Shown in pieces: positions 1 to 64,000 of a DNA stretch of 64,000 bases. The stretch is from Amaricoccus macauensis. GTDB lineage: Bacteria > Pseudomonadota > Alphaproteobacteria > Rhodobacterales > Rhodobacteraceae. The stretch covers positions 682,001-746,000 of the forward strand of contig NZ_JACHFM010000002.1 in assembly GCF_014201905.1 (NCBI RefSeq), written 5' to 3'. The notes under the pieces were generated by a model that saw nothing but the letters and a program-made list of their open reading frames with translations, did not search any database and was not told the origin of the DNA. A program made the translations under genes and the position numbers. Within the stretch, counting starts at the first letter, position 1, and the number at the start of each line of letters is the position of its first letter.

Positions 1-151
1 CGTAGCTGTCATTGACCACGACGCCGGAGAAGGTGCGCGCCGCGGTAACCGCGAGAATGATGTTCGGCGTCAGCATGACGAGGAAGGCTACCACCGCGAT
101 CATGAGGACGCCACGGCCCCCGAGGCGGTGCGACCGTGCGTCGCCCTTCAT
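1..151 (-). CDS. fixH: FixH/CcoH family protein, N-terminal fragment
   Basis: The first 50 residues of a small membrane protein run off the left edge of the window. After a short basic N-terminus there is one hydrophobic segment (about residues 14-35), followed by a periplasmic stretch ending in FSGVVVNDSY, which matches the conserved block after the membrane helix in FixH/CcoH. FixH is needed for assembly of cbb3-type cytochrome c oxidase. The ATG overlaps the ccoG stop codon as ATGA, so the two are translationally coupled. Identification rests on this motif and on the ccoG neighbour; the rest of the gene lies outside the window. Confidence 0.85.
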   Translation of the reverse strand, partial: MKGDARSHRLGGRGVLMIAVVAFLVMLTPNIILAVTAARTFSGVVVNDSY

Positions 152-1704
152 TGCTGCCTCCCGCGGAACACGGTTTCCTCGCGCGCCGTCCGGCCCGAGC
201 CGTCATCGGTCGCGACGATGGCGACGGGGAGCAGGGCCTGGGTGCTCGCCGGACTCGCCGGGTCGCCGGTGAGATAGATCCGCTGCTTCAGCGTGGTGTT
301 CGGCGGGACCGCAACCGTGAGCCCGGAGATGCCCTGCAGCTCGAGATGCAGGGGATCCGGGGTCTCCACCGACAGGGTGAAGTCGCGCTCGTACCCGGTC
401 ATGTTTCTGAGGCGGATTTCGTAGGCATTGCGGATCGAGCCGTCCGAAAGCGTGACGTTGACCGGGTTCCGGACCGGATCGACACCGATCGACATGTCGG
501 TGCGGAACACAAGCGCCGCGATGAGCGCGAGGCCAAAGCCCGACCAGAGCACGGTATAGAGCAGCACGCGTGGCCGGAGGATGCGGCGCCAGACCGAGAC
601 GTCCTCGCCCCCCTCGCGCTCCCGCTCGCCGTCGGCGAGGGTGAGGTAGCCGATGAGGTTCGGCGGCTTGCCGATCTTCTCCATCACCTCGTCGCAGGCG
701 TCGATGCAGAGCGCGCAGGTGATGCAGGCGAGTTGCTGGCCATCACGGATATCAATGCCCATGGGGCAGACGTTGACGCAGGCGTTGCAGTCGATGCAGT
801 CGCCGAGCGTCTCCTTCTCGGTGACCGTCCCGAGGCCCGAGGCACGGCCCGGCATCGGCTTCGCGGGCGAGCGTGAACCTTCGACCGCGCCGGCGGCGCG
901 CGTGGTGGCGATCGCGACTTCTGCCTTCTCGGCCATCTCGCGCCGGCGACGGTGCTTGCCGCGCGGCTCGCCGCGCCAGTCGCGATAGCCGACGGTGATC
1001 GTCTGCTCGTCCATCATCGCCGCCTGGATGCGCGGCCACGGGCACATGTAGATGCAGACCTGCTCCCGCATGAAGCCGCCGAAGGTGAAGGTGGTGGCAG
1101 CGAGGATCGCGACTGTCAGGTAGGCGACGGCGGGGGCCTGAAAGGTCAGGAACTGGTGCAGAAGCGTCGGGGCATCGGCAAAGTAGAAGATCCACGCGCC
1201 GCCGGTGGCGAGCGAGATCAGCAGCCAGAGCGTCCACTTGATCCCGCGCTTGCGGATCTTTTCGGCCGTCCAGGGTTGATTCCACAGCTTCACGCGGGCG
1301 TTGCGATCGCCCTCGACCCAGCGCTCGACGAGGATGAAGAGGTCGGTCCACACCGTCTGCGGGCAGGTGTAGCCGCACCAGACCCGGCCGAGCGCCGACG
1401 TAAAGAGAAAGAGGCCAAGGCCGGCCATGATGAGGAGGCCGGCGACGAAATAGAATTCCTGTGGCCAGATCTCGATGAAGAAGAAATAGAACCGGCGGTT
1501 TGCGAGGTCGATGAGGACCGCCTGATCTGGCAGGGCCGGGCCGCGGTCCCATCGGAGCCAGGGGAATATATAATAAATTCCCAGCGTGACCGCCAATATC
1601 CACCACTTGAGTGTGCGGAACTTGCCAGAAACGCGCCGGGGGAAGATCGGCTCGCGCGCGATGTAGAGGGGCGGCGGATCCTGAGGGGTGTTCGTCGTGG
1701 TCAA
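148..1704 (-). CDS. ccoG: cbb3 oxidase assembly protein CcoG (FixG/RdxA), polyferredoxin
   Basis: Membrane-bound iron-sulfur protein that takes part in cbb3 oxidase maturation (in the family, copper handling for CcoN). Visible features are the WxxxxxTLGIYYxxPxxRWDRGP N-terminal helix region, the cysteine blocks CGYTCPQTVW and CIYMCPWPRIQ, and a two-cluster ferredoxin segment (CIDCNACVNVCP and CITCALCIDAC). The C-terminal half is an Ig-like periplasmic domain. I chose the TTG at 1704 because it follows a GGAG and gives the family-like start MTTTNTPQDPPPLY. The frame stays open to another TTG at 1743, which directly follows a stop and has no clear ribosome site. About 25 residues just before the ferredoxin segment (GSRSPAKPMPGRASG) look like an insertion. 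fixH follows with a 4-base overlap. Confidence 0.9.
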   Translation of the reverse strand: MTTTNTPQDPPPLYIAREPIFPRRVSGKFRTLKWWILAVTLGIYYIFPWLRWDRGPALPDQAVLIDLANRRFYFFFIEIWPQEFYFVAGLLIMAGLGLFLFTSALGRVWCGYTCPQTVWTDLFILVERWVEGDRNARVKLWNQPWTAEKIRKRGIKWTLWLLISLATGGAWIFYFADAPTLLHQFLTFQAPAVAYLTVAILAATTFTFGGFMREQVCIYMCPWPRIQAAMMDEQTITVGYRDWRGEPRGKHRRRREMAEKAEVAIATTRAAGAVEGSRSPAKPMPGRASGLGTVTEKETLGDCIDCNACVNVCPMGIDIRDGQQLACITCALCIDACDEVMEKIGKPPNLIGYLTLADGEREREGGEDVSVWRRILRPRVLLYTVLWSGFGLALIAALVFRTDMSIGVDPVRNPVNVTLSDGSIRNAYEIRLRNMTGYERDFTLSVETPDPLHLELQGISGLTVAVPPNTTLKQRIYLTGDPASPASTQALLPVAIVATDDGSGRTAREETVFRGRQQ

Positions 1705-1768
1705 GGCTGGCTCCCGGGCGGGCTTCGCCCGTTCACGGTACAACTAAGACATCGTGGAGTTGAACTCC

Positions 1769-1782
1769 TTGATCCACGTCAT
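1769..1782 (-). promoter_or_regulatory. possible FNR/FnrL-type box upstream of ccoG
   Basis: TTGAT-CCAC-GTCAT matches the FNR consensus TTGAT-N4-ATCAA perfectly in one half and in three of five positions in the other. It lies 65 bases upstream of the chosen ccoG start, which fits an activating position if transcription begins about 25-35 bases before the start codon. A 13-base dyad (GGAGTTGAACTCC, one mismatch-free arm pair around a central G) abuts it at 1756-1768. cco genes are classically under FnrL control, but one half-site here is weak. Confidence 0.3.
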
Positions 1783-1834
1783 GCTCAGACATCGATTTGG
1801 GCGCGTTGGTCCGGGCCGGAGCCAGGCGTCCAGC

Positions 1835-1850
1835 GAGCCCGGCCGGGCTC
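1835..1850 (-). terminator. candidate hairpin terminator after the coiled-coil gene
   Basis: GAGCCCGGCCGGGCTC is a perfect 16-base palindrome (6-bp stem around GGCC) 27 bases downstream of the stop of the small membrane protein gene. No T-run follows on the minus strand. It would separate that gene from ccoG, in line with ccoG having its own promoter. Confidence 0.35.
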
Positions 1851-1877
1851 AGGAAACCCGAGGTCCGCCGGCCGGCT

Positions 1878-2186
1878 TCAGCCCTGTCTGGCGGTTGCGT
1901 CCCGGTAGGCGGTGCGGACTTCCTCGAGCTGGCGCTCGGTGGCGGCGAGGCCGGCGCGGGTCCGGGCAAGCTCGGCCTCGATCTCGGCAGCGCGCCGATC
2001 GGCTTCGGCCCTGCGGTACTCGGCCCGGTGCCGCGCCTCTTCGGCCTCATGGAGCTGCGCCGGCAGGCTCATCCCGTCGCGCGCGCTTCGGTTCAGCCAC
2101 GAGAACACCCAACGCAGGATCCACCCAAGCAGGAAGGCGGCGGCCAGGGTTCCGGCGATTGCCGCGGTGAGCTCATTGCGATCCAT
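1878..2186 (-). CDS. small membrane-anchored coiled-coil protein
   Basis: A 102-residue protein of unknown function. Residues about 8-31 form a single hydrophobic segment (LTAAIAGTLAAAFLLGWILRW). From about residue 42 on, the sequence is a charged Ala/Glu/Arg-rich helix (EAEEARHRAEYRRAEADRRA) that should form a coiled coil. Its ATG lies 14 bases inside the 3' end of the upstream triple-OmpA gene, so the two are probably translated together. That suggests an envelope role alongside the OmpA protein, possibly as a cytoplasmic or periplasmic spacer. No enzymatic motif is visible. Confidence 0.75.
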   Translation of the reverse strand: MDRNELTAAIAGTLAAAFLLGWILRWVFSWLNRSARDGMSLPAQLHEAEEARHRAEYRRAEADRRAAEIEAELARTRAGLAATERQLEEVRTAYRDATARQG

Positions 2187-4983
2187 TGTGGTCCTCGCTG
2201 TCGTCCTGCGTGGCTGCCGCCGGGGTGGCAGGCAGGAGCGTCACCGCAATCCGGCGGTTCCGGGTGCGTCCGTCTGCCGTGTCGTTGTCGGCGATCGGCT
2301 GGCTCTCGCCATGACCGCGTGCCGTGGCGTTCGGCAGCCCGAGCCCGCTGGTGCGGAGCGCGGCCAGCACCGCTTCGGCGCGCGACTGGCTGAGCCGGGT
2401 GTTTCCGCTCTCGGAGCCCTGCGAATCCGTGTGGCCTCCGATCTCGATCGCAATGTCGGGACAGGCCCGCAACTCGTCGGCAATGGCCGCGATGACCGGT
2501 TGGCTCGCGGCGGCGATCTCGGCGGCGCCCGGCTCGAAAGCGATGCCGTCGGTTTCGAGCCGGGACTGGACCTTCGCGACGCAGGCGGTCGCGGCGGCGT
2601 CCGCGGCGGGTGTGCTCCCGGCGGCGGTTGTTTCCGGCCCGGCGTCGGCTTCCTCGTCGCCGGATCCGCTTGCGGCGGCGGCACGGGCGCTCTCGTCGTC
2701 GGGCGTGGGCTGGGGACGCGCAACGGGGACGAATTCGATCCGCCGGTTCCTGGCGCGACCTTCCTCGGTGCCGTTGTCGGCGATCGGATCTGCCTCGCCA
2801 TAGCCGTGGGCCACGAGGTTCGGCAGCGGCAGATCGGGCTTTCTGAGCGCGGCGAGCACCGCCTCGGCGCGCGACTGGCTGAGCCGGAGGTTGCCTTCCT
2901 CCGATCCTTGCGAGTCAGTATGGCCCCCCACGTCGATCGCCGCGTCAGGGCAAGCACGAAGCGCATCGGTGATCGCGGCGAGGACCGGAGCGCTCTCGTC
3001 GGCAAGGGCCGAAGCGCCGGGCTCGAACACGATCGGCGTCGTTGCCGCGAGGTCACTTGCGTGGGCAGCGCAGGCCCCGACGGCAACTCCGGTGGCGCCG
3101 GTTGCGGGGGCCTCGGAGCTGGAAGGTGCGGGCGCCAGCGACTCGCCGAGCGACTCGGGCGCGAGGAGCGTGAATTCGATCCGCCGGTTCCTGGCCCGAC
3201 CGGTGTCGGTCCGGTTGTCCGCGACCGGATCCTCCGCGCCATAGCCGCGCGCCACGAGGCCGACCTGCGGCAGGTCCTGCTCGCGAAGCGCCGCGAGCAC
3301 GGCCTGTGCACGGGTCTCGCTCAGCCGGCGGTTCGCCTCCGGCGAGCCCTGGCTGTCAGTGTGGCCGCCGATCTCGAAATCTGCTCCCCCGCAGCCGCGC
3401 AACACGTCGGCAATCGCGCCGATGACCCCAAGGCTCTCGGGCGCGATCGCCGCGGACCCTCGCTCGAAGCCGATCTGCTCGGCATCGAGGATCGCGTCGA
3501 CCTGAGCCGCGCAGATCTCGGGGCGGAAGCGGGTCGCATTGGAGGCGGCACTCGCGGCGTTGGCATCGAAGGTGATCTGGCTGATTGCGCCGGGGCCGAC
3601 CTTGGCGGCGAGAAGATCGCCCACGGTGTGGGCGGCGTCGCGGTCGAGGCTGCGCCCGGCGAGGTGTACGCCGTCCTTCGTGACGTCGGCGGTGCCCTCC
3701 TTGAGCGCGGACAGCCCCTCGATCGCGGCGAGGACGCGCGCTGACCAGCCGGCGGGGACGTCGGGGTCGATGACGAGCTCGCCGTTGACGCGGGCCTTGC
3801 TGAAGAGCGCGGCGGCGTAGCTCACCACCGCCTCGCGCGACGCGGCATCGCCGACCGGCCCCACGAGGCTCACCTTGCCGTCGGGGCCGAGGCTGGCGTG
3901 GAACTCCGGGGCATAGACCGGCTGCCCGTCATCACCGGCGACCATCTGCGGCGCGGCAACCGAACTGAGCTGGAACACCCCGGGCAGGCGGGAGCGTAGG
4001 TCGGCGATCGTGCTGTTCAACGCCTCGGGCGCCATGCCCGGTGCACCGGTCAGGGTCGCGGCGATGTCGCTTGCGACGAACCGGCCGCCGCCCATCGTCT
4101 TCACGGTCTCGATGCCCGCGACCATGGCCGCCGCCCAGTCGGGGGTCGGGGACCCGAGCCCGACCGCGCAGGTCATTCCGGCATCGTCCCCGGCGCCCGC
4201 AGACCGCGCCGCTGCGATGATTGCGGTTGCGGCTGTGTCGGTGTCGGCGCTGCAGCGGTCGAGGTGCGCACGACCGGCATCGATGGCGAAGTCGAAGGCG
4301 AACGGCGTGATCACCGGGCGCGGCGCGCCGATCTCCAGCGCCAGCCGCACGCCCTCGGGGGCACCGCGGCGCAGGCGCGACTCAAGTTCCCGGCGCGCGT
4401 CGTCGCTCTCGGCGACGGCGGCGACCTTCACCTCTCCGGGGGCGACGCTGATCTTCGCACGGGGCAGGTCGGAGAGCGCGGAAAGCCCGTAGCCAAGCGC
4501 CGCCTGCCAGCCGTCCGGCGCCGGTTCGGCGGCGGTCTCGAGCATGTCGGTCACGTGTTCGGCGAGCCCCCCGGCACCGAGGGCGGCGCGGATCACCTCG
4601 CGCCCGCCCGATTCAGGCACGAGGCCGATGAGCGAGACGTCCCCCTCATTGCGGAGCAGTTCAAGCGCGAAGGGCGGAGGCGGCAGTGGCGCGAGGGCCG
4701 CGACCGTGGTCTGGTCGAGGATGCGCCGGCGGCTCACCACCGCGCGGGTGATCTCCACCACCTTGACCCGGCTCGTCTCGTCGGGCGCGGCACCGCTCAG
4801 CGTGACGCGCAGCCCGTCGGTCTCGGCTTGCGCCCAGGTCTGGCCGGCGGCGGCGAGCGCGGTCGAGACATCGGCCGCAGTCTGTCGCTCGAGCCGGATG
4901 GTCGCCTCTTCGGCGACTCTCCAGGCCGCGACTCCGGCGGCGGCAAACGCAATGGTCGCGAAGAGGATGGCGCGCAACCGCAT
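2173..4983 (-). CDS. envelope protein with BON-like N-terminal region and three tandem OmpA domains
   Basis: A 936-residue exported protein with a hydrophobic N-terminal signal or anchor (residues 3-22). Residues about 30-480 contain repeated BON-like modules (for example LRVTLSGAAPDE, VSLIGLVPESG, VSLVGPVGD). The C-terminal half holds three OmpA-type peptidoglycan-binding domains at about 505-607, 650-755 and 812-917. Each has the GGHTDSQGS motif, an RAxAVLAALR helix and a final RNRRI block. Proline/alanine/acid-rich linkers of about 45-60 residues separate them. Known relatives usually end in a single OmpA domain, so the triplication stands out. The likely role is tethering the outer membrane or an envelope complex to peptidoglycan. 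It precedes the coiled-coil membrane gene, with a 14-base overlap. Confidence 0.9.
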   Translation of the reverse strand: MRLRAILFATIAFAAAGVAAWRVAEEATIRLERQTAADVSTALAAAGQTWAQAETDGLRVTLSGAAPDETSRVKVVEITRAVVSRRRILDQTTVAALAPLPPPPFALELLRNEGDVSLIGLVPESGGREVIRAALGAGGLAEHVTDMLETAAEPAPDGWQAALGYGLSALSDLPRAKISVAPGEVKVAAVAESDDARRELESRLRRGAPEGVRLALEIGAPRPVITPFAFDFAIDAGRAHLDRCSADTDTAATAIIAAARSAGAGDDAGMTCAVGLGSPTPDWAAAMVAGIETVKTMGGGRFVASDIAATLTGAPGMAPEALNSTIADLRSRLPGVFQLSSVAAPQMVAGDDGQPVYAPEFHASLGPDGKVSLVGPVGDAASREAVVSYAAALFSKARVNGELVIDPDVPAGWSARVLAAIEGLSALKEGTADVTKDGVHLAGRSLDRDAAHTVGDLLAAKVGPGAISQITFDANAASAASNATRFRPEICAAQVDAILDAEQIGFERGSAAIAPESLGVIGAIADVLRGCGGADFEIGGHTDSQGSPEANRRLSETRAQAVLAALREQDLPQVGLVARGYGAEDPVADNRTDTGRARNRRIEFTLLAPESLGESLAPAPSSSEAPATGATGVAVGACAAHASDLAATTPIVFEPGASALADESAPVLAAITDALRACPDAAIDVGGHTDSQGSEEGNLRLSQSRAEAVLAALRKPDLPLPNLVAHGYGEADPIADNGTEEGRARNRRIEFVPVARPQPTPDDESARAAAASGSGDEEADAGPETTAAGSTPAADAAATACVAKVQSRLETDGIAFEPGAAEIAAASQPVIAAIADELRACPDIAIEIGGHTDSQGSESGNTRLSQSRAEAVLAALRTSGLGLPNATARGHGESQPIADNDTADGRTRNRRIAVTLLPATPAAATQDDSEDHNGSQ

Positions 4984-5065
4984 GGGTTTTCTCGAGTCCT
5001 CTGGCCCTCGGATGAAGCTCGGCGCGTTTAGCCCAGCCGCGCCGCGCGTTCAAGCCAAGGCGGCG

Positions 5066-6061
5066 TCACGGAAGCTGGAGCAGTCCGGCGACGAGGAGCG
5101 CACCGGCGAAGATGAGGCCGGCATCGCGATTGGAGCGAAAGAGCATGAGGCAGTTTCCCGGATCGTCGATGTCGAGCCGGCGGAGCTGCCAGACGAGATG
5201 GGCCGCGAAGCCCGCGACGCCGAGGAGTGCCACCACCCGCGCGGTGGGGGGCAGGCCCGCGGCCAGCACCGCGCAGGCGGCAAGGAGTGCCGAAAGCACG
5301 AGGAAGCCGCCGATCCACTGCTTCGTCCTGGTGCCGAACAGGCGCGCGGTCGATTTCACGCCGATGAGCGCGTCGTCCTCCTTGTCCTGATGGGCATAGA
5401 TCGTGTCGTAGAACAGCGTCCACGCGATGCCCGCCACATAGAGAAGGATCGGCGCGAGCGCGAGGCTCCGGGCGTGCGCGGTCCAGCCGAGCAGCGCGCC
5501 CCAGTTGAAGGCGAGCCCGAGGAAGACCTGCGGCCACCAGGTGAACCGCTTGGCGAAGGGATAGATCGCGACCAGCGCAAGCGAGCCCACCCCGAGCATC
5601 ACCGCCTGCGGCGGGAAGGTGAGCAGGATCGCGAAGGCGACGAGCGCCTGGGCCACCATCCAGATGGCCGCGCCCCGCGGCGTCACCTGCCCCGAGGGCA
5701 GCGGCCGGGAGCGGGTCCGGGCGACGGCGGCGTCGAAGTCGCGGTCGGTCAGGTCGTTCCAGGTGCAGCCGGCCCCGCGCATGAGGATCGCGCCAAAGCC
5801 GCTGCCGATCAGCAGCCAGAGATCATAGAGCCCGGGCCCGCCGTCCGCCGCGGCGGCGAGGAGCACGCCCCACCAGCAGGGCAGCAGCAGGAGCCACGTG
5901 CCGATCGGCCGGTCCGCGCGCGAGAGCCGCAGGTACGGCCGGGTGGCCGCCGGGGCGAGATGGTCGACCCAGTTGCCCTTGACCGCGTCCGAGACCGATC
6001 CGCCCGGTCCTGCGGCCCCGTGCCCGCCGGAGTCGTGCCCGTTTGTTCCACTCGCTGCCAT
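5066..6061 (-). CDS. ubiA: 4-hydroxybenzoate polyprenyltransferase UbiA
   Basis: Integral membrane prenyltransferase that joins a polyprenyl chain to 4-hydroxybenzoate in ubiquinone synthesis. Both Mg-diphosphate-binding Asp-rich motifs are visible: NDLTDRDFD at residues 102-110 and DTIYAHQDKEDD at 219-230. About eight to nine hydrophobic segments surround them, and RPIGTWLLLLPCWWG at the first membrane helix is a UbiA hallmark. The 331-residue length is slightly above typical because of a Gly-rich N-terminal extension of about 30 residues. The gene is divergent from rsmE; 68 bases separate the starts. Confidence 0.95.
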   Translation of the reverse strand: MAASGTNGHDSGGHGAAGPGGSVSDAVKGNWVDHLAPAATRPYLRLSRADRPIGTWLLLLPCWWGVLLAAAADGGPGLYDLWLLIGSGFGAILMRGAGCTWNDLTDRDFDAAVARTRSRPLPSGQVTPRGAAIWMVAQALVAFAILLTFPPQAVMLGVGSLALVAIYPFAKRFTWWPQVFLGLAFNWGALLGWTAHARSLALAPILLYVAGIAWTLFYDTIYAHQDKEDDALIGVKSTARLFGTRTKQWIGGFLVLSALLAACAVLAAGLPPTARVVALLGVAGFAAHLVWQLRRLDIDDPGNCLMLFRSNRDAGLIFAGALLVAGLLQLP

Positions 6062-6129
6062 ACCTGCCGACCGCCCTTTCCACGCCCCTCCCGCTCGGCG
6101 TACTGTCGCACGGAGCAGGGGCGGTCTTT

Positions 6130-6882
6130 ATGGCAGAAGTCGAAGGAAAGATCAGGCTCTTTGTCGAGGCGCCGCTCGGGCCGGACGCCACTGTCGCGCT
6201 GGACCCTGCACAGGCGCATTATCTCTTCGCGGTGATGCGGCTGGGGCAGGGGGATCGTGTGGCGATCTTCAATGGCAGGGACGGCGAATGGCTCGCCGAA
6301 GTCGCCTCCGTCGGGAAGCGGATCGGCACGCTCGCGGTTGTGGCGGCCGGCCAGCCGCAGCGGGTACCGCCCGACGTCTGGCTGATCTTCGCGCCGATCA
6401 AGAAAGCGCGCACGGATTTCATCGTCGAGAAGGCCGCCGAGCTTGGCGCCGCGCGGATCCAGCCGGTCTTCACCCGGTTCACCAATTCCGAGCGCCTGCG
6501 CCCGGAGAGGTTGCGGGCCCATGCCATCGAGGCCGCCGAGCAATGCGGCGAGACCTATGTGGCGGACGTTGCCGAGCCGGTGAAGCTCGCGGCGCTGCTC
6601 GACGGCTGGGATCCGGCGCGGCGCCTCATGTTCTGCGACGAGGGACGGACGGCGCGGCCTGCTGCCGAGGCGCTGGCGGATGCGCCGCGCGGTCCGTGGG
6701 CAATCCTGATCGGGCCGGAAGGCGGCTTTGCCCCGGAGGAGGTGGCCCGGCTCCGGGCAATGCCATGGGTGCTGCCCGTGACGCTCGGCCCGCGCGTGCT
6801 CCGGGCCGACACGGCGGTCTGCGCCGCTCTCACGATCTGGCAGGCGACGCTCGGGGACTGGCCGGCGGAGGGCGGGGGGTGA
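6130..6882 (+). CDS. rsmE: 16S rRNA (uracil(1498)-N(3))-methyltransferase RsmE
   Basis: SPOUT-class methyltransferase that modifies U1498 of 16S rRNA. The start at 6130 (MAEVEGKIRLFVEAPL) matches the family N-terminus; an upstream in-frame ATG at 6043 would add an unlikely extension running into the ubiA promoter. Features are the PUA-like N-terminal domain with HYLFAVMRLGQGD, then KKARTDFIVEKAAELG, the knot motif IGPEGGFAPEE, and LGPRVLRADTAVCAAL near the C-terminus. The product has 250 residues. The stop overlaps the GTG of the next gene. Confidence 0.94.
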   Translation: MAEVEGKIRLFVEAPLGPDATVALDPAQAHYLFAVMRLGQGDRVAIFNGRDGEWLAEVASVGKRIGTLAVVAAGQPQRVPPDVWLIFAPIKKARTDFIVEKAAELGAARIQPVFTRFTNSERLRPERLRAHAIEAAEQCGETYVADVAEPVKLAALLDGWDPARRLMFCDEGRTARPAAEALADAPRGPWAILIGPEGGFAPEEVARLRAMPWVLPVTLGPRVLRADTAVCAALTIWQATLGDWPAEGGG

Positions 6883-7406
6883 GCTTTCTTCGGCCCGAGC
6901 TGCAGGCGCGCCTCCATGTGTGGGGCGAATCGATCATCTGGGGCGGGCTGACGCTCATCGGGCTGGGGCTGATCTTCCGTGGCTATCAGGAGGTCGCGCC
7001 GCTCTCGTTCATGCTCGGCCTGCTCTGCGCGGCGTCGGGGCTCGGCTTGCTTATGCCAGCGATCCGCCGGGCGCGGCTTGCGTCCCAGACGCCGGCCGAA
7101 GGGGTGGTGGTGATCGACGAGGCCCGCATCGCCTATCTCGGGCCACGCGACGGTGGATTCGTCGATCTGCCATCGGTCACGCGGGTCGAGATCGTCACCC
7201 GGCCGCATATCCCGCCGGCCTCGGCGCATGCCTGGGTGATCACCACCGAAGACGGTGAACGGCTGACGATCCCGCTTGGGGCGGAGGGAGCCGATCGGCT
7301 TCTTGACGCCCTGAGCCCACTCCCCGGCATCGACTTCGACGCCGGCATCGCCGCGGTCCTTTCCCGTCGACCGGGCAGGGCGGTGGTCTGGCGAAAGGCG
7401 GGCTGA
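6879..7406 (+). CDS. small two-helix membrane protein of unknown function
   Basis: A 175-residue protein whose GTG start overlaps the rsmE stop as GTGA, so it is translationally coupled to rsmE. Two hydrophobic segments lie at about residues 16-33 and 38-57. A soluble C-terminal domain follows, with VVVIDEARIAYLGPRDGGFVDL and DGERLTIPLG, a pattern like a small beta-rich (PH-like) domain. No catalytic motif is seen. Genes of this kind follow rsmE in relatives, but I know no assigned function. Confidence 0.8.
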   Translation: MSFLRPELQARLHVWGESIIWGGLTLIGLGLIFRGYQEVAPLSFMLGLLCAASGLGLLMPAIRRARLASQTPAEGVVVIDEARIAYLGPRDGGFVDLPSVTRVEIVTRPHIPPASAHAWVITTEDGERLTIPLGAEGADRLLDALSPLPGIDFDAGIAAVLSRRPGRAVVWRKAG

Positions 7407-7414
7407 AGCCTTCC

Positions 7415-7431
7415 GCAGGTTGGCGACCTGC
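7415..7431. terminator. hairpin between convergent genes
   Basis: GCAGGT-TGGCG-ACCTGC forms a 6-bp stem with a 5-base loop in the 25-base gap between the small membrane gene and tgt. Being symmetric, it could serve both strands. No T-run is present on either side. Confidence 0.45.
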
Positions 7432-8559
7432 CTAGACCGGCGGCAGGTCGCCCGCCAGCCGCTCCGCGTCAAAGGCGGCGGCGAACTCCGTGAGCCTGCC
7501 TGCCGCGATCGCAGCGCGAAGACCGGCCATCAACTCCTGATAGTAGTGAAGGTTGTGCCAGGTGAGGAGCATGGACGCGATGATCTCGCCGGCCTTCACC
7601 ACGTGGTGGAGATAGGCGCGGCTGTAGCCGGTGCAGGTCGGGCAGGTGCAGTCCGGGTCGAGCGGCCGGGGGTCCTCGGCGTGCCGGGCGTTGCGCAGAT
7701 TCACCTGTCCCCGCCGGGTCAGCGCCTGTCCGGTCCGGCCCGAGCGGCTCGGCAGCACGCAGTCGAACATGTCGACGCCGCGCTGTACGGCGCCGACGAT
7801 GTCGTCGGGCTTGCCCACGCCCATCAGGTAGCGCGGCCGGTCGTCCGGCAGCGCGCCGGGGGTGTAGTCGAGCACCCCGAACATCGCCTCCTGACCCTCG
7901 CCGACCGCGAGGCCGCCGATGGCATAGCCGTCAAAGCCGATCCCGCGCAGCGCCGCCGCCGATTCCTCGCGCAGCTCCCGCGTCACCCCGCCCTGAACGA
8001 TGCCGAAGAGCATGTGGCCGGGCCGGTCGCCAAACGCCTCGCGCGAGCGGGCCGCCCAGCGCATGGAGAGCCGCATCGACGCCGCAACCGCTTCCTCGGT
8101 GGCGGGCAGCGCCGGGCACTCGTCGAACGCCATGACGATGTCGGAGCCGAGCAGCCGCTGGATCTCCATGCTGCGCTCGGGCGAGAGGTGGTGCGTCGAG
8201 CCGTCCACGTGGCTTTTGAAGGTCACGCCTTCCTCGGTGAGCTTGCGCAGATCCGCGAGGCTCATCACCTGAAAGCCGCCGGAGTCGGTCAGGATTGGCC
8301 GGTCCCAGTTCATGAAGCGATGCAGCCCGCCGAGGCGCGCCATGCGCTCGGCACCCGGACGGAGCATCAGGTGGTAGGTGTTGCCGAGCAGGATGTCGGC
8401 GCCGGTGGCGCGCACGCTCCCGGGCAGCATCGCCTTCACCGTGGCGGCGGTGCCGACGGGCATGAAGGCAGGGGTGCGGATCTCCCCACGCGGCAGCGTG
8501 AGCGTTCCGGTGCGGGCGCGGCCGTCGCGGGCGGCGATATGAAAGGCGGTCGTTGACAT
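7432..8559 (-). CDS. tgt: tRNA-guanine transglycosylase (queuine tRNA-ribosyltransferase)
   Basis: Replaces guanine-34 with the queuosine precursor in tRNAs carrying GUN anticodons. The barrel motifs are clear: [27 protein letters not shown] (Asp of the substrate site), [11 protein letters not shown] (nucleophile region) and the zinc site CTCPTC with the downstream LLTWHNL histidine. [13 protein letters not shown] and [24 protein letters not shown] complete the family pattern. Length is 375 residues, as usual. It follows the flavohemoglobin gene on the same strand after a 75-base gap holding a strong hairpin, so it is probably transcribed separately. Confidence 0.97.
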
Positions 8560-8599
8560 GCCTCCCCATAGCCGCCCGCCGTTCCGTGGGCAAATGCTC

Positions 8600-8626
8600 C
8601 CGCGGCGACCAGTCCGGCCGCCGCGG
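8600..8626 (-). terminator. candidate terminator after the flavohemoglobin gene
   Basis: CCGCGGCG and CGCCGCGG pair in an 8-bp stem around an 11-base loop, 8 bases beyond the hmp stop on the minus strand. No U-tract follows. It probably limits read-through of the NO-responsive transcript into tgt. Confidence 0.5.
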
Positions 8627-8634
8627 ACCCGGCC

Positions 8635-9843
8635 TCAGGCGGCGAGCAGCTCGTCGGCGGGTCCGAAGAACTCGTAATGGATGCGCGAGGAGGCAACGCC
8701 CGCCTGCGCGAGGGCCGCGACGGCCGCCCGCAGGAACGGACGCGGGCCGCAGACGTAGTAGTCCGCCACGTCGGCAGGCGTGTTCGTCACCAGCCATTCC
8801 TCGGTGATCAGCCCGGCATGGTCATAGTCGCGGCCGGCAACCTCGTCGGAAAGTGGCGTCTGGTGAAAGTTGGTGACGCGAACGTCCGGCGCCCTGGTGG
8901 CGAGGTCGTCAATGTGACCGCGCATGGCGTGGGTATCGCGGTCGTGGGTGCCGTGGATGTAGTAGATCGGTACCCCGGCGCCTGCTTCGACCAGCGACTC
9001 GAGCATGGCGACCATCGGGGTCAGCCCGACGCCACCGGAGAGCAGGACGACGGGCCGGCGGGGCGTGCCATCGAGGAAGAACTCGCCGGCCGGCGCCCCG
9101 ACCTTCAGGATCGAGCCCGCCGCCTGCTCGTGCAGCCAGCCAGACGCAAGGCCCATGGGCTCACGCTTGACGCTGATGCGATAGGTCTCGCCGTTTGCCG
9201 CCGCGGAGATCGAATAGTTCCGTTTCGCCGCGGGATGCCCGGGGATGTCGAACCAGAAGGTCAGGTACTGGCCGGGCGCATGCCGCATGACCGGGCCACC
9301 ATCGACCGGGCGCAGGATGAACGACTTGATGACACGACTTTCGCGGACGACCTCCTCGATGCGGAAGTCGCGCCAGCCGTTCCAGCCGCCGGGCGCCTCG
9401 GCCTGAGCCGTGTAGAGCCGCTTTTCCCGGGCGATGAGGATACCGGCGAGGAACCAGTAGGCTTCGCCCCACGCGAGCAGCACCTCCTCGGTCGCCGCAT
9501 CGCCGAGAATGTGCCGGATCGCGCCGATGAGAGCGCTCGCCACATGCGGATAGTGCTCCGGCAGGATCTGAAGGCCGACGTGCTTCTGCGCGATGCGCTC
9601 CACCGCGGGCGCGAGGGCCGAGACGTTGTCGATATTGCTCGCATAGGCGAGGATCGCGCCGGTCAGGGCCCGCGGCTGCGCGTCGTTCAGACCCTGGTGG
9701 GACTGATTGAACAGGTCCCGGATCTCGGGATCCTGGAACATCCGGTCGTACATCTCGCGCACGATGTCGAGGCCGCGTGCCTCAAGCGCGGGAACGGTCG
9801 CCTTGACCAGTTCGATGGTGCGGGGGCTGAGAGGTTCGCTCAC
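8635..9843 (-). CDS. hmp: flavohemoglobin, nitric oxide dioxygenase
   Basis: Detoxifies nitric oxide to nitrate with NAD(P)H, FAD and heme. The N-terminal globin domain (about 1-140) includes AQKHVGLQILPEHY with the proximal His near residue 88. The FAD domain carries RNYSIS. The NAD domain carries LLSGGVGLTPMVAML and YYVCGPRPFL. The GTG at 9843 is preferred: GGGAGACC lies just upstream, and the resulting 402 residues fit the family, whereas the frame stays open to 9957 across the operator region. The gene is divergent from nsrR, with two NsrR-like operators in the gap, implying NO-induced expression. Confidence 0.93.
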   Translation of the reverse strand: MSEPLSPRTIELVKATVPALEARGLDIVREMYDRMFQDPEIRDLFNQSHQGLNDAQPRALTGAILAYASNIDNVSALAPAVERIAQKHVGLQILPEHYPHVASALIGAIRHILGDAATEEVLLAWGEAYWFLAGILIAREKRLYTAQAEAPGGWNGWRDFRIEEVVRESRVIKSFILRPVDGGPVMRHAPGQYLTFWFDIPGHPAAKRNYSISAAANGETYRISVKREPMGLASGWLHEQAAGSILKVGAPAGEFFLDGTPRRPVVLLSGGVGLTPMVAMLESLVEAGAGVPIYYIHGTHDRDTHAMRGHIDDLATRAPDVRVTNFHQTPLSDEVAGRDYDHAGLITEEWLVTNTPADVADYYVCGPRPFLRAAVAALAQAGVASSRIHYEFFGPADELLAA

Positions 9844-9904
9844 CGGATAGGTCTCCCTGGAAATGTCTCGTCCGGAGCTCGCGGCCGGGGAGACTGGATA
9901 ATCA

Positions 9905-9919
9905 TGCATGTGATATGCA
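9905..9919. promoter_or_regulatory. NsrR-like operator 1
   Basis: TGCAT-GTGAT-ATGCA is a perfect inverted repeat with a 5-base centre. This equals the core of the 11-1-11 NsrR site (TGCAT-N5-ATGCA) known in enterics. It lies 62 bases upstream of the hmp start codon and 58 bases upstream of the nsrR start. An overlapping 14-base dyad, GATATG-CA-CATATC, occurs at 9912-9925. Confidence 0.65.
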
Positions 9920-9941
9920 CATATCGAGCCGTCGAAAAACA

Positions 9942-9956
9942 TGCAACCCGATTGCA
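9942..9956. promoter_or_regulatory. NsrR-like operator 2
   Basis: TGCAA-CCCGA-TTGCA (arms extend one base each way as ATGCAA/TTGCAT, 9941-9957) has the same geometry as operator 1. The two centres are 37 bases apart. It sits directly before the nsrR ribosome site, suggesting autoregulation. Confidence 0.65.
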
Positions 9957-9976
9957 TCGATTCCCGGAGGCGTAAG

Positions 9977-10402
9977 ATGCGGCTGACGCGCTACAGCGAC
10001 TATGCAATGCGAGTCCTGCTCTACCTCGGGCAGCGGCCCGACCGCTTGTGTTCGGCCGCTGAAATATCAAAGGCTTACGGGATCTCACAGAATCATCTGA
10101 TGAAGGTCATCAACGATCTGGTACGAACGGGGTATCTGGCGAGCGTGCGTGGACGCAGAGGGGGGGTGCGACTCGCCATGCCGCCGCAGGAGATTTGCAT
10201 CGGTGCGGTGATGCGTCACACCGAGCAGGATTTCGATCTGGTGGGGTGCAGCACCTGCCTCGTGGCGTCGGCCTGCGGGCTCACCTCGGTGCTCGAAGAG
10301 GCGGTGGCGGCCTTCCTCGGCGTGCTCGACCGCTACACTCTCGCGGACGTTCTGGCACGTCGCGGGGGCTTTCTGGACCTGCTGAACGTCGATACCGAAT
10401 AG
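9977..10402 (+). CDS. nsrR: Rrf2-family nitric oxide sensor repressor NsrR
   Basis: A 141-residue Rrf2-type regulator. The N-terminal winged helix begins MRLTRYSDYAMRVLLYLG, with the recognition helix region YGISQNHLMKVINDLVRTG and the wing RGRRGGVRLA. Three cysteines, C91, C94 and C100 (CSTCLVASAC), are placed to bind an [Fe-S] cluster that reacts with NO. FLGVLDRYTLADVL near the C-terminus is characteristic of NsrR rather than IscR. The start is fixed by GGAGG at 9966-9970. The divergent flavohemoglobin gene is its expected target. Confidence 0.93.
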   Translation: MRLTRYSDYAMRVLLYLGQRPDRLCSAAEISKAYGISQNHLMKVINDLVRTGYLASVRGRRGGVRLAMPPQEICIGAVMRHTEQDFDLVGCSTCLVASACGLTSVLEEAVAAFLGVLDRYTLADVLARRGGFLDLLNVDTE

Positions 10403-10559
10403 CGTCCGGCCGCGCAGGTTCTCCCGCGCCATGGCCCGACGGGTTCGGCCTCAGTCGCAACTGCTCCATGAAGTGTCGCGCGAGTGCGCGCATACAGGTT
10501 CGCGTTGTGCATGACGGCGGGATCGCCTATGTGCCCTGCCAGAGCGAGTGGAAGGGTCG

Positions 10560-11261
10560 ATGGCAGCCAGCCTGATGTCGAGCATCGTCAAGCCGGTGCA
10601 TCCCGAGGGACCGAAGTTCCTCGCGATCGCGGCGGCGATCACGTTGCTTCTGTTCATCTTCACCGATGAACTGGTCGGCGTGGCCGGCCTCGCGGTGACG
10701 GTCTGGGTCTACTACTTCTTCCGGGATCCGCCCCGGGTGACGCCAACGCGAGAGGGGCTTGTGGTGAGCCCCGCCGATGGCGAAGTCTCGATGATCGCTC
10801 CCGCCGTGCCTCCCGCAGGACTGAACCTCGGGCCGGAAGCGCGGACCCGCGTCAGCATCTTCATGAGCGTCTTCGACTGCCACGTGAATCGCACGCCCTG
10901 CGCGGGCACGGTGACGGCGGTCGATTACCGGCCGGGCAAGTTCCTGAACGCGGCCCTCGACAAGGCGAGCGAGGACAACGAGCGCAATGCCGTGGCGCTG
11001 CGCCTCGCCGACGGGCGCGACCTTGCCGTGGTGCAGATCGCCGGTCTCGTGGCCCGCAGGATTCTCTGCACGGTGAAGCCCGGCGACGTGCTCGCAACCG
11101 GCGAGCGGTTCGGCATGATCCGCTTCGGATCGCGGCTCGACGTCTACCTGCCGGACGGCGTCGCGCCGATGGTGATCGTTGGCCAGCGCGCCGTTGCCGG
11201 CGAGACGGTGATCGCCGATCTCGCCTCGCCTGAGGCGCCGCGCGCGGGCGAGGTTCGCTGA
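10560..11261 (+). CDS. psd: phosphatidylserine decarboxylase (short, Psd type)
   Basis: Converts phosphatidylserine to phosphatidylethanolamine. The membrane-anchoring N-terminal region ([31 protein letters not shown]) is followed by the core with [12 protein letters not shown] and [13 protein letters not shown]. The self-cleavage site is [11 protein letters not shown]: Gly-Ser is cut, and Ser becomes the pyruvoyl group. Length (233 residues) fits the short bacterial subclass. The start could also be the GTG at 10548 or the ATG at 10575; 10560 has a purine-rich GGAAGG just upstream. The stop overlaps the pssA ATG by one base. Confidence 0.94.
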
Positions 11262-11995
11262 TGCGCGAGATGCGGCGGCCCCCGGAAAACCTGCCGTTCC
11301 TGCAACTCGTGCCGAATCTCGTGACGATTCTCGGGCTCTGCGCCGGGCTGACGGCGATCCGCTTCGCCTTCCTTGGCCGCTTCGACCTGGCGGCCGGCCT
11401 CATCGTCTTCGCGGCGGTGATCGACGGCTTCGACGGGCTTCTCGCGCGCAAGCTGGACGCGGCCAGCCCGATGGGGGCCGAACTCGATTCGCTCGCCGAT
11501 TTCGTCGATTTCGGCGTGGCTCCGGCGATCGTGGTCTATCTCGCGGCCCTCTCCGGCATCGGTGATCTCGGCTGGACCTTCGCGCTGGTCTTCGCGGTCT
11601 GCTGTTGTCTGCGCCTTGCCCGGTTCAACGTGAACCGCGACGTGCCCATGGAGGGGCGGGCGCATTTCGTGGGCGTACCGGCACCCGCCGGCGCGTTGCT
11701 CGGGCTCCTGCCGGTTTTCCTGATGCTCGCGGGCGTCGTCGATGCGAGCGAGCTGCCGTGGGTTGTCGCTCCCTGGCTCCTGCTCGTCGGGCTCCTGATG
11801 GTGAGCCGGATGCGCACCTTCTCGCCCAAGTCGCTGCGCATCCCGCGTGAGCGCTCCAAGTTCATCCTGGTCGCGGCCGCGCTCCTCGTCGGGCTGACGC
11901 TGACCCGGTTCTGGTTGTTTCTGGTCTTTTTCGATGTCGCTTACGCGGTCCTGCTCGTCCATGCGGCGGTGGTGTCCCGGCGGCACAGCCGCTGA
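11261..11995 (+). CDS. pssA: CDP-diacylglycerol--serine O-phosphatidyltransferase
   Basis: Membrane enzyme that makes phosphatidylserine from CDP-diacylglycerol and serine. The CDP-alcohol phosphatidyltransferase signature is seen as DGFDGLLARKLDAASP followed by GAELDSLADFVDFG, with the metal-binding aspartates in place. About six to eight hydrophobic segments follow, including GVPAPAGALLGLLPVF. Length is 244 residues. It is the middle gene of a three-gene unit, with TGATG coupling to psd and 11 bases before pmtA. Confidence 0.95.
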   Translation: MREMRRPPENLPFLQLVPNLVTILGLCAGLTAIRFAFLGRFDLAAGLIVFAAVIDGFDGLLARKLDAASPMGAELDSLADFVDFGVAPAIVVYLAALSGIGDLGWTFALVFAVCCCLRLARFNVNRDVPMEGRAHFVGVPAPAGALLGLLPVFLMLAGVVDASELPWVVAPWLLLVGLLMVSRMRTFSPKSLRIPRERSKFILVAAALLVGLTLTRFWLFLVFFDVAYAVLLVHAAVVSRRHSR

Positions 11996-12006
11996 AGGGA
12001 GAACTC

Positions 12007-12636
12007 ATGGAAATCGACGCCGTTCGCAGCTCCTACCGTCGATGGGCGCCGGTCTATGACGCCACGTTCGGCGCGATCACCGGCGTCGGGCGGCGCCGGG
12101 CGGTCGAGCACATCAACCGTCGCTCGGGCTCCGTCCTCGAGGTCGGCGTGGGCACCGGGCTGTCGTTGCCGAACTATCGCTCGCACCTGAAGGTGACCGG
12201 CGTCGACTATTCCGCCGAGATGCTCGCCAAGGCCCGGGAGCGGGTGATGGACCAGGGACTCGACCATGTGGTTGGCCTGCGCGAGATGGATGCCCGCGCC
12301 CTCGATTTTCCCGACGGCACCTTTGATACCGTGGTCGCCATGTACCTCGTTTCCGTGGTGCCCGAACCCGAGAAGGTGGTGGCCGAAATGGCGCGGGTCT
12401 GCCGGCCCGGCGGCGAGGTTGTCGTGCTGAACCATTTCGCCCGTGACGAAGGCACCGTGGCCCGGCTCGAGCGCGGCCTTGCCCCCTTTGCCGACAAGAT
12501 CGGCTGGCACTCGGACTTCTCCATGGAGCGGGTGCTGGGATGCCGCGCCCTCGAGGTGGTCGAGAAGCGCACCGCGCCGCCATTCGGCCTCTTCACGCTG
12601 CTGCGCTTCGAGAAGCGGGCGCACGCCGACGCCTGA
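12007..12636 (+). CDS. pmtA: phosphatidylethanolamine N-methyltransferase PmtA
   Basis: A 209-residue soluble SAM-dependent methyltransferase with the Rhodobacter-type PmtA layout: YRRWAPVYDATFGAITGVGR at the N-terminus, the SAM motif VLEVGVGTGLSLPNY, and then VTGVDYSAEMLAKARERV, DGTFDTVVAMYLVSVVPEPEKVVAEMARVCRPGG and HFARDEG. It probably carries out the three methylations from PE to phosphatidylcholine. Clustering with pssA and psd puts the whole PS-PE-PC route in one transcript, which supports the assignment over ubiquinone-type methyltransferases. Confidence 0.9.
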   Translation: MEIDAVRSSYRRWAPVYDATFGAITGVGRRRAVEHINRRSGSVLEVGVGTGLSLPNYRSHLKVTGVDYSAEMLAKARERVMDQGLDHVVGLREMDARALDFPDGTFDTVVAMYLVSVVPEPEKVVAEMARVCRPGGEVVVLNHFARDEGTVARLERGLAPFADKIGWHSDFSMERVLGCRALEVVEKRTAPPFGLFTLLRFEKRAHADA

Positions 12637-12798
12637 CACGGGTTCCCGGGGTGCCGATGCCTCCCCGTGTGACGATGCGACGCCGATCCCGCCGGGAATT
12701 GCCCCTCATTCCGCACCCGGGGGTTGCATCGCCGCGCTGGCTGCGATCCGCTGGACAGTAACCGCCGGTTGACCCCGGCCTGTCCCGGGAGAGAGCCA

Positions 12799-15700
12799 AT
12801 GACAGCCGTGCGCAGCTTCGAGACGCCACGCGAGGACGGCCTCGGCCTTCGGCGCATCGAAAGCGGGTCGGGGGTGAGGGCGGCGCTCCTGCCAAACGGC
12901 TGCATCTTCGGGATCGAACACCGCAGCGGGACCGGCCGGACCCTCATTACTCAGATCGAAGGCTCGGAACTCGACGGCGGCATTGGCCGGTTGTTCCTCC
13001 GGCTTGGATCGCCGGGCGACCGGCAGGTCATCGAGGCGGTCGGGTCGGAAGCGCGCGTCCAGGTCGCTGTCGGGGACGACCGCTTCATCTGGGAGGGCGA
13101 GGGCGCCGGCGTCCGGCACCGGGTAACCCTCTGGCTGCATCCCGAGGAACGGCTCTGGCTCTGGCACGTCGAGGCGACGAACACCCGTGCAGAGCCTTTC
13201 GCCTGCGACGCGACTCTGGTGCAGGACATCGGCATCGGTGGCCGCGGCTTCATCATGAGCAACGAGGCCTACGCCTCGCAGTACATCGACCACCACCCGG
13301 CCCGGCATCCCGCCGCCGGGTGGGTGGTGATGAGCCGGCAGAACCTGGCGCAGGGTGGTGCCTACCCGTGGGTGGCGCACGGCTGCCGCGAGGGGGGCGC
13401 TTCCTTCGCGACTGACGCGCGCCAGCTCCTCGGACCGGAGTACCGCGATGCCGGACGCATCGACCCGGAGCAGGACCTGCCCGGCGCCCGCCTGCAGCAC
13501 GAGGTGGCCTGCCCGATGATCCGCTCCGCGGCCGTGACACTCGCGCCCGGCGAGACCGCGGTCTGGAGCTTCTTCGGGATCTTCGACCCTGACCACCGGG
13601 CGGCATCGGGAGATACCGACCTCGGGCGGATCGATGCGGCGCTGGCCGCTCTCGACGCTTTCGAGCCCCGTGAGATGCCCCTGACCGCCCCGGCCCGCAG
13701 TCTGTTGCAGGACGCAGCACCACTCGCGGGTCAGCCGCTCACCGCCGACGCGATCGACGCCCGCTATCCCGCGCGCACGGCAGAGGAGCGCGACGGCAGC
13801 CGGCTCCTGTCGTTCTTCCTCGCCGAGGGCGCGCTCAACCGCCACGTGGTGCTGCGCGAGAAGGAACGCCCGCTGCCGCGCCGGCATGGGGCGATCGTGC
13901 GCACCGGGCAGGGGATGCTGCTCGACGAGACCACCATGTGCACGACGGTCTGGATGCACGGGGTCTTCGGCTCGCTGCTCTCGGTCGGCAACACGTCCTT
14001 CCACCGGCTGTTCTCCGCCTCGCGTGATCCCTACAACATCACCCGCTCGGGTGGCCTGCGCCTCCTCATCGAGACCGAAGGCGGCTGGCGGCTCCTCGCC
14101 GAGCCGTCGGTTTTCGAGATCGGCCTCTCGGACTGCCGCTGGGTCTATGTGCTCGACGACCGGACCGTGACGGTCGAGGTGGTGGCCTCTGGCGATGATC
14201 CGGCGCTGCAATGGCGGCTCGCGGTCGAGGGCACTCCCTGCCGCTTCCTCGTCTCCGGCGGGATCGTGCTCGGCGAGCGCGAACTCGACAGCTCCGGTCG
14301 CGTCGAGATCGACGCCGGCCGCCAGCGGATCGCCTTCCGGCCGGATCCGGCCGGGCTCTGGGGCAAGACCTACCCCGATGCGGTCTACCACCTCGTCACG
14401 GCGACGCCGGATGCGGTGGAGGCGATCGGCGGCGACGAGTTGCTCTTTGCCGACGGGACCCGGCGCGGCGGCGGCTTCGTGGCGCTGCGCACCCGGCCGA
14501 CCACAGCGCTCGAATTCTCCGTCGTCGGCGTCCTCGCCGATCCTGAGGGGGCCGCGCGACTCGCGGACCGGTATGCCGCCGGGGTGCCGTTGGCGGACGG
14601 TCTCGCCTCTGCCGCGCGCTACTGGACCCACGTCACCCGCGGATTGCGGCTCCGTGGCGGTGCGAACGCCGAGGCGGTCGACACGTTCTTCCCGTGGGTC
14701 GCGCAGAACGCCATGATCCACCTCACCGTGCCGCACGGGCTCGAACAATCCGGCGGCGCCGCCTGGGGCACCCGCGACGTCTGTCAGGGGCCGGTCGAGT
14801 TCCTGCTGGCGCTCGATCACGATGGCCCGGTCCGCGAGATCATCCGCACCGTCTTCGCCCAGCAGTTCGAGGCCCGCGGCGACTGGCCGCAGTGGTTCAT
14901 GCTCGAACCCTACGGCCGGATCCGCGACCGCCACAGCCACGGCGACGTCATCATCTGGCCGCTGAAGGCGCTCTGCGACTACATCGAGGCAACGGGCGAC
15001 GTGACGCTTCTCGACGAGGCAGTGGCCTGGCGGAACGACGAGGACCTGACCGCGACGACGCGGCATGATCCGATCTCGGCGCACGTGGAAAAGCTCCTCG
15101 CCACCGTGCGCGACCGCTTCATTCCCGACACCCACCTCATTCGCTACGGCGAAGGCGACTGGAACGACTCGCTCCAGCCGGCCGACCCGAACATGCGCGA
15201 CTGGATGGTGTCGAGCCGGACGGTGGCGCTGCTCTTCCAGCAGCTCGAACGCTATGCGGCAGTCCTCGCGCGGGCCGGCCGCGGCGGCGACGACCTCGCG
15301 GCGCTGGCCGAGGCGATCCGCACCGACTTCGACCGCTGGCTGGTGCGCGACGGCACCGTTGCGGGCTATGCGCTCTTCGAGCCGGGCGCGGCAGAGCCTG
15401 AGCTGCTGCTGCACCCGAGCGACAGGCGGACGGGGCTCCACTACTCGCTTCTGCCGATGACGCAAGGCATCGTGTCCGGGCTCTTCGACGCGGAGGCGGC
15501 GCTGCACCACCAGCGTCTCGTCGCCGGGCACCTGACGTTTCCCGACGGGATCCGGCTCATGGACAAGCCGGTTGCCTACCACGGTGGGCCGGAGCACATC
15601 TTCCGCCGGGCAGAATCTGCGGCGTTCTTCGGGCGCGAGATCGGCCTGCTCTACATCCACGCCCACCTGCGCCACGGCGAGGCGCTGGCAGCCCTCGGTG

Positions 15701-16068
15701 AGGCGGAAGGCGTCTGGCAGGTGCTGGCGGCGGCCAACCCCGTCGTCGTGGCCGACCGGGTGGCAAACGCCGCGCGCCGGCAGCGCAATGCCTACTTCAG
15801 TTCCAGCGACGCCGCATTCCCCGATCGCTACAGCGCCAGCGCCGACTGGCAGCTTGCCCGCTTGGGCGAGATCGCGGCGGACGGCGGCTGGCGGATCTAC
15901 TCGAGCGGGCCGGGGCTCTTCACCAATCTCTTTCTCTGCCACGCCTTCGGCCTGCGCCGTCGGCCGGACGGCCGCAGGGCGGCGCCCGTGCTGCCGGCCG
16001 GCATGGGGCCGGTGACGCTCGACTGGGAGATCGACGGCCGCCCCGAGACGTGGGTGCTCGGGGCCTGA
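12799..16068 (+). CDS. GH94 1,2-beta-oligoglucan phosphorylase-like enzyme
   Basis: A 1089-residue cytoplasmic enzyme without a signal peptide or membrane segment. The C-terminal (alpha/alpha)6-barrel part shows GH94 marks: HGLEQSGGAAWGTRDVCQGPVEFL, GDWPQWFM, HGDVIIWPLKALCDY and GEGDWNDSLQPADP (D787 is in the GDWND block that carries the family's general-acid Asp). Length near 1100 and the NDSLQPADP variant are what I recall for 1,2-beta-oligoglucan phosphorylases (SOGP), not for cellobiose phosphorylases (about 800). It lacks the GT84 and membrane parts of cyclic glucan synthases. Expected reaction: phosphorolysis of beta-1,2-gluco-oligosaccharides to glucose-1-phosphate. ATG 12799 follows GGGAGAG. 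The gene converges on the GH144-like gene 16 bases away. Confidence 0.85.
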   Translation: MTAVRSFETPREDGLGLRRIESGSGVRAALLPNGCIFGIEHRSGTGRTLITQIEGSELDGGIGRLFLRLGSPGDRQVIEAVGSEARVQVAVGDDRFIWEGEGAGVRHRVTLWLHPEERLWLWHVEATNTRAEPFACDATLVQDIGIGGRGFIMSNEAYASQYIDHHPARHPAAGWVVMSRQNLAQGGAYPWVAHGCREGGASFATDARQLLGPEYRDAGRIDPEQDLPGARLQHEVACPMIRSAAVTLAPGETAVWSFFGIFDPDHRAASGDTDLGRIDAALAALDAFEPREMPLTAPARSLLQDAAPLAGQPLTADAIDARYPARTAEERDGSRLLSFFLAEGALNRHVVLREKERPLPRRHGAIVRTGQGMLLDETTMCTTVWMHGVFGSLLSVGNTSFHRLFSASRDPYNITRSGGLRLLIETEGGWRLLAEPSVFEIGLSDCRWVYVLDDRTVTVEVVASGDDPALQWRLAVEGTPCRFLVSGGIVLGERELDSSGRVEIDAGRQRIAFRPDPAGLWGKTYPDAVYHLVTATPDAVEAIGGDELLFADGTRRGGGFVALRTRPTTALEFSVVGVLADPEGAARLADRYAAGVPLADGLASAARYWTHVTRGLRLRGGANAEAVDTFFPWVAQNAMIHLTVPHGLEQSGGAAWGTRDVCQGPVEFLLALDHDGPVREIIRTVFAQQFEARGDWPQWFMLEPYGRIRDRHSHGDVIIWPLKALCDYIEATGDVTLLDEAVAWRNDEDLTATTRHDPISAHVEKLLATVRDRFIPDTHLIRYGEGDWNDSLQPADPNMRDWMVSSRTVALLFQQLERYAAVLARAGRGGDDLAALAEAIRTDFDRWLVRDGTVAGYALFEPGAAEPELLLHPSDRRTGLHYSLLPMTQGIVSGLFDAEAALHHQRLVAGHLTFPDGIRLMDKPVAYHGGPEHIFRRAESAAFFGREIGLLYIHAHLRHGEALAALGEAEGVWQVLAAANPVVVADRVANAARRQRNAYFSSSDAAFPDRYSASADWQLARLGEIAADGGWRIYSSGPGLFTNLFLCHAFGLRRRPDGRRAAPVLPAGMGPVTLDWEIDGRPETWVLGA

Positions 16069-16084
16069 CGCGCCGGGTGGCCGG

Positions 16085-17380
16085 TCAGACCATCGGCACC
16101 GGGTCGAGGTGCGGGCTCGAGAACCCGAGCCGGCGCAGGCCGACGGAGATCTCCGGGCAGCTCATGAACAGCCGCCAGAGCAGGCCGCTCCGGGCGTTCT
16201 CGATCATCACGACGATCGGCCCCTGGTCGATCGCGAGATGCGAGTCGGCGTACCAGTCGGCGGTTTCGCTGAAGGCGTCGATGAAGCCCAGTTCGCGCCA
16301 GAGCCGGTCGCCGAGATCGCCGTGGAAATGCCGCAGTGCCGCCATCGACGCCTCCGGCGCGTAGGGAAAGGCCGAGAGCGCGGCGGTCGGCGTGATGACG
16401 CCGCAATCGTTCGTCGGCGAGTGCGCATCATAGCCGTGCACGCTGTCACTCGCGGTCAGGCCCCAGCAGTCGGGGCCGTAGCCGACAAAGCCCTTCGGGT
16501 TCGAGATGCAGTAGGTCCGGTTCACCTCGGTGTGGGCGACGTTCTGCGCCCAGTAGTCGGCGTAGCGATCGCTCAGGCCCCGCGGGTCGAGGCCGAGGAA
16601 GGAGTACTGCGACAGGAACAGCGGGCCGCCGCCCACCGGACCGAGCGGCAGGGTGATGCCCTCGAACGTGCGCCCGCTCAGGAAGTCCCGCCCGTCCGCC
16701 CAACCGCGGTGGTAGACCTCGGGCGAGACGGCATAGCTCGGCGACGACGCGGCGAGAACGTAGGTGATGAGACACTCGTTCCAGCCCCGGATCTCGTGGT
16801 TCATGCTCCAGCCGTTGTTCGGGCTCCAGTGCCAGGTCAGCACGTTGCGCCCGTCGCGGGTGTGCCAGTCCCATTCGGCCTCGCGCCACATCCAGTCGAT
16901 CGCCGAGCGGAGCCGGGACTCCTCCGGGTCGGCACCGTCGAAGAACTGACGCGCCGTCAGAAGGCCGGCGAGGAGGAACGACGTCTCGACGAGATCGCTG
17001 CCATCGTCCTTGCGGCTGAAGGGAATGGTCTTGCCGGTGTCACCGTTCAGAAAGTGCGGCCAGATGCCGTGGTAGCTGTCCGCCTTGAGCAGGAAGCGTG
17101 CCATGGTCCAGAGCCGGTCCACGGCGGCGGCGCGGTCGATCCAGCCGCGCGCGACGCCGACGATGATCGCCATGATGCCGAAGCCCGAGCCGCCGGTCGT
17201 TACCGCCTCGAGGCCATACTTTGCCGTGACGTTGCTGCGCTCGCGGGCGAGGCCGCAGACGGGATGGGCGAAGTCCCAGAAGTAGCGCAGGGTCTGCCGC
17301 TGAACCAGATCGAGCAGGGCCTCGTCGTCCGGCGAGGGGCGCCATCCAGAGGCGGACGGCAGGTTGGTGTCGGGCAGCAA
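16085..17380 (-). CDS. GH144-like endo-beta-1,2-glucanase (glycoamylase fold)
   Basis: A 431-residue protein of the Pfam 'Glycoamylase' group that includes GH144 endo-beta-1,2-glucanases. Seen motifs are LRYFWDFAHPVCGLARERSN, GGSGFGIMAIIVGV, FSRKDDGSDLVETSFLLAGLLTARQ, WHWSPNNGWSMNHEIRGWNECLITYVLAASS, GGPLFLSQYSFLGLDPRG and YGPDCWGLTASDSV. The start is inferred as TTG 17380 because GGAGG sits 7 bases before it; an in-frame ATG at 17425 has no visible ribosome site. With either start no signal peptide is present, unlike characterised secreted SGL enzymes, so it is probably cytoplasmic. It lies 59 bases after the upstream ABC transporter gene on the same strand and converges with the GH94 gene. 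Confidence 0.82.
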   Translation of the reverse strand: MLPDTNLPSASGWRPSPDDEALLDLVQRQTLRYFWDFAHPVCGLARERSNVTAKYGLEAVTTGGSGFGIMAIIVGVARGWIDRAAAVDRLWTMARFLLKADSYHGIWPHFLNGDTGKTIPFSRKDDGSDLVETSFLLAGLLTARQFFDGADPEESRLRSAIDWMWREAEWDWHTRDGRNVLTWHWSPNNGWSMNHEIRGWNECLITYVLAASSPSYAVSPEVYHRGWADGRDFLSGRTFEGITLPLGPVGGGPLFLSQYSFLGLDPRGLSDRYADYWAQNVAHTEVNRTYCISNPKGFVGYGPDCWGLTASDSVHGYDAHSPTNDCGVITPTAALSAFPYAPEASMAALRHFHGDLGDRLWRELGFIDAFSETADWYADSHLAIDQGPIVVMIENARSGLLWRLFMSCPEISVGLRRLGFSSPHLDPVPMV

Positions 17381-17439
17381 TGGTATTCCTCCGGTGCCGG
17401 CGCGCGGTCCGTATCGTAGCCGCATTCGCCACGGCCGGG

Positions 17440-19407
17440 CTACTGCAGGCGGAGCGTCGGGGCAATCGGCGCGAGGAGATCGACCATCGGCTCGTCCCGC
17501 GGTTCCGGCTCCGGCTCGTCGGCGACCGCGCTTGCGAGCGCGAGCGACGGAGTCAGGACCAGCGTCTGGTTGTAGAATGGCCGCCCCGAGGGATCGACGG
17601 GCGCGGCACTGGTGTGCAGGACCGACAGGATCACCGCCCCGGGCAGGCGCTCGTCGAGGGCCAGGTGGAAATCCGCCGCCGCGTTCACGTCGAGGGCGGA
17701 GGTGGATTCGTCGAGCAACAGGACGTCGGGCTCCTGCAACAGCATCCGCGCCAGCACAAGCCGCTGCTTCTGGCCGCCCGAGAGGACGTCGCGCCACGGG
17801 CGGCCGCCGTGCAGGGTCTCGTCGATGTCGCGGATGAAGCCGCCGAGGCCGGCGCGCGACAGCACTTCCGCGACGGCGAGCCGGTCATAGGCTTCCGTCA
17901 CGCGCCGGGGATAGGCGACGAGCTGGCCGAGGCTGAGATGATCGGGCAGGTCGGGCTCCTGCGCCGCGAGGAACACCCGCGCGCCGGCCGCCACGCCGAT
18001 CTGGCCGCTGCCATAGGGCCAGAGACCGGCGACAGCCTTCAGAAGCGAGCTCTTGCCACAGCCGCTCGGCCCGCTCACATGCAGCCGGTCGCCCCGGCGC
18101 AGCACGAGACGCGGCAGCCGCACGAAGGGCAGCGCGGTATGGCCGCGATGGCAAAGCTCGAGATCCTCGAGCACCAGCATCGGCCCGGCGATGAGGTCGC
18201 GCCGCCGGAAGTCGCTCCGGCCGGTCTCGGCATAGAAGCGGTCGCGGTCACGCACCCGCTCGATTGCCGCGGCGAGGGCGGTGAGGCGCGCGGCATTGGC
18301 GCGCAGCACGGCGATTTCGGTCATCACGTTGGTGAACCACGAGGCGCCGGTGATGAGCTCGGTCGTGAGCTCCGAGGCGGCGACGTAGGAGCGGAAGCTC
18401 ATGTTGCCCGCCATGAACGCCGGCAGCGCCGGCACATAGGCGAGCAGGCGCTGGGAGAGGAAGTTCGTCACTTCGGTGAACATCAGCATGGTCGCCACCC
18501 AGATGTTCTGGTGGCGCCAGGCCTTGTCGATCGAGCTGTAGAGCCGCGAATTGGTGTCGCGCTGGACGAACTGGCCCCGGGACGCGGCGACGAGGGCGAC
18601 GCGGTTCAGCATTGCCGCGAGCTCGCCGCGCCAGGCACCGTCGCTTTCCTGCCGCTCGAGGGTGCGCCGCTGCACGCCGCGCCCGACCCGCCACGCAAAG
18701 AATGTCACGATCGGCATGTAGAGTGCGACGAGTGCGAGCGCGAGAATCGCGGTGCCGAGATCGCCCGGCACGAGGTTGACGTATCCTGCGAGGGTCGGCC
18801 CGACGACTGCCGTGAGGCCCTGGTTCGCCGCCGCTCCCAGCCGGTCGAGGAAATCGACGGGCTGACTGCGGGCGACGAGCGCGATGGTGACGAACCACAC
18901 CGATGCGACCGCGCCGATGAAGCCCATCACGAGGCCGATGAGCCCGCCGAACAGATGGTCCGTGCAGATGTCGAGGCGCTGGTCGATCGAGTCCGGCAGC
19001 CGGCCGTCATTGCCGGCGGAGCCACGGTCGCTCATCAGGTCGAGGGCGATGCGCTGGTCGGAGAGGATCTCGGCATCGAAGCGGGCGATCAGCCAGCGCC
19101 GTGCGCGCCGGTGCAGGGTGGTCGAGACGAGGTGGCGCAGGGCGAGGCCCGTCGAGCGGGAGAACGCGATGGCGAAGTAGCTAAGGCCTGAGAGAAGAAT
19201 CACCCGCGCCGGATCGACGGCGTCCGGCCGATGGAACTCGGCCAGCGAGGCGATGAAATCGGCACTGGCGGTTGCGGTCCAGACGGCGGCCTTGCTGACG
19301 AGAAGCGTGATCGCGAGGACCACCGTGGTGAGCGCCCAGGCCTCGCGCCAGCGCTCCGAGAACCAGTAGGCCGAGACGAGGCCCCAAAAGGACGTGCAAC
19401 GCTTCAT
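17440..19407 (-). CDS. SbmA/BacA-like ABC half-transporter with canonical ATPase domain
   Basis: A 655-residue membrane/ATPase fusion of the ABC_membrane_2 (YddA/SbmA/BacA-like) type. The N-terminus FWGLVSAYWFSERWREAW resembles the family's first amphipathic block; about six hydrophobic segments span residues 22-350. The NBD has Walker A GPSGCGKSS (446-454), signature LSGGQKQRL (542-550), Walker B VLLLDES (562-568) and an H-switch His at 598. The C-terminus is a Pro/Glu-rich tail. ATG 19407 starts at MKRCTSFW; a purine-rich GGGGG lies 8-12 bases upstream. It is co-directional with the GH144-like gene and divergent from the GH3 gene. Substrate unknown; a beta-1,2-glucan oligosaccharide is inferred from context. 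Confidence 0.82.
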   Translation of the reverse strand: MKRCTSFWGLVSAYWFSERWREAWALTTVVLAITLLVSKAAVWTATASADFIASLAEFHRPDAVDPARVILLSGLSYFAIAFSRSTGLALRHLVSTTLHRRARRWLIARFDAEILSDQRIALDLMSDRGSAGNDGRLPDSIDQRLDICTDHLFGGLIGLVMGFIGAVASVWFVTIALVARSQPVDFLDRLGAAANQGLTAVVGPTLAGYVNLVPGDLGTAILALALVALYMPIVTFFAWRVGRGVQRRTLERQESDGAWRGELAAMLNRVALVAASRGQFVQRDTNSRLYSSIDKAWRHQNIWVATMLMFTEVTNFLSQRLLAYVPALPAFMAGNMSFRSYVAASELTTELITGASWFTNVMTEIAVLRANAARLTALAAAIERVRDRDRFYAETGRSDFRRRDLIAGPMLVLEDLELCHRGHTALPFVRLPRLVLRRGDRLHVSGPSGCGKSSLLKAVAGLWPYGSGQIGVAAGARVFLAAQEPDLPDHLSLGQLVAYPRRVTEAYDRLAVAEVLSRAGLGGFIRDIDETLHGGRPWRDVLSGGQKQRLVLARMLLQEPDVLLLDESTSALDVNAAADFHLALDERLPGAVILSVLHTSAAPVDPSGRPFYNQTLVLTPSLALASAVADEPEPEPRDEPMVDLLAPIAPTLRLQ

Positions 19408-19622
19408 CCCGGACGCCCCCGACTGGTGATCAGGGAGTCGCTTCCTGCCATGATGATCTGACCGTCGTTCATTTCCCCTTTTCTCCGAGGGGCCACCCCG
19501 CGAGAATCCTACGATCATGCGCGGGATCTTGCCGATAGCCATGTTAACTCTTGGTAAACCGATTGATAGGAATTCGTAAAAATCACCGGCTGAACGCCGC
19601 AGACACCGGGGAAAGTGTTGCA
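19408..19622. promoter_or_regulatory. divergent intergenic region of the glucan locus
   Basis: This 215-base gap between the divergent ABC and GH3 genes is the only AT-richer stretch nearby (about 19530-19590). It must hold promoters for both units. I see TTGATA at 19563-19568 and short A/T runs but no clear -35/-10 pair at standard spacing, and only a weak LacI-like half-symmetric sequence near 19555. No dedicated regulator gene is present in the locus. Confidence 0.4.
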
Positions 19623-21863
19623 ATGAGGAAACGCCTTGCGCGACCAGCACACGTCGGAGAACGTGCCTGGACCATCGCCTGCGGCATGACGTTGCGTCAG
19701 CTCGCGGGCCAGCTCACGTCGATCGACGCCGGCCGCTATCAGCAGCTCACCGGGGAGGATATCGCCCTCGCGGTCGCGCGCGGCGACATCGGCGGCACCG
19801 GGCTCGTCGGCGACCGGCTGAAGGAACTTCAGGAAGCCGCGATCGCCCACGGCCACCCGCCGCTGCTCGTCAAGGACGACGGCCGGCGCGGCTTCTATCA
19901 GATCGCGCCGTTCCCGCTCTACTGCTTCGACATGGAGACGGTGCGGCGGGCGCATGAGGAGGCGGCAGAGGACGCGCGCCTCGCCGGGGTGACGCTGATC
20001 CGGATCACCTGCGACTACGCCTTCTCCCAGAAGCAGGGGCGCACGCAGGAAGGCGGCATCGTCTCCGACCCGGTCTTCATGAGTGATGTGACACGGGCGA
20101 GCACCGAAGGGCTTTCGGGCACCGGACGGGTGGCGGTGATCCTGAAGCACCTCGGGCCCTACCAGTACACCGACGGGCCGGACTACACGGCGTTGCCGAT
20201 CGAATGCGTCGAGTTCCTCGAGACCGTCCTCAGGCGCTACGACGGCGGCTTCGAGGCGGGTGCGCACGGCGTGATGATGAGCTTCGTCGCGCTGAACGGC
20301 GTGCCGGCCCACGCCGATCCGTTCCTGCGCGACATCACCAAGGAGCGCGCCGGGCCGGGGGCGATCATCGAGTCCGACTACGACGGGATCTACGAGCTCT
20401 ATGGCGGCTTCGGCTATGCCGCGAGCCCGAAGGAAGCCGCGTTGCGGGGCTTCCGCGATGGCGGGGTCCACATCGATCTCTGCTCGCTGCTCTTCCTCGA
20501 ACACCTGCCCGCCCTCGTCGAGGAAGGCCGGGTGAGCGAGGAAGACCTCATGGTCCGGGCCGCGGAGATGCTTGAGCTGAAGGACCGCATCGGCGTTCTC
20601 GACAACCCCATGCTCGGCACCGAGCCTGACCGCGAGGCGCGCCTGCTCGATCGCCCGGCGCCGGCCTCGCGCGCGCTTGCCCGCGCGTCCGTCGTCATGC
20701 TGCGCCCGAAGGAGCCCGACCCCGCGATCCTGCCGATCCCGGCCGATGCAAGGGTCTGCGTGCTCGGGCCACTCGCCGAGCAGAACCCGGAGGACTGGCT
20801 CGGCGCCTATTCGAGTCACGGCAACCGTCATCTGGAGATCGTGCGAACCCCGCTTGATGGCCTCCGGCGGTACTGGCCGGACGCGACCTACGCGCGTGGC
20901 TGCGACTACGACGGGGCGGAGGACGAGATCCCGGCCGCGGCGGAGCTGGCGCGGGGCGCGAGCCACGTCGTCCTCTTCCTCGGGGAGCGCTGGCAGTGGA
21001 GCGGCGAGTCCGCCGCCCTCGCCGATCCGCGTCTGCCGTATGTGCAGCGCCGGCTGGTGGACGCGGTCCGCGCGGCGAACCCGGACGCGAAGCTCGTGGT
21101 CTTCGTGACCGCCGGGCGCGCCCTGCACATCCCGGGCGAGATCGAGGCGGCGGCGGATGCGCTGTTCTGGACCGCGCAGACCGGCACCTTCGCCGGCGAC
21201 GCGATCGCCGACATCCTCGCCGGCGTGGCCGATCCCACCGGCAGGCTTTCGCACGGGCTTCCCATGGCCGACGGCATCAACTCCGGCTTCGACACGCGCG
21301 TGGCGCGCACCGACCGCCCGGCGGTGCCGGTGGTGCCGGGCTCGGCTTTGCGCCGGCAGCGTCACCACTGGTGCGCCTACTATCTGGGCCTCGGGGCGCG
21401 CTGGCCGGCGAATTACACCTTCGGCGAGGGCTACTCCTATACCCGCTTCGCGCTCTCGGACTGGACGCTCGACGCCGGGCGGCTGTCGGTGGCGGAGGGC
21501 ACGGTCCTGACCGCCAGCGTGCGGGTGACGAACACCGGCGCACGGCCGGGGACCGAGACGATCCACCTCTACCATCAGGACATGGTCTGCGAGGAGCGGG
21601 TACCGCGCCTGCTGGAGCGCCTCGGCCACCGGCAGATCCACCTTGCGCCGGGCGAGTCGGCGCAGGTGAGCTTCACCGTCACGCCGGAGATGCTGGCGAA
21701 ATACGGGCGTGACTGGCAGGCGGGCCGCAAGGTCTGGCCCGACCTCGACCCGGCGGCCAACCCGGACCGCCTCTTCATCGTGCAGAACGAGGGTCAGGCG
21801 CTCGACGCGATCGAGCGCTTCGGCGACGCGCCCTGCGTGCTGCCGTTCATACTGGAGCCGTGA
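19623..21863 (+). CDS. divergent GH3-family beta-glucosidase-like enzyme
   Basis: A 746-residue protein with the GH3 order: (alpha/beta)8 domain, alpha/beta sandwich (VCVLGPLAEQNPEDWLGAYSSHGN, GASHVVLFLGERWQWSGESA) and a C-terminal FnIII domain (VTASVRVTNTGARPGTETIHLY). The nucleophile block is IIESDYDGIYELY with D252. The N-terminal substrate-binding region is atypical: where GH3 enzymes usually have DxxHG, this one has VKDDGRRGFYQIAPFPLYCFD. No signal peptide is seen, so it is probably cytoplasmic and would hydrolyse short beta-glucosides such as sophorose. ATG 19623 follows GGGGAAAG; the frame is open to 19551. It is first in a unit with the esterase and ABC genes. Confidence 0.83.
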   Translation: MRKRLARPAHVGERAWTIACGMTLRQLAGQLTSIDAGRYQQLTGEDIALAVARGDIGGTGLVGDRLKELQEAAIAHGHPPLLVKDDGRRGFYQIAPFPLYCFDMETVRRAHEEAAEDARLAGVTLIRITCDYAFSQKQGRTQEGGIVSDPVFMSDVTRASTEGLSGTGRVAVILKHLGPYQYTDGPDYTALPIECVEFLETVLRRYDGGFEAGAHGVMMSFVALNGVPAHADPFLRDITKERAGPGAIIESDYDGIYELYGGFGYAASPKEAALRGFRDGGVHIDLCSLLFLEHLPALVEEGRVSEEDLMVRAAEMLELKDRIGVLDNPMLGTEPDREARLLDRPAPASRALARASVVMLRPKEPDPAILPIPADARVCVLGPLAEQNPEDWLGAYSSHGNRHLEIVRTPLDGLRRYWPDATYARGCDYDGAEDEIPAAAELARGASHVVLFLGERWQWSGESAALADPRLPYVQRRLVDAVRAANPDAKLVVFVTAGRALHIPGEIEAAADALFWTAQTGTFAGDAIADILAGVADPTGRLSHGLPMADGINSGFDTRVARTDRPAVPVVPGSALRRQRHHWCAYYLGLGARWPANYTFGEGYSYTRFALSDWTLDAGRLSVAEGTVLTASVRVTNTGARPGTETIHLYHQDMVCEERVPRLLERLGHRQIHLAPGESAQVSFTVTPEMLAKYGRDWQAGRKVWPDLDPAANPDRLFIVQNEGQALDAIERFGDAPCVLPFILEP

Positions 21864-21864
21864 G

Positions 21865-22587
21865 ATGACGACCTGGGTCTTTCCGCTCGCCGGCCAGAGC
21901 AACATGGTGAGCCGGGCCGACGCCGACGGCTCGGCGCCCTGGCCCGCGGGGGTGCGCTTCGTCACCCAGTCGGGCGAACTCGTCTCTCCCACGGCCGAGA
22001 TCGCCACGCCCGAGGGCAACGGCGGGCCGTTCCTGATCGCCAAGTGCTTTGCGACCGACTTCCTCGCCAGTCACCCGGGTGACAGCATCGTCTTCGTCCC
22101 GGGCGCGGTCGGCGGGACCAGCTTCTGGAACCACCGCTGGAATCCGGGCGACGACCTCTATGACAACCTCGTCGAGCTGACGCGCGCGACCCTCGCCGAG
22201 CATCCCGACTGGCGCCTGCGCGCGCTGCTCTTTCAGGGGTTCGAGACCGACGCCTCGAACCAGATGCTGGCGACGACCTTTCACCGCGCCATCGACCGGT
22301 TCATCCGGGCGATCCGTGCGGATCTCGGCGCCGATCTGCCCATCGTCTTCGGGGAGCTTCCACCAGCCTTCGTGGGGGAGGACCCGGTGCGGGCGGCGAT
22401 CCGCGACGAGGTGCGATTCGCGGCGGCGCGCTGGCCGTGGACCGCAGTGGTCTCGAGCCGGGAGCCAACGCTCGCGGAAGATGACGGCCTGCACTATACC
22501 ACTGCCGGATTGCTTGCCCTCGGTCGCCGCTACGCGGCTGGTCTGGCTGCCGCCGAGGCGAATCGCGTGCCAGCAGCCGGAGTATAG
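21865..22587 (+). CDS. SASA/SGNH-type carbohydrate O-acylesterase
   Basis: A 240-residue protein of the sialate O-acetylesterase-like (SASA, CE6-related) group. Block I is LAGQSNM with Ser12. Block III is FQGFETDASN, in place of the usual QGExDA. Block V is DGLHYTTAG with D207 and H210, completing a Ser-His-Asp set. No signal peptide is present. It starts one base after the GH3 stop, so it is co-translated with it. Inferred role: removing acetyl or succinyl groups from imported beta-1,2-gluco-oligosaccharides, since natural cyclic glucans are often acylated. The exact substrate is not shown by the sequence. Confidence 0.78.
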   Translation: MTTWVFPLAGQSNMVSRADADGSAPWPAGVRFVTQSGELVSPTAEIATPEGNGGPFLIAKCFATDFLASHPGDSIVFVPGAVGGTSFWNHRWNPGDDLYDNLVELTRATLAEHPDWRLRALLFQGFETDASNQMLATTFHRAIDRFIRAIRADLGADLPIVFGELPPAFVGEDPVRAAIRDEVRFAAARWPWTAVVSSREPTLAEDDGLHYTTAGLLALGRRYAAGLAAAEANRVPAAGV

Positions 22588-22627
22588 CCCCGCGCCTGCT
22601 TCCCCGATTGGCCTCCGGGGAAGCTTC

Positions 22628-24409
22628 ATGGCATGTGAAGGGATGGCAAGTCTCACCGAGCACTCCCGGCTTCCCGGCCCGACGAAGCGGCTGCGCAGTC
22701 TGGCGCGCGAGATCTACAACACGCCCGGACGGACGGCTCTCCTCTTTCTCGCCGCCGGACTCTTCATCGTCATCGTGCTGACCGCCGTGATGCAGGTGAA
22801 GCTCAACGCCTGGAACCAGCCGTTCTACGATGCGATCGAGCGGCGGAACTGGAATGAGTTCCTGCACCAGCTCGGGGTCTTCTTCCTGCTCGCCGCCGGC
22901 CTTCTGGTGCTGAACGTGGCGCAGACCGCCGCGAACCAGCTCATCCGCGTCCGGCTGCGTGATCTCGCCACCCGCGATCTCATCGGCAACTGGATGACCG
23001 AGAGGCGGGCCACGCGCATCACCCGCGCCGGTGAGATCGGCGTCAATCCCGACCAGCGCATCCAGTCCGATGCCCAGACCCTGACGGAATACACAACCGA
23101 CCTCGGCATCGGCCTGCTGCAATCGACCATCCTGCTCGTGAGTTTCGTCGGCGTGCTCTGGATATTGTCGAAGGACGTGGTGATCCCGATCGGCGATCGC
23201 GATCTGGCGATTCCCGGATACATGGTCTGGGCGGCGCTGCTCTATGCCGCTTCCGGCTCGTTCATCTCCTGGCGCATCGGCCGGCCGCTGGTTCGTCTCG
23301 GCACGGATCGCTATGCGCGCGAGGCGGAGTTCCGGGCCGCGGTGGTGCAGGCATCGCAGCGCGCCGAGGGCATCGCGCTCAGCAACGGCGAAGCCGGCAG
23401 TCGCCGCGTGCTGGTCGCGAGCCTCGAGTCCCTCGTCGCCGTGCTGCGACAGATCGCCTTCGCGCGGGCGCGCCTCACCTGGGTGACGGCGAGCTATGGC
23501 TGGGTGGGGCTGGTCTTTCCGATCATCGTCGCGGCGCCGGGCTACTTCGCGGGCCGGCTGACGTTCGGTGAGCTGATGATGGTGGTCGGCGCCTTCAACC
23601 AGGTGCAGTCATCCCTGCGCTGGTTCGTGGACAACACCGGCACCATTGCCGACTGGCGGGCGACGCTCTTCCGGGTCATGTCGTTCCGCGAGGCGCTGCT
23701 CGGGCTCGACGCCGTCGAAACCGTGGATGGCGTCATCGCGCGCGAGGAGAGTGCCAACGATCGACTCGTGCTCGACGGGGTCAATGTCTGCACCCGACAC
23801 GGCACGGTGGCGCTCTCGGACGAACTGGTCGAGGTCAGTCCCGGCGAGCGGGTGCTTCTTCTCGGCCAGCCCGGATCGGGGCGGACCTCGTTCTTTCTGG
23901 CAATCGCCGGGCTCTGGGCCCACGGCTCGGGCCGGATTGCCATTCCGCCGGATGCGGAAATTGCCTACCTCACCCAGCGTCCCTTCCTGCCGGCGGGCAC
24001 GCTGCGCGAGGCGCTGGCGGGAGCGGGCTCCGGCGCAACGGATGACGAGGGTCTCCGCGCCGCGCTGGCGCGGGTCGGGCTCGACCGGCTCGCCGACGCC
24101 CTCGACCGGGCCGGGCGTTGGGATCTGGAGCTTGCGACCTCCGATCAGGAGCGCCTCGGCTATGCCCGGCTCATCCTCGCGAAGCCGAGATGGCTCGTCT
24201 CGGATGAGGGCCTCGATCCGACCGACGATCCGAACCGTGCCCTGATCCTGTCGATCCTGTCGCAGGAACTGGCGGAAACCACGATCGTCAACATCTCGCA
24301 GCGTCGCGAGCCGACTGGCTTCTATACTCGCGTCGTCGAGCTCGTCTCCAGTGACCCAGGTGACCGCGTGGTCACCGCATGTGCCGCGCAGATGAACGAA
24401 AGTCGCTGA
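22628..24409 (+). CDS. SbmA/BacA-like ABC half-transporter with degenerate ATPase domain
   Basis: A 593-residue YddA/SbmA/BacA-type fusion. The membrane part (about 35-340) has family blocks LNAWNQPFYDAIERRNWNEF, NPDQRIQSD and RVEGIALSNGE-like RAEGIALSNGE. The NBD departs from consensus: Walker A GQPGSGRTS has Arg419 instead of Lys, the signature is ATSDQERL (503-510) instead of LSxGEQQRL, and the H-switch position is Gln558 (NISQRRE). Walker B LVSDE keeps D526 and E527. ATG 22628 is chosen for GGGGAAG upstream; ATG 22643 is possible. It closes the GH3-esterase unit and would pair naturally with the canonical half-transporter encoded at 17440-19407. Confidence 0.82.
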   Translation: MACEGMASLTEHSRLPGPTKRLRSLAREIYNTPGRTALLFLAAGLFIVIVLTAVMQVKLNAWNQPFYDAIERRNWNEFLHQLGVFFLLAAGLLVLNVAQTAANQLIRVRLRDLATRDLIGNWMTERRATRITRAGEIGVNPDQRIQSDAQTLTEYTTDLGIGLLQSTILLVSFVGVLWILSKDVVIPIGDRDLAIPGYMVWAALLYAASGSFISWRIGRPLVRLGTDRYAREAEFRAAVVQASQRAEGIALSNGEAGSRRVLVASLESLVAVLRQIAFARARLTWVTASYGWVGLVFPIIVAAPGYFAGRLTFGELMMVVGAFNQVQSSLRWFVDNTGTIADWRATLFRVMSFREALLGLDAVETVDGVIAREESANDRLVLDGVNVCTRHGTVALSDELVEVSPGERVLLLGQPGSGRTSFFLAIAGLWAHGSGRIAIPPDAEIAYLTQRPFLPAGTLREALAGAGSGATDDEGLRAALARVGLDRLADALDRAGRWDLELATSDQERLGYARLILAKPRWLVSDEGLDPTDDPNRALILSILSQELAETTIVNISQRREPTGFYTRVVELVSSDPGDRVVTACAAQMNESR

Positions 24410-24452
24410 GGCATCCACTGTGAGATCAAGGGTTTGCGGTCGGGTGACACTC

Positions 24453-24481
24453 TTGTGACTTAAGTGGCAAGGGACTATACA
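24453..24481 (+). promoter_or_regulatory. sigma-70-like promoter for yqeY gene
   Basis: TTGTGA and TATACA are separated by exactly 17 bases, the best housekeeping promoter match I found in the window. It lies 30 bases upstream of the YqeY start and after the glucan unit ends, so the following genes are probably transcribed independently of it. Confidence 0.65.
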
Positions 24482-24511
24482 CGCCCTCTGCTGAAGCTGG
24501 GAGCCGCCGGA

Positions 24512-24967
24512 ATGATCCGCGAGAGACTGTCAAACGACCTCAAGGAGGCAATCAAGGCCCAGGAGTCGACCCGTGTCTCGACGCTCCGGCTGATCCTCGC
24601 GGCGGTCAAGGACCGCGACATCGCCGCGCGGAGCGAGGACACGACGGACGGCGTGCCGGACACCGAGATCCTCGCGATCCTCGGCAAGATGATCAAGCAG
24701 CGGCAGGAGAGCGCCCGCATCTACGAGGAAGCCGGCCGGCTCGATCTCGCGGAGCAGGAGGTCGCCGAGACCGACGTGATCCGCGCCTACCTGCCGAGGC
24801 AGATGAGCGGGGCCGAGATCGAGGCGGCGGTCGGTGCGGTGATCGCCGAGACCGGTGCGTCATCGGTACGTGACATGGGCAAGGTCATGGGGCTCCTGAA
24901 AACCCGCTACGCTGGCAAGATGGACTTCGGTGTGGCTGGCGCCGCGGTGAAGTCAGCGTTTCGATAG
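24512..24967 (+). CDS. yqeY: GatB/YqeY domain protein
   Basis: A 151-residue protein starting MIRERLSNDLKEAIKAQES, with STLRLILAAVKDRDIAARSE, IKQRQESARIYEEAGRLDLAEQE, YLPRQMS and DMGKVMGLLKTRYAGKMDFGVAGAAVK. These are the classic YqeY blocks (GatB/Yqey family), related to the tail domain of the amidotransferase GatB. Its molecular role is not established. ATG 24512 follows GGGAG. It has its own promoter, and no functional link with the neighbouring sugar genes is apparent. Confidence 0.93.
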   Translation: MIRERLSNDLKEAIKAQESTRVSTLRLILAAVKDRDIAARSEDTTDGVPDTEILAILGKMIKQRQESARIYEEAGRLDLAEQEVAETDVIRAYLPRQMSGAEIEAAVGAVIAETGASSVRDMGKVMGLLKTRYAGKMDFGVAGAAVKSAFR

Positions 24968-25033
24968 AGCGGCTGGCGCCGCCTTCGGTCGGTGTGCGAC
25001 AAGGCCGGAGCGCATGACCGCGGGGGGCGAGGC

Positions 25034-26029
25034 ATGAAGAAGCGACAATTCGGCCGCACCGAAGACGGTCGCGGCGTGGACGAGGTGGTCCTCGAGAGCA
25101 GCGAGGCCGCGATTTCGGTCCTGAGCTTCGGCGCCACCATGCGGGACTGGCGTGTCGATGGCGAGCGGGGCAGCCTGCCGATGATCCTCGGCTTCCCCAC
25201 GCTTGAGGGCTATCTCCACCGCGCGAAGTCGCACGGGGCAGTCGTCGGACGGGTGGCGAACCGCACGGCCGGTGCCACCTTCGAGCTTGGCGGACAAAGG
25301 TACGAGCTGACCGCCAATGACGGGCGCAACCACCTGCATGGCGGCAGTATCGGGCTCGGGCGCCGGATTTGGGACATGGAGGTCGAGAGCGCCTCGAACA
25401 CGGTCTATCTCGCCTATGCGAGCCCGGACGGTGAAGAGGGCTATCCCGGCGCGGTGGAATTCCGCGTCAGCCTGAAGCTCGACGGGCCGCGGCTCATCTG
25501 CGAGATGACCGGGCTGCCGGACCGCCCGACGCCGATCAGTCTCGCGAACCACAACTATTACAACCTCGGCGGCGCCGGGACGGTGAAGGACCATGTGCTC
25601 CGGATCGACGCGGACCGCTACACGCCGGTCGATGCGGAGCAGATCCCGACGGGCGAGATCCGCGAAGTCGAAGGGACACCGCTTGATTTCACCGAGGAGC
25701 ATGAGGTCGGCGACCGCAAGCTCGACCACAATCTGGTGTTTCGCGCTGACCGGGACCGCAAGCGGCCGGCGGTGCGGATGCTCTGCCCGCGGACCGGAAG
25801 GAAGCTCGAACTCTGGAGCGACGAGCCGGGCTTGCAGGTCTTCGACACGTTCAACATGACGATCGAGGGCACCGGCCTCGACGGTCAGGTCTACGGTCCA
25901 TACGCCGGGATCTGTCTCGAGGCGCAGCATTTCCCCGACACCCTGCACCAGCCGGAGTGGCCGGGAATCCTCTCGGCGCCGCATGCACCGTACTTCCAGC
26001 GGCTCGTGGTGGAGATTGGCCAAGAGTAG
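25034..26029 (+). CDS. galM: aldose 1-epimerase (GalM/YihR-like mutarotase)
   Basis: A 331-residue mutarotase that interconverts alpha and beta anomers of free sugars. Catalytic blocks seen are GRVANRTAGATFELGG, NHLHGGSIGLGRRIWD (His), LANHNYYNLGG (His) and GICLEAQHFPD (Glu acting as base). GDRKLDHNLVF and PGLQVFDTFNM are also family marks. GGGGGCGAGG precedes ATG 25034. It could act on glucose released from glucans. Together with the kinase and AGE genes next door it also recalls the sulfoquinovose mutarotase YihR, but substrate cannot be told from sequence alone. Confidence 0.92.
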   Translation: MKKRQFGRTEDGRGVDEVVLESSEAAISVLSFGATMRDWRVDGERGSLPMILGFPTLEGYLHRAKSHGAVVGRVANRTAGATFELGGQRYELTANDGRNHLHGGSIGLGRRIWDMEVESASNTVYLAYASPDGEEGYPGAVEFRVSLKLDGPRLICEMTGLPDRPTPISLANHNYYNLGGAGTVKDHVLRIDADRYTPVDAEQIPTGEIREVEGTPLDFTEEHEVGDRKLDHNLVFRADRDRKRPAVRMLCPRTGRKLELWSDEPGLQVFDTFNMTIEGTGLDGQVYGPYAGICLEAQHFPDTLHQPEWPGILSAPHAPYFQRLVVEIGQE

Positions 26030-26151
26030 GACCTACGCCCGGGTCTAAAAGTGCTAAAATGCAACAAATAAGGCCATGCCTCCCAGCGGAGGCGGCCGAA
26101 GCCGGACGGGCACGTGTCGGGTTTTTTGCCTCGGGGCATTGGAGGACGGTC

Positions 26152-27048
26152 ATGGGCGCAACGGTGGTCTGCTGCGGGTCGGCGACTTGCGACGTGCTTT
26201 ATCAGGTCGAGAGGTTGCCGCTCGGACCGGGAAAAATCCTGCCGAAAGCCATGCTCGAGGTCGCTCATGGCATGGCAACGAGCGCCGCGACCGCGGTGGC
26301 GCGCCTCGGCGGACGCGCGCGGCTGATCGCGAGGATCGGCGACGATCACCGCGGCCGGTGCTTTCTGCAGGAGATCGGCGAGGCTGGTGTCGACTGCACG
26401 ATGGTGCGCTCCGTCCTCGGGGTGTCGTCGCCGGTGTCCGCGGTGCTGATCGATGCCGAGGGCGAAAGGGTGGTCGTGCCCTGGTACAGTCCCGCACTCG
26501 GGAGCGACACCGACTGGATCCCGCTCGACGCGGTGGCGGCGGCGGATGCGGCGCTCGTGGATGTTCGCTGGCCCGAAGGCGCGGCAGCCGTGCTCGACGC
26601 CGCCCGATTGGCGGGGAAGCCGGCGGTGCTTGACGGCGACGTGGGGCCTCCGGACGTGGTTCTCGATCTCGCCGCGCGGGCAAGCCATGCGATCTTTTCC
26701 GAGCCAGCGGCGCTGCTCTGCGTCGGCGGTGCCTCGATCGATGAAGCGCTGCGCGCACTCGGGGCGCGGCTTCCCGGTTTCGTCGCGGTGACGGCGGGCG
26801 CGGAGGGCTGCTACTGGCTGGCGGGGGACGAGGTGCGCCAGCTCCGACCGCCGGCGATCGAAGCGGTCGACACCCTCGCCGCCGGCGATGTCTTCCACGG
26901 CGCCTTTGCGCTGGCCCTCGCAGAGGGCAAGGGCGAGGTGACGGCGCTTGCATTCGCCAATGTCGCGGCGTCGCTGAAATGTCGCCACTTCGGTGGCCGC
27001 CTCGGCGCGCCGGAGCGGGCCGAGGTCGAGGCGCTTCTCGTCAGCTGA
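26152..27048 (+). CDS. PfkB-family sugar kinase, YihV-like
   Basis: A 298-residue ribokinase-fold kinase. Family features are the N-terminal GSATCDVLYQVERLP, ATSAATAVARLGGRARLIARIGDD and the C-terminal anion-hole/catalytic block DTLAAGDVFHGA with D246 as base (a variant of DTTGAGD). The length and the stretch LVDVRWPEGA...AVLDGDVGPPD...FSEP closely parallel the E. coli 6-deoxy-6-sulfofructose kinase YihV as I remember it. No aldolase (YihT) or sulfoquinovosidase is adjacent, so sulfofructose is only one option; fructose or another ketose is equally possible. GGAGG precedes ATG 26152. The 3' end overlaps the convergent isomerase gene by 8 bases. Confidence 0.85.
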   Translation: MGATVVCCGSATCDVLYQVERLPLGPGKILPKAMLEVAHGMATSAATAVARLGGRARLIARIGDDHRGRCFLQEIGEAGVDCTMVRSVLGVSSPVSAVLIDAEGERVVVPWYSPALGSDTDWIPLDAVAAADAALVDVRWPEGAAAVLDAARLAGKPAVLDGDVGPPDVVLDLAARASHAIFSEPAALLCVGGASIDEALRALGARLPGFVAVTAGAEGCYWLAGDEVRQLRPPAIEAVDTLAAGDVFHGAFALALAEGKGEVTALAFANVAASLKCRHFGGRLGAPERAEVEALLVS

Positions 27049-28252
27049 GCGCGAGCCCGCGGGTGATGAGGCCGTGCGTGATCGAGCCGGTCGCAGGCAC
27101 CAGCGGGATCAGGCACGCCTGCAGCGCGTGGTAGAGATCGGGCTTGCCGGCAAACAGCGGATTGGTGCCGTCGTTGTACGGCTGGGGATACCAGCCGCCG
27201 CTCGCCCGGTCGATGAGCTCGGTGGCGACGAAATCCCAGATCCGCCGATACCAGATCTCATAGTCCGCCGACGGGCGGAGTGCGTTCAGGAACGCGCTCG
27301 CGCCGATCCCCTCGGCCGCGGGCCACCAGAGCCGGTTCTTCAGGCGCGGCGCCCCGGTCCAGTCGAGGGTGTAGACAAAGCCCCCGCGCGGATCCCAGGC
27401 GTCCGTCGTCGCCCGCAGGAACAGCGCCTCGGCCGCGTCCGGCAGCCAGTCGAGCCGCTCCTCGCCGAGCTGCCAGAGCTGGAGCAGGAGGCGGGTCCAT
27501 TCGAGCGAGTGACCGGGCGTGGTGCCATAGGGCCGGAAGACGTCGCCGTTCGAGTAGTCGGGGTCCGGGCGCCAGTCGGTGTCGAAGTGTTCAAGCACCC
27601 GCCATCCGTTCTCGGCTGCGGTCATGGCGATGACGCGGGTGGCGATGCGCTCGGCCATGGCGAGATATTCCGCGTCCCGGGTGGCCTCGAAGGCCGCCAT
27701 CAGCGCCTCGGTCATGTGCATGTTGGAGTTCTGGCCGCGATAGCCGCTCACCGGGCTCCAGTCGGCGGCAAACTCCTCGGCGACGGCTCCGTGGGTTTCC
27801 TCCCAGAACCGCTGACGGATCACCTCCGAGACGTCGGCGAGCAGCCGGTCGGCGTCCGGGTGGCCCGCGACCTTCGCCGAGGACGCAGCGAGAAGCACGA
27901 AGGCGTGGCCGTAAGCCTGCTTCGATGCGTCGCCGCCCTCGGTCGCATCCCAGCGATAGCCGCCGCGGGCGTCGTCCCGGTGGGCCGACCAGAGATAGCT
28001 CATACCGTGATCGATGAACCGCTCCGCGCCCGGCCGGCCGAGCAGGCGGGCAATGGCAAAGCAGTGGACGAGCCGCGTCACGGTGTGGAGCTGCCGCTGG
28101 TCGCTGTCGAGCGGTCGACCGCGATCGTCGAGTGTGAAGAAGCCACCCTTCGGATCGATGCTGCAGGGCTCGAAGAATTCGAAGAGCGCGTTCGTCTGAT
28201 CGAGGAGCCAGAGGCGGTGGTAGGGCAGGGTCGTCCAGATGAGCGAACTCAT
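27041..28252 (-). CDS. AGE-family aldose-ketose isomerase (YihS/mannose isomerase-like)
   Basis: A 403-residue (alpha/alpha)6-barrel protein of the N-acylglucosamine 2-epimerase family. Typical blocks are DASKQAYGHAFVLLAASSAKVAGHP, YRGQNSNMHMTEALMAAFEAT, EHFDTDWRPDPDY, FRPYGTTPGHSLEWTRLLLQL, DAWDPRGGFVYTLDWTG and KPDLYHALQACLIP, with the histidines used for proton transfer (EHF, PGH, YHA). Overall it resembles YihS/mannose isomerase more than GlcNAc epimerase, because it lacks a nucleotide-binding insert. It likely interconverts an aldose and a ketose, and the convergent YihV-like kinase could phosphorylate the ketose. AAGGA precedes the ATG. Confidence 0.87.
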   Translation of the reverse strand: MSSLIWTTLPYHRLWLLDQTNALFEFFEPCSIDPKGGFFTLDDRGRPLDSDQRQLHTVTRLVHCFAIARLLGRPGAERFIDHGMSYLWSAHRDDARGGYRWDATEGGDASKQAYGHAFVLLAASSAKVAGHPDADRLLADVSEVIRQRFWEETHGAVAEEFAADWSPVSGYRGQNSNMHMTEALMAAFEATRDAEYLAMAERIATRVIAMTAAENGWRVLEHFDTDWRPDPDYSNGDVFRPYGTTPGHSLEWTRLLLQLWQLGEERLDWLPDAAEALFLRATTDAWDPRGGFVYTLDWTGAPRLKNRLWWPAAEGIGASAFLNALRPSADYEIWYRRIWDFVATELIDRASGGWYPQPYNDGTNPLFAGKPDLYHALQACLIPLVPATGSITHGLITRGLALS

Positions 28253-28377
28253 GGGGGGTCCTTCGAAAAGCGGCGTCCGGGCTGGACCATGTCCCGAAGC
28301 GCGGCGCGCGTCGAGGGGTTGGTTGCTCCGCCGCTCGGGCGCGTGCTAGCGAGGGGAAAACCTTTGGGAGGAACAAG

Positions 28378-29361
28378 ATGAAGGTTCTGGTGATCGGCGC
28401 CGCCGGTATGGTCGGCACGAAGCTCGCGCGCTCGTTCGGCACGGATCGCGCAGCCGATGTCGACAGCATCCGGCTCGTCGACGTCGTCGTACCGAGCGTG
28501 CCGGCCGAGCTCGCCGCCACGGACATCGCGACGGAAACGGGCGTTCTCGACTTGCGCGATGTCGCCGCAGTCACGTCCGTGCTCGCCGACCGGCCGGACG
28601 TCATCTTCCATCTCGCAGCGATCGTTTCCGGCGAGGCCGAGGCTGATCTCGAGAAGGGATACGCCGTCAACTTCGACGGCACGCGCAACCTCTTCGACGC
28701 GATCCGCGCGCTCGACGGCTACTGCCCGCGCGTCGTCTTCACCTCGTCGATCGCGGTCTTCGGCGCGCCGTTCCCGGACGCCATCCCGGACGACTATCAC
28801 CTGACCCCGCTCACGAGCTACGGCACCCAGAAGGCCATGGGGGAACTGATGCTCGCGGACTATTCCCGCCGGGGCTTTCTCGACGGCATCGGCATCCGCC
28901 TGCCGACGATCAACATCCGCCCGGGCAAGCCCAACAAGGCGGCGTCGGGGTTCTTCTCCGGCATCCTGCGCGAGCCGCTGGTCGGACAGGAGGCGGTGTT
29001 GCCGGTGGATGACTCCGTGCGCCACTGGCACGCGAGCCCGCGTGCCGCCATCGGGTTCCTGCGCCATGCCATGACGCTCGACACCGCCCCGCTCGGCGCG
29101 CGGCGCAGCCTCACCATGCCGGGCCTTTCGGCCACGGTCGGCGAACAGATCGAGGCGCTGCGCCGGGCGGCCGGCGACGACGCGGTCGCGCTCATCCGCC
29201 GCGAGCCGGACGCGACGATCCGCAGCATCGTCGCCGGCTGGCCGACGCGCTTCGACGCGGCGCGCGCCACGGCGCTCGGCTTCAGGGCGGAAAGCTCGTT
29301 CGACGAAATCATCGCCGTGCACGTCGCGGACGAGCTTGGCGGCCGGATCGGCCCGCGTTGA
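28378..29361 (+). CDS. denD: D-erythronate dehydrogenase-like SDR (DenD)
   Basis: A 327-residue extended short-chain dehydrogenase. It shows the NAD motif VLVIGAAGMVGTKLA, the VIFHLAAIVSGEAEAD block, SSIAVFGAPFP and the catalytic YGTQK (Tyr and Lys), then GIGIRLPTINIRPGKPNKAASGFFSGILREPL and RHWHASPRAA. I recognise this pattern from DenD, which oxidises D-erythronate to the 2-keto acid. The other genes of that pathway (OtnK, OtnC, OtnI) are not in the window. GGAGG lies before the ATG. The gene is divergent from the isomerase and followed by a strong hairpin. Confidence 0.85.
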   Translation: MKVLVIGAAGMVGTKLARSFGTDRAADVDSIRLVDVVVPSVPAELAATDIATETGVLDLRDVAAVTSVLADRPDVIFHLAAIVSGEAEADLEKGYAVNFDGTRNLFDAIRALDGYCPRVVFTSSIAVFGAPFPDAIPDDYHLTPLTSYGTQKAMGELMLADYSRRGFLDGIGIRLPTINIRPGKPNKAASGFFSGILREPLVGQEAVLPVDDSVRHWHASPRAAIGFLRHAMTLDTAPLGARRSLTMPGLSATVGEQIEALRRAAGDDAVALIRREPDATIRSIVAGWPTRFDAARATALGFRAESSFDEIIAVHVADELGGRIGPR

Positions 29362-29370
29362 CATCCTCCC

Positions 29371-29397
29371 GCCCTCGCCCGAGATTCGGGCGAGGGC
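29371..29397 (+). terminator. strong hairpin between denD and acuI
   Basis: GCCCTCGCCCGA pairs perfectly with TCGGGCGAGGGC across a 3-base loop (12-bp stem), 9 bases after the denD stop. It is followed by ATT, not a long T-run. It ends just before the acuI ribosome site, so it may terminate denD transcription and also shape acuI translation. Confidence 0.6.
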
Positions 29398-29414
29398 ATT
29401 CGGGGGAGATGGAC

Positions 29415-30407
29415 ATGGGTTTCAGGGCGATCGTGGTCGACAAGGACGCCGACGGACGGACCCACGCGGCGGTGCGCGAGATCGGACTCGAAGATCTCCC
29501 CGAGGGCGAGGTCACCGTCGCCGTCGAATACTCGACCCTCAATTACAAGGACGGCCTCTGCCTCGGCCCGGGCGCCGGGCTGGTGCGGAAGTATCCGCAC
29601 GTGCCCGGCGTGGACTTCGCCGGGCGGGTCGAGGCATCGTCCGATCCGAGGTACCAGCCCGGGGATGCGGTGGTCCTGACCGGCTGGCGGGTCGGCGAAG
29701 CGCACTGGGGCGGCTACGCCCAGAAGGCCCGGGTCAAGGCCGACTGGCTGGTGCCGCTGCCCGAGGGGTTGACGCTCGCGCGCTCCATGGCGATCGGCAC
29801 CGCCGGGCTGACGGCGATGCTCGCGGTGATGGCGCTCGAAGAACAGGGCCTCCGGCCGGGGCAGGGGCCGGTTCTGGTGACCGGCGCGGCCGGCGGTGTC
29901 GGCTCGGTCGCCGTGGCGCTGCTGGCGACCGCGGGGTACGACGTGGTGGCAGTGACCGGCCGGCCGGAGACCGCCGCCTATCTCACCGAGCTTGGCGCGA
30001 CGCGCATCCTGCCGCGGGACGAGATCGCCGAGCCGATCGCACGCCCCCTCGAGTCGGAGAGCTGGGCGGGCGCGGTCGACTGCGTTGGCGGCGCGATGCT
30101 GTCGCGGGTGACGAAGCAGCTCAAATACGGCGCCTCGGTCGCCTGCCTCGGCAACGCCGGCGGCCTTGACGTGCCGCTCAGTGTCATCCCGCTGCTCCTG
30201 CGCGGCATCAGGCTCATCGGCATCGACAGCGTGCTGAAGCCTTTCGATGCACGCCAGCGGGCCTGGGAGCGCATCGTGCAGGATCTCGACATGGAGAAGC
30301 TCGACGCCATGACCCGTCGCGTCGGCCTCGCCGAGGTGCCGGCCCTCGGCGCCGAGATCCTGCGCGGCGGGGTGCGCGGCCGCATCCTCGTCGACGTCGC
30401 CGCCTGA
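29415..30407 (+). CDS. acuI: AcuI/YhdH-type acrylyl-CoA reductase, MDR family
   Basis: A 330-residue zinc-free medium-chain reductase. Seen blocks are VEYSTLNYKDGLCL, PGVDFAGRVEAS, VVLTGWRVGEAHWGGYAQ, the NADPH motif LVTGAAGGVGSVAVALLA, DCVGGAMLSRVTKQLKYGASVACLGNAGG and LIGIDSVL. These fit the YhdH/AcuI group, which reduces acrylyl-CoA to propionyl-CoA (linked to DMSP or 3-hydroxypropionate metabolism in marine relatives). ATG 29415 is chosen because GGGGGAG is 6 bases before it; ATG 29409 would be too close. A 17-bp tandem repeat spans the stop codon. Confidence 0.88.
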   Translation: MGFRAIVVDKDADGRTHAAVREIGLEDLPEGEVTVAVEYSTLNYKDGLCLGPGAGLVRKYPHVPGVDFAGRVEASSDPRYQPGDAVVLTGWRVGEAHWGGYAQKARVKADWLVPLPEGLTLARSMAIGTAGLTAMLAVMALEEQGLRPGQGPVLVTGAAGGVGSVAVALLATAGYDVVAVTGRPETAAYLTELGATRILPRDEIAEPIARPLESESWAGAVDCVGGAMLSRVTKQLKYGASVACLGNAGGLDVPLSVIPLLLRGIRLIGIDSVLKPFDARQRAWERIVQDLDMEKLDAMTRRVGLAEVPALGAEILRGGVRGRILVDVAA

Positions 30408-30447
30408 CCGCCGATACCGCCTGACCGCCGATACCGCTTGACCGCAG
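30400..30447 (+). repeat. 17-bp tandem repeat across the acuI stop codon
   Basis: CCGCCTGACCGCCGATA occurs twice in full (30400-30416 and 30417-30433), then once more degraded (CCGCTTGACCGCAGT). The first copy contains the acuI TGA stop, so the repeat seems to have expanded from the gene end. The remaining gap to 30544 shows no other clear signal. Confidence 0.85.
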
Positions 30448-30544
30448 TCGGCGCGCGCGCCGGTTAAGGTCTCGTTCATCAAGGTTGCCGATAGAGAACC
30501 GAAGGCCGCGACAGGCGGCGGCAGGCAGACGGGCGGTGACTTTC

Positions 30545-31504
30545 ATGGCTTCAGGCGGTGTTCTCGCGCAGAAGCTCAAGCAGCGGGGGATCGCGCGCTC
30601 GCCGCTTCCCGACAGCGAATTCGTCGGTCAGGCGTTCGCCCGGCAGATCGAACGGGCGTTCCGGCCGCTTCTGAAGGCGCCGGTGGGCGCGGTGCTGATC
30701 GACGGGCGCACGGTCAAGGTCGCCGAGGCGCTTCAGGGCGTCCCCGTGCCGGCGATGCTCTGCCTCGTGGGCATGGAGGGCACCAAGGGCCAGGGGCTCC
30801 TGATGCTCGACAGCGATCTTGCCTATCATCTCGTCGATCTCATGCTGGGCGGTGATGCGTCGGTCGCGCCGATGCCGCTCGCGCGAACCTTCACGGCGAT
30901 CGACATGGCGCTCTGCGGGCTCGCCCAGACGGCGGCGCTCGCTGCGATCGGCGATGCACTCGCCGCGGCTTTCGGGCGGCCGCTCCAGGCGGGCTTCCAG
31001 ATCGCCGGTCAGATGCAGGACGTCGGTCAGGTGCGCCTCGCCGCGCCGCACGTCGATCTGCTCGTCTACAGCGTGGCGCTCGACATCGGCTCGGCGGCGC
31101 GCTCCGGTGTCCTGAACCTGATGCTGCCGCTCGGGATGCTCGACGTGGTCTGCGCGGCGATGCAGACCAAGGCCGACGCGCTGCCGCCAGACGAAGCGAC
31201 CGATCTCTGGCGCGTACAGATGGGCCGGGCGGCCATCCTCGCCCCGGTGGTGCTCGACGCGGTGCTGCACACGCAGCGCATGTCCGTCAATGCCGCCCTC
31301 GCACTGAAGGTCGGTGACGTCATCGAGGTGCCGCCCGGGGCGGTGAGCGAGGTCCGGCTCCTCCTCGACCAGCGCGGCGGCAAATGCGCCCAGCTTGCGA
31401 CCGGCCGGCTTGGCGCCTATCGCGGTGCGAAGGTCGTGAAGCTCGACGGCGCGCTCGATCCCCGCGTTGGCGAGCACGTGCGTCGGGCGCTGCGCCGCAG
31501 TTAA
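30545..31504 (+). CDS. FliM/FliN (SpoA)-domain protein, orphan
   Basis: A 319-residue protein like flagellar motor switch FliM. The N-terminal region (MASGGVLAQKLKQRG) is followed by a middle domain with LMLDSDLAYHLVDLMLGGDASV and FTAIDMALCGLAQTAAL, then a C-terminal SpoA/FliN-like domain (MSVNAALALKVGDVIEVPPG, KCAQLATGRLGAYRGAKVVKL). FliM normally binds CheY-P and FliG/FliN in the C-ring. No other flagellar or type III secretion gene is present in the window, which is unusual. The ribosome site is weak. It could be a true FliM encoded away from the main cluster or a repurposed paralog. Confidence 0.75.
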   Translation: MASGGVLAQKLKQRGIARSPLPDSEFVGQAFARQIERAFRPLLKAPVGAVLIDGRTVKVAEALQGVPVPAMLCLVGMEGTKGQGLLMLDSDLAYHLVDLMLGGDASVAPMPLARTFTAIDMALCGLAQTAALAAIGDALAAAFGRPLQAGFQIAGQMQDVGQVRLAAPHVDLLVYSVALDIGSAARSGVLNLMLPLGMLDVVCAAMQTKADALPPDEATDLWRVQMGRAAILAPVVLDAVLHTQRMSVNAALALKVGDVIEVPPGAVSEVRLLLDQRGGKCAQLATGRLGAYRGAKVVKLDGALDPRVGEHVRRALRRS

Positions 31505-31520
31505 GCAAGTGAAAAGATTG

Positions 31521-31553
31521 CCGCGCCGCCGGATGGCGCCGGTCGCGGCGCGG
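31521..31553 (+). terminator. hairpin terminator after the FliM-like gene
   Basis: CCGCGCCG pairs with CGGCGCGG (8 bp), and an inner CCGG/CCGG pair adds four more, around ATGGCG. It begins 17 bases after the stop codon. No T-run follows. Confidence 0.5.
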
Positions 31554-31569
31554 GGCTAGTCTCCGCCGC

Positions 31570-32475
31570 ATGCGGTGGCTCCTCATCCTTTTCGTCTCGG
31601 CCGGTCTCGGGTTGCTGGCGGGCCCGGGTCGGGCGGTGACCGTGGACGCTGGTGTCACGGGGCCGTCGCCCATGCCCCGGCCGATCCTTGTCGCCGACGC
31701 CGCGTCCGTCCCTGCCGGCTCCGGCGATGCGGCAAGCCTCTGCCGCACGATCGAGGCGGCCGCGCGGGAGAGCGCGCTCGACGCCGGGTTCTTCGCGCGC
31801 CTGCTCTGGAAGGAAAGCCTGTTCCTCCCCGGCGCGGTCAGCCCGGCCGGGGCGCAGGGGATCGCGCAGTTCATGCCGGATACCGCGAAACTCCGCGGGC
31901 TCGCGGACGCCTTCGAGCCAGAGGCGGCCCTTCGCGCGTCCGCCGCCTATCTCTCCGAGCTCGCCGACGACTACGGCAACCTCGGCCTCGCGGCTGCAGC
32001 CTACAACGGCGGCGAGGCACGGCTCGATCGGTTCCTTGCGGCAAAGGCCGACCTGCCTGCCGAGACCCGTGCCTACGTGCAGGCGATCACCGGGTATTCG
32101 GTGGAGGTCTGGCGCGACTCGCCTCCCGCGGCGGTCGATCTGGCGCTGGAGGGCGAGAGCTTCCAGCCGGCTTGCCTCGCGCTCACGGCGACGAGGGGCA
32201 AGACGACGACGCGGGCGCGCCCGGTCCTGCCGTGGGGCGTCGTCATCGCGACGAACCGGGAGCTTTCGGGCGCCGAGCGGCAGGTGGGGCGGCTCAGGAA
32301 CCGTTTCGGCGCGGTGCTCGGGCCCGAGGCGGTGGCCTACACCAGCGGATGGCGGCCGGGAATGTCGCGCCTGCTCCACTATGCGCAGGTCGGCCGAAAG
32401 ACCCGGGACGAGGCGAAGGCGTTCTGCGACCGGCTGCTGCGGGCGGGTGGCGACTGCATGGTCCTGCGGAACTGA
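31570..32475 (+). CDS. periplasmic lytic transglycosylase (SLT domain)
   Basis: A 301-residue exported protein with an N-terminal signal peptide (hydrophobic 3-20, cleavage likely after GRA at 20-22). The SLT goose-lysozyme-like domain shows the catalytic Glu82 in LLWKESLF, then GAQGIAQFMPDTA, LAAAAYNGGEARLDRFL and YVQAITGYS. It cleaves the MurNAc-GlcNAc bond of peptidoglycan, forming 1,6-anhydro ends. A C-terminal extension of about 120 residues with three cysteines (PACLAL, KAFCDRL, GDCMVL) has no domain that I recognise; it looks SPOR-like (VVIATNRELSGAERQVGRLRNRFGAVLG). It converges with the sensor kinase gene. Confidence 0.9.
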   Translation: MRWLLILFVSAGLGLLAGPGRAVTVDAGVTGPSPMPRPILVADAASVPAGSGDAASLCRTIEAAARESALDAGFFARLLWKESLFLPGAVSPAGAQGIAQFMPDTAKLRGLADAFEPEAALRASAAYLSELADDYGNLGLAAAAYNGGEARLDRFLAAKADLPAETRAYVQAITGYSVEVWRDSPPAAVDLALEGESFQPACLALTATRGKTTTRARPVLPWGVVIATNRELSGAERQVGRLRNRFGAVLGPEAVAYTSGWRPGMSRLLHYAQVGRKTRDEAKAFCDRLLRAGGDCMVLRN

Positions 32476-32497
32476 TCCGGCGCGCCGCGGGTCGTCG

Positions 32498-33817
32498 TCA
32501 GGGCATCGCGTGAGCGGCCGCCGCCCGCCGCAGCTTCTTTCCCTCCGCGCTCGGCAGCCAGACGGTGAAGGTGCTGCCCTTGCCCTGACTCGAGGTGATC
32601 TCAAGCCGCCCTTCGTGGCGGTTCAGGATGTGCTTGACGATGGCGAGGCCAAGACCGGTGCCGCCCTTGTTCCGGCTCGATGTAACGCTGACACGGTAGA
32701 AACGTTCGGTAAGTCGCGGAATATGCTCACGTTCGATCCCCGGCCCGCTGTCGGTGATCGCAATGCCGAAGCGTCCGGGGTTGGCCTTGCCGGGCCTCGC
32801 GCGTTCGACGCGGACGGTGCCGCCGGCGCCGCCGTACTTCATCGCGTTGTCAATCAGGTTGGTGAAGACCTGCGTCAGCTGGTCAGGATCGCAGATCACC
32901 GGGCTGCCGCCGGCCTCGAGCGCCACCTGCAGGTCGATCTGGCCCCGGACCGCCATCGGCATCAGCGCGGCGGCGGTCTCGGCGGCGATGTCCTCGAGCG
33001 AGCGGACCTCGCTCGGACGGAGATGCTCGGTCATCTCGATACGCCCGAGCGACATGAGATCATCGACCAGCCGCTGCATCCGGCCGGCCTCGCGCGCCAT
33101 GATCCCGAGGAAGCGTTCCCGCGCCTCCGGGTCGTCACGGGCGTGATTCTGCAGGGTTTCGATGTAGCCGATCACCGAAGCGAGGGGCGTCCTCAGCTCG
33201 TGGCTCGCGTTCGCGATGAAGTCGGACCGCATCTGCTCGGTGCGCCGGGCTTCGGTGCGGTCGTTGATCTGCACGAGGGCGAGCGGCTCGGTGCCGAAGG
33301 CGCCGCCCGAGGGAAGCAGGGCGATCCGCGCCTCGATGAATCGCTCGTTCTTGTCGTGGAGCGAGAAGCTCACCGATCGCTCCGCACCATCCGAGAGCGT
33401 CGCGGACAGCGCCTCGACAAAGGCAGGCGCGCGAATCAGATGGGCCACGTGGCTGCCGATCTGCAGGCGCGGCAGGGCCTGGTGCGCGGACGGATTGGCG
33501 TATTGAACCCTTCCGCTGGCGGCCACGAGAATGAGCGGCGTCGGAAGTCGCGCCAGCAAGGTCTGGCCGGCGCCCGGGGCCATCACCGGGGCGGGCTCGG
33601 GCAGCACAGGTGATTTTCGGACCGTTTCCTCGGCGGGTTCCCGCGTGGTCGCGGCCGCAAGCGCCGCCGCCGCCGCCGCGGCCCCGATTGCGAAAGCCGA
33701 GAGGGGGGTCAGGGCCCCTGTGGCGGCAAGGGCCGAGAGGGCGCCCACGCCGAGCGCGAACACAGGAAGTAACCACCTCGGCACGTACGTCCATCCGGCT
33801 CGTTGCGTCGCAGGCAT
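32498..33817 (-). CDS. phoR: PhoR-type sensor histidine kinase
   Basis: A 439-residue membrane kinase: two N-terminal hydrophobic segments (about 13-55), a PAS domain (about 85-190, LLARLPTPLILVAASGRVQYAN), a HisKA box NASHELRTPLASVIGYIETL with H206, and an ATPase domain with N box TNLIDNAMKYGG, G1 DSGPGIEREHIPRLTERFYR and G2 GGTGLGLAIVKHIL. The arrangement fits PhoR, the phosphate-starvation kinase for PhoB. No phoB, phoU or pst gene lies beside it, so PhoR is a family-level assignment. It is divergent from the DUF1178 gene. Confidence 0.85.
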   Translation of the reverse strand: MPATQRAGWTYVPRWLLPVFALGVGALSALAATGALTPLSAFAIGAAAAAAALAAATTREPAEETVRKSPVLPEPAPVMAPGAGQTLLARLPTPLILVAASGRVQYANPSAHQALPRLQIGSHVAHLIRAPAFVEALSATLSDGAERSVSFSLHDKNERFIEARIALLPSGGAFGTEPLALVQINDRTEARRTEQMRSDFIANASHELRTPLASVIGYIETLQNHARDDPEARERFLGIMAREAGRMQRLVDDLMSLGRIEMTEHLRPSEVRSLEDIAAETAAALMPMAVRGQIDLQVALEAGGSPVICDPDQLTQVFTNLIDNAMKYGGAGGTVRVERARPGKANPGRFGIAITDSGPGIEREHIPRLTERFYRVSVTSSRNKGGTGLGLAIVKHILNRHEGRLEITSSQGKGSTFTVWLPSAEGKKLRRAAAAHAMP

Positions 33818-33905
33818 ACCAGAGCCATCCGCGGTTAAGAACCCCGACAGGGAGATTGTATCTGCCTCTGGATGTCATATTTCAGGATACGAAGGAGAGC
33901 GTCCG

Positions 33906-34322
33906 ATGATCCGCTACGCACTGCGCTGCGAGAACGCACACAGCTTCGAATCCTGGTTCGGCTCCAGTGCGGATTTCGACCGGCTGCAGGCCGGCGGTCT
34001 CGTCGCGTGCGCGGTCTGCGGCAGCTCGGCCGTGGTGAAGGAACTGATGGCGCCCTCGGTCGCGACGGCGGCGGCGACGGAGCGCCCGCTTTCCACGCCC
34101 GCGTCTCCGGCGGAACAGGCCCTTACCGAGCTTCGCCGGAAGATCGAGGCGGAGTCCGAAGATGTCGGCCGTGAATTCGCGCGCGAGGCGCGGCGTATCC
34201 ACGACGGCGACGCGCCGGCGCGTCCGATCATCGGTGAGGCCCGTCCGGCGGAGGCGAAGGCGCTGCTCGACGACGGCATCGCCGTGGCACCGCTTCCCTG
34301 GTCCTCTCGTCGCACCAGCTGA
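33906..34322 (+). CDS. DUF1178 family protein
   Basis: A 138-residue protein of unknown function. The N-terminus MIRYALRCENAHSFESWFGSSADFDRL and the CAVCGSS pair suggest a small metal-binding knuckle (C8 with the CxxC at about 37-40). The C-terminal half has EDVGREFAREARRIHDGDAP, RPIIGEARPAEAKALLDDGI and PLPW, which are the conserved DUF1178 blocks. AAGGAG precedes ATG 33906, which begins a new unit divergent from the kinase gene. Confidence 0.9.
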   Translation: MIRYALRCENAHSFESWFGSSADFDRLQAGGLVACAVCGSSAVVKELMAPSVATAAATERPLSTPASPAEQALTELRRKIEAESEDVGREFAREARRIHDGDAPARPIIGEARPAEAKALLDDGIAVAPLPWSSRRTS

Positions 34323-34417
34323 GCCGGCCACACGCAGGGGAGCAATCGACGTTTGCCTTGCGGCCTCGCGGAGGCATCGTTAATGAGGCGCGGTCAAGCG
34401 ACCGGAAGCCCCTCAAG

Positions 34418-35644
34418 ATGCCTCGCCTTGTGATGAAATTCGGCGGCACGTCCGTCGCCGACCTCGACCGTATCCGCAACGCGGCGACTCGGGTGAAACG
34501 CGAGGTCGACCGCGGCTTCGATGTCGCGGTGGTGGTTTCGGCGATGGCGGGCAAGACCAACGAGCTCGTTGGCTGGGTCCGCCAGACGTCGCTGCTCTAC
34601 GATGCGCGCGAGTATGATGCCGTGGTCTCCTCCGGTGAGAACGTCACCGCCGGGCTGATGGCGCTCACCTTGCAGGAAATGGGCGTGCCGGCGCGAAGCT
34701 GGCAGGGCTGGCAGGTGCCGCTGCGCACCAACGCGAGCCACGGCTCGGCGCGCATCGTCTCGATCGACACCGAGGCGCTCGAGAAGAAGTTCGGCGAGGG
34801 GCTCCACGCGGTGATCGCGGGCTTCCAGGGCCTGAGCCCGGAGGGGCGCATCACCACGCTCGGTCGTGGCGGTTCGGATACGTCGGCGGTTGCCTTCGCC
34901 GCGGCCCTCGGGGCGGAGCGGTGCGACATCTACACCGACGTCGATGGGGTCTACACCACCGACCCCCGGATCACCCGCAAGGCGCGCAAGCTTGAGCGGA
35001 TCGCCTACGAGGAGATGCTCGAACTCGCCTCGCTCGGCGCCAAGGTGCTGCAGACCCGTTCGGTCGAGCTCGCCATGCGCTACAAGGTCAAGCTGCAGGT
35101 GCTGTCGAGTTTCTCGGACGTGCCCGGAACCATCGTCTGCGACGAGGAGGAGATCATGGAATCGCGTGTGGTCAGCGGCATCGCCCATTCCCGTGACGAG
35201 GCCAAGGTAACGGTGATCGGCGTTCCCGACCGCCCGGGCATCGCCGCCGCGCTGTTCGGCGCGCTGGCCGAGGGCGGTGTCAACGTCGACATGATCGTGC
35301 AGAACATCAGCGCGGACGGTCGCACCGACATGACCTTCTCCTGCCCGGTCGACGAGGTTCCGCGCGCGAGGGTGGCCATCGACGCGGCGAAAGCTTCGGG
35401 CGCGCTCGATTTCACCGGGCTCGACGTGGATGAGGACGTCTCGAAGGTGTCGATCGTCGGCATCGGGATGCGCAGCCAGACCGGCGTGGCGCACCGGATG
35501 TTCCAGGCGCTGGCCCGCGACGGCGTTAACATCAAGGTCATCACCACGTCCGAGATCAAGGTGTCGGTGCTCATCGACCGCAAATATCTGGAACTCGCGG
35601 TGCAGGCGCTCCATGATGCATTCGAGCTGGAAAAGATCAGCTGA
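34418..35644 (+). CDS. lysC: aspartate kinase LysC
   Basis: Catalyses the first step toward lysine, threonine, methionine and diaminopimelate. Seen blocks are MPRLVMKFGGTSVADLDRI, VVVSAMAGKTNELV, ITTLGRGGSDTSAVAFAAAL, DIYTDVDGVYTTDPR and KVLQTRSVELAMRYKV. Two ACT regulatory domains close the protein (VTVIGVPDRPGIAAALFGAL, VSIVGIGMRSQTGVAHRMFQAL). The 408 residues fit the single-function LysC. ATG 34418 gives the conserved N-terminus. It is followed 21 bases later by ptsP, an arrangement common in related alphaproteobacteria. Confidence 0.97.
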   Translation: MPRLVMKFGGTSVADLDRIRNAATRVKREVDRGFDVAVVVSAMAGKTNELVGWVRQTSLLYDAREYDAVVSSGENVTAGLMALTLQEMGVPARSWQGWQVPLRTNASHGSARIVSIDTEALEKKFGEGLHAVIAGFQGLSPEGRITTLGRGGSDTSAVAFAAALGAERCDIYTDVDGVYTTDPRITRKARKLERIAYEEMLELASLGAKVLQTRSVELAMRYKVKLQVLSSFSDVPGTIVCDEEEIMESRVVSGIAHSRDEAKVTVIGVPDRPGIAAALFGALAEGGVNVDMIVQNISADGRTDMTFSCPVDEVPRARVAIDAAKASGALDFTGLDVDEDVSKVSIVGIGMRSQTGVAHRMFQALARDGVNIKVITTSEIKVSVLIDRKYLELAVQALHDAFELEKIS

Positions 35645-35665
35645 TCTCGGCAGGCCCGGATCACG

Positions 35666-37918
35666 ATGACATACGCGAAGGCGGTTGACAGCCGCGTGCT
35701 TCTGACCCGTTTGCGCGCCACGCTGGCTGAATCCGGCGATGGCCAGGAACGGCTCGACCGCATCGTGCGCCTCGTCGCAGACGGGCTGGCGACCGAGGTC
35801 TGTTCGGTCTACCTCCGCCGGGACGACATTCTGGAGCTCAGCTCGACCGAGGGTCTGAACCCCGGATCGGTCCACACCTCGCGGCTGCGGGTGGGGCAGG
35901 GGCTCGTCGGGGTCATCGCCGAGACGGCGGAGCCGATCAACACCCGCGACGCCTCGCGCACCCGCGGATTCCGCTACCTGCCGGAGACCGGCGAGGAGAT
36001 CTTCTCCAGCTTCCTCGGCGTGCCGATCCAGCGGCTCGGCGAGGTGCTCGGCGTCCTCGTCATCCAGAATCGCGAGCCGCGGGAATACAGCGACGACGAG
36101 GTCTACGCGCTTGAGGTCGTCGCGATGGTCATCGCCGAGATGGCCGAGCTCGGCGCCTTCGTCGGCCCCGGGCCGATGGAGGGCGCGCGGCCGCACCGCC
36201 TGCCGTTCTTCGTGCGCGGGCTCGTGGGACAGGAAGGCGTCGCCGAGGGCACGGTGGTGCTGCACGATCCACAGATCATCATCTCCGACCCGATCAGCGA
36301 CAACCCGGACCGGGAGCGGTTGCGGCTTCACTCCGGGATCGAGGCGCTGCGGGCCGAGGTCGACGAGATGCTCGCGGCCGACTACCTCACCGCGACCGGC
36401 GACCACCGCGACGTGCTGAACGCCTATCGGATGTTCGCCTACGACAAGGGCTGGGTGCGGCGGATGGAGGCCTCGATCGACACCGGCCTCGCCGCCGAGG
36501 TCGCGGTCGAAAAGGAACAGTCGGCGACCCGGGGGCGCATGTCCCGCTCGTCCGATCCCTACCTGCGCGAGCGCCTGCACGATCTCGACGACCTGTCGAA
36601 CCGGCTGCTGCGGCTGCTCTCGGGCGACCAGAGAAACGGCCACGAGTTGCCCGACGACGCAATCCTCGTGGCGCGCAACATCGGACCGGGCGAACTCCTC
36701 GACTACGGCCGCAGCTTGCGCGGAGTCGTGCTCGAAGAGGGCTCTGTCGGCAGCCATGCCGCGATCGTTGCCCGCGCGCTGGCGATCCCGCTCGTCATCC
36801 ACGCGTCGCGCATCACCCGAGAGGCGATGCCCGGCGACAAGATCCTCGTCGACGGTGATCAGGGTGCGGTCCACCTGCGTCCGGAGGAGACCGTCGCCAA
36901 GGCCTTCCGCGAGAAGGTCGACATGCTGGCCGAGGCGCAGACCGCCTATGCCGCGCTGCGCGACAAACCCGCCACCACCCGCGACGGCACGACCCTTTCG
37001 CTCTACATGAATGCCGGGCTGATGGCCGACCTGCCGAGCCTGCCGAAGTGCGGCGCGACCGGGGTCGGCCTCTTCCGCACCGAGCTCCAGTTCCTGATCC
37101 GCACCACGGTGCCGAAACGGACCGAGCTCGCGGCGCTCTACTCGCGGATCCTCGACGCCGCGCACGAGCGGCCGGTGGTCTTCCGCACCCTCGACATCGG
37201 TTCGGACAAGGTCGTGCCCTACATGAAGCGCACCGACGAGCCGAACCCTGCCCTCGGCTGGCGGGCGATCCGCGTCGGGCTCGATCGTCCCGGGATGCTG
37301 CGCATGCAGATCCAGGCGTTGATCCGTGGTGCGAAGGGACGTGCGCTCAGCATCATGTTCCCGTTCGTCGCGGAGGCCCGGGAGTTTCATGCCGCACGGG
37401 AGGTGATGGAACGCGAACTCGTGCGCGAGCGCCAGCTCGGCAACGCGATACCGGCCTCCCTGAAGGTCGGCGCGATGCTTGAGACCCCGAGCCTTGCCTA
37501 TGCGCCCGATTCCTTCTTCGAGCAGGTGGATTTCCTGTCGATCGGCGGCAACGATCTGAAGCAGTTCTTTTTCGCGGCCGACCGGGAAAACGAGCTCGTT
37601 CGCCGACGCTACGACATGCTGTCCTCGAGCTTTCTCGATTTCATCGAACACATCGTCGGCCGCTGTTCCAGGCACGGCACGTCGCTGTCCTTCTGCGGCG
37701 AGGACGCCGGGCGGCCGATCGAGGCGCTTGCGCTCGCCGCGATCGGTCTGCGCAGCCTCTCCATGCGGCCGGCGTCAATCGGTCCGGTGAAGGCGCTCCT
37801 GCGTCAGTCCGACCTCGTCAGCGCCCGCGCCACCATCGACGCGGCCCGCCGCGAGGGCGTGCCGAGCGTGCGGCCGGCGCTCGAGGCATGGTTGCAGAGA
37901 TCCGGGATTCCCCACTGA
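35666..37918 (+). CDS. ptsP: PTS-Ntr enzyme I (PtsP), PEP-protein phosphotransferase
   Basis: A 750-residue protein with an N-terminal GAF domain (about 15-165; DRIVRLVADGLATEVCSVYL, GLVGVIAETAEPINTRDA). The enzyme I domains follow. The phospho-histidine lies in EEGSVGSHAAIVARALAIP. The PEP-binding barrel shows GVGLFRTELQFL, RTLDIGSDKVVPY, LGWRAIRVGLDRP, MFPFVAEAREF, GAMLETPSLAY and SIGGNDLKQFFFAADREN. It phosphorylates NPr to start the nitrogen PTS chain. Its NPr and EIIA-Ntr partners are outside the window. Confidence 0.96.
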   Translation: MTYAKAVDSRVLLTRLRATLAESGDGQERLDRIVRLVADGLATEVCSVYLRRDDILELSSTEGLNPGSVHTSRLRVGQGLVGVIAETAEPINTRDASRTRGFRYLPETGEEIFSSFLGVPIQRLGEVLGVLVIQNREPREYSDDEVYALEVVAMVIAEMAELGAFVGPGPMEGARPHRLPFFVRGLVGQEGVAEGTVVLHDPQIIISDPISDNPDRERLRLHSGIEALRAEVDEMLAADYLTATGDHRDVLNAYRMFAYDKGWVRRMEASIDTGLAAEVAVEKEQSATRGRMSRSSDPYLRERLHDLDDLSNRLLRLLSGDQRNGHELPDDAILVARNIGPGELLDYGRSLRGVVLEEGSVGSHAAIVARALAIPLVIHASRITREAMPGDKILVDGDQGAVHLRPEETVAKAFREKVDMLAEAQTAYAALRDKPATTRDGTTLSLYMNAGLMADLPSLPKCGATGVGLFRTELQFLIRTTVPKRTELAALYSRILDAAHERPVVFRTLDIGSDKVVPYMKRTDEPNPALGWRAIRVGLDRPGMLRMQIQALIRGAKGRALSIMFPFVAEAREFHAAREVMERELVRERQLGNAIPASLKVGAMLETPSLAYAPDSFFEQVDFLSIGGNDLKQFFFAADRENELVRRRYDMLSSSFLDFIEHIVGRCSRHGTSLSFCGEDAGRPIEALALAAIGLRSLSMRPASIGPVKALLRQSDLVSARATIDAARREGVPSVRPALEAWLQRSGIPH

Positions 37919-37979
37919 TCCCCCAAACCCGCACGACCGGGCATTTCCCATCAACCGTCAATTTCATGGAGACTGGCCA

Positions 37980-38333
37980 ATGATTTATGCAATTACATTG
38001 CTGTTTCTCTGTCAGCTCGCAGGCGAAGTGATCGTCCAGGCGATCGGCATCACCTTTCCAGGGCCGGTTCTGGGAATGGGGCTGCTGTTTCTGGTTCTCT
38101 TTCTCAGGAGGGGATCGACCGAGGCGTTCGACGGGGTGGCGGACACACTCCTGAAGAACCTGTCGTTGCTCTTCGTGCCGGCCGCGGTCGGCGTGGTGCA
38201 GCAGATCGATCTCATCCAGGAGAACTGGCTTGCGATCTCGGCCGCGCTCATCGTCTCCACCGTGCTGACGCTCATCGTCACGGTCTATGTCTTCCGCTTC
38301 GTGGCGCAGTGGACGCGGGGGACCGAGGCATGA
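37980..38333 (+). CDS. lrgA: LrgA/CidA family membrane protein
   Basis: A 117-residue protein with four hydrophobic helices. Family blocks are LLFLCQLAGEVIVQAIGITFPGPVLGMGLLFL, LLKNLSLLFVPAAVGVVQ and the C-terminal ALIVSTVLTLIVTVYVFRFVAQ. It is holin-like and linked in other bacteria to murein hydrolase control or to pyruvate/glycolate export. It is coupled to lrgB by ATGA overlap, the usual pairing. Confidence 0.93.
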   Translation: MIYAITLLFLCQLAGEVIVQAIGITFPGPVLGMGLLFLVLFLRRGSTEAFDGVADTLLKNLSLLFVPAAVGVVQQIDLIQENWLAISAALIVSTVLTLIVTVYVFRFVAQWTRGTEA

Positions 38334-39052
38334 CGAATACCCCTGACGTCTATCGGATCTGGGTCTATCTCTATCAGACGCCGCTGCTGTGGCTGAGCGC
38401 GACGCTCATCGCCTACGCGATCGGTGACGCGATCAGCCAGGCCCTGCGCCGTCATCCGGTGGCAAACCCGGTGGTGATCGCCGCGGGGCTCCTGATCCTG
38501 CTCCTCGGCCTGACCGGCACGCCCTATCAGGTCTACTTCGAGGGCGCGCAGTTCGTGCACTTCCTGCTCGGCCCGGCCACCGTCGCGCTCGGCCTGCCGC
38601 TCTGGCGCAATCGCAAGGCCGTGCGGCGCGACCTGCTGCCGATGTGTGCCGCGCTGATTGCCGGATCGCTGACCGCGATCATTTCCGCGGTGGGGATCGC
38701 ATGGATCTTTGGCGCGCCGGGGGAAATCCTCGCCTCGCTCGCGCCGAAATCCGTCACCGCGCCGATTGCCATGGCGTTGACGCAGGTGCTTGGCGGCATT
38801 CCGGCGCTGGCCGCCGTTCTCGTGGTCCTGACCGGGATCGTCGGATCGGTGATCGTCACGCCGCTGATGAACGCGTTGCGGATCCGGGACTACGCGGCGC
38901 GCGGCTTTGCCGTCGGGGTCGCGAGCCACGGCATCGGCACCGCGCGCGCCTTTCAGGTGAGCGAGGAGGCCGGCACCTTCGCCGGCATCGCCATGGGCCT
39001 GAACGGCGCGCTCACGTCACTGGTGTTCCTGGTGCTGCCGCTCTTCCTCTGA
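38330..39052 (+). CDS. lrgB: LrgB family membrane protein
   Basis: A 240-residue polytopic membrane protein with seven or so helices. LrgB marks are GPATVALGLPLWRNRKAVRRDLLPM, LAPKSVTAPIAMALTQVLGG, LVVLTGIVGSVIV and GFAVGVASHGIGTARAFQVSEEAGTFAGIAMGLNGALTSLV. It works with LrgA; a glycolate/pyruvate exporter role has been shown for plastid and bacterial homologs. The ATG at 38330 lies in the lrgA stop. Confidence 0.95.
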   Translation: MTNTPDVYRIWVYLYQTPLLWLSATLIAYAIGDAISQALRRHPVANPVVIAAGLLILLLGLTGTPYQVYFEGAQFVHFLLGPATVALGLPLWRNRKAVRRDLLPMCAALIAGSLTAIISAVGIAWIFGAPGEILASLAPKSVTAPIAMALTQVLGGIPALAAVLVVLTGIVGSVIVTPLMNALRIRDYAARGFAVGVASHGIGTARAFQVSEEAGTFAGIAMGLNGALTSLVFLVLPLFL

Positions 39053-39055
39053 GCG

Positions 39056-40180
39056 TCAGCGGCCGCGTGTCAGTGCCGGCAGGAGCCGGCGGAGCGACCC
39101 GGGGCGATACCCCGGGTCCGCGTGCCAGCGCCGGACCGCCGCCTCGGCAAGCTCGGCGAGCCGTGAGGGGCCGGTCCGGTCGTGGGTGTCGAGCGCAAGC
39201 AGGCGCCCGAGGATCGAGGGTCGCGGCCGGGCTCTGAGGGGTCCGAAGGGGTTGCGCGCCTGTCGCCAGTCGGTGAGCGCGGCCTGGTCGAGGGCAAGCC
39301 CCGCTGCCGCCGCGCCCTCGGCGATCCAGACCAGCGCGTCGTCGGAAAGCTCGGTCACCGGCCCGCCGCCACCGACCGAAGCATGGTCACCCGGAAACCA
39401 GCGCTGCGCATAGGCGAGCCGGCCGGCACCGAGGTTCAGGGCACGAATGTTCGCCCAGAGCGTCGGCGGAAAGGTCCGCCGGCGCTCGTCGATCGCAACG
39501 GCGTGGCGCGCGGCCCGCACCAGCCGCGAGAGTGAGGTGTCGTGGAACGCGAGTCCGCGGTTCAGCCGCGCGGCGAGTGTGAAGTGGCTCGGAATGCCGA
39601 GTGCGCCGACCGTATCCCAGACCCCGAGATAGGCAATGGCAAGCGGCACACCGGGGGTGAGACCGGACGCGACACGCCGGTCGGCTTCGCGCGGGCTCGT
39701 CGTTACATGGGCGGAGAGCCGGGCGCGAAACGCCATCGCCGCCTGCCCGTCGGCGCCGCCGATTGCCATTCTCCGACGATAGAGCCCGATGGCGTCGGGG
39801 ATCGCGGGCGCGTTCCGGCGCTCGAGGATGCCGGATGTCCGCAACAATCCGGCGAGCGAGCGGGCCATGAAGGCGCCGCGCGAGAAGCCGAGCAGGTGGA
39901 TCTCGTCCCCGGGCGCGTAAGTGAGTACGAGAAAGCGATAGGCCTCTTCCAGCGTCGTCATCAGTCCGAGCCCAAGCGTGCCGCCAAGCACCCGGTCGAC
40001 GCCCTGCGCGAGGTAGCCGGTGCCGCGGCCGCTGCCCACGCCGTCAAGGTGGCAGGTGATCTGCGACACGCCGCCGGGACCAACCGGCAGCACGGCACGG
40101 GCGAGTTTCGCGACGTTGGTCGGAAAGGCTGCGTCGAGCCGGTTCCAGGTGCCGTCGCAGGCGATGACGATGCGTTTCAT
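39056..40180 (-). CDS. DUF2235 alpha/beta-hydrolase domain protein
   Basis: A 374-residue protein with the DUF2235 pattern: MKRIVIACDGTWNRLD at the N-terminus, TCHLDGVGSGRGTG, and the nucleophile elbow LLGFSRGAFMARSLAG (GxSxG), then YLGVWDTVGALGIPSHF and FHDTSLSRLVRAARHAVAIDERRRTFPPTLW. The domain is shared with Tle1-type type VI lipase effectors but is also widespread as single housekeeping proteins. No VgrG, adaptor or immunity gene is adjacent, so a toxin role is not supported. ATG 40180 is preferred over the upstream in-frame start at 40210, which lies at the G-tract. Confidence 0.88.
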   Translation of the reverse strand: MKRIVIACDGTWNRLDAAFPTNVAKLARAVLPVGPGGVSQITCHLDGVGSGRGTGYLAQGVDRVLGGTLGLGLMTTLEEAYRFLVLTYAPGDEIHLLGFSRGAFMARSLAGLLRTSGILERRNAPAIPDAIGLYRRRMAIGGADGQAAMAFRARLSAHVTTSPREADRRVASGLTPGVPLAIAYLGVWDTVGALGIPSHFTLAARLNRGLAFHDTSLSRLVRAARHAVAIDERRRTFPPTLWANIRALNLGAGRLAYAQRWFPGDHASVGGGGPVTELSDDALVWIAEGAAAAGLALDQAALTDWRQARNPFGPLRARPRPSILGRLLALDTHDRTGPSRLAELAEAAVRRWHADPGYRPGSLRRLLPALTRGR

Positions 40181-40210
40181 GGTGCGCTTTCGGTCTGGGG
40201 GACCGCGCAC

Positions 40211-40221
40211 GGGGGGGGGGG
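40211..40221 (+). repeat. homopolymeric G tract
   Basis: Eleven consecutive G residues, 31 bases upstream of the DUF2235 start codon (a C-tract on its strand). Tracts this long are prone to slipped-strand length change. Confidence 0.9.
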
Positions 40222-40270
40222 AGGGCTGCTCCGAGGGCGCGATCGGGATTGTCGCGGAAACTCGGGGTGT

Positions 40271-40292
40271 GCTTCCCGGAAGGCCGGGAAGC
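40271..40292 (-). terminator. hairpin terminator after the fdh-sel operon
   Basis: GCTTCCCGG and CCGGGAAGC form a perfect 9-bp stem with an AAGG loop, 21 bases downstream of the selB stop on the minus strand. No U-run follows. It fits the end of the long formate dehydrogenase/selenocysteine operon. Confidence 0.55.
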
Positions 40293-40312
40293 GGGACGGT
40301 ACGGCGAAAGCC

Positions 40313-42247
40313 TTAAGCCGGTGTGATCACAGCGACGGATTCCGCCGGGTCGAACAGGTCGATCCGACGCGGATTGATCCGTCTGAGGTCACCCTTGCGC
40401 AGGGTGACGCCGTGGCGGTCGAAGAAGTCAAGGATCTGGATCGCCACCTTGCGCCCGTTCTGCATCCGGTCGCGAAAGCGCGCGGCGACAAACCAGCCAT
40501 CGGCGGTCTCTTCCGCTGCCTCAGCGGCGAGGCGGACCATCTCGGCGGTGGTCGTGCGCAGGAAGAAGTGATCGTGCGCGATCTCGTCGACCCGTCCCGC
40601 GCGGGCGCAGAGCTTCAGGACGCGGCGCACCTCGCCCTCGGGCGTCCCTGTCTCGGTCGCGAAGTCGCGCACCCGGGGCGGGCGGAAGCGTGCGTCGCCG
40701 CCAAGCTCCGGCGCGATGTCCTGCCAAAGCGCCTCGTCCACCGCTGAAAGCCGTGCCACATGCTCGGGCAGCCGGACAAAGGCGCCTTCGAGCACCAGCC
40801 GGCCGGCCTCCGCCTCCTGACGCAGGAACGCGGGAAAGATCCCGCCGGGCAGCCTCGGCTCCAGCGCAAGCCGCAGCCTCTCGCGGCCAAGGCCCTGCAA
40901 CTCGGGGTTCGTCTCGTGAAACCCGGCGAGCCGCTCGGTCAGCGACTGGCGCAAGGCGGCGAGGGTGGCCGGCGCGAGCACCACCTGACCGATCCGCTCG
41001 GTGCCGGCCGCCGCCCGGGTTGCCTCCGCCTCCGGGAGCGCGCGGTCCCGGATGAAGTCGGGCAGGATCACGAAATGCGGCGGCGCGGCCAGCAGACGCG
41101 TCAACGCCTCGCGTGGGTCCGGCGTTTTGGCGGCAGCGAGGTGGGCCAGCCGCTCGGGCGTGCGACGCCGGCGCTGCGGCCCGCGCAGGTCGAGAAACCG
41201 CCCGCCGCCGATGGTGCGGGTCGCGGAAGCGTCGCGCAGCACGAAGCGGTCGGGCACCGCAGCGGCAATCGGCCGGGCGAGCACCAGTTGCACCGGACCA
41301 GCCGCCCCCGGCTCGATCGGTGCGCCGAGCGGTACCACGCGGGCGGAAATCCCCACGGAGCCGGTGTGGAGATGCACCGGCGCCGAGTCCGCGAGCGGCC
41401 GCGGCTCGCTCGCCAGCAGCCGGAGTTCCGCGTCGATGCGATCGGTGGGCGCGTGCAGCGCCGGGGCGATCACCATGTCTCCCCGCGAGATCGCCGCCCG
41501 CCCGATCCGCTCACCCGCAAGGCCGAGCGCGCATCGCTCGCCCGCCCGGCCGTACTCGACGACGCGGTTCTGCGCGTGGATCGAGCGCACCCGCGCGGGC
41601 AGGCCGGTGGGGCTCAGGAGCACCTCATCGCCGATCGAGACACGGCCAGCGAGCACCGTGCCGGTGACGATGGTCCCGGCACCGGTCAGCGTGAAGGCTC
41701 GGTCCACCGGCAGCCGCAGCGGCCCGTCGTCGCTGCGCAGCGCGATGCCGCGCTCCGCCGCCGCGAGACATGCGCCGAGCGCGCCAAGGCCCTCGCCCGT
41801 CACCGTCGAGACCGGCAGCACGGGCGCGTCCGCCAGTGCCGTACCGGCCAGCGTCTGGTGGATGTCGGCGGTGACCGCCGCGCGCCTGTCCTTGTCGGCG
41901 AGATCGGCCTTGGTGAGCGCAACCGCGCCGCGCGCGATGCCGAGAAGATCGAGGATCGCCAGATGCTCGCGGGTCTGCGGCATCACTCCGTCGTCAGCCG
42001 CGACCACGATCAGCGCGAAGTCGATGCCGCCGGCGCCCGCGAGCATGGTGTGGATCAGTCGCTCATGCCCGGGCACGTCCACGAAACCGGTGACGCCGCC
42101 GGCCCCGAGGTCGGTATAGGCGAAACCGAGCTCGATGGTGATGCCGCGCGCCTTCTCCTCCTTCAGCCGGTCGGCATCGACCCCGGTCAGCGCCCGCACC
42201 AGCGCGGTCTTGCCGTGGTCGATATGACCGGCCGTGCCGACGATCAT
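40313..42247 (-). CDS. selB: selenocysteine-specific elongation factor SelB
   Basis: A 644-residue GTPase that carries Sec-tRNA to UGA codons by binding the SECIS hairpin. The GTPase part shows [22 protein letters not shown] (P loop), [25 protein letters not shown] and [10 protein letters not shown]. Domains II/III follow, and C-terminal winged helices (for example [55 protein letters not shown]) bind the mRNA. ATG 42247 overlaps the selA stop as ATGA. It is the last gene of the fdh operon, consistent with its only local client being FdhA. Confidence 0.96.
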
Positions 42248-43563
42248 TCCAGCGCCGCCAGCAGGCCTTCCGGGTCGGTGAGGCATCGCAGGTCAAGCAG
42301 CATCGCACCATCGCGGATCCGGCCGAGCACCGGGCGGGGCAGGGCGCGCAACCGCGCCGCCAGCGCCTCCGGGTCACCACCCCCGAGCCTGAGGCCCGCG
42401 CTCGGCAGCGACTCGACCGGCAGCGCGCCGGAGCCCACCTGACTGGCGCAGTCCACCACCTCGACCGGCACCCCGAGCCGCCCGGCGACGCCGGGCGCGA
42501 GCCGCTCCGCCAGCGCGCGGATCTCGGCGTGCGGCCGCCCGAGCAGGCGCAGCGTCGGCATCCGCTCGGCCAGCCGGTCCGGGTCGCGGTAGAGCCGCAG
42601 CGTCGCCTCCAGTGCCGCGATGCGGATCTTGTCGAGCCGGAGCGCGCGCTTCAGCGGGTTGCGGTTGATCGCCGCGATCAGGTCGGCACGCCCGACGATG
42701 AACCCGGCCTGCGGCCCGCCGAGCAGCTTGTCGCCGGAAAACGTCACCAGATCGGCCGCCGCGGCCGCCTCGCGAACCGTCGGCTCACCGGGGATGCCAA
42801 AAGCGCTGAGATCGATCAGCGTCCCCGAACCGAGATCGTTCATCAGCGGGATTTCCAGATGGCGGCCGATGGCGGCAAGCTGGTCGGGCGACACCTCGGC
42901 GGTGAACCCCTCGATGCGGTAGTTCGACGGGTGGACCTTCAGCAGCAGCGCGGTCTCCGGCCCGATCGCCGCCTGATAGTCGCGGGCGTGGGTGCGGTTC
43001 GTGGTGCCGACCTCGCGCAGCCGCACGCCGGCCCGCTCCATGATGTCGGGCATCCGGAACGCGCCGCCGATCTCGATCAGCTCTCCGCGCGACACGATCG
43101 CCTCGCGACCCTCCGCGAGCGTGTTGAGCGCGATCAGCACAGCGGCGGCGTTGTTGTTGACGACGGTGGCGTCTTCCGCGCCGGTCAGCTCGCGCAGGAG
43201 GCTGCGCAGGTGGTTGTCCCGCTCGCCCCGGCGCCCGGCTTCAAGGTCGAGCTCCAGCGCCACGGGCTCGCGCATTGCCGCCACCGCGGCCTCGATCGCC
43301 GCCTCTGCGAGCAGCGCCCGGCCCAGATTGGTGTGCAGCACCGTGCCGGTCAGGTTGAAGACCGGCCGGAGCGTCGAGGGCACGTCGAGCCGGGCGGCAA
43401 GCGCCGCGGCCAGGCCGCCCGGCGGCATCGCCCCGGCGCGGATATCGTCGAGCAACGCGCGCAGCGCCTCGGTCACCGGAACCCGGCCGTGCCGTTCCAC
43501 GAGGGCCGCGCCCTCCGGCGAACGGAGCACCCGGTCGACCGAAGGCAGGGAACGCTTGTCCAT
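42244..43563 (-). CDS. selA: L-seryl-tRNA(Sec) selenium transferase SelA
   Basis: A 439-residue PLP enzyme that converts Ser-tRNA(Sec) to Sec-tRNA(Sec). Visible blocks are [98 protein letters not shown] and the PLP lysine in [14 protein letters not shown]. Length is typical. It starts 2 bases after the fdhE stop and overlaps selB, so fdhE-selA-selB are tightly coupled. Confidence 0.97.
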
Positions 43564-43565
43564 GG

Positions 43566-44468
43566 TCAGACGCCTGTCAGGAACGGATCGAAGCCGGCGC
43601 GCCGCCAGTCGGAGTCGGCCATGAGGATGTCGAGGCCGAGGCTTGCCACATCGTCAGCAATTGGTTCCAGCGCGGTGTCGTGTGTGGCGTAGAGGATTTT
43701 CACCCACGAGCGGCATTCGTCACAGACCTCGGCCTTGATCACCGCATCTTCGCCAGTCGCGCGGTAGCTGATGCCCTTGGTGGTGCCGCAGGCCAGGCAC
43801 TTGATCCGCACTTCGTTCCAGAGCGTGCAGCAGATGCCGCAGGCGGCATAGCGCGCGCCCTCCGCCCGCTTGTCGCCAACGACGATCGAGCTTGCCGGCC
43901 GGCTGCCGCAGCAGGGACAGAGCCCGACCCGCACCGGCCGGAGGTGCTTCGCATCAAGCGTCGCGGCAAGCCGGCTCGCATGGACCTGAACCGCCGCGGC
44001 GGCAAAGAGCGCCGGACCGGCGTCCTCGCCTGCAACCTCCCCGGCCAGCACCTGCGCGAGAATGTCGGTGCGTGCCTCGCGATCGGCGCCCGCGAGCGCC
44101 CGCCGCGCGGCATCCGCCGCGTCAGGCATCGGGACCACCGCCACGCGCTCGAGCAGGCGGTCGAGGATCGCGTCAAGGTCCGGCGCCTCGGCCAGACCCA
44201 TGCGGTCGATCGGCGGCATCGCCCCGGCAATCGCCTGCGCGACGGCATCCTCGGGGAGCGGCTCCACCGGAGCCAGTTCCCGGACCAACACCGCCTGACA
44301 GGCGACGATCTGCGCGAGAAAGCCGAGATAGGGACCAAGCCGCGACCCGTCCGCGAGAAAGCGCAGCCGCTCGGCCCGCCTGTCGAAGACCGCGCCCGGA
44401 TCAGGCAGCATCACGAACGGCGGCTCGGGGATCACTCCGAGCCGGGTCGTCTTCAGGTCATCCGCCAT
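43566..44468 (-). CDS. fdhE: formate dehydrogenase accessory protein FdhE
   Basis: A 300-residue protein of the FdhE family, needed to form active FDH-N/FDH-O. Four CxxC pairs, [34 protein letters not shown] and [12 protein letters not shown], form two rubredoxin-like iron sites. The N-terminal helical region starts [34 protein letters not shown] precedes ATG 44468. It lies between the structural genes and selA in the same operon. Confidence 0.95.
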
Positions 44469-44526
44469 GCCACCTCCGGGCCGAACCGGCCACCTGCGCG
44501 CCACCCGATCACGTTGCGGGCCGCGA

Positions 44527-45210
44527 TTACTCTGCCGGACCCTTCCGATCGAGTCGAGCCAGCTCGCGCAGCCACTTGCGGTGATGCCGCCACGCCCAGC
44601 CCCCGGTCACGGTGCCCCGCGTCATGGCGCGCAGCGTCCCGCGCGTCCAGATCGCTGCATAGACATGCAGGATCCACGTCAGGATGATCAGGACCGCCGC
44701 GATCGCGTGCACCATCGTCGCGATCCGTCGCACTTGAATCGTCACCAGCCCATCGAAGTAGCGCTGCCACATCATGAAGCCGGTGACGATCAGCACGATG
44801 ATGAGCACCGTCATCGCCCAGAACACGAACTTCTGGCCGGCATTGTACTTGCCGAGCTCGGGCAGATCCTCTTCCTTGCCGGCGACCACTTCCCTGACGT
44901 TCTCGATCCAGACCGCGTCCTCGCGGCGCGGCAGGTTCAGGCGAACCATCCGGAAGAACAGTCCGAGGAAGCTCACGAACAGCACGACGCCGATCCACGG
45001 GTGGACCACCCGGGCCGTCTGGCCGCCGCCGAAGAGGTCGGTCAGGAAGTAGAGCCACGGGTGGAAGAACCCGAGACCCGAGATCAGCAGCAGGATGAGG
45101 CACGCGGCCGTCAGCCAGTGATTTGCTCGCGTGAACGGGCCGTAGCGGTGCACGATGACGGGCAACCGGCTCTCGATGCGGTCACCGGACTGGGAATAGA
45201 CGCGTTCCAT
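44527..45210 (-). CDS. fdoI: formate dehydrogenase-N/O gamma subunit (cytochrome b556)
   Basis: A 227-residue membrane diheme cytochrome b that takes electrons from the beta subunit to quinone. Four transmembrane helices carry the histidines: YGPFTRANHWLTAACLILLLISGL, VHPWIGVVLFVSFLGLFFRM, KFVFWAMTVLIIVLIVTGFMMW and IATMVHAIAAVLIILTWILHVYAAI. The start ATG overlaps the beta-subunit stop by one base (TGATG). fdhE follows after 58 bases. Confidence 0.95.
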   Translation of the reverse strand: MERVYSQSGDRIESRLPVIVHRYGPFTRANHWLTAACLILLLISGLGFFHPWLYFLTDLFGGGQTARVVHPWIGVVLFVSFLGLFFRMVRLNLPRREDAVWIENVREVVAGKEEDLPELGKYNAGQKFVFWAMTVLIIVLIVTGFMMWQRYFDGLVTIQVRRIATMVHAIAAVLIILTWILHVYAAIWTRGTLRAMTRGTVTGGWAWRHHRKWLRELARLDRKGPAE

Positions 45211-46172
45211 CAGGGCCGCTCCTCATCCACCAGACGCTGCGCTTCCTCGCGGTCGCGGCCAGTCACCTCGTTCGGCCTGCCGAAGAACCCGTGCAGCGCC
45301 GCGCCGACCGCCATGACGCCGATGGCGGCAAGGCCCACGGTCTTCGTCACGCCCTTCCACGCCTCGACGACGGGCGAGATCCGCGGATCCGCCGGCAGGT
45401 CGGCATAGATCTCGGGCTTGTCCGCGTGCTGGAGCACGTACATGACGTGCGTGCCGCCAACGCCCTGCGGGTCGTAGAGCCCGGCGTTCTCGAAGCCGCG
45501 CGTCTTGAGCTCGGCGATCCGCTCCTCGGCAAACGCCTGCATCTCCTCCTTCGGGCCGAAGGTGATGCACTCGGTCGGACAGGCCTTGGCGCAGGCCGGG
45601 CCCTGACCCACCGCCACCCGGTCCACGCAGAGCGTGCACTTGTACGCGACGTTCGTGACCTTGGAGATGCGCGGGATGTCGAACGGGCACCCCGAGATGC
45701 AGTAGCCGCAGCCGATGCAGTTCTCGTGGATGAAGTCGACGATGCCGTTCGAGTATTGCACGATCGCGCCCGGGGCGGGGCAGGCTTTCAGGCACCCCGG
45801 ATCCTCGCAGTGCATGCAGCCGTCTTTGCGGATCAGCCACTCGAGGTTGTTCGTCTCCGGGTTCTCCCACTCGGTGAACCGCATGAGCGTGAACATCTCC
45901 GGCGTGAGATCATGCGGGTTCGTGTAGGATCCCACATTCTCCTCGATCGCCGGATGTGTGTCGTTCCACTCGATACAGGCCGATTGACACGCCTTGCAGC
46001 CAATGCACCTCGAGACGTCGATGAGCTTCGCCACCTTGGTAAGCTGCCGGGTTGGTTCCGGCAGGTCGGTGGTGGCCGAGCGGCGGATGACGTCGCTCGG
46101 CAGCAGGTTTGACTCGAGCGGCTCGACGGGCGGATTGCTGGCCGCGGTCAGCGGTTCGGGTGCTGTCGTCAT
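45210..46172 (-). CDS. fdoH: formate dehydrogenase-N/O beta subunit (4x[4Fe-4S])
   Basis: A 320-residue ferredoxin-type subunit. Cysteine groups are [46 protein letters not shown] and [21 protein letters not shown], enough for four [4Fe-4S] clusters. A C-terminal single helix ([15 protein letters not shown]) anchors it to the membrane. [10 protein letters not shown] and [21 protein letters not shown] are characteristic of FdnH/FdoH. It is joined to the alpha subunit by ATGA overlap and is exported bound to it through the Tat signal of alpha. Confidence 0.96.
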
Positions 46173-49100
46173 GCGACCGGCCCCTCCTTTGGCGCCGTGG
46201 ATTTCTCGATGTTGACGAGGAACGCCTTGAACTCCGGCGTTTCCACGTTCGCATCACCCACGAACGGCGTGAGCGAGTTGGGACCGAAGCCCTTCCGCGC
46301 CGCGCCGATGAAGCCCCAGTGCAGCGGAATGCCGACAACATGCACGGTCTTGCCGTCGCAGGTCAGCGGCTTCAGCCGCTTGGTCACCACGGCCTTGGCC
46401 TTCACCGAGCCACGGTTCGACCAGACGCGCACCCAGTCGCCGCCCTTGATGCCCTTCTCCTCGCCGAGCTGCTCGGAGACTTCCACGAAGAACTGTGGCT
46501 GAAGCACGGAGTTCACCGCGTTGTTCTTCGTCCAGTAATGGAAGTGCTCCGTCAGACGGTAGGAGGTCGCCACGTGCGGGAACTGTTCCGACGTGCCGAA
46601 CTGGGCCGCGTCGTCGGCGAAGACCCGGGCCACCGGGTTGCCGACGATCTTCGGGTTGATGACGTTCGGCACCGGCGTTTCGAAGGGCTCCATGTGCGTC
46701 GGGAACGGCCCGTCGCGCAGCATGCCGCGGGAGAAGAGGCGGCTCACGCCCTCCGCGTTCATGATGAACGGCATCACCGTGCCCGGCGCGGAGGTCGGCG
46801 CGATGTCGGGCACGTCGTAGCCCGTCCACTTCTCCCCGTTCCACTCCATGAGCTTGCGGCTCGGATCCCAGGGCTTGCCCGCCATGTCGGCGGAGGCCCG
46901 GTTGTAGAGGATCCGCCGGTTCAGCGGCCAGGCGAACGACCACCCGAGATAGGCACCTGTGGAATCCGGGTCGTTGTTGTCCCGGAGCGCCATGTTGTTG
47001 CCCTTCTCGTTCCAGCAGCCGGAATAGATCCAGCAGCCGGACGTGGTGGAGCCATCGTCGCGGATCTGGCTGAAGTTCAGGAGCTGCTGACCAGCCTCGA
47101 CCAGGGTCTTGGTGGGGTCGGTCGCATCCATCACCGGCGTCAGAGCCCGGCCGTTGATCTCCTTCGCCAGTTCTTCAGGGCTCGGCTCGCCCTCGTCGGC
47201 ATACTCCCACGACAGGTTCACGATCGGATCGGGGAACACACCGCCCTCCGTCCGGTAGAGCTCGCGGATCCGCAGGAAGATTTGCGCCATGATCCACGTG
47301 TCGTGCTTGGCCTCACCGGGAGGCGTGCCCCCCGCCCAGTGCCACTGGATCCACCGGCCGGAACTGGTGAGCGAGCCCTCGTCCTCCGCGAAGCAGGTGG
47401 ACGGCAGCTGCAGCACCTCGGTCTGGATCGCCGCGCTGTCGACGTTGTTGAAGTCGCCGTGATTTTCCCAGAACCGCGCCGTCTCGGTCTCGAGCGGATC
47501 GATTGTCACCAGCAGCTTCAGCTTCGAGAGCGCGCTCGTCAGCTTTCCCCGGTTCGGGAACGCCAGCAGCGGGTTGAACCCCTGGCAGAAGTAGACGTTC
47601 ACCTTGCCCGAGTTCATGAGCTCGAACATCCGCAGGATGTCGTAGTTTGGCACGTCGAGCTTGGTCAGGTAGTGATACGCCCAGTCGTTTTCCGCCGTCG
47701 CGTGATCGCCCCACATGGACTTCATGAAGGAGACCATGAACTTGCGGTAGTTCTGCCAGTAGCTCGTCTGGTTCGGCTGGAGCGGCTTGAACGCCCGCGT
47801 GCTCATGTAGGTCTCGAAGTCGGTTTCCTTCTCCGTCGGCACGTTGAGATAGCCGGGGAGGAGGTTGGACATGAGCCCGATGTCGGTCAGCCCCTGAATG
47901 TTCGAGTGACCGCGCAGCGCATTCATGCCGCCGCCGCGCACGCCGATGTTGCCGAGAATGAGCTGCAGCATCGCCATGCCACGGATGTTCTGCGACCCCT
48001 TCGAGTGCTGTGTCCATCCGAGCGCGTACATCGACGTCATGGTCTTCGTCGGCGTCGAGCATTCGCCGATCATCTCGGCGATCTTCAGGAACTTGTCCTT
48101 CGGCGTGCCGCAGATCCGCTCCACCATCTCGGGAGTGTAGATCGAGACGTGCTGCTTCAGCAGGTTCCAGACACAGCGCGGGTCCTGCAGCGTCGGGTCG
48201 GTGCGGGCAAAGCCGTCCTCGCCGATCTGGTAGTCCCAGGACGAGCGGTCATAGTCGCGCTTCTCGGCGTCGTAGCCGACGAAAAGCCCGTCCTCCCAGC
48301 CGTATTCGTCCTTCACCAGCAGGGCGGCGTTCGTGAAGTTCTTCACGTACTCCCACTGCACCTTGTCGTTCTCGATGCACCAGCGGATCATGCCCATCAG
48401 GAAGGCGATGTCCGAGCCGGGACGGATCGGCGCATAGACGTCAGCGACCGACGCTGTCCGGGTAAAGCGCGGATCGACGACGATCAGCCGGGCGCCGCGA
48501 TGCGCCTTCGCCTCCGTCACCCACTTGAAGCCGCACGGGTGCGCTTCCGCCGCATTGCCGCCCATCACGATCACCAGGTCGGTGTTCTTGATGTCGGTCC
48601 AGGAGTTCGTCATCGCGCCACGGCCAAAGGTTGGGCCCAAACTGGACACCGTGGGGCCGTGTCAGACGCGCGCCTGGTTATCAAATCCTGCGATACCGAG
48701 CGCCTTCACGACCTTTGTGGTCGCCCATGCGGTCTCGTTCGTGGTTGCGGAAGCCGCGAGGAAGCCGGTGGTCGTCCAGCGGTTGACCGGCACGCCCGCG
48801 TCGTTGTGGGTGATGAAGTTCGCGTCCCGATCGTCCTTCATGGCGCGCGCGATCTTGTCGAGCGCCGCGTCCCAGGTGATCGGCTCGAACTTGCTGGACC
48901 CCGCGGCGCGCAGCATCGGCTGCGTCAGCCGGGTCTCGGACTTGACGTAGCTCTTCAGCGCCGCGCCCTTGGGGCAAAGCGTGCCACGGTTCGTCGGGTG
49001 GTCGACGTCACCCTCGATGTGGACGATGTCGGCGTTTCCGTCCCGCACATCGCCCTTCGAGTAGATGATGATGCCGCAGGCGACCGAGCAGTATGTGCAG

Positions 49101-49258
49101 GTGTTGCGTGTCTCGGTGGTCGTGGTGAGCTTGAAGGCCCTGACGTGGGCCGCCTCCGCCGCTTCCGCCTCACCGAAGCCCAATGCTCCGAGTGATGTCG
49201 CCGCCACACCCGCGCCGCTCAGCTTGAGAAAGCCGCGCCGCGAGAGGTCCACGTTCAT
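46169..49258 (-). CDS. fdoG: selenocysteine formate dehydrogenase-N/O alpha subunit, UGA read-through
   Basis: A 1029-residue molybdopterin enzyme that oxidises formate in the periplasm. The reading frame is interrupted by one TGA at 48662-48664, which encodes selenocysteine-199 in the context [21 protein letters not shown]; this is the known active-site position of FdnG/FdoG. The N-terminus has a Tat signal ([19 protein letters not shown]) and one [4Fe-4S] site (C54, C57, C61, C95). Past the Sec, the sequence follows FdnG closely ([74 protein letters not shown]). The start ATG has GGAGG. An automated caller would split it at the UGA into two pieces. Confidence 0.96.
48619..48661 (-). promoter_or_regulatory. 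SECIS element for Sec insertion in FdhA
   Basis: Directly after the UGA, CACGGCC pairs with GGCCGTG 29 bases later, and an inner UCC/GGG pair with an AGUUU loop can form above it. The size (about 40 bases) and position equal bacterial SECIS hairpins, and the first bases after UGA (CACGGCCC) match those of E. coli formate dehydrogenase genes as I recall them. Confidence 0.8.
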
Positions 49259-49304
49259 TGGCGCCTCCGTTGCCTGTCTCTTGCGAGATGGGTTCACGGA
49301 ATTC

Positions 49305-49332
49305 AGCATATGACAGATCCGATTCCGGTCAA
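49305..49332 (-). promoter_or_regulatory. sigma-70-like promoter of the fdh operon
   Basis: On the minus strand TTGACC and TATGCT are spaced by 16 bases; the -10 box ends 46 bases before the fdhA start. The -35 overlaps a dyad, AAGTCC-N5-GGACTT (49331-49347), and a repeated TTGAC(G/C)GGA. The dyad could be an operator or the terminator of the upstream enolase-ThiE unit. Confidence 0.5.
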
Positions 49333-49361
49333 GTCCGTCAAGGACTTCTCCGGTGCGGCTT

Positions 49362-49994
49362 TTAGCCGCTCGCCGCGAAATAATCTTTCAGCGCCGCCTC
49401 GGGATCCGCCGCCGCCCAAATCTCCGGCCCGACGGCGATGAAATCCGCCGTCTGCGAGAGGGACGCGGCCAGGTCGGGAGTGAGCGCGCCCTCGGCCACC
49501 ACCGGAACCTCGATCATTTCCGACCACCAGGCGAAGAGATCCGCGTCGGCGACGGTGCCGTCGCCGAGCCCGCTGGCGCCCACCGGCCCGAAGCTCACAT
49601 AGTCCGCACCGATCTCGGCGGCGGTCATGCCGTCGTGGCGCGAGGCCCGGCAGAAGGCGCCGACAATTGCATCGGCGCCGAGCACCTTGCGCACCTCCCG
49701 GACCTGCCGCGCGCCGTCGCTCAGGTGCACCCCGTCGAGCCCGAGGCGGGGAACGAGGCGATAGTGGTCCGCAACGACGAGCGGCACGTCGTGGGCGTAG
49801 CAGACCGGACGCAGCGCGTCGGCGGCCCGCGCCACGTCATCCTCGGAGCCCGTGGCGAGCGCCAGCCGGACGCACGCCACGTCGAACCCCTCGAGGATGC
49901 GGGCAATCCGCTCCGGGTCGCCGTGGCCGAAGGCCGCGGGCGCGATCAGGTAGAGGCGCGGCCCCTCGGCCGGACTGTCGCCCGCGACGGCCAT
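49362..49994 (-). CDS. thiamine phosphate synthase-like protein (ThiE/TenI family)
   Basis: A 210-residue TIM-barrel protein with ThiE-like blocks: RLYLIAP at the start, LVVADHYRLVPRLGLDGVHLSDGARQVREVRKVLG, SRHDGMTAAEIGADYVSFGPVGAS, VPVVAEGALTPDLAASLSQTADFIAVGPEIW. The DGVHL and DYVSFGP motifs are conserved, but the diphosphate-binding Asn/Asp/Lys set of true ThiE is not complete by eye, so it could be a TenI-like or divergent ThiE. It lies 3 bases after the enolase gene and is likely co-transcribed with it, a pairing known in Rhodobacterales. Confidence 0.8.
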   Translation of the reverse strand: MAVAGDSPAEGPRLYLIAPAAFGHGDPERIARILEGFDVACVRLALATGSEDDVARAADALRPVCYAHDVPLVVADHYRLVPRLGLDGVHLSDGARQVREVRKVLGADAIVGAFCRASRHDGMTAAEIGADYVSFGPVGASGLGDGTVADADLFAWWSEMIEVPVVAEGALTPDLAASLSQTADFIAVGPEIWAAADPEAALKDYFAASG

Positions 49995-49997
49995 GGG

Positions 49998-51314
<1,317 letters not shown>

Positions 51315-51420
51315 CTAGACGAAAGCAGCGGGACGCGGAACCGGAATCTTTGCCGTCGGCGGGCTTTGCATCTTGCCGGATGGCGGAATAAGCAGCGGAG
51401 GGTCATGCGGGGAGATGGAT

Positions 51421-51687
51421 ATGGACGACGCGACGCGGCTGAAGCGGCTGAGGATCCGGGCATGGCGGCGCGGAATACGCGAGCTCGACCTGCTGCTCGG
51501 GCCCTATGCCGACGCGCAGGTGGCGGTCGTGCCGCAGACGGAAGTCTTCGAGCGAATGCTGTCGGAGAATGACACAGAAGTTTACGACTGGTTCATGGAA
51601 CGGACGAGTGCGCCGGAAGAATATCTCGATTTGGTTTTCAAGATCCGGGAGTTCCACGGAAAGCAACCGATCGGATTTCCCCAGTAA
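51421..51687 (+). CDS. sdhE: succinate dehydrogenase assembly factor SdhE (FAD assembly)
   Basis: An 88-residue protein of the SdhE/Sdh5 (DUF339) family. It has RLRIRAWRRGIRELDLLLGPYAD (containing the RGxxE core), FERMLSENDTEVYDWFM and FKIREFHGK. It helps attach FAD covalently to SdhA. ATG 51421 is chosen because GGGGAG lies 6 bases before it; ATG 51415 would abut it. Confidence 0.93.
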   Translation: MDDATRLKRLRIRAWRRGIRELDLLLGPYADAQVAVVPQTEVFERMLSENDTEVYDWFMERTSAPEEYLDLVFKIREFHGKQPIGFPQ

Positions 51688-51702
51688 GCAACCTCCGCGT
51701 CT

Positions 51703-51716
51703 TAACCAGTTGGTTA
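51703..51716. promoter_or_regulatory. dyad upstream of the MarR-type gene, possible operator
   Basis: TAACCA-GT-TGGTTA is a perfect inverted repeat 48 bases before the regulator's start codon and 15 bases after sdhE. It is a natural candidate for autoregulation by the MarR dimer. Confidence 0.4.
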
Positions 51717-51764
51717 TGATTCTGCGCAAGGGTTCTCCGCACAGCCAATTTGCGGAGGATCGGC

Positions 51765-52277
51765 ATGGTTATGCACGCAAAAGTCGCGGCAGCGACGCCG
51801 GATTTCGCCGCGATCGACGCGTTTCTCGGGGCCTATCTGGAAATGCTCGGCATGGTGGAGCGGCTCCACCGGCTGCTGCTCGACGTGGTGAAGGATGAAT
51901 TCGAGCGTCTCGGCATCATCGACATCAATTCAGTGCAGGCGCTGCTCCTCTTCAACATCGGTGACAACGAGGTAACTGCGGGCGAGCTCAAGACGCGCGG
52001 CTACTATCAGGGGTCGAACGTGTCGTACAACCTCAAGAAGCTCGTCGAATGCGGCTACATGCATCACCAGAAGTGTGAGGTGGATCGCCGGTCCGTCCGC
52101 GTCCGGCTGACCGACCGCGGCCGCACCATCCGCACGATCATCGCGGAGCTCTTCCAGCGTCATGCCGAAGGCATTCTCGGGCGCGATGTGCTGGGCGGCA
52201 CCCGCCTCGAAGAGATCAACGCTGGGTTGCGCCGGATGGAGCGCTACTGGACCGACCAGATCCGTTACATCTATTGA
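51765..52277 (+). CDS. LdtR-like MarR-family regulator
   Basis: A 170-residue winged-helix protein. The helical N-terminus (FLGAYLEMLGMVERLHRLLLDVVKDEFERLG) leads to the DNA-binding part: INSVQALLLFNIGDNEVTAGELKTRGYYQGSNVSYNLKKLVECGYMHHQKCEVDRRSVRVRLTDRG. The YYxGSNVSYNLKKLVExGY segment is characteristic of LdtR of rhizobia and Liberibacter (also described as PetP in Rhodobacter), linked to L,D-transpeptidase and stress genes. GGAGG precedes ATG 51765. A perfect dyad lies upstream. Confidence 0.88.
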   Translation: MVMHAKVAAATPDFAAIDAFLGAYLEMLGMVERLHRLLLDVVKDEFERLGIIDINSVQALLLFNIGDNEVTAGELKTRGYYQGSNVSYNLKKLVECGYMHHQKCEVDRRSVRVRLTDRGRTIRTIIAELFQRHAEGILGRDVLGGTRLEEINAGLRRMERYWTDQIRYIY

Positions 52278-52355
52278 CCGCCGGCGGCCGATCCCATGCG
52301 GCTTTTCCGCCACCGAGCGACAATTCAAACAACCCAACCCTGCCAAGGGCCTAGA

Positions 52356-52374
52356 TTCATGATATGATCATGAA
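52356..52374 (+). promoter_or_regulatory. 19-bp perfect dyad overlapping a promoter -10 box
   Basis: TTCATGATATGATCATGAA has 8-bp arms around ATG. It contains TATGAT (52363-52368), which has CTGCCA 17 bases upstream (52340-52345) as a possible -35. A protein bound here would block the promoter of the RodZ-like gene. Confidence 0.55.
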
Positions 52375-52427
52375 AACACAGCCGTGGGTCAGACGACGAT
52401 TCGGCGATGCAGGACACTGGCAGGACG

Positions 52428-53657
52428 ATGAGTAAGAGGTCGGCAGGCGGGACTACGATGAATTCAGGCGTACACATCTCCGGGGCGAGGAAGTACGGCC
52501 CTTACGAGTATACGCTCGGCGATGAACTGCGCGGCGAGCGGGCGACGCTCGGCAAGACGCTCCTCGACATCCAGCGGGATCTGCGGATCAAGGCCGCCTA
52601 CATCGCCGCGATCGAGGAGTCCAAGCCCGAGGTCTTCTCGAACCCCGGCCTCATCGCCGGCTATGTCCGCTCGTACGCCCGCTATCTCGGGCTCGACCCC
52701 GACGAGATTTTCTGGCGCTTCTGCCAGGAGAGCGGCTTCTCGGGCACCACGCGGTCGCCGTCCGCACATCCCGTCGCGCGCGGCGCGGCCGGGCGAAAGA
52801 CCGTCGGTCTCGACATGCCTCTGGCGCGCCACGAGCCGAGGCGCCGGCCGACGGTCTCGCTCTCCGGCATCGGCTCGGTCGCCATGCTGCTCTGTCTCGT
52901 CGGCGGGCTCGGCTATGGCGGCTGGATGGTGCTCCAGAACATCCAGCGCGTGCAGTTCGCACCGGTCGAGGACACGCCCCAGGCCACGGCAGAGATCGAC
53001 AGCCTGCAACCGCCGACGACCGGCGGCGCCGAGGAGCCGACCCTCGCCGACCTCGCGACCCCGGTCGCGGCCACCTCGCTGGCCGAACTCTACCGCCAGC
53101 AGGAACTCGAGGTGCCGATCCTCGTCCCGCGCGACGGCCCGATCGCCGCGATCGACCCGGACAAGGCCGGCCTGCTTGCCGCCGCCGAGCCGGCGACGCT
53201 CCCGCGGGTCTCGGCCGTCCGAGACCCCGATGCGCCGGTCTCCGTGGTTCCCGTGGTGCTCACGGCCGACGATCCCAGCGCCGCAAGTGGCCCGGTACTG
53301 GCGACCGCCGCCACCCAGCGCGTCGTCGTGGTCGCCGAACGCGCCGCCTGGGTGCGGGTCTACATGCCGAACGGCACCGTGGTCTTCGAGAGCATTCTTG
53401 AGAAGGGCCAGACCTATTCCCCGCCAGAGGGTTCCGAGGTTCCGCTCATCTGGGCTGGCAACTCCGGATCGGTCTACGTGCGCGTCGGCGGCGACCTGCG
53501 CGGCCCGCTTGGCCGGGGCACCCGCGCGGCAAAGGGCATCGCGCTCGACCCCACGCTCATCGCGGAGAAATTCCCCGTGGTGACGGACGTTCCCGAGACC
53601 ATCTCGCAGGTCTTCGGCGAGGCCGGACCGTTGAGCGCGCCGCTTCTCGTCCAGTAG
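52428..53657 (+). CDS. RodZ-like cytoskeletal/membrane HTH protein
   Basis: A protein of 409 residues from ATG 52428, 416 from ATG 52407, or 399 from ATG 52458; none has a strong ribosome site, and AGGA just before 52428 tips the choice. The N-terminal Xre-type HTH (LGDELRGERATLGKTLLDIQRDLRIKAAYIAAIEESKPEVFSNPGLIAGYVRSYARYLGLDPDEIF) matches the RodZ cytoplasmic domain. A single membrane helix (IGSVAMLLCLVGGLGYGGWMVL), a long Ala/Pro-rich linker and a C-terminal DUF4115-like domain (VVVVAERAAWVRVYMPNGTVVFESILEKGQTY) follow. It likely helps organise MreB-dependent cell shape. A hairpin follows. Confidence 0.88.
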   Translation: MSKRSAGGTTMNSGVHISGARKYGPYEYTLGDELRGERATLGKTLLDIQRDLRIKAAYIAAIEESKPEVFSNPGLIAGYVRSYARYLGLDPDEIFWRFCQESGFSGTTRSPSAHPVARGAAGRKTVGLDMPLARHEPRRRPTVSLSGIGSVAMLLCLVGGLGYGGWMVLQNIQRVQFAPVEDTPQATAEIDSLQPPTTGGAEEPTLADLATPVAATSLAELYRQQELEVPILVPRDGPIAAIDPDKAGLLAAAEPATLPRVSAVRDPDAPVSVVPVVLTADDPSAASGPVLATAATQRVVVVAERAAWVRVYMPNGTVVFESILEKGQTYSPPEGSEVPLIWAGNSGSVYVRVGGDLRGPLGRGTRAAKGIALDPTLIAEKFPVVTDVPETISQVFGEAGPLSAPLLVQ

Positions 53658-53679
53658 CGCGACGTTTCCGTGACGACGG

Positions 53680-53707
53680 GCGGGTGGGGATGACATTCCC
53701 CGCCCGC
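53680..53707 (+). terminator. hairpin after the RodZ-like gene
   Basis: GCGGGTGGGG pairs with CCCCGCCCGC (one G-T pair) around an ATGACATT loop, 22 bases after the stop codon and before ispG. No long T-run is present. Confidence 0.5.
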
Positions 53708-53756
53708 GGCCTTATCCTTGCACCCCAAACGCAAGTGACGGATCCCCGTACCCGAG

Positions 53757-54914
53757 ATGACCCACAATCCCGTCCGCCCCTGGCGGAACATCGAGCGCCG
53801 CCCCTCGCGCCAGATCCACGTCGGCCGGGTTCCGGTGGGCGGCGACGCGCCGATCAGCGTCCAGACCATGACGAACACGCTGACGACCGATGTCGCCGGC
53901 ACCATCGCCCAAGTACAGGCCGCCGCCGATGCCGGCGCCGACATCGTCCGCGTCTCCGTCCCCGACGAGGCCTCCTCGAAGGCACTGAAGGAGATCGTCC
54001 GCGAGAGCCCGGTGCCGATCGTCGCCGACATTCACTTCCATTACCGCCGCGCCATCGAATCCGCCGAAGCCGGTGCTGCCTGCCTGCGCATCAACCCCGG
54101 CAACATCGGCTCGAAGGAGCGGGTGCGCGAGGTGATCAAGGCCGCCCGCGACCACGGCTGCTCCATGCGCATCGGCGTGAACGCGGGCTCGCTGGAACGG
54201 CACCTGCTCGAGAAGTACGGCGAGCCGTGCCCGGACGCGATGATCGAGAGCGGGCTCGACCACATCCGCATTCTCGAGGACAACGACTTTCACGAGTTCA
54301 AGATCAGCGTGAAGGCCTCCGACGTCTTCCTCGCCGCCGCCGCGTATCAGGGCCTCGCGGAGGCGACGGACGCGCCGATCCATCTCGGCATCACCGAAGC
54401 CGGCGGCATGTTGTCGGGCACCGTGAAGTCCGCGGTCGGCCTCGGCAACCTGCTCTGGATGGGAATCGGCGACACGTTGCGCGTCTCGCTCTCCGCCGAT
54501 CCGGTCGAGGAGGTGAAGGTCGGCTTCGAGATCCTGAAGTCGCTCGGTCTGCGCCATCGCGGCGTCAACATCATCTCCTGCCCGTCCTGCGCCCGGCAGG
54601 GCTTTGACGTCATCAAGACCGTCGAGATCCTCGAAAAGCGCCTCGAACACGTCAAGACGCCCATGTCGCTCTCGATCATCGGCTGTGTGGTGAACGGCCC
54701 GGGTGAGGCGCTGATGACCGACGTCGGCTTCACCGGCGGCGGCGCGGGCTCGGGCATGATCTACATGGCCGGACGCCAGCACCACAAACTCGGCAACGAG
54801 GGCATGGTCGACCACATCGTCGAGCTGGTGGAAAAGCGCGCGGTCGAGATCCAGGCCGAACTCGACGCCGCAGAAGACGCCGCAGCAGCAGCCGCGGCGA
54901 AAGCCGCGGAATAA
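53757..54914 (+). CDS. ispG: 4-hydroxy-3-methylbut-2-en-1-yl diphosphate synthase IspG
   Basis: A 385-residue iron-sulfur enzyme of the MEP isoprenoid pathway (GcpE). Features are [106 protein letters not shown] and the cluster ligands CPSCARQ and CVVNGPGE. The C-terminus ends in a run of alanines ([11 protein letters not shown]) not needed for activity. Confidence 0.97.
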
Positions 54915-55026
54915 TCGTCCGGCCGGGGCGACTGGTGGACATCGGCGAGGCGATGGGGCATAAGCCGCCGCCCGCCCGCGTCGGTTTTTCGGTCGCAGGA
55001 TCGCGCATACCCAGAGGTTTCTCGTC

Positions 55027-56208
55027 ATGCTCCGCATCGCGCTCGTGATCGGTCTGCTCGGCGCCGTTGGCCCGTTCGCGATCGACATGTACCTGCCGGC
55101 CCTCCCACAGGTCGCGGCGGATCTCGGAACGAGCATGCAGGCGACCCAGTCGACGCTCTCGGTCTTCTTTGCCGCCTTTGGCATCAGCCAGCTCGCCTAT
55201 GGCCCGCTGTCCGACCAGTTCGGGCGCAAGCCGCCACTCTACGTCGGGCTCGTGATTTTCCTCCTCGGCACGATCGGTTGCGCCTTTGCGCCGACCATCG
55301 CCACGCTGCTCGTGGCGCGCGTGATACAGGGCATCGGCGCCGCCACGGTGATGGTGATCCCGCGCGCGATCATCCGCGACCTCCACACCGGCCCCGCCGC
55401 CACGCGGCTCATGGCGACGGTGATGCTCGTGATCTCGGTCTCGCCGATGCTCGCGCCGCTCGCCGGCAGCGGCGTCATGGCGGTCGCCGGCTGGCGGTCG
55501 ATCTTCCTCGTGCTCGGTGCCGCCGCCGCCTTCAGCCTCGCCCTGACCGCCTTCGCGCTGGAAGAGACGCTGCCGCCCGAACGCCGCGTACCGGCCCGGC
55601 CGCGCCAGCTCCTTGCCGGCGCCTGGCGGCTCATCCGCGATCCGCAGTTTCTCGGCCTGACCTTCATCGGCGGCTTCGGTATGGCGAGCTTCTTCGCGTT
55701 TCTCGCCAGCGCCTCGTTCGTCTACACCGGCGAGTTCGGCCTCTCGCCCACCGGCTTCAGCCTCGCCTTCGCGCTCAATGCCATCGGCTTCTTCGGCGCC
55801 ACGCAAGCCGCCGCCTCGCTCGGCGAGCGCCACGGCATGGGCCGCGTCGTGCGTCTGGCGGTGACGGGCTTCGCCGGGGTGTCGTGCCTCCTCGTGCTCG
55901 TGGTTCTCGCCGGGTTCGGCAGCCTGCCGGTGATCATCCTCATGCTCCTTGCCGCGAACGCCTTCCTCGGTCTCGTCATCCCGACGGTGGCAGTGATGGC
56001 GCTCGACCCGCACCCGGACATTGCGGGCCTTGCATCCTCGCTCGGCGGCACGCTGCAAATGGTGACCGGCGGGCTGATGATCGTCGCCGCCGGGCCGTTC
56101 TTCGACGGGACGGCACTTCCCATGGTTTCGGCAATCGCGATCGCCGGCATTCTCTGCTGGCTGACCGCACAGGCGACCTTCGGGCGCGCCACCCCTCGGG
56201 TGGCCTGA
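55027..56208 (+). CDS. Bcr/CflA-type multidrug efflux MFS transporter
   Basis: A 393-residue protein with twelve predicted helices. Bcr/CflA (DHA1) marks are GPFAIDMYLPALPQVAADLGTSMQATQSTLSVFFAAFGISQLAYGPLSDQFGRKPPLYVGL (motif A included), RVIQGIGAATVMVIPRAIIRDLH and SPMLAPLAGSGVMAVAGWRSIFLVLG. It probably exports hydrophobic drugs such as bicyclomycin-like compounds by proton antiport; the natural substrate is unknown. prfA begins 3 bases after its stop. Confidence 0.9.
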   Translation: MLRIALVIGLLGAVGPFAIDMYLPALPQVAADLGTSMQATQSTLSVFFAAFGISQLAYGPLSDQFGRKPPLYVGLVIFLLGTIGCAFAPTIATLLVARVIQGIGAATVMVIPRAIIRDLHTGPAATRLMATVMLVISVSPMLAPLAGSGVMAVAGWRSIFLVLGAAAAFSLALTAFALEETLPPERRVPARPRQLLAGAWRLIRDPQFLGLTFIGGFGMASFFAFLASASFVYTGEFGLSPTGFSLAFALNAIGFFGATQAAASLGERHGMGRVVRLAVTGFAGVSCLLVLVVLAGFGSLPVIILMLLAANAFLGLVIPTVAVMALDPHPDIAGLASSLGGTLQMVTGGLMIVAAGPFFDGTALPMVSAIAIAGILCWLTAQATFGRATPRVA

Positions 56209-56211
56209 GCC

Positions 56212-57267
56212 ATGGTGCCTGAGGAAAGGCTCGACCAGATCCGCGCCCGTTTCGAGTTTCTCGAGGCGCGCATGGCCGAAGGGGCAGGGGGCGGCGATCT
56301 GGCGGCCCTCGGGCGCGAGTACGCCGAGCTTCGGCCGGTGGTGGAGGCGATCGCGCACTATCGCGCGCTCCACGCCGAGCGCGACGAGGTGGAGCGCCTG
56401 CGCACGGACCCCGAGATGCGCGAACTCGTCGAGGAAGAGGCCGCGCGCATCGCCACCGAGCTGCCCGAGGCCGAACATGCGGTACAGCTCGCGCTTCTCC
56501 CGAAGGACGCGGCCGACGAACGCTCGGCGATCCTCGAAATCCGCGCTGGCACCGGCGGTGAGGAAGCGGCGCTTTTCGCAGCCGATCTTGCGCGCATGTA
56601 CCAGCGCCATGCCGAGGCGCGGGGCTGGCGCTTCGAGGTCGTCGAGGCGGCGCAGACCGAGCTTGGCGGCTACCGTGAACTGGTCGCCGAGGTGAGCGGC
56701 AAGGGGGTCTTTGCCGCGCTGAAGTTCGAATCCGGCGTCCACCGGGTGCAGCGGGTGCCGGAAACCGAGTCGGGCGGGCGCATTCACACCTCCGCCGCCA
56801 CCGTCGCGGTGCTGCCGGAGGCCGAGGAGGTCGAGATCGACATCCCTGCCTCCGACATCCGCATCGACACCATGCGCGCCTCCGGCGCCGGCGGGCAGCA
56901 CGTCAACACCACCGACTCCGCCGTGCGCATCACCCATCTTCCGACCGGCATCGTCGTCACCTCGTCCGAGAAGTCGCAGCACCAGAACCGCGCGCGGGCA
57001 ATGCAGGTCCTGCGCGCCCGCCTCTACGACCGCGAGCGCGCCAGCAGCGAGGCCGCGCGCGCCGCCGCCCGCAAGGGACAGGTGGGCTCGGGCGATCGCT
57101 CCGAGCGCATCCGCACCTACAACTTCCCCCAGGGACGCCTCACCGACCACCGCATCGGCCTCACGCTCTACAAGCTCGACCAGGTCATGCAGGGCGATCT
57201 CGATGACGTGATCTCGGCCCTTGGCCTCGCAGATCAGGCCGCGCGGCTGGCCGAGCTCGACCCGTGA
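56212..57267 (+). CDS. prfA: peptide chain release factor 1
   Basis: A 351-residue class I release factor for UAA/UAG. Visible are the GGQ motif in [29 protein letters not shown] (peptidyl hydrolysis) and the domain with [56 protein letters not shown] (which contains the RVPxTE region) and [31 protein letters not shown]. It is coupled to prmC by GTGA overlap, the usual prfA-prmC pair. RF1 does not read UGA, so it does not compete with Sec insertion. Confidence 0.97.
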
Positions 57268-58100
57268 CCATCCGGGCGGCACTCGCGACCGGCACCGAGC
57301 GGCTCAGGACGGTCGGCATCGCCGATCCGGGCCGGGACGCCCGGCGGCTGATGGCGGCGGCGCTCGGGGTTCCGTCCGACCGCCTGACGCTCCTCTCGGG
57401 TGACACGATCCCTGCGGAGGCAGCCGATACGTTCGCAAGGATGATCGCGCAGCGTGTGAGCTTCCGGCCCGTGGCCCAGATCGTCGGGACCAGGGCGTTC
57501 TGGGGCAGGGACTTCACCGTCACCGGGGCGGTTCTCGACCCGCGCCCGGAGACGGAGACGCTCATCGAGATCGCCCTCCGCGGCCGTCCGGCCGCGCGCA
57601 TCCTCGACATCGGCACAGGTAGTGGCGCGATCCTTCTGACCCTGCTTGCCGAATGGCCCGAGGCGCGCGGCGTCGGCACCGACATCGACCCCGCCGCATT
57701 GGCCGTGGCGGCAGCAAACGCCGACCGGCTCGCGATCGGCCCCCGGGTGCAGTTCGTTGAAACCTGCTGGGCCGCCGGCGTCGCGGGGCCATTCGATCTG
57801 GTGGTGTCGAACCCACCCTACATTGCCGCGGCGGAGATTGATGAACTCGCCCCTGACGTGCGCGACTGGGAGCCACGTCACGCCCTCACCCCCGGCCCCT
57901 CCGGCCTTGAGAGTTACGCCGCAATCGCCCCGTCACTCCCGCCACTTCTCGCCCCACACGGACGCGTGCTCGTCGAGATCGGCCCGACCCAGGGCACGGC
58001 GGTTTCTGCATTGCTGCGGGGTGCCGGGCTCACCGAGACCTGCATCCATCCGGATCTCGACCTGCGCGATCGCGTAATCGCCGCCTCAGCGCAAGGTTGA
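57264..58100 (+). CDS. prmC: release factor glutamine methyltransferase PrmC
   Basis: A 278-residue SAM-dependent enzyme that methylates the Gln of the GGQ motif in release factors. It has a helical N-terminal domain ([16 protein letters not shown]), [36 protein letters not shown], the SAM site [16 protein letters not shown] and the catalytic NPPY in [15 protein letters not shown]. The GTG start at 57264 overlaps the prfA stop. Confidence 0.96.
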
Positions 58101-58121
58101 GAAAAGTTTGGGGTTTTCCGC

Positions 58122-58149
58122 TTGTGTTTTCCAACCACCCGCTTATATC
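58122..58149 (+). promoter_or_regulatory. possible promoter of the DUF4167 gene
   Basis: TTGTGT and TATATC are spaced by 16 bases in the AT-richer part of the 199-base gap before the DUF4167 gene. The rest of the gap, to 58299, would be a leader of about 145 bases. I see no riboswitch-like structure in it. Confidence 0.35.
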
Positions 58150-58299
58150 TCGGAGAGATCCTCCGCGAGCGTCCAGGATTATCCTTGCTTGGGACGCATG
58201 GCGGATCGGACAAGTGCACTGACACAACGGGATGATCGTTGACTGCCGCAAGGCGGTTCAACCTGTCCCCACAGCCACCAATGGCGGACAATTCACGGC

Positions 58300-59346
58300 A
58301 TGAGACCATCGAACAAGTCGCGGTCCCGTAACAAGACCGGCAACAGCGGTAGCCACAGCAACAACAATAACAACCAGCGCCGCAACAGTATGGGCAACAT
58401 CATCAACCGCGTGTTCGAGAGCGCGGGGCCCGATGGCAAGGTGCGCGGCACGCCGCAGCAGATCATCGACAAGTATCAGGCGCTCGCCCGCGATGCCCAG
58501 GTTTCGGGTGACCGTGTCGCTGCCGAGAGCTATCTCCAGCACTCCGAGCACTACGGCCGCCTCCTCGGCGAGGCGCAGCGCGTCCAGCAGGAGGCCCGCG
58601 CCAGTCAGGAGCGTGACGGCGATCGCGAGGAGGGTGGTTTCGATCAGCGCCGCCAGCAATCGCAGCCCAACGTGGGCTCCGGCCTCACGATGATCGACAC
58701 CGACGACGGCTTCGACTCGGGCCCGATCGAGACCCCCGAAGGCCGCCGCGGCGGCTACGAGGACAACAGCGGCTTCCAGCGCCGCGACCGCGAGCCGCGT
58801 GAGCAGCGGGTAAACGGCCAGTCGGCCCCCCACGCCGCCGGGCCCGCACCGCAGGCACACGCAGCGCAGGCCGCACCCGCACCGCAGGTGCCCGCCGCGC
58901 AGGCGGCACCCGCACAGGCGCCCGCCGCGCAGGCCGCTCCCGCGCCGCAGGCCGAGCCGGTCCAGCAGGCTACCCCCGCGCCGCAGGATGCCGCTGCGCC
59001 GCAGGCCGAACCAGTGACACAGGCTGAACCGGCACCGCTCCCGGAGCCCGTGCAGCAGACGGCGCCCGAACCCGTAGCGGAACCGCAGCCGGCCGCCCGG
59101 GTGAGGTCCCCGAGGACCCGGCGCGAGGCCGCGCCCGCAGCCGTCGAACCCGTGGCCGCGCCGGACGCAGCCGTGTCCGGGGCCGCCACTCAGGAGGAAG
59201 CCATCGAGCTCGCGGAGCCGGAGGCCGAACCGGCGAAAAAGCCGCGCGCCCGCCGGCGCAAGACCCAGCCGGCCGTCACCGCGACGGACGAGGCCGCTGC
59301 CGCGCCCGAGCCCGCTGCTGCGCCCGAGGCCGCCCCGAGCGAGTAA
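58300..59346 (+). CDS. DUF4167 protein with low-complexity Ala/Pro/Gln tail
   Basis: A 348-residue protein. The N-terminus is basic and Asn/Ser-rich (MRPSNKSRSRNKTGN, then a run of Asn). The conserved DUF4167 core follows at about 30-100 (NRVFESAGPDGKVRGTPQQIIDKYQALARDAQVSGDRVAAESYLQHSEHYGRLL). From about 175 on, it is an acidic/Pro-Ala-Gln tail with repeated APQAEPV-like units, ending in KKPRARRRKTQ and more Ala-Glu-Pro. DUF4167 proteins are widespread in alphaproteobacteria and are thought to bind nucleic acid, but the function is unproven. The tail composition suggests disorder. Confidence 0.9.
   Translation: MRPSNKSRSRNKTGNSGSHSNNNNNQRRNSMGNIINRVFESAGPDGKVRGTPQQIIDKYQALARDAQVSGDRVAAESYLQHSEHYGRLLGEAQRVQQEARASQERDGDREEGGFDQRRQQSQPNVGSGLTMIDTDDGFDSGPIETPEGRRGGYEDNSGFQRRDREPREQRVNGQSAPHAAGPAPQAHAAQAAPAPQVPAAQAAPAQAPAAQAAPAPQAEPVQQATPAPQDAAAPQAEPVTQAEPAPLPEPVQQTAPEPVAEPQPAARVRSPRTRREAAPAAVEPVAAPDAAVSGAATQEEAIELAEPEAEPAKKPRARRRKTQPAVTATDEAAAAPEPAAAPEAAPSE
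58845..59010 (+). repeat. imperfect CGCAG-rich repeat inside the DUF4167 gene
   Basis: The coding DNA for the Ala/Pro/Gln tail consists of irregular units built on GCGCAGGC(C/G)GC and CCGCACCGCAG. It encodes APQ/AAQ/APA steps. Such tracts often vary in length between strains. Confidence 0.6.
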
Positions 59347-59360
59347 GTCCAACGCCGGCA

Positions 59361-59383
59361 GGGGGGCCTACCTGTGGCCCCCC
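59361..59383. terminator. hairpin between convergent DUF4167 and rsmA genes
   Basis: GGGGGGCC pairs perfectly with GGCCCCCC around a TACCTGT loop, 14 bases after the DUF4167 stop. It is symmetric and could stop transcription from both sides, although no T-run is seen. Confidence 0.6.
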
Positions 59384-59471
59384 CGCGATCAGCCAGCGTC
59401 CCGGGCTCCCAGCGTCCTGGACAGCCCGCCCCCGAACCATCCGATTTCGCCAGCCTCTCGACGCCCGCGCG

Positions 59472-60338
59472 TCAGCGCGACGCGTCCCGCTCGGCGACCA
59501 GCCGCGCCAGCCGGCAGAACCCCTCCAGCGACACCTGTTCCGCCCGCTCGGTGGCCGGAATCCCCGCCGCCGCCAGCAGCGTCTCGGCATCGCCGAGCGG
59601 CCGAAGGCTCGCCCGGAGCATCTTGCGCCGCTGCCCGAAGGCGAGCGCCACCACCCGGCTCAGCACCGCTGCATCCGCCGGAAACCGCGGCTCGGCGAGG
59701 CGTTCGAGATGCACGACCGCGCTCGTCACCTTCGGCGCGGGGGTAAACGCCCGCGCCGGGATCTCGAAGGCGATCCGCGCGTTGCACCGCCACTGCGCGA
59801 GAAGCGACAGCCGCCCGTATGCCTTCGAGCCCGGCGCCGCCACGATCCGCTCTGCCACCTCACGCTGGAACATGAGCGTCATGCTCTCCCAGAACGGCGG
59901 CCAGACCGCCGGAGTCAGCCAGCGCACCAGAAGCTCGGTCCCCACGTTGTAGGGCAGGTTCGCCGCGATCCGGATCGGCGGCGTCAGCAACGGCAGGGGA
60001 TCGACGCCAAGTGCATCCCCCTCGATCACCTCGAGCCGCCCCGGATAGGCAGCCGCGATCTCGGCCAGCGCCGGGAGACAGCGCGCGTCCCGCTCGATCG
60101 CCACCACCTTGCGCGCCCCTTCAGTCAGCAGCGCCCGCGTCAGCCCGCCCGGCCCGGGGCCGATCTCCAGCACATCAGACCCGGCGAGATCGCCGACACG
60201 CCGCGCAATCCGTCCGGTCAGGTTCAGGTCAAAAAGAAAATTCTGTCCCAGCGACTTGCGTGCCGCGAGCCCGTGCGTCGCGATCACCTCGCGGAGCGGC
60301 GGCAGTCCGTCGCCGCCCGACCCCCCGGCGCCGCTCAC
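59472..60338 (-). CDS. rsmA: 16S rRNA dimethyladenosine transferase RsmA (KsgA)
   Basis: A 288-residue enzyme that dimethylates A1518/A1519 of 16S rRNA. Features are [19 protein letters not shown], the SAM motif [28 protein letters not shown], and the catalytic NLPYNV, then [34 protein letters not shown] and [14 protein letters not shown]. Its ATG overlaps the pdxA stop (ATGA). The lptD-surA-pdxA-rsmA order is conserved in many proteobacteria. Confidence 0.97.
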
Positions 60339-61324
60339 GCCCGTGCCCGCGCGGCCGCCATGTCGCGCGCCATCCCGAGCGCCGCAATCAGGCTCGACGC
60401 GCTCGCAACGCCCTTGCCGGCAATATCGTAGGCCGTGCCGTGATCCGGCGAGGTCCGCACGAAGTCGAGCCCGAGCGTCACGTTTACCCCGCCGTCGAAA
60501 TCCACCGTCTTGATCGGGATGAGCGCCTGATCGTGGTACATGCAGACCGCCACGTCATAGCGCGCCCGCGCCGCCGGATGGAACATGGTGTCCGCCGGCA
60601 GCGGCCCGGCGATCGTCATCCCCTCGGCGCGCAACCGATCCAGCACCGGCGCTATCACCGTCGCCTCCTCATGCCCCATCGCCCCGCCTTCGCCCGCGTG
60701 CGGGTTCAGCCCGGCGACGGCGATGCGCGGCGTGGCGATGCCGAAATCCGTCCGTAGCCCCGCCTCCGTCACCCGCAGTGTCGCCTCCAGCAGGTCGGGC
60801 GTCAGTGCGCCCGGCACGTCGGCGACGGGGATGTGGATCGTCACCGGCACCACCCGGAGCGCGGGCGCCGCCAGCATCATCACCGGCAGGGCCGCGCCTG
60901 AAAGATGCGCGAGGTACTCGGTATGGCCGGGAAACGCGAACCCCGCGCCGTCCTTCAGGGCCTTCTTGTGGATCGGATTGGTGCAGAGCGCCGAGGCCTG
61001 TCCATCGCGCACCAGCTCCACCCCACGGGCAATGATCGCGATCACCGCCGCCGCGTTCGCCGGATCGGGCTGGCCGGGCAGCGCCGGCGCGGGCAGGGGG
61101 TGCGAGAGCACCGGCAGCCCGTCCGGCATCGCCGCCACCGCGTCCCCGGGCGCCGCGATCTCCCGCACGGGCAGGGCAAGCCGGGCGCCGGTCTCGCGCA
61201 TCAGCGCCACGTCACCGATCAGGAAGAACGGCAACCGCCCGCGCAGGTCCGCCCAGGCCCTGAGCACGATCTCGCCGCCGATCCCGGACGGATCGCCCAG
61301 CGTGAGCGCGACCGGCGCGGTCAT
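60335..61324 (-). CDS. pdxA: 4-hydroxythreonine-4-phosphate dehydrogenase PdxA
   Basis: A 329-residue metal-dependent NAD enzyme of pyridoxal phosphate synthesis. Visible are [50 protein letters not shown] (metal-binding His), [94 protein letters not shown]. Both ends overlap their neighbours by ATGA, so surA-pdxA-rsmA is one operon. Confidence 0.97.
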
Positions 61325-62259
61325 TTCTGCACGATGAGCGCGTCGCCGAGCAGCTCCTGCAGATAGCCCTGACCGAAACTCGCCACCCGGTCGCTGAAGA
61401 GCCGCTGGCGCAGCTGCTCACGGGCCTCGGGCGTCTCCACGGCGGCGGCATCGGGCGCCTCCTGCCTGATCGAGACCAGCTTGATGAGCGCGAGGCCGCC
61501 GGAGATCGGCATCGGCCGGGTGGTCTGGCCCGGGCGGAGCAACAGGACCTGCGTGCGGAAGTCGGTCGGAAGCTGGGTCGCGGGCACGGGAGGCAGGACG
61601 CCGCCCTGTTCGGCCGTGCCACTGCGGCTGTACTCCTGCGCGACGCTCGCGAAGCTCGTGCCGCGCGAAATCTGGCTGTAGAGCTGGTTGGCGAGCGTCA
61701 CCGTCTCCGCCTCGCCGCGCTCGGCGAACGGCAGGGCGATCTCGGCGAGGTAAAGCATCTCGCGCGGCCGTTTGGCCTGCAATTCCATCGCCTGATCGAG
61801 ATCGGCATCAGTGGGCATCGCCCGGGCGCGGAAGCGGGTGCCCAGCACCTCGCGCCACATCAGCCCGGATTCCACGAAGTCGTTCATGGTTTGCTGATCA
61901 ATGCCGCGAACCGAGAGCACCTCGGTCACGTCTTCGGGCGTCAGGCCGCGGTTGGTCGCGAACTCCGCGATTCCCGTCTGGATCGCGCCCTCGGGAAGAG
62001 TGATCCCGAGGGACTTCGCCGCCTGCACCTTTACCCGGTCCTCGGTCAGCTGCTGCGTCGCGACCTTGCGCAGGTCGCCAGTGGCGCCAAGGGCATCGAG
62101 CAGCTTGACCCGCTGCGCAATGTCGTACTCGGTCACCACGCTCGAGTTCACGGTGAACGCCGGCGCGTAGGGGTTCGCCGCCCTGACCGGCGCCGCCATC
62201 GCCGTCACGATCGTGATCGCGAGGGCCGTGAGGACCCTGGCTGCGAGGACACTCCGCAT
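61321..62259 (-). CDS. surA: periplasmic SurA-like chaperone/peptidyl-prolyl isomerase
   Basis: A 312-residue exported protein. The signal peptide (MRSVLAARVLTALAITIVTAMAAPVRA) precedes the SurA N-terminal domain (FTVNSSVVTEYDIAQRVKLLDALGATGDLRKVATQQLTEDRVKVQAAKSLGITLPEG). One parvulin-like domain follows (EMLYLAEIALPF, GTSFASVAQEYSRSGTAEQGGVLPPVPATQLP). The start ATG has AAGGAG; a GTG two codons earlier is less likely. It assists outer-membrane protein folding, and its neighbour LptD is a known client. Confidence 0.92.
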   Translation of the reverse strand: MRSVLAARVLTALAITIVTAMAAPVRAANPYAPAFTVNSSVVTEYDIAQRVKLLDALGATGDLRKVATQQLTEDRVKVQAAKSLGITLPEGAIQTGIAEFATNRGLTPEDVTEVLSVRGIDQQTMNDFVESGLMWREVLGTRFRARAMPTDADLDQAMELQAKRPREMLYLAEIALPFAERGEAETVTLANQLYSQISRGTSFASVAQEYSRSGTAEQGGVLPPVPATQLPTDFRTQVLLLRPGQTTRPMPISGGLALIKLVSIRQEAPDAAAVETPEAREQLRQRLFSDRVASFGQGYLQELLGDALIVQK

Positions 62260-62277
62260 CGTCACTCCTTCAGACCG

Positions 62278-64000
62278 TCAGGCACCGCGCATGCAGACGC
62301 GCGCCGGCCACTTGGTTTCGCCGTCTCCCCCGAACCCCGAGAGCTTCAACCCGAACGAGACAGAGGTCGAGGGCGGCAGATTGTCGGTGTACGTATACCG
62401 GCGCTGAAGCGAAAGGTCGAACTCGGCGCACTCGTTGCCGTACGTGATCCCGGCCCCGGCCCGCAGGTTGGCGTGCGCGACCGCATCATAGCGCCAGAGC
62501 CCCCGCAGCTCCCAGTTCGGCAGGAATCGATAGCGGGCGTCGAGGGCGATTTCGCTCGTTTCCGGCTGCAAGCCGATGAACGGGTTCGTGTCGTCTTCCT
62601 GAAGGTAGATGTAGGCCGCGCGCAGGCCGCCGCGCTCTCCCTCATAGGCGAGTGCGAACTCGTTCCTCGCGAAATCGAGCCTGTCGGTGAAGAGCGAGCG
62701 GTTCACGAGTGTGAGACCCCAGTCGAACTGCAGCGACACTGCCGTCACGTAGTCCGACCACTGGCCGGCAAGGCCGGTGCCCTCATAGAACTGCGCGTCG
62801 CTCGACGTCGAGCGAAGCACCCGGCCCGCCATCAGCCCGAGCGACCAGCCGGCCGGATCGAGCCGGGTATAGCTCACCCCGAGATTGGCGCGGAACCCGG
62901 TCTCCAGCCGGTCGGTCCCGGGGAAGCGGTTGAGCGAGAACAGGTTGGTGTCGTCGAATTCGACGAGCTGGCTGTCCTCGTTCGGCACATCCGAGTCGCC
63001 GAACGCGTGGGAATAGACGACCTGCACGATCGGCTCGATCACATGCTGGGCGTTCGACGTCGCCTTCATCCACGGCCAGCGCAATTCGATCGAGCCGGTC
63101 GGCACGGTTCGGACATAGGTCTCGGTGTCGCCGGTGGCGCGGGCTTCCCACGCCTGATAGGCGGCGAAGTCGATGCCCGCGACCACTTCGGCCAGCACGC
63201 CGTGGCCGAGGTTGCCATCGCGGGTCCAGTCGCCGCCGCCGCTGGCCCGGAACATGTTCTGGCCGTCCTCGCGAATGATGCCGAGCGAGTCGCCGTTGAT
63301 CCCGAGCGTGCCGCCGCCAAGCCCGGGCGTGGCATAGAGCCGGCGATAGGTGAACTCGGGGAACGCGAAGGGCACGGTTCCCGCATCCACATCGTCCGAC
63401 CCCGCAAGCGCCTGGAACGCGACGGTGCCGAAGGAAACGTACTCATCGAGCATGGTGCGGTGGATTGCCGCCGTGCTGGTCAGGCGGTCCGCGTCCGAAT
63501 AGTCGAACTGGCCGAGATAGCTGTCGTCGCTCGCCCAGTTGAGGTCGAAGTCGCCGATGAAGTCCCGCGGCAGCGCGAAGGCGCCCTGCGCGGACAACGC
63601 CCCCCGGAGCCCGCCGCCATCGCCAAGCCCGTCATCAAGGGCGAGTGAGCCCGCGAGATTGAAGCCTCCGCTTTCGAAGCGTTGCCGGTACTGTCCCTCG
63701 AGGATGCGCGCGCCGCTCGTGGTGATGAACGGCGTCAGCGTCATGTCCGCCTGATCGCCAAGCGTGCGGTAGTACGGCAGCTTGATGCCGAAGCCGTAGA
63801 TCTGTGACGACGACTGAAACCGCGGCAGCAGGATGCCGTTCGCCCGCCCTGCGCCGGGCTCGGGGATGCTTGCCCGCGGCAACCATCCGATCGGAACCCC
63901 GAAGAGCTCGAAACTCGCATTCTCGAAATAGATCCGCTGCGCCGCAGCGTCCCGGATCACCCGGCTTGCCCGGATCGCCCACGTCGGCCGCGTGTCGCCC
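62278..64000 (-). CDS. lptD: LPS assembly outer-membrane protein LptD (partial)
   Basis: The C-terminal 573 residues of LptD; the gene continues past the right edge. At the edge the frame reads TRPTWAIRASRVIRDAAAQRIYFENASFELFGVPIGWLP, the end of the OstA/jellyroll domain. The long beta-barrel follows (LPYYRTLGDQADMTLTPFITTSGARILEGQYRQRF, WRYDAVAHANLRAGAGITYGNECAEFDLSLQRRY), with the conserved C-terminal cysteine region GNECAEF. It inserts lipopolysaccharide in the outer leaflet. The GTG at 63960 is internal, not the start. surA follows after 18 bases. Confidence 0.93.
   Translation of the reverse strand, partial: GDTRPTWAIRASRVIRDAAAQRIYFENASFELFGVPIGWLPRASIPEPGAGRANGILLPRFQSSSQIYGFGIKLPYYRTLGDQADMTLTPFITTSGARILEGQYRQRFESGGFNLAGSLALDDGLGDGGGLRGALSAQGAFALPRDFIGDFDLNWASDDSYLGQFDYSDADRLTSTAAIHRTMLDEYVSFGTVAFQALAGSDDVDAGTVPFAFPEFTYRRLYATPGLGGGTLGINGDSLGIIREDGQNMFRASGGGDWTRDGNLGHGVLAEVVAGIDFAAYQAWEARATGDTETYVRTVPTGSIELRWPWMKATSNAQHVIEPIVQVVYSHAFGDSDVPNEDSQLVEFDDTNLFSLNRFPGTDRLETGFRANLGVSYTRLDPAGWSLGLMAGRVLRSTSSDAQFYEGTGLAGQWSDYVTAVSLQFDWGLTLVNRSLFTDRLDFARNEFALAYEGERGGLRAAYIYLQEDDTNPFIGLQPETSEIALDARYRFLPNWELRGLWRYDAVAHANLRAGAGITYGNECAEFDLSLQRRYTYTDNLPPSTSVSFGLKLSGFGGDGETKWPARVCMRGA

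Follow-up and report, generated by a model that had tools for sequence, protein, structure and literature searches.

A probable beta-1,2-glucan degradation locus of Amaricoccus macauensis with two unlike ABC half-transporters, and its relatives in other genomes

Gene content of the locus

The window, a 64,000-nucleotide stretch of the Amaricoccus macauensis genome, contains six contiguous open reading frames at positions 12799-24409, which encode, in this order, SOGP, GH144, ABC1, GH3, SASA and ABC2 proteins (Table 1). All six were found where a preliminary description, made from the sequence alone, had placed them, and they belong to the families it named. The start codons are our choice. ABC1 and GH144 are separated by 14 bp, GH3 and SASA by 1 bp, and SASA and ABC2 by 40 bp. 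The arrangement is what one would expect of a pair of short operons running apart from each other (ABC1-GH144 and GH3-SASA-ABC2) next to a convergent SOGP gene, with the interval between ABC1 and GH3 probably serving as a promoter region in both directions.

Table 1. Features of the locus, in window coordinates
Feature	Position	Strand	Basis
GH94 SOGP	12799..16068	+	Pfam SOGP_N/SOGP_2nd; PDB 5h3z
GH144 endo-beta-1,2-glucanase (SGL), predicted, 446 aa	16085..17425	-	PF10091; PDB 5gzh
ABC1, ABC half-transporter, Rv1819c-like, ATPase motifs intact, 655 aa	17440..19407	-	ABC_tran; family profile
Divergent ABC1/GH3 gap, 215 bp, putative two-way promoter region	19408..19622	.	gene coordinates
GH3 beta-glucosidase, 746 aa	19623..21863	+	Glyco_hydro_3 and Glyco_hydro_3_C (Pfam)
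SASA-family carbohydrate acetylesterase, 240 aa	21865..22587	+	PF03629
ABC2, SbmA/YddA-like half-transporter, degenerate ATPase domain, 593 aa	22628..24409	+	ABC_membrane_2, SbmA_BacA

The SOGP protein, of about 1100 aa, carries both domains of its family (SOGP_N, 4e-61; SOGP_2nd, 2e-45); the general GH94 catalytic model scored 19.8 bits, below its cut-off of 27. Its sole PDB match at E<=0.001 was 5h3z (2.4e-178), which we take to be LpSOGP, and the alignment showed that the residues binding glucose 1-phosphate or acting in catalysis, R630, D631, W758, D760, E917, Y922 and H924, are all kept (the 5h3z chain numbering is that of the LpSOGP paper plus one, and the alignment compared ends before S1005). 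The GH144 protein matched PF10091 (1e-76) and, in the PDB, the endo-beta-1,2-glucanase 5gzh (3e-153), second after the 'putative glucoamylase' 4gl3 and the one structure named by function among its best matches. D135, D139, E142 and the general acid E211 of CpSGL are conserved (4/4), and the structure of BDI_3064 (5z06), an exo-acting GH144, was a weaker match than 5gzh. These matches support the assignment of the two proteins as a 1,2-beta-oligoglucan phosphorylase and an endo-beta-1,2-glucanase; as the preliminary description had it, both fall among enzymes of beta-1,2-glucan. The GH3 protein (Glyco_hydro_3_C, 3e-24; Glyco_hydro_3, 2e-7) is closest in the PDB to 9urf (6e-56), Lin1840 (4zoa, 8e-55) and 5xxl (4e-54), and the esterase matched PF03629 (1e-26).

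The absence of signal peptides noted before was borne out by a rough hydropathy test, in which no signal-peptide-like stretch was seen in the window's SOGP, GH144, GH3 and SASA proteins, nor a hydrophobic N-terminal stretch in any of 65 GH144 proteins. Likewise, a Pfam scan of ten window proteins (the six genes and four neighbours, up to 29.4 kb) agreed with the description in finding no binding-protein importer, TonB receptor or regulator; the substrate-binding protein and separate permeases that define a CUT1/CUT2 sugar importer were not among them. No outer-membrane entry route was seen within the window's locus.

Two half-transporters of different kinds

The preliminary description had paired the two transporters as SbmA/BacA-like. 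This holds in Pfam for ABC2 (ABC_membrane_2, 2e-30; SbmA_BacA, 2e-25), residues 70 to 573 of which aligned with 6tqe, presumably Rv1819c. ABC1 gave an ABC_tran match alone in Pfam, and its relationship emerged from a profile of 11 relatives, whose best PDB match was 6tqe (profile positions 3-599 of 625, 3e-47). The two are not equivalent, since the ATPase domain of ABC1 is intact and that of ABC2 degenerate. ABC1 has the motifs GPSGCGKSS, LSGGQ and LLLDE and the switch His, and Walker A, signature, Walker B Glu and switch His were kept in 38/38 ABC1-type proteins, the window's included. In ABC2 the Walker A lysine is replaced by arginine (GQPGSGRTS), the signature reads ATSDQ and the switch His is absent, the Walker B DE being kept. 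None of 44 context-linked ABC2-type proteins retained the signature or all four motifs, and E. coli YddA had four of four in the same test, by which ABC1, and not ABC2, classes as an ATP-driven ABC transporter. The context-linked ABC2-type proteins sit in a 70-member degenerate clade nested among intact YddA-like relatives.

ABC2 does not fall among the proton-driven SLiPTs either, which lack an NBD and carry a complete glutamate ladder (E193, E203, E269, E276, E287, E378): its NBD, degenerate as it is, can still be recognised, and its ladder is incomplete. Among 46 ABC2-type rows, Glu was found at 193 in 31, at 276 in 46 and at 203 and 269 in none; position 378 was Asp in 35 and Glu in 6; the count of 45 at 287 comes from an alignment gapped near that position, which gives YddA a Glu there too, contrary to the published description, in which YddA lacks it. 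Proton coupling of ABC2 through the full SbmA ladder is thus unsupported, the equivalents of E203 and E269 being absent.

We also considered whether ABC1 and ABC2 form an obligate heterodimer. As a general rule this was rejected: among the loci examined they share one stretch solely in the window and in L123. In the relative G004 each lies on a short contig of its own (L105 and L106). A. solimangrovi (G009) carries ABC2 and no ABC1 relative, the best match beyond ABC2 and short shared ATPase-domain matches scoring 53 bits. A heterodimer in the window's own genome is possible.

Linkage of GH144 with ABC1 or ABC2 across genomes

Among 347 Hyphomicrobiales genomes, 63 gave some GH144 match and 48 had this GH144 (at least 430 bits). 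An ABC1- or ABC2-type gene was present in 47 of these 48 loci (ABC1 in 16, ABC2 in 31), and in the remaining genome ABC1 and GH3 sit together at a different place (L206). In plain genome tallies that ignore kinship, all 48 GH144-positive genomes had an ABC1 or ABC2 match, compared with 27 of the other 299. The window's own family (394 genomes) gave ten further GH144 matches, nine of them full-length loci, each with ABC1 or ABC2 (one ABC2 being split in two frames); the tenth was weak and lay on a 3.7-kb contig. As a control, 13 loci were examined whose GH144-like genes are divergent (29-42% identity); the closest they came to ABC1 or ABC2 was two distant relatives, at 27%. Two of five plasmid GH144 regions examined had neither transporter within about 9 kb (L115, S. 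mexicanum; L116, Aminobacter). This strong linkage in two orders supports the cytoplasmic handling and non-canonical transport that had been suggested.

The idea of a conserved six-gene set was rejected. The exact set was seen only in the window's genome (the relative G004 consists of broken contigs); SASA was found in none of the 57 other GH144 loci, and SOGP in 6/48 Hyphomicrobiales and 0/9 further family loci. The widespread core, and the conserved unit, is GH144 with ABC1 or ABC2; in most cases GH3 is present as well, and GH15 or SOGP variably so. A genome search found no GH15 in the window's genome. SOGP was likewise rejected as a marker, since of 80 SOGP loci kept from 288 confirmed relatives, several of them short contigs, 6 had ABC2 and 3 had GH144; the Rhizobium johnstonii SOGP had neither within the annotated stretch. 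Clustering the ORFs of 58 loci brought OpgG to light; for the most part it gave antisense shadow ORFs and neighbours specific to particular clades.

A putative import-and-digest route

Beta-1,2-glucans are rare sugar polymers of the cell envelope, and osmoregulated periplasmic glucans (OPGs) are tied to symbiosis and virulence. We consider it probable that the locus is a system that imports beta-1,2-glucan and then digests it in the cytoplasm, for recycling or scavenging. As to the particulars of substrate, direction, energy source and order of steps, we infer the following. A periplasmic beta-1,2-glucan, most likely an OPG, own or scavenged and possibly still cyclic, would cross the inner membrane via ABC1 and/or ABC2. 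In the cytoplasm, SASA may remove acetyl groups and GH144 would cut the backbone internally; SOGP would convert oligomers of DP 3 or more into glucose 1-phosphate by phosphorolysis, and GH3 would hydrolyse sophorose to glucose. Where relatives have GH15, its probable role is to release the one glucose that is joined by an alpha-1,6 bond in alpha-1,6-cyclised glucans.

The recycling proposed earlier finds support in opgG/opgD-like genes flanking nine of the 57 GH144 loci, often with GH15 and in two with opgH, but not at the window's locus, which no OPG gene adjoins; the genome has three OpgG-family genes, one next to opgH. All nine loci are of the ABC1 kind or L170, and no ABC2-only locus had an OPG gene; nor was there one in the stretch fetched for 15/18 GH15-bearing Hyphomicrobiales loci. 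A rather unlikely alternative is plain scavenging, in which other microbes break the glucan outside and small beta-1,2-oligomers alone enter, with no OPG recycling. It accords with SOGP and GH3 being oligomer-acting enzymes and with the lack of an OPG gene in the stretch fetched for 48/57 loci; against it, besides the nine OPG-linked loci, a cytoplasmic endo-glucanase would be of little use for short oligomers alone.

ABC1 and ABC2 could also be importers of peptides, antibiotics or cobalamin that merely neighbour a glucan operon. Their named relatives are reported to carry peptides (SbmA, BacA, BclA) or cobalamin (Rv1819c). Across the 347 genomes, GH144 does not adjoin 38 of the 70 best ABC2-type matches or 11 of the 27 ABC1-type ones, so that the transporters need not be glucan-specific. 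Ten ABC1-type genes away from GH144 form one group, at 40-42% identity, and none of ten ORFs scanned near lone ABC1/ABC2 genes was a glucan gene. However, GH3 is kept near 7 of 29 lone ABC2 stretches (L210, L213, L225, L226, L232, L234 and L235), and chance neighbourhood, which we judge improbable, fits poorly with one of two different transporters lying close to GH144 in 47/48 and 9/9 loci, and with no relative above 27% identity in the 13 divergent-GH144 loci.

Export of glucan or a derivative, with the enzymes trimming or regulating a cytoplasmic pool, is very improbable: the fold is an exporter fold and Cgt, a known cyclic-glucan transporter, is cited as an exporter, but the locus enzymes are all of degradative families with no synthase among them, GH144 is the sole PF10091 protein of the window's genome, where thus no cyclic-glucan synthase was found, and a synthase-length PF10091 protein occurs in only 2 of the 48 GH144-positive Hyphomicrobiales genomes, leaving 46 without. 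OpgH-type synthesis is, moreover, thought to bring glucan to the periplasm unaided.

Within the import-and-digest reading we tentatively raise a bolder and still doubtful proposal, that ABC2 imports glucan and is part-way through a change from an ABC to a secondary transporter. Its SbmA/YddA-like clade would have lost the ATPase on taking up beta-1,2-glucan (OPG) import, alternating with the ATP-driven ABC1 in otherwise similar loci, and with cytoplasmic GH144, GH3, GH15 and SOGP would form the first gene-level recycling pathway for alpha-1,6-cyclised OPGs. If the import reading is true, the loci would supply gene candidates for OPG turnover, for which we know of no earlier ones, assign a role to some of the YddA-like family and show that SbmA/Rv1819c-type importers carry glycans. 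They would also offer natural degenerate-ATPase intermediates for testing a 2026 proposal which derives proton-driven SbmA from a YddA-like ABC transporter.

Our literature search found no published description of such a system. In Listeria innocua, SOGP and a GH3 beta-glucosidase are reported to act in sequence (lin1839-lin1840; PMC4757417), and the window's locus has the same two kinds of enzyme. A binding-protein ABC importer specific for beta-1,2-oligomers has been reported (review PMC11842490). The window's locus differs from Listeria in that its transporters are Rv1819c/SbmA-like half-transporters, not a binding-protein importer, and in that it includes a GH144 with no signal peptide. 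In this comparison the reported importer is presumably that of Listeria. The window's GH144 shares its active-site residues with Chitinophaga CpSGL; GH144s of Bacteroidetes/Chitinophaga (CpSGL, BDI_3064) are exported or lie within SusCD-type loci, whereas this one has no signal peptide and is paired with an inner-membrane transporter. Cgt, NdvA and ChvA are likewise ABC transporters tied to beta-1,2-glucan, of another subfamily than ABC1 and ABC2. They are cited as exporters partnered with a cyclic-glucan synthase. ABC2 resembles SbmA/BacA in matching PF05992 and in that normal ATP hydrolysis is not expected; it differs in keeping a degenerate NBD and in lacking the E203 and E269 equivalents. 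ABC2 and the ABC1 profile both align with 6tqe, as befits the Rv1819c/YddA/BclA group. Studied members of the Rv1819c/YddA/SbmA group import large polar solutes such as peptides and cobalamin, and the function of YddA is unknown (PMC13316013). ABC1 and ABC2 stand apart from Rv1819c, YddA and BclA in that ABC2 is without the full ATPase motifs and both are linked to glucan degradation.

The predicted glucan-degrading locus and its surroundings

The six genes of the locus, which the preliminary description had placed within one compact stretch, were all located as described. They lie in a 4.8-Mb genome and form two divergent units: ABC1-GH144 reads to the left and GH3-SASA-ABC2 to the right. SOGP and GH144 face each other in convergent orientation. 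The GH94 protein contains SOGP-specific domains and has a single PDB match at E≤0.001, 5h3z, which we take to be LpSOGP. Residue numbers given for LpSOGP in PMC5309861 fit 5h3z at an offset of one, and the residues that this paper lists as binding sugar and phosphate are kept in the GH94 protein over the extent of the printed alignment. The four residues D135, D139, E142 and E211, described as functional in CpSGL (PMC12102758), are all kept in the window's GH144. As for GH3, its closest solved group includes Lin1840, a beta-glucosidase that prefers sophorose (PMC4757417).

It had also been claimed that the enzymes lack signal peptides. Hydropathy was measured with an 11-residue window and a threshold of 2.0 over the 60 residues ahead of the domain; this test is rough, since in a positive control with nearly the same measure 2 of the 3 OpgG proteins of the window's genome were flagged. 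At that resolution GH144 and SOGP were unflagged in all tested proteins (0/65 and 0/14); GH15 gave 0/26 and GH3 2/49 (L045 and L169). In one SOGP, one GH15 and two GH3 proteins the match started too late for the test. None of 14 divergent GH144-like proteins was flagged either; the absence of a signal peptide is therefore not peculiar to transporter-linked GH144.

Other features of the window were noted in passing. The AGE-family protein downstream of the locus is closest to the D-mannose isomerase model, with a score under that model's cut-off, and near other GH144 loci tblastn with these sugar-metabolism genes gave weak PfkB matches only. The formate dehydrogenase is probably a selenocysteine-containing enzyme with its insertion gene nearby.

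Coordinates of features in the window
Feature	Position	Strand	Remark
Six-gene locus	12799-24409		SOGP, GH144, ABC1, GH3, SASA, ABC2
Divergent gap	19408-19622		215 bp, between ABC1-GH144 and GH3-SASA-ABC2
Sugar-metabolism genes	24992-29361		downstream of locus; aldose 1-epimerase, PfkB kinase, AGE-family protein, D-erythronate dehydrogenase
Protein with Tle1-like T6SS phospholipase-effector catalytic domain	39056-40210	-
selA	42244-43563		near formate dehydrogenase genes
Iron-sulfur subunit	45210-46172		beside formate dehydrogenase large subunit
Formate dehydrogenase large subunit	46169-49309	-	split by one in-frame TGA

Linkage of GH144 with ABC1 and ABC2

ABC2 falls under the Pfam families ABC_membrane_2 and SbmA_BacA, and its best solved relative is 6tqe, presumably Rv1819c. 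ABC1 is beyond the reach of Pfam membrane models; a profile built from 11 ABC1-type proteins matched 6tqe across positions 3-599.

With the window's GH144 as query, we searched 394 genomes of its family and the 347 genomes of the order of Aureimonas genome G785, which we take to be Hyphomicrobiales, and fetched the neighbourhoods. The family yielded ten matches besides the window. Nine are full-length loci (L118-L126), with ABC1 in six, ABC2 in one, both in one and a frame-split ABC2 in L121. The remaining match, L127, is weak and sits on a 3.7-kb contig. The lowest ABC1 identity to the Paracoccus reference was 35% (L123 and L124). In the order set, GH144 was present at no less than 430 bits in 48/347 genomes, and the loci carried ABC1 in 16 cases, ABC2 in 31, both in 0 and neither in one (L170), whose genome holds ABC1-GH3 on a different contig (L206). 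No ABC1 was found in the fetched stretches of the 31 ABC2-bearing loci. Companion enzymes were GH3 (33/48 order and 9/9 family loci), GH15 (18/48 and 5/9) and SOGP (6/48 and 0/9).

At the genome level, an ABC1 match (E up to 1e-80) or an ABC2 match (at least 444 bits, a cut placed at a gap in the list) occurred in 48/48 GH144-positive versus 27/299 other order genomes (Fisher p 8e-40, a value that ignores kinship among genomes); weaker ABC2 matches reached 114/347 order genomes at 1e-80. The reverse linkage is looser, as 32 of 70 ABC2 matches and 16 of 27 ABC1 matches of the order set lie beside GH144. The control with divergent GH144-like genes comprised 13 loci and 14 genes, leaving out three more weak matches above 100 bits and several fragments: two loci (L181, L184) had a distant ABC2 relative (27% identity), and in the other 11 any matches at all were MsbA-type or partial hits to an ATPase. 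Among 93 plasmid records, five GH144 regions were examined. ABC2 was present in Methylocystis and Rhodobacter CZR27 and ABC1 in Paracoccus aminovorans; neither was found within ~9 kb of GH144 in S. mexicanum and Aminobacter.

State of the transporter ATPases

Walker A, the signature, the Walker B Glu and the switch His were kept in all 38 ABC1-type proteins, 27 from the loci described above and 11 lying away from GH144. A set of 44 ABC2 proteins came from loci that hold GH144 and/or SOGP; it includes L106, whose genome (G004) is fragmented and has the other genes on separate contigs. In this set the signature was kept in 0, the His in 4, Walker A in 14 and Walker B DE in 23; none had all four motifs and 13 had none of them. 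E. coli YddA scored 4/4 in the same way. Among 31 other ABC2-type proteins, including a second, 34% copy within a GH144 locus (L176_3536), four were intact and 26 lacked the signature. A FastTree phylogeny with 77 tips was built from the membrane part. A support of 0.97 divides its 70 signature-less proteins from the four intact ones, YddA, SbmA and L176_3536; several deeper and inner nodes were weak, with support down to 0.08. As 26 of these 70 are away from GH144, ATPase decay and glucan pairing coincide in part only. One locus (L142:8790-12764) contains a tandem pair of ABC2-type genes, both with a degenerate ATPase, adjoined by GH144, GH15 and GH3. The glutamate ladder of SbmA (PMC13316013) is incomplete in ABC2-type proteins, E203 and E269 being present in 0/46 rows.

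Two further groups were observed. An ABC1-type subgroup (L196-L205, 40-42%) has an intact ATPase and lies away from GH144; 7 of its 10 genomes hold divergent GH144-like genes elsewhere. Lone ABC2-type genes with the same degenerate ATPase domain occur on S. meliloti pSymB and in related genomes (L113, L207, L208, L211, L216-L221), and GH144, GH3 and SOGP were not found near them.

Glucan synthesis genes and comparison with known systems

Clustering brought out an MdoG/OpgG protein in GH144 loci. Queries with E. coli OpgG, OpgD, OpgH and OpgC and one locus protein located OpgG/OpgD-like genes in 5/9 family loci (L118, L120, L122, L125, L126) and 4/48 order loci (L170, L171, L172, L173), all of them ABC1-type or L170, with opgH next to opgG in L118 and L125. 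The five family loci are exactly those bearing GH15; in the order, GH15 is in 3 of the 4, and no OPG gene was found in the fetched stretches of 15 further GH15-bearing loci. According to PMC11842490, the beta-1,2-glucans of Cereibacter (Rhodobacter) sphaeroides are closed through a single alpha-1,6 bond, and glucans of this kind frequently carry acyl groups. It would fit that GH15 acts on this alpha-bond and that the esterase takes off the acyl groups. In the window's genome, opgG-opgH lies ~200 kb off on the same contig and there are two further OpgG-family genes; neither a cyclic-glucan synthase nor GH15 was found there. Considering GH144-positive genomes only, a synthase-length PF10091 protein was present in 2/48 Hyphomicrobiales and 0/5 family genomes.

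Among the open-licence PMC papers listed, none joins GH144 or beta-1,2-glucan with SbmA/YddA/Rv1819c-type transporters in its title or in the opening of its abstract. The words glucan and carbohydrate are absent from the main text of the SbmA/BclA survey (PMC12003926), as are glucan, sugar and degenerate from that of PMC13316013 and transporter from that of PMC12102758. Altogether, the beta-1,2-glucan reading of the preliminary description holds and extends beyond the window, which belongs to a widespread system of Alphaproteobacteria, with a function predicted from the genes alone, that associates a cytoplasmic endo-beta-1,2-glucanase with Rv1819c/SbmA-like transporters.
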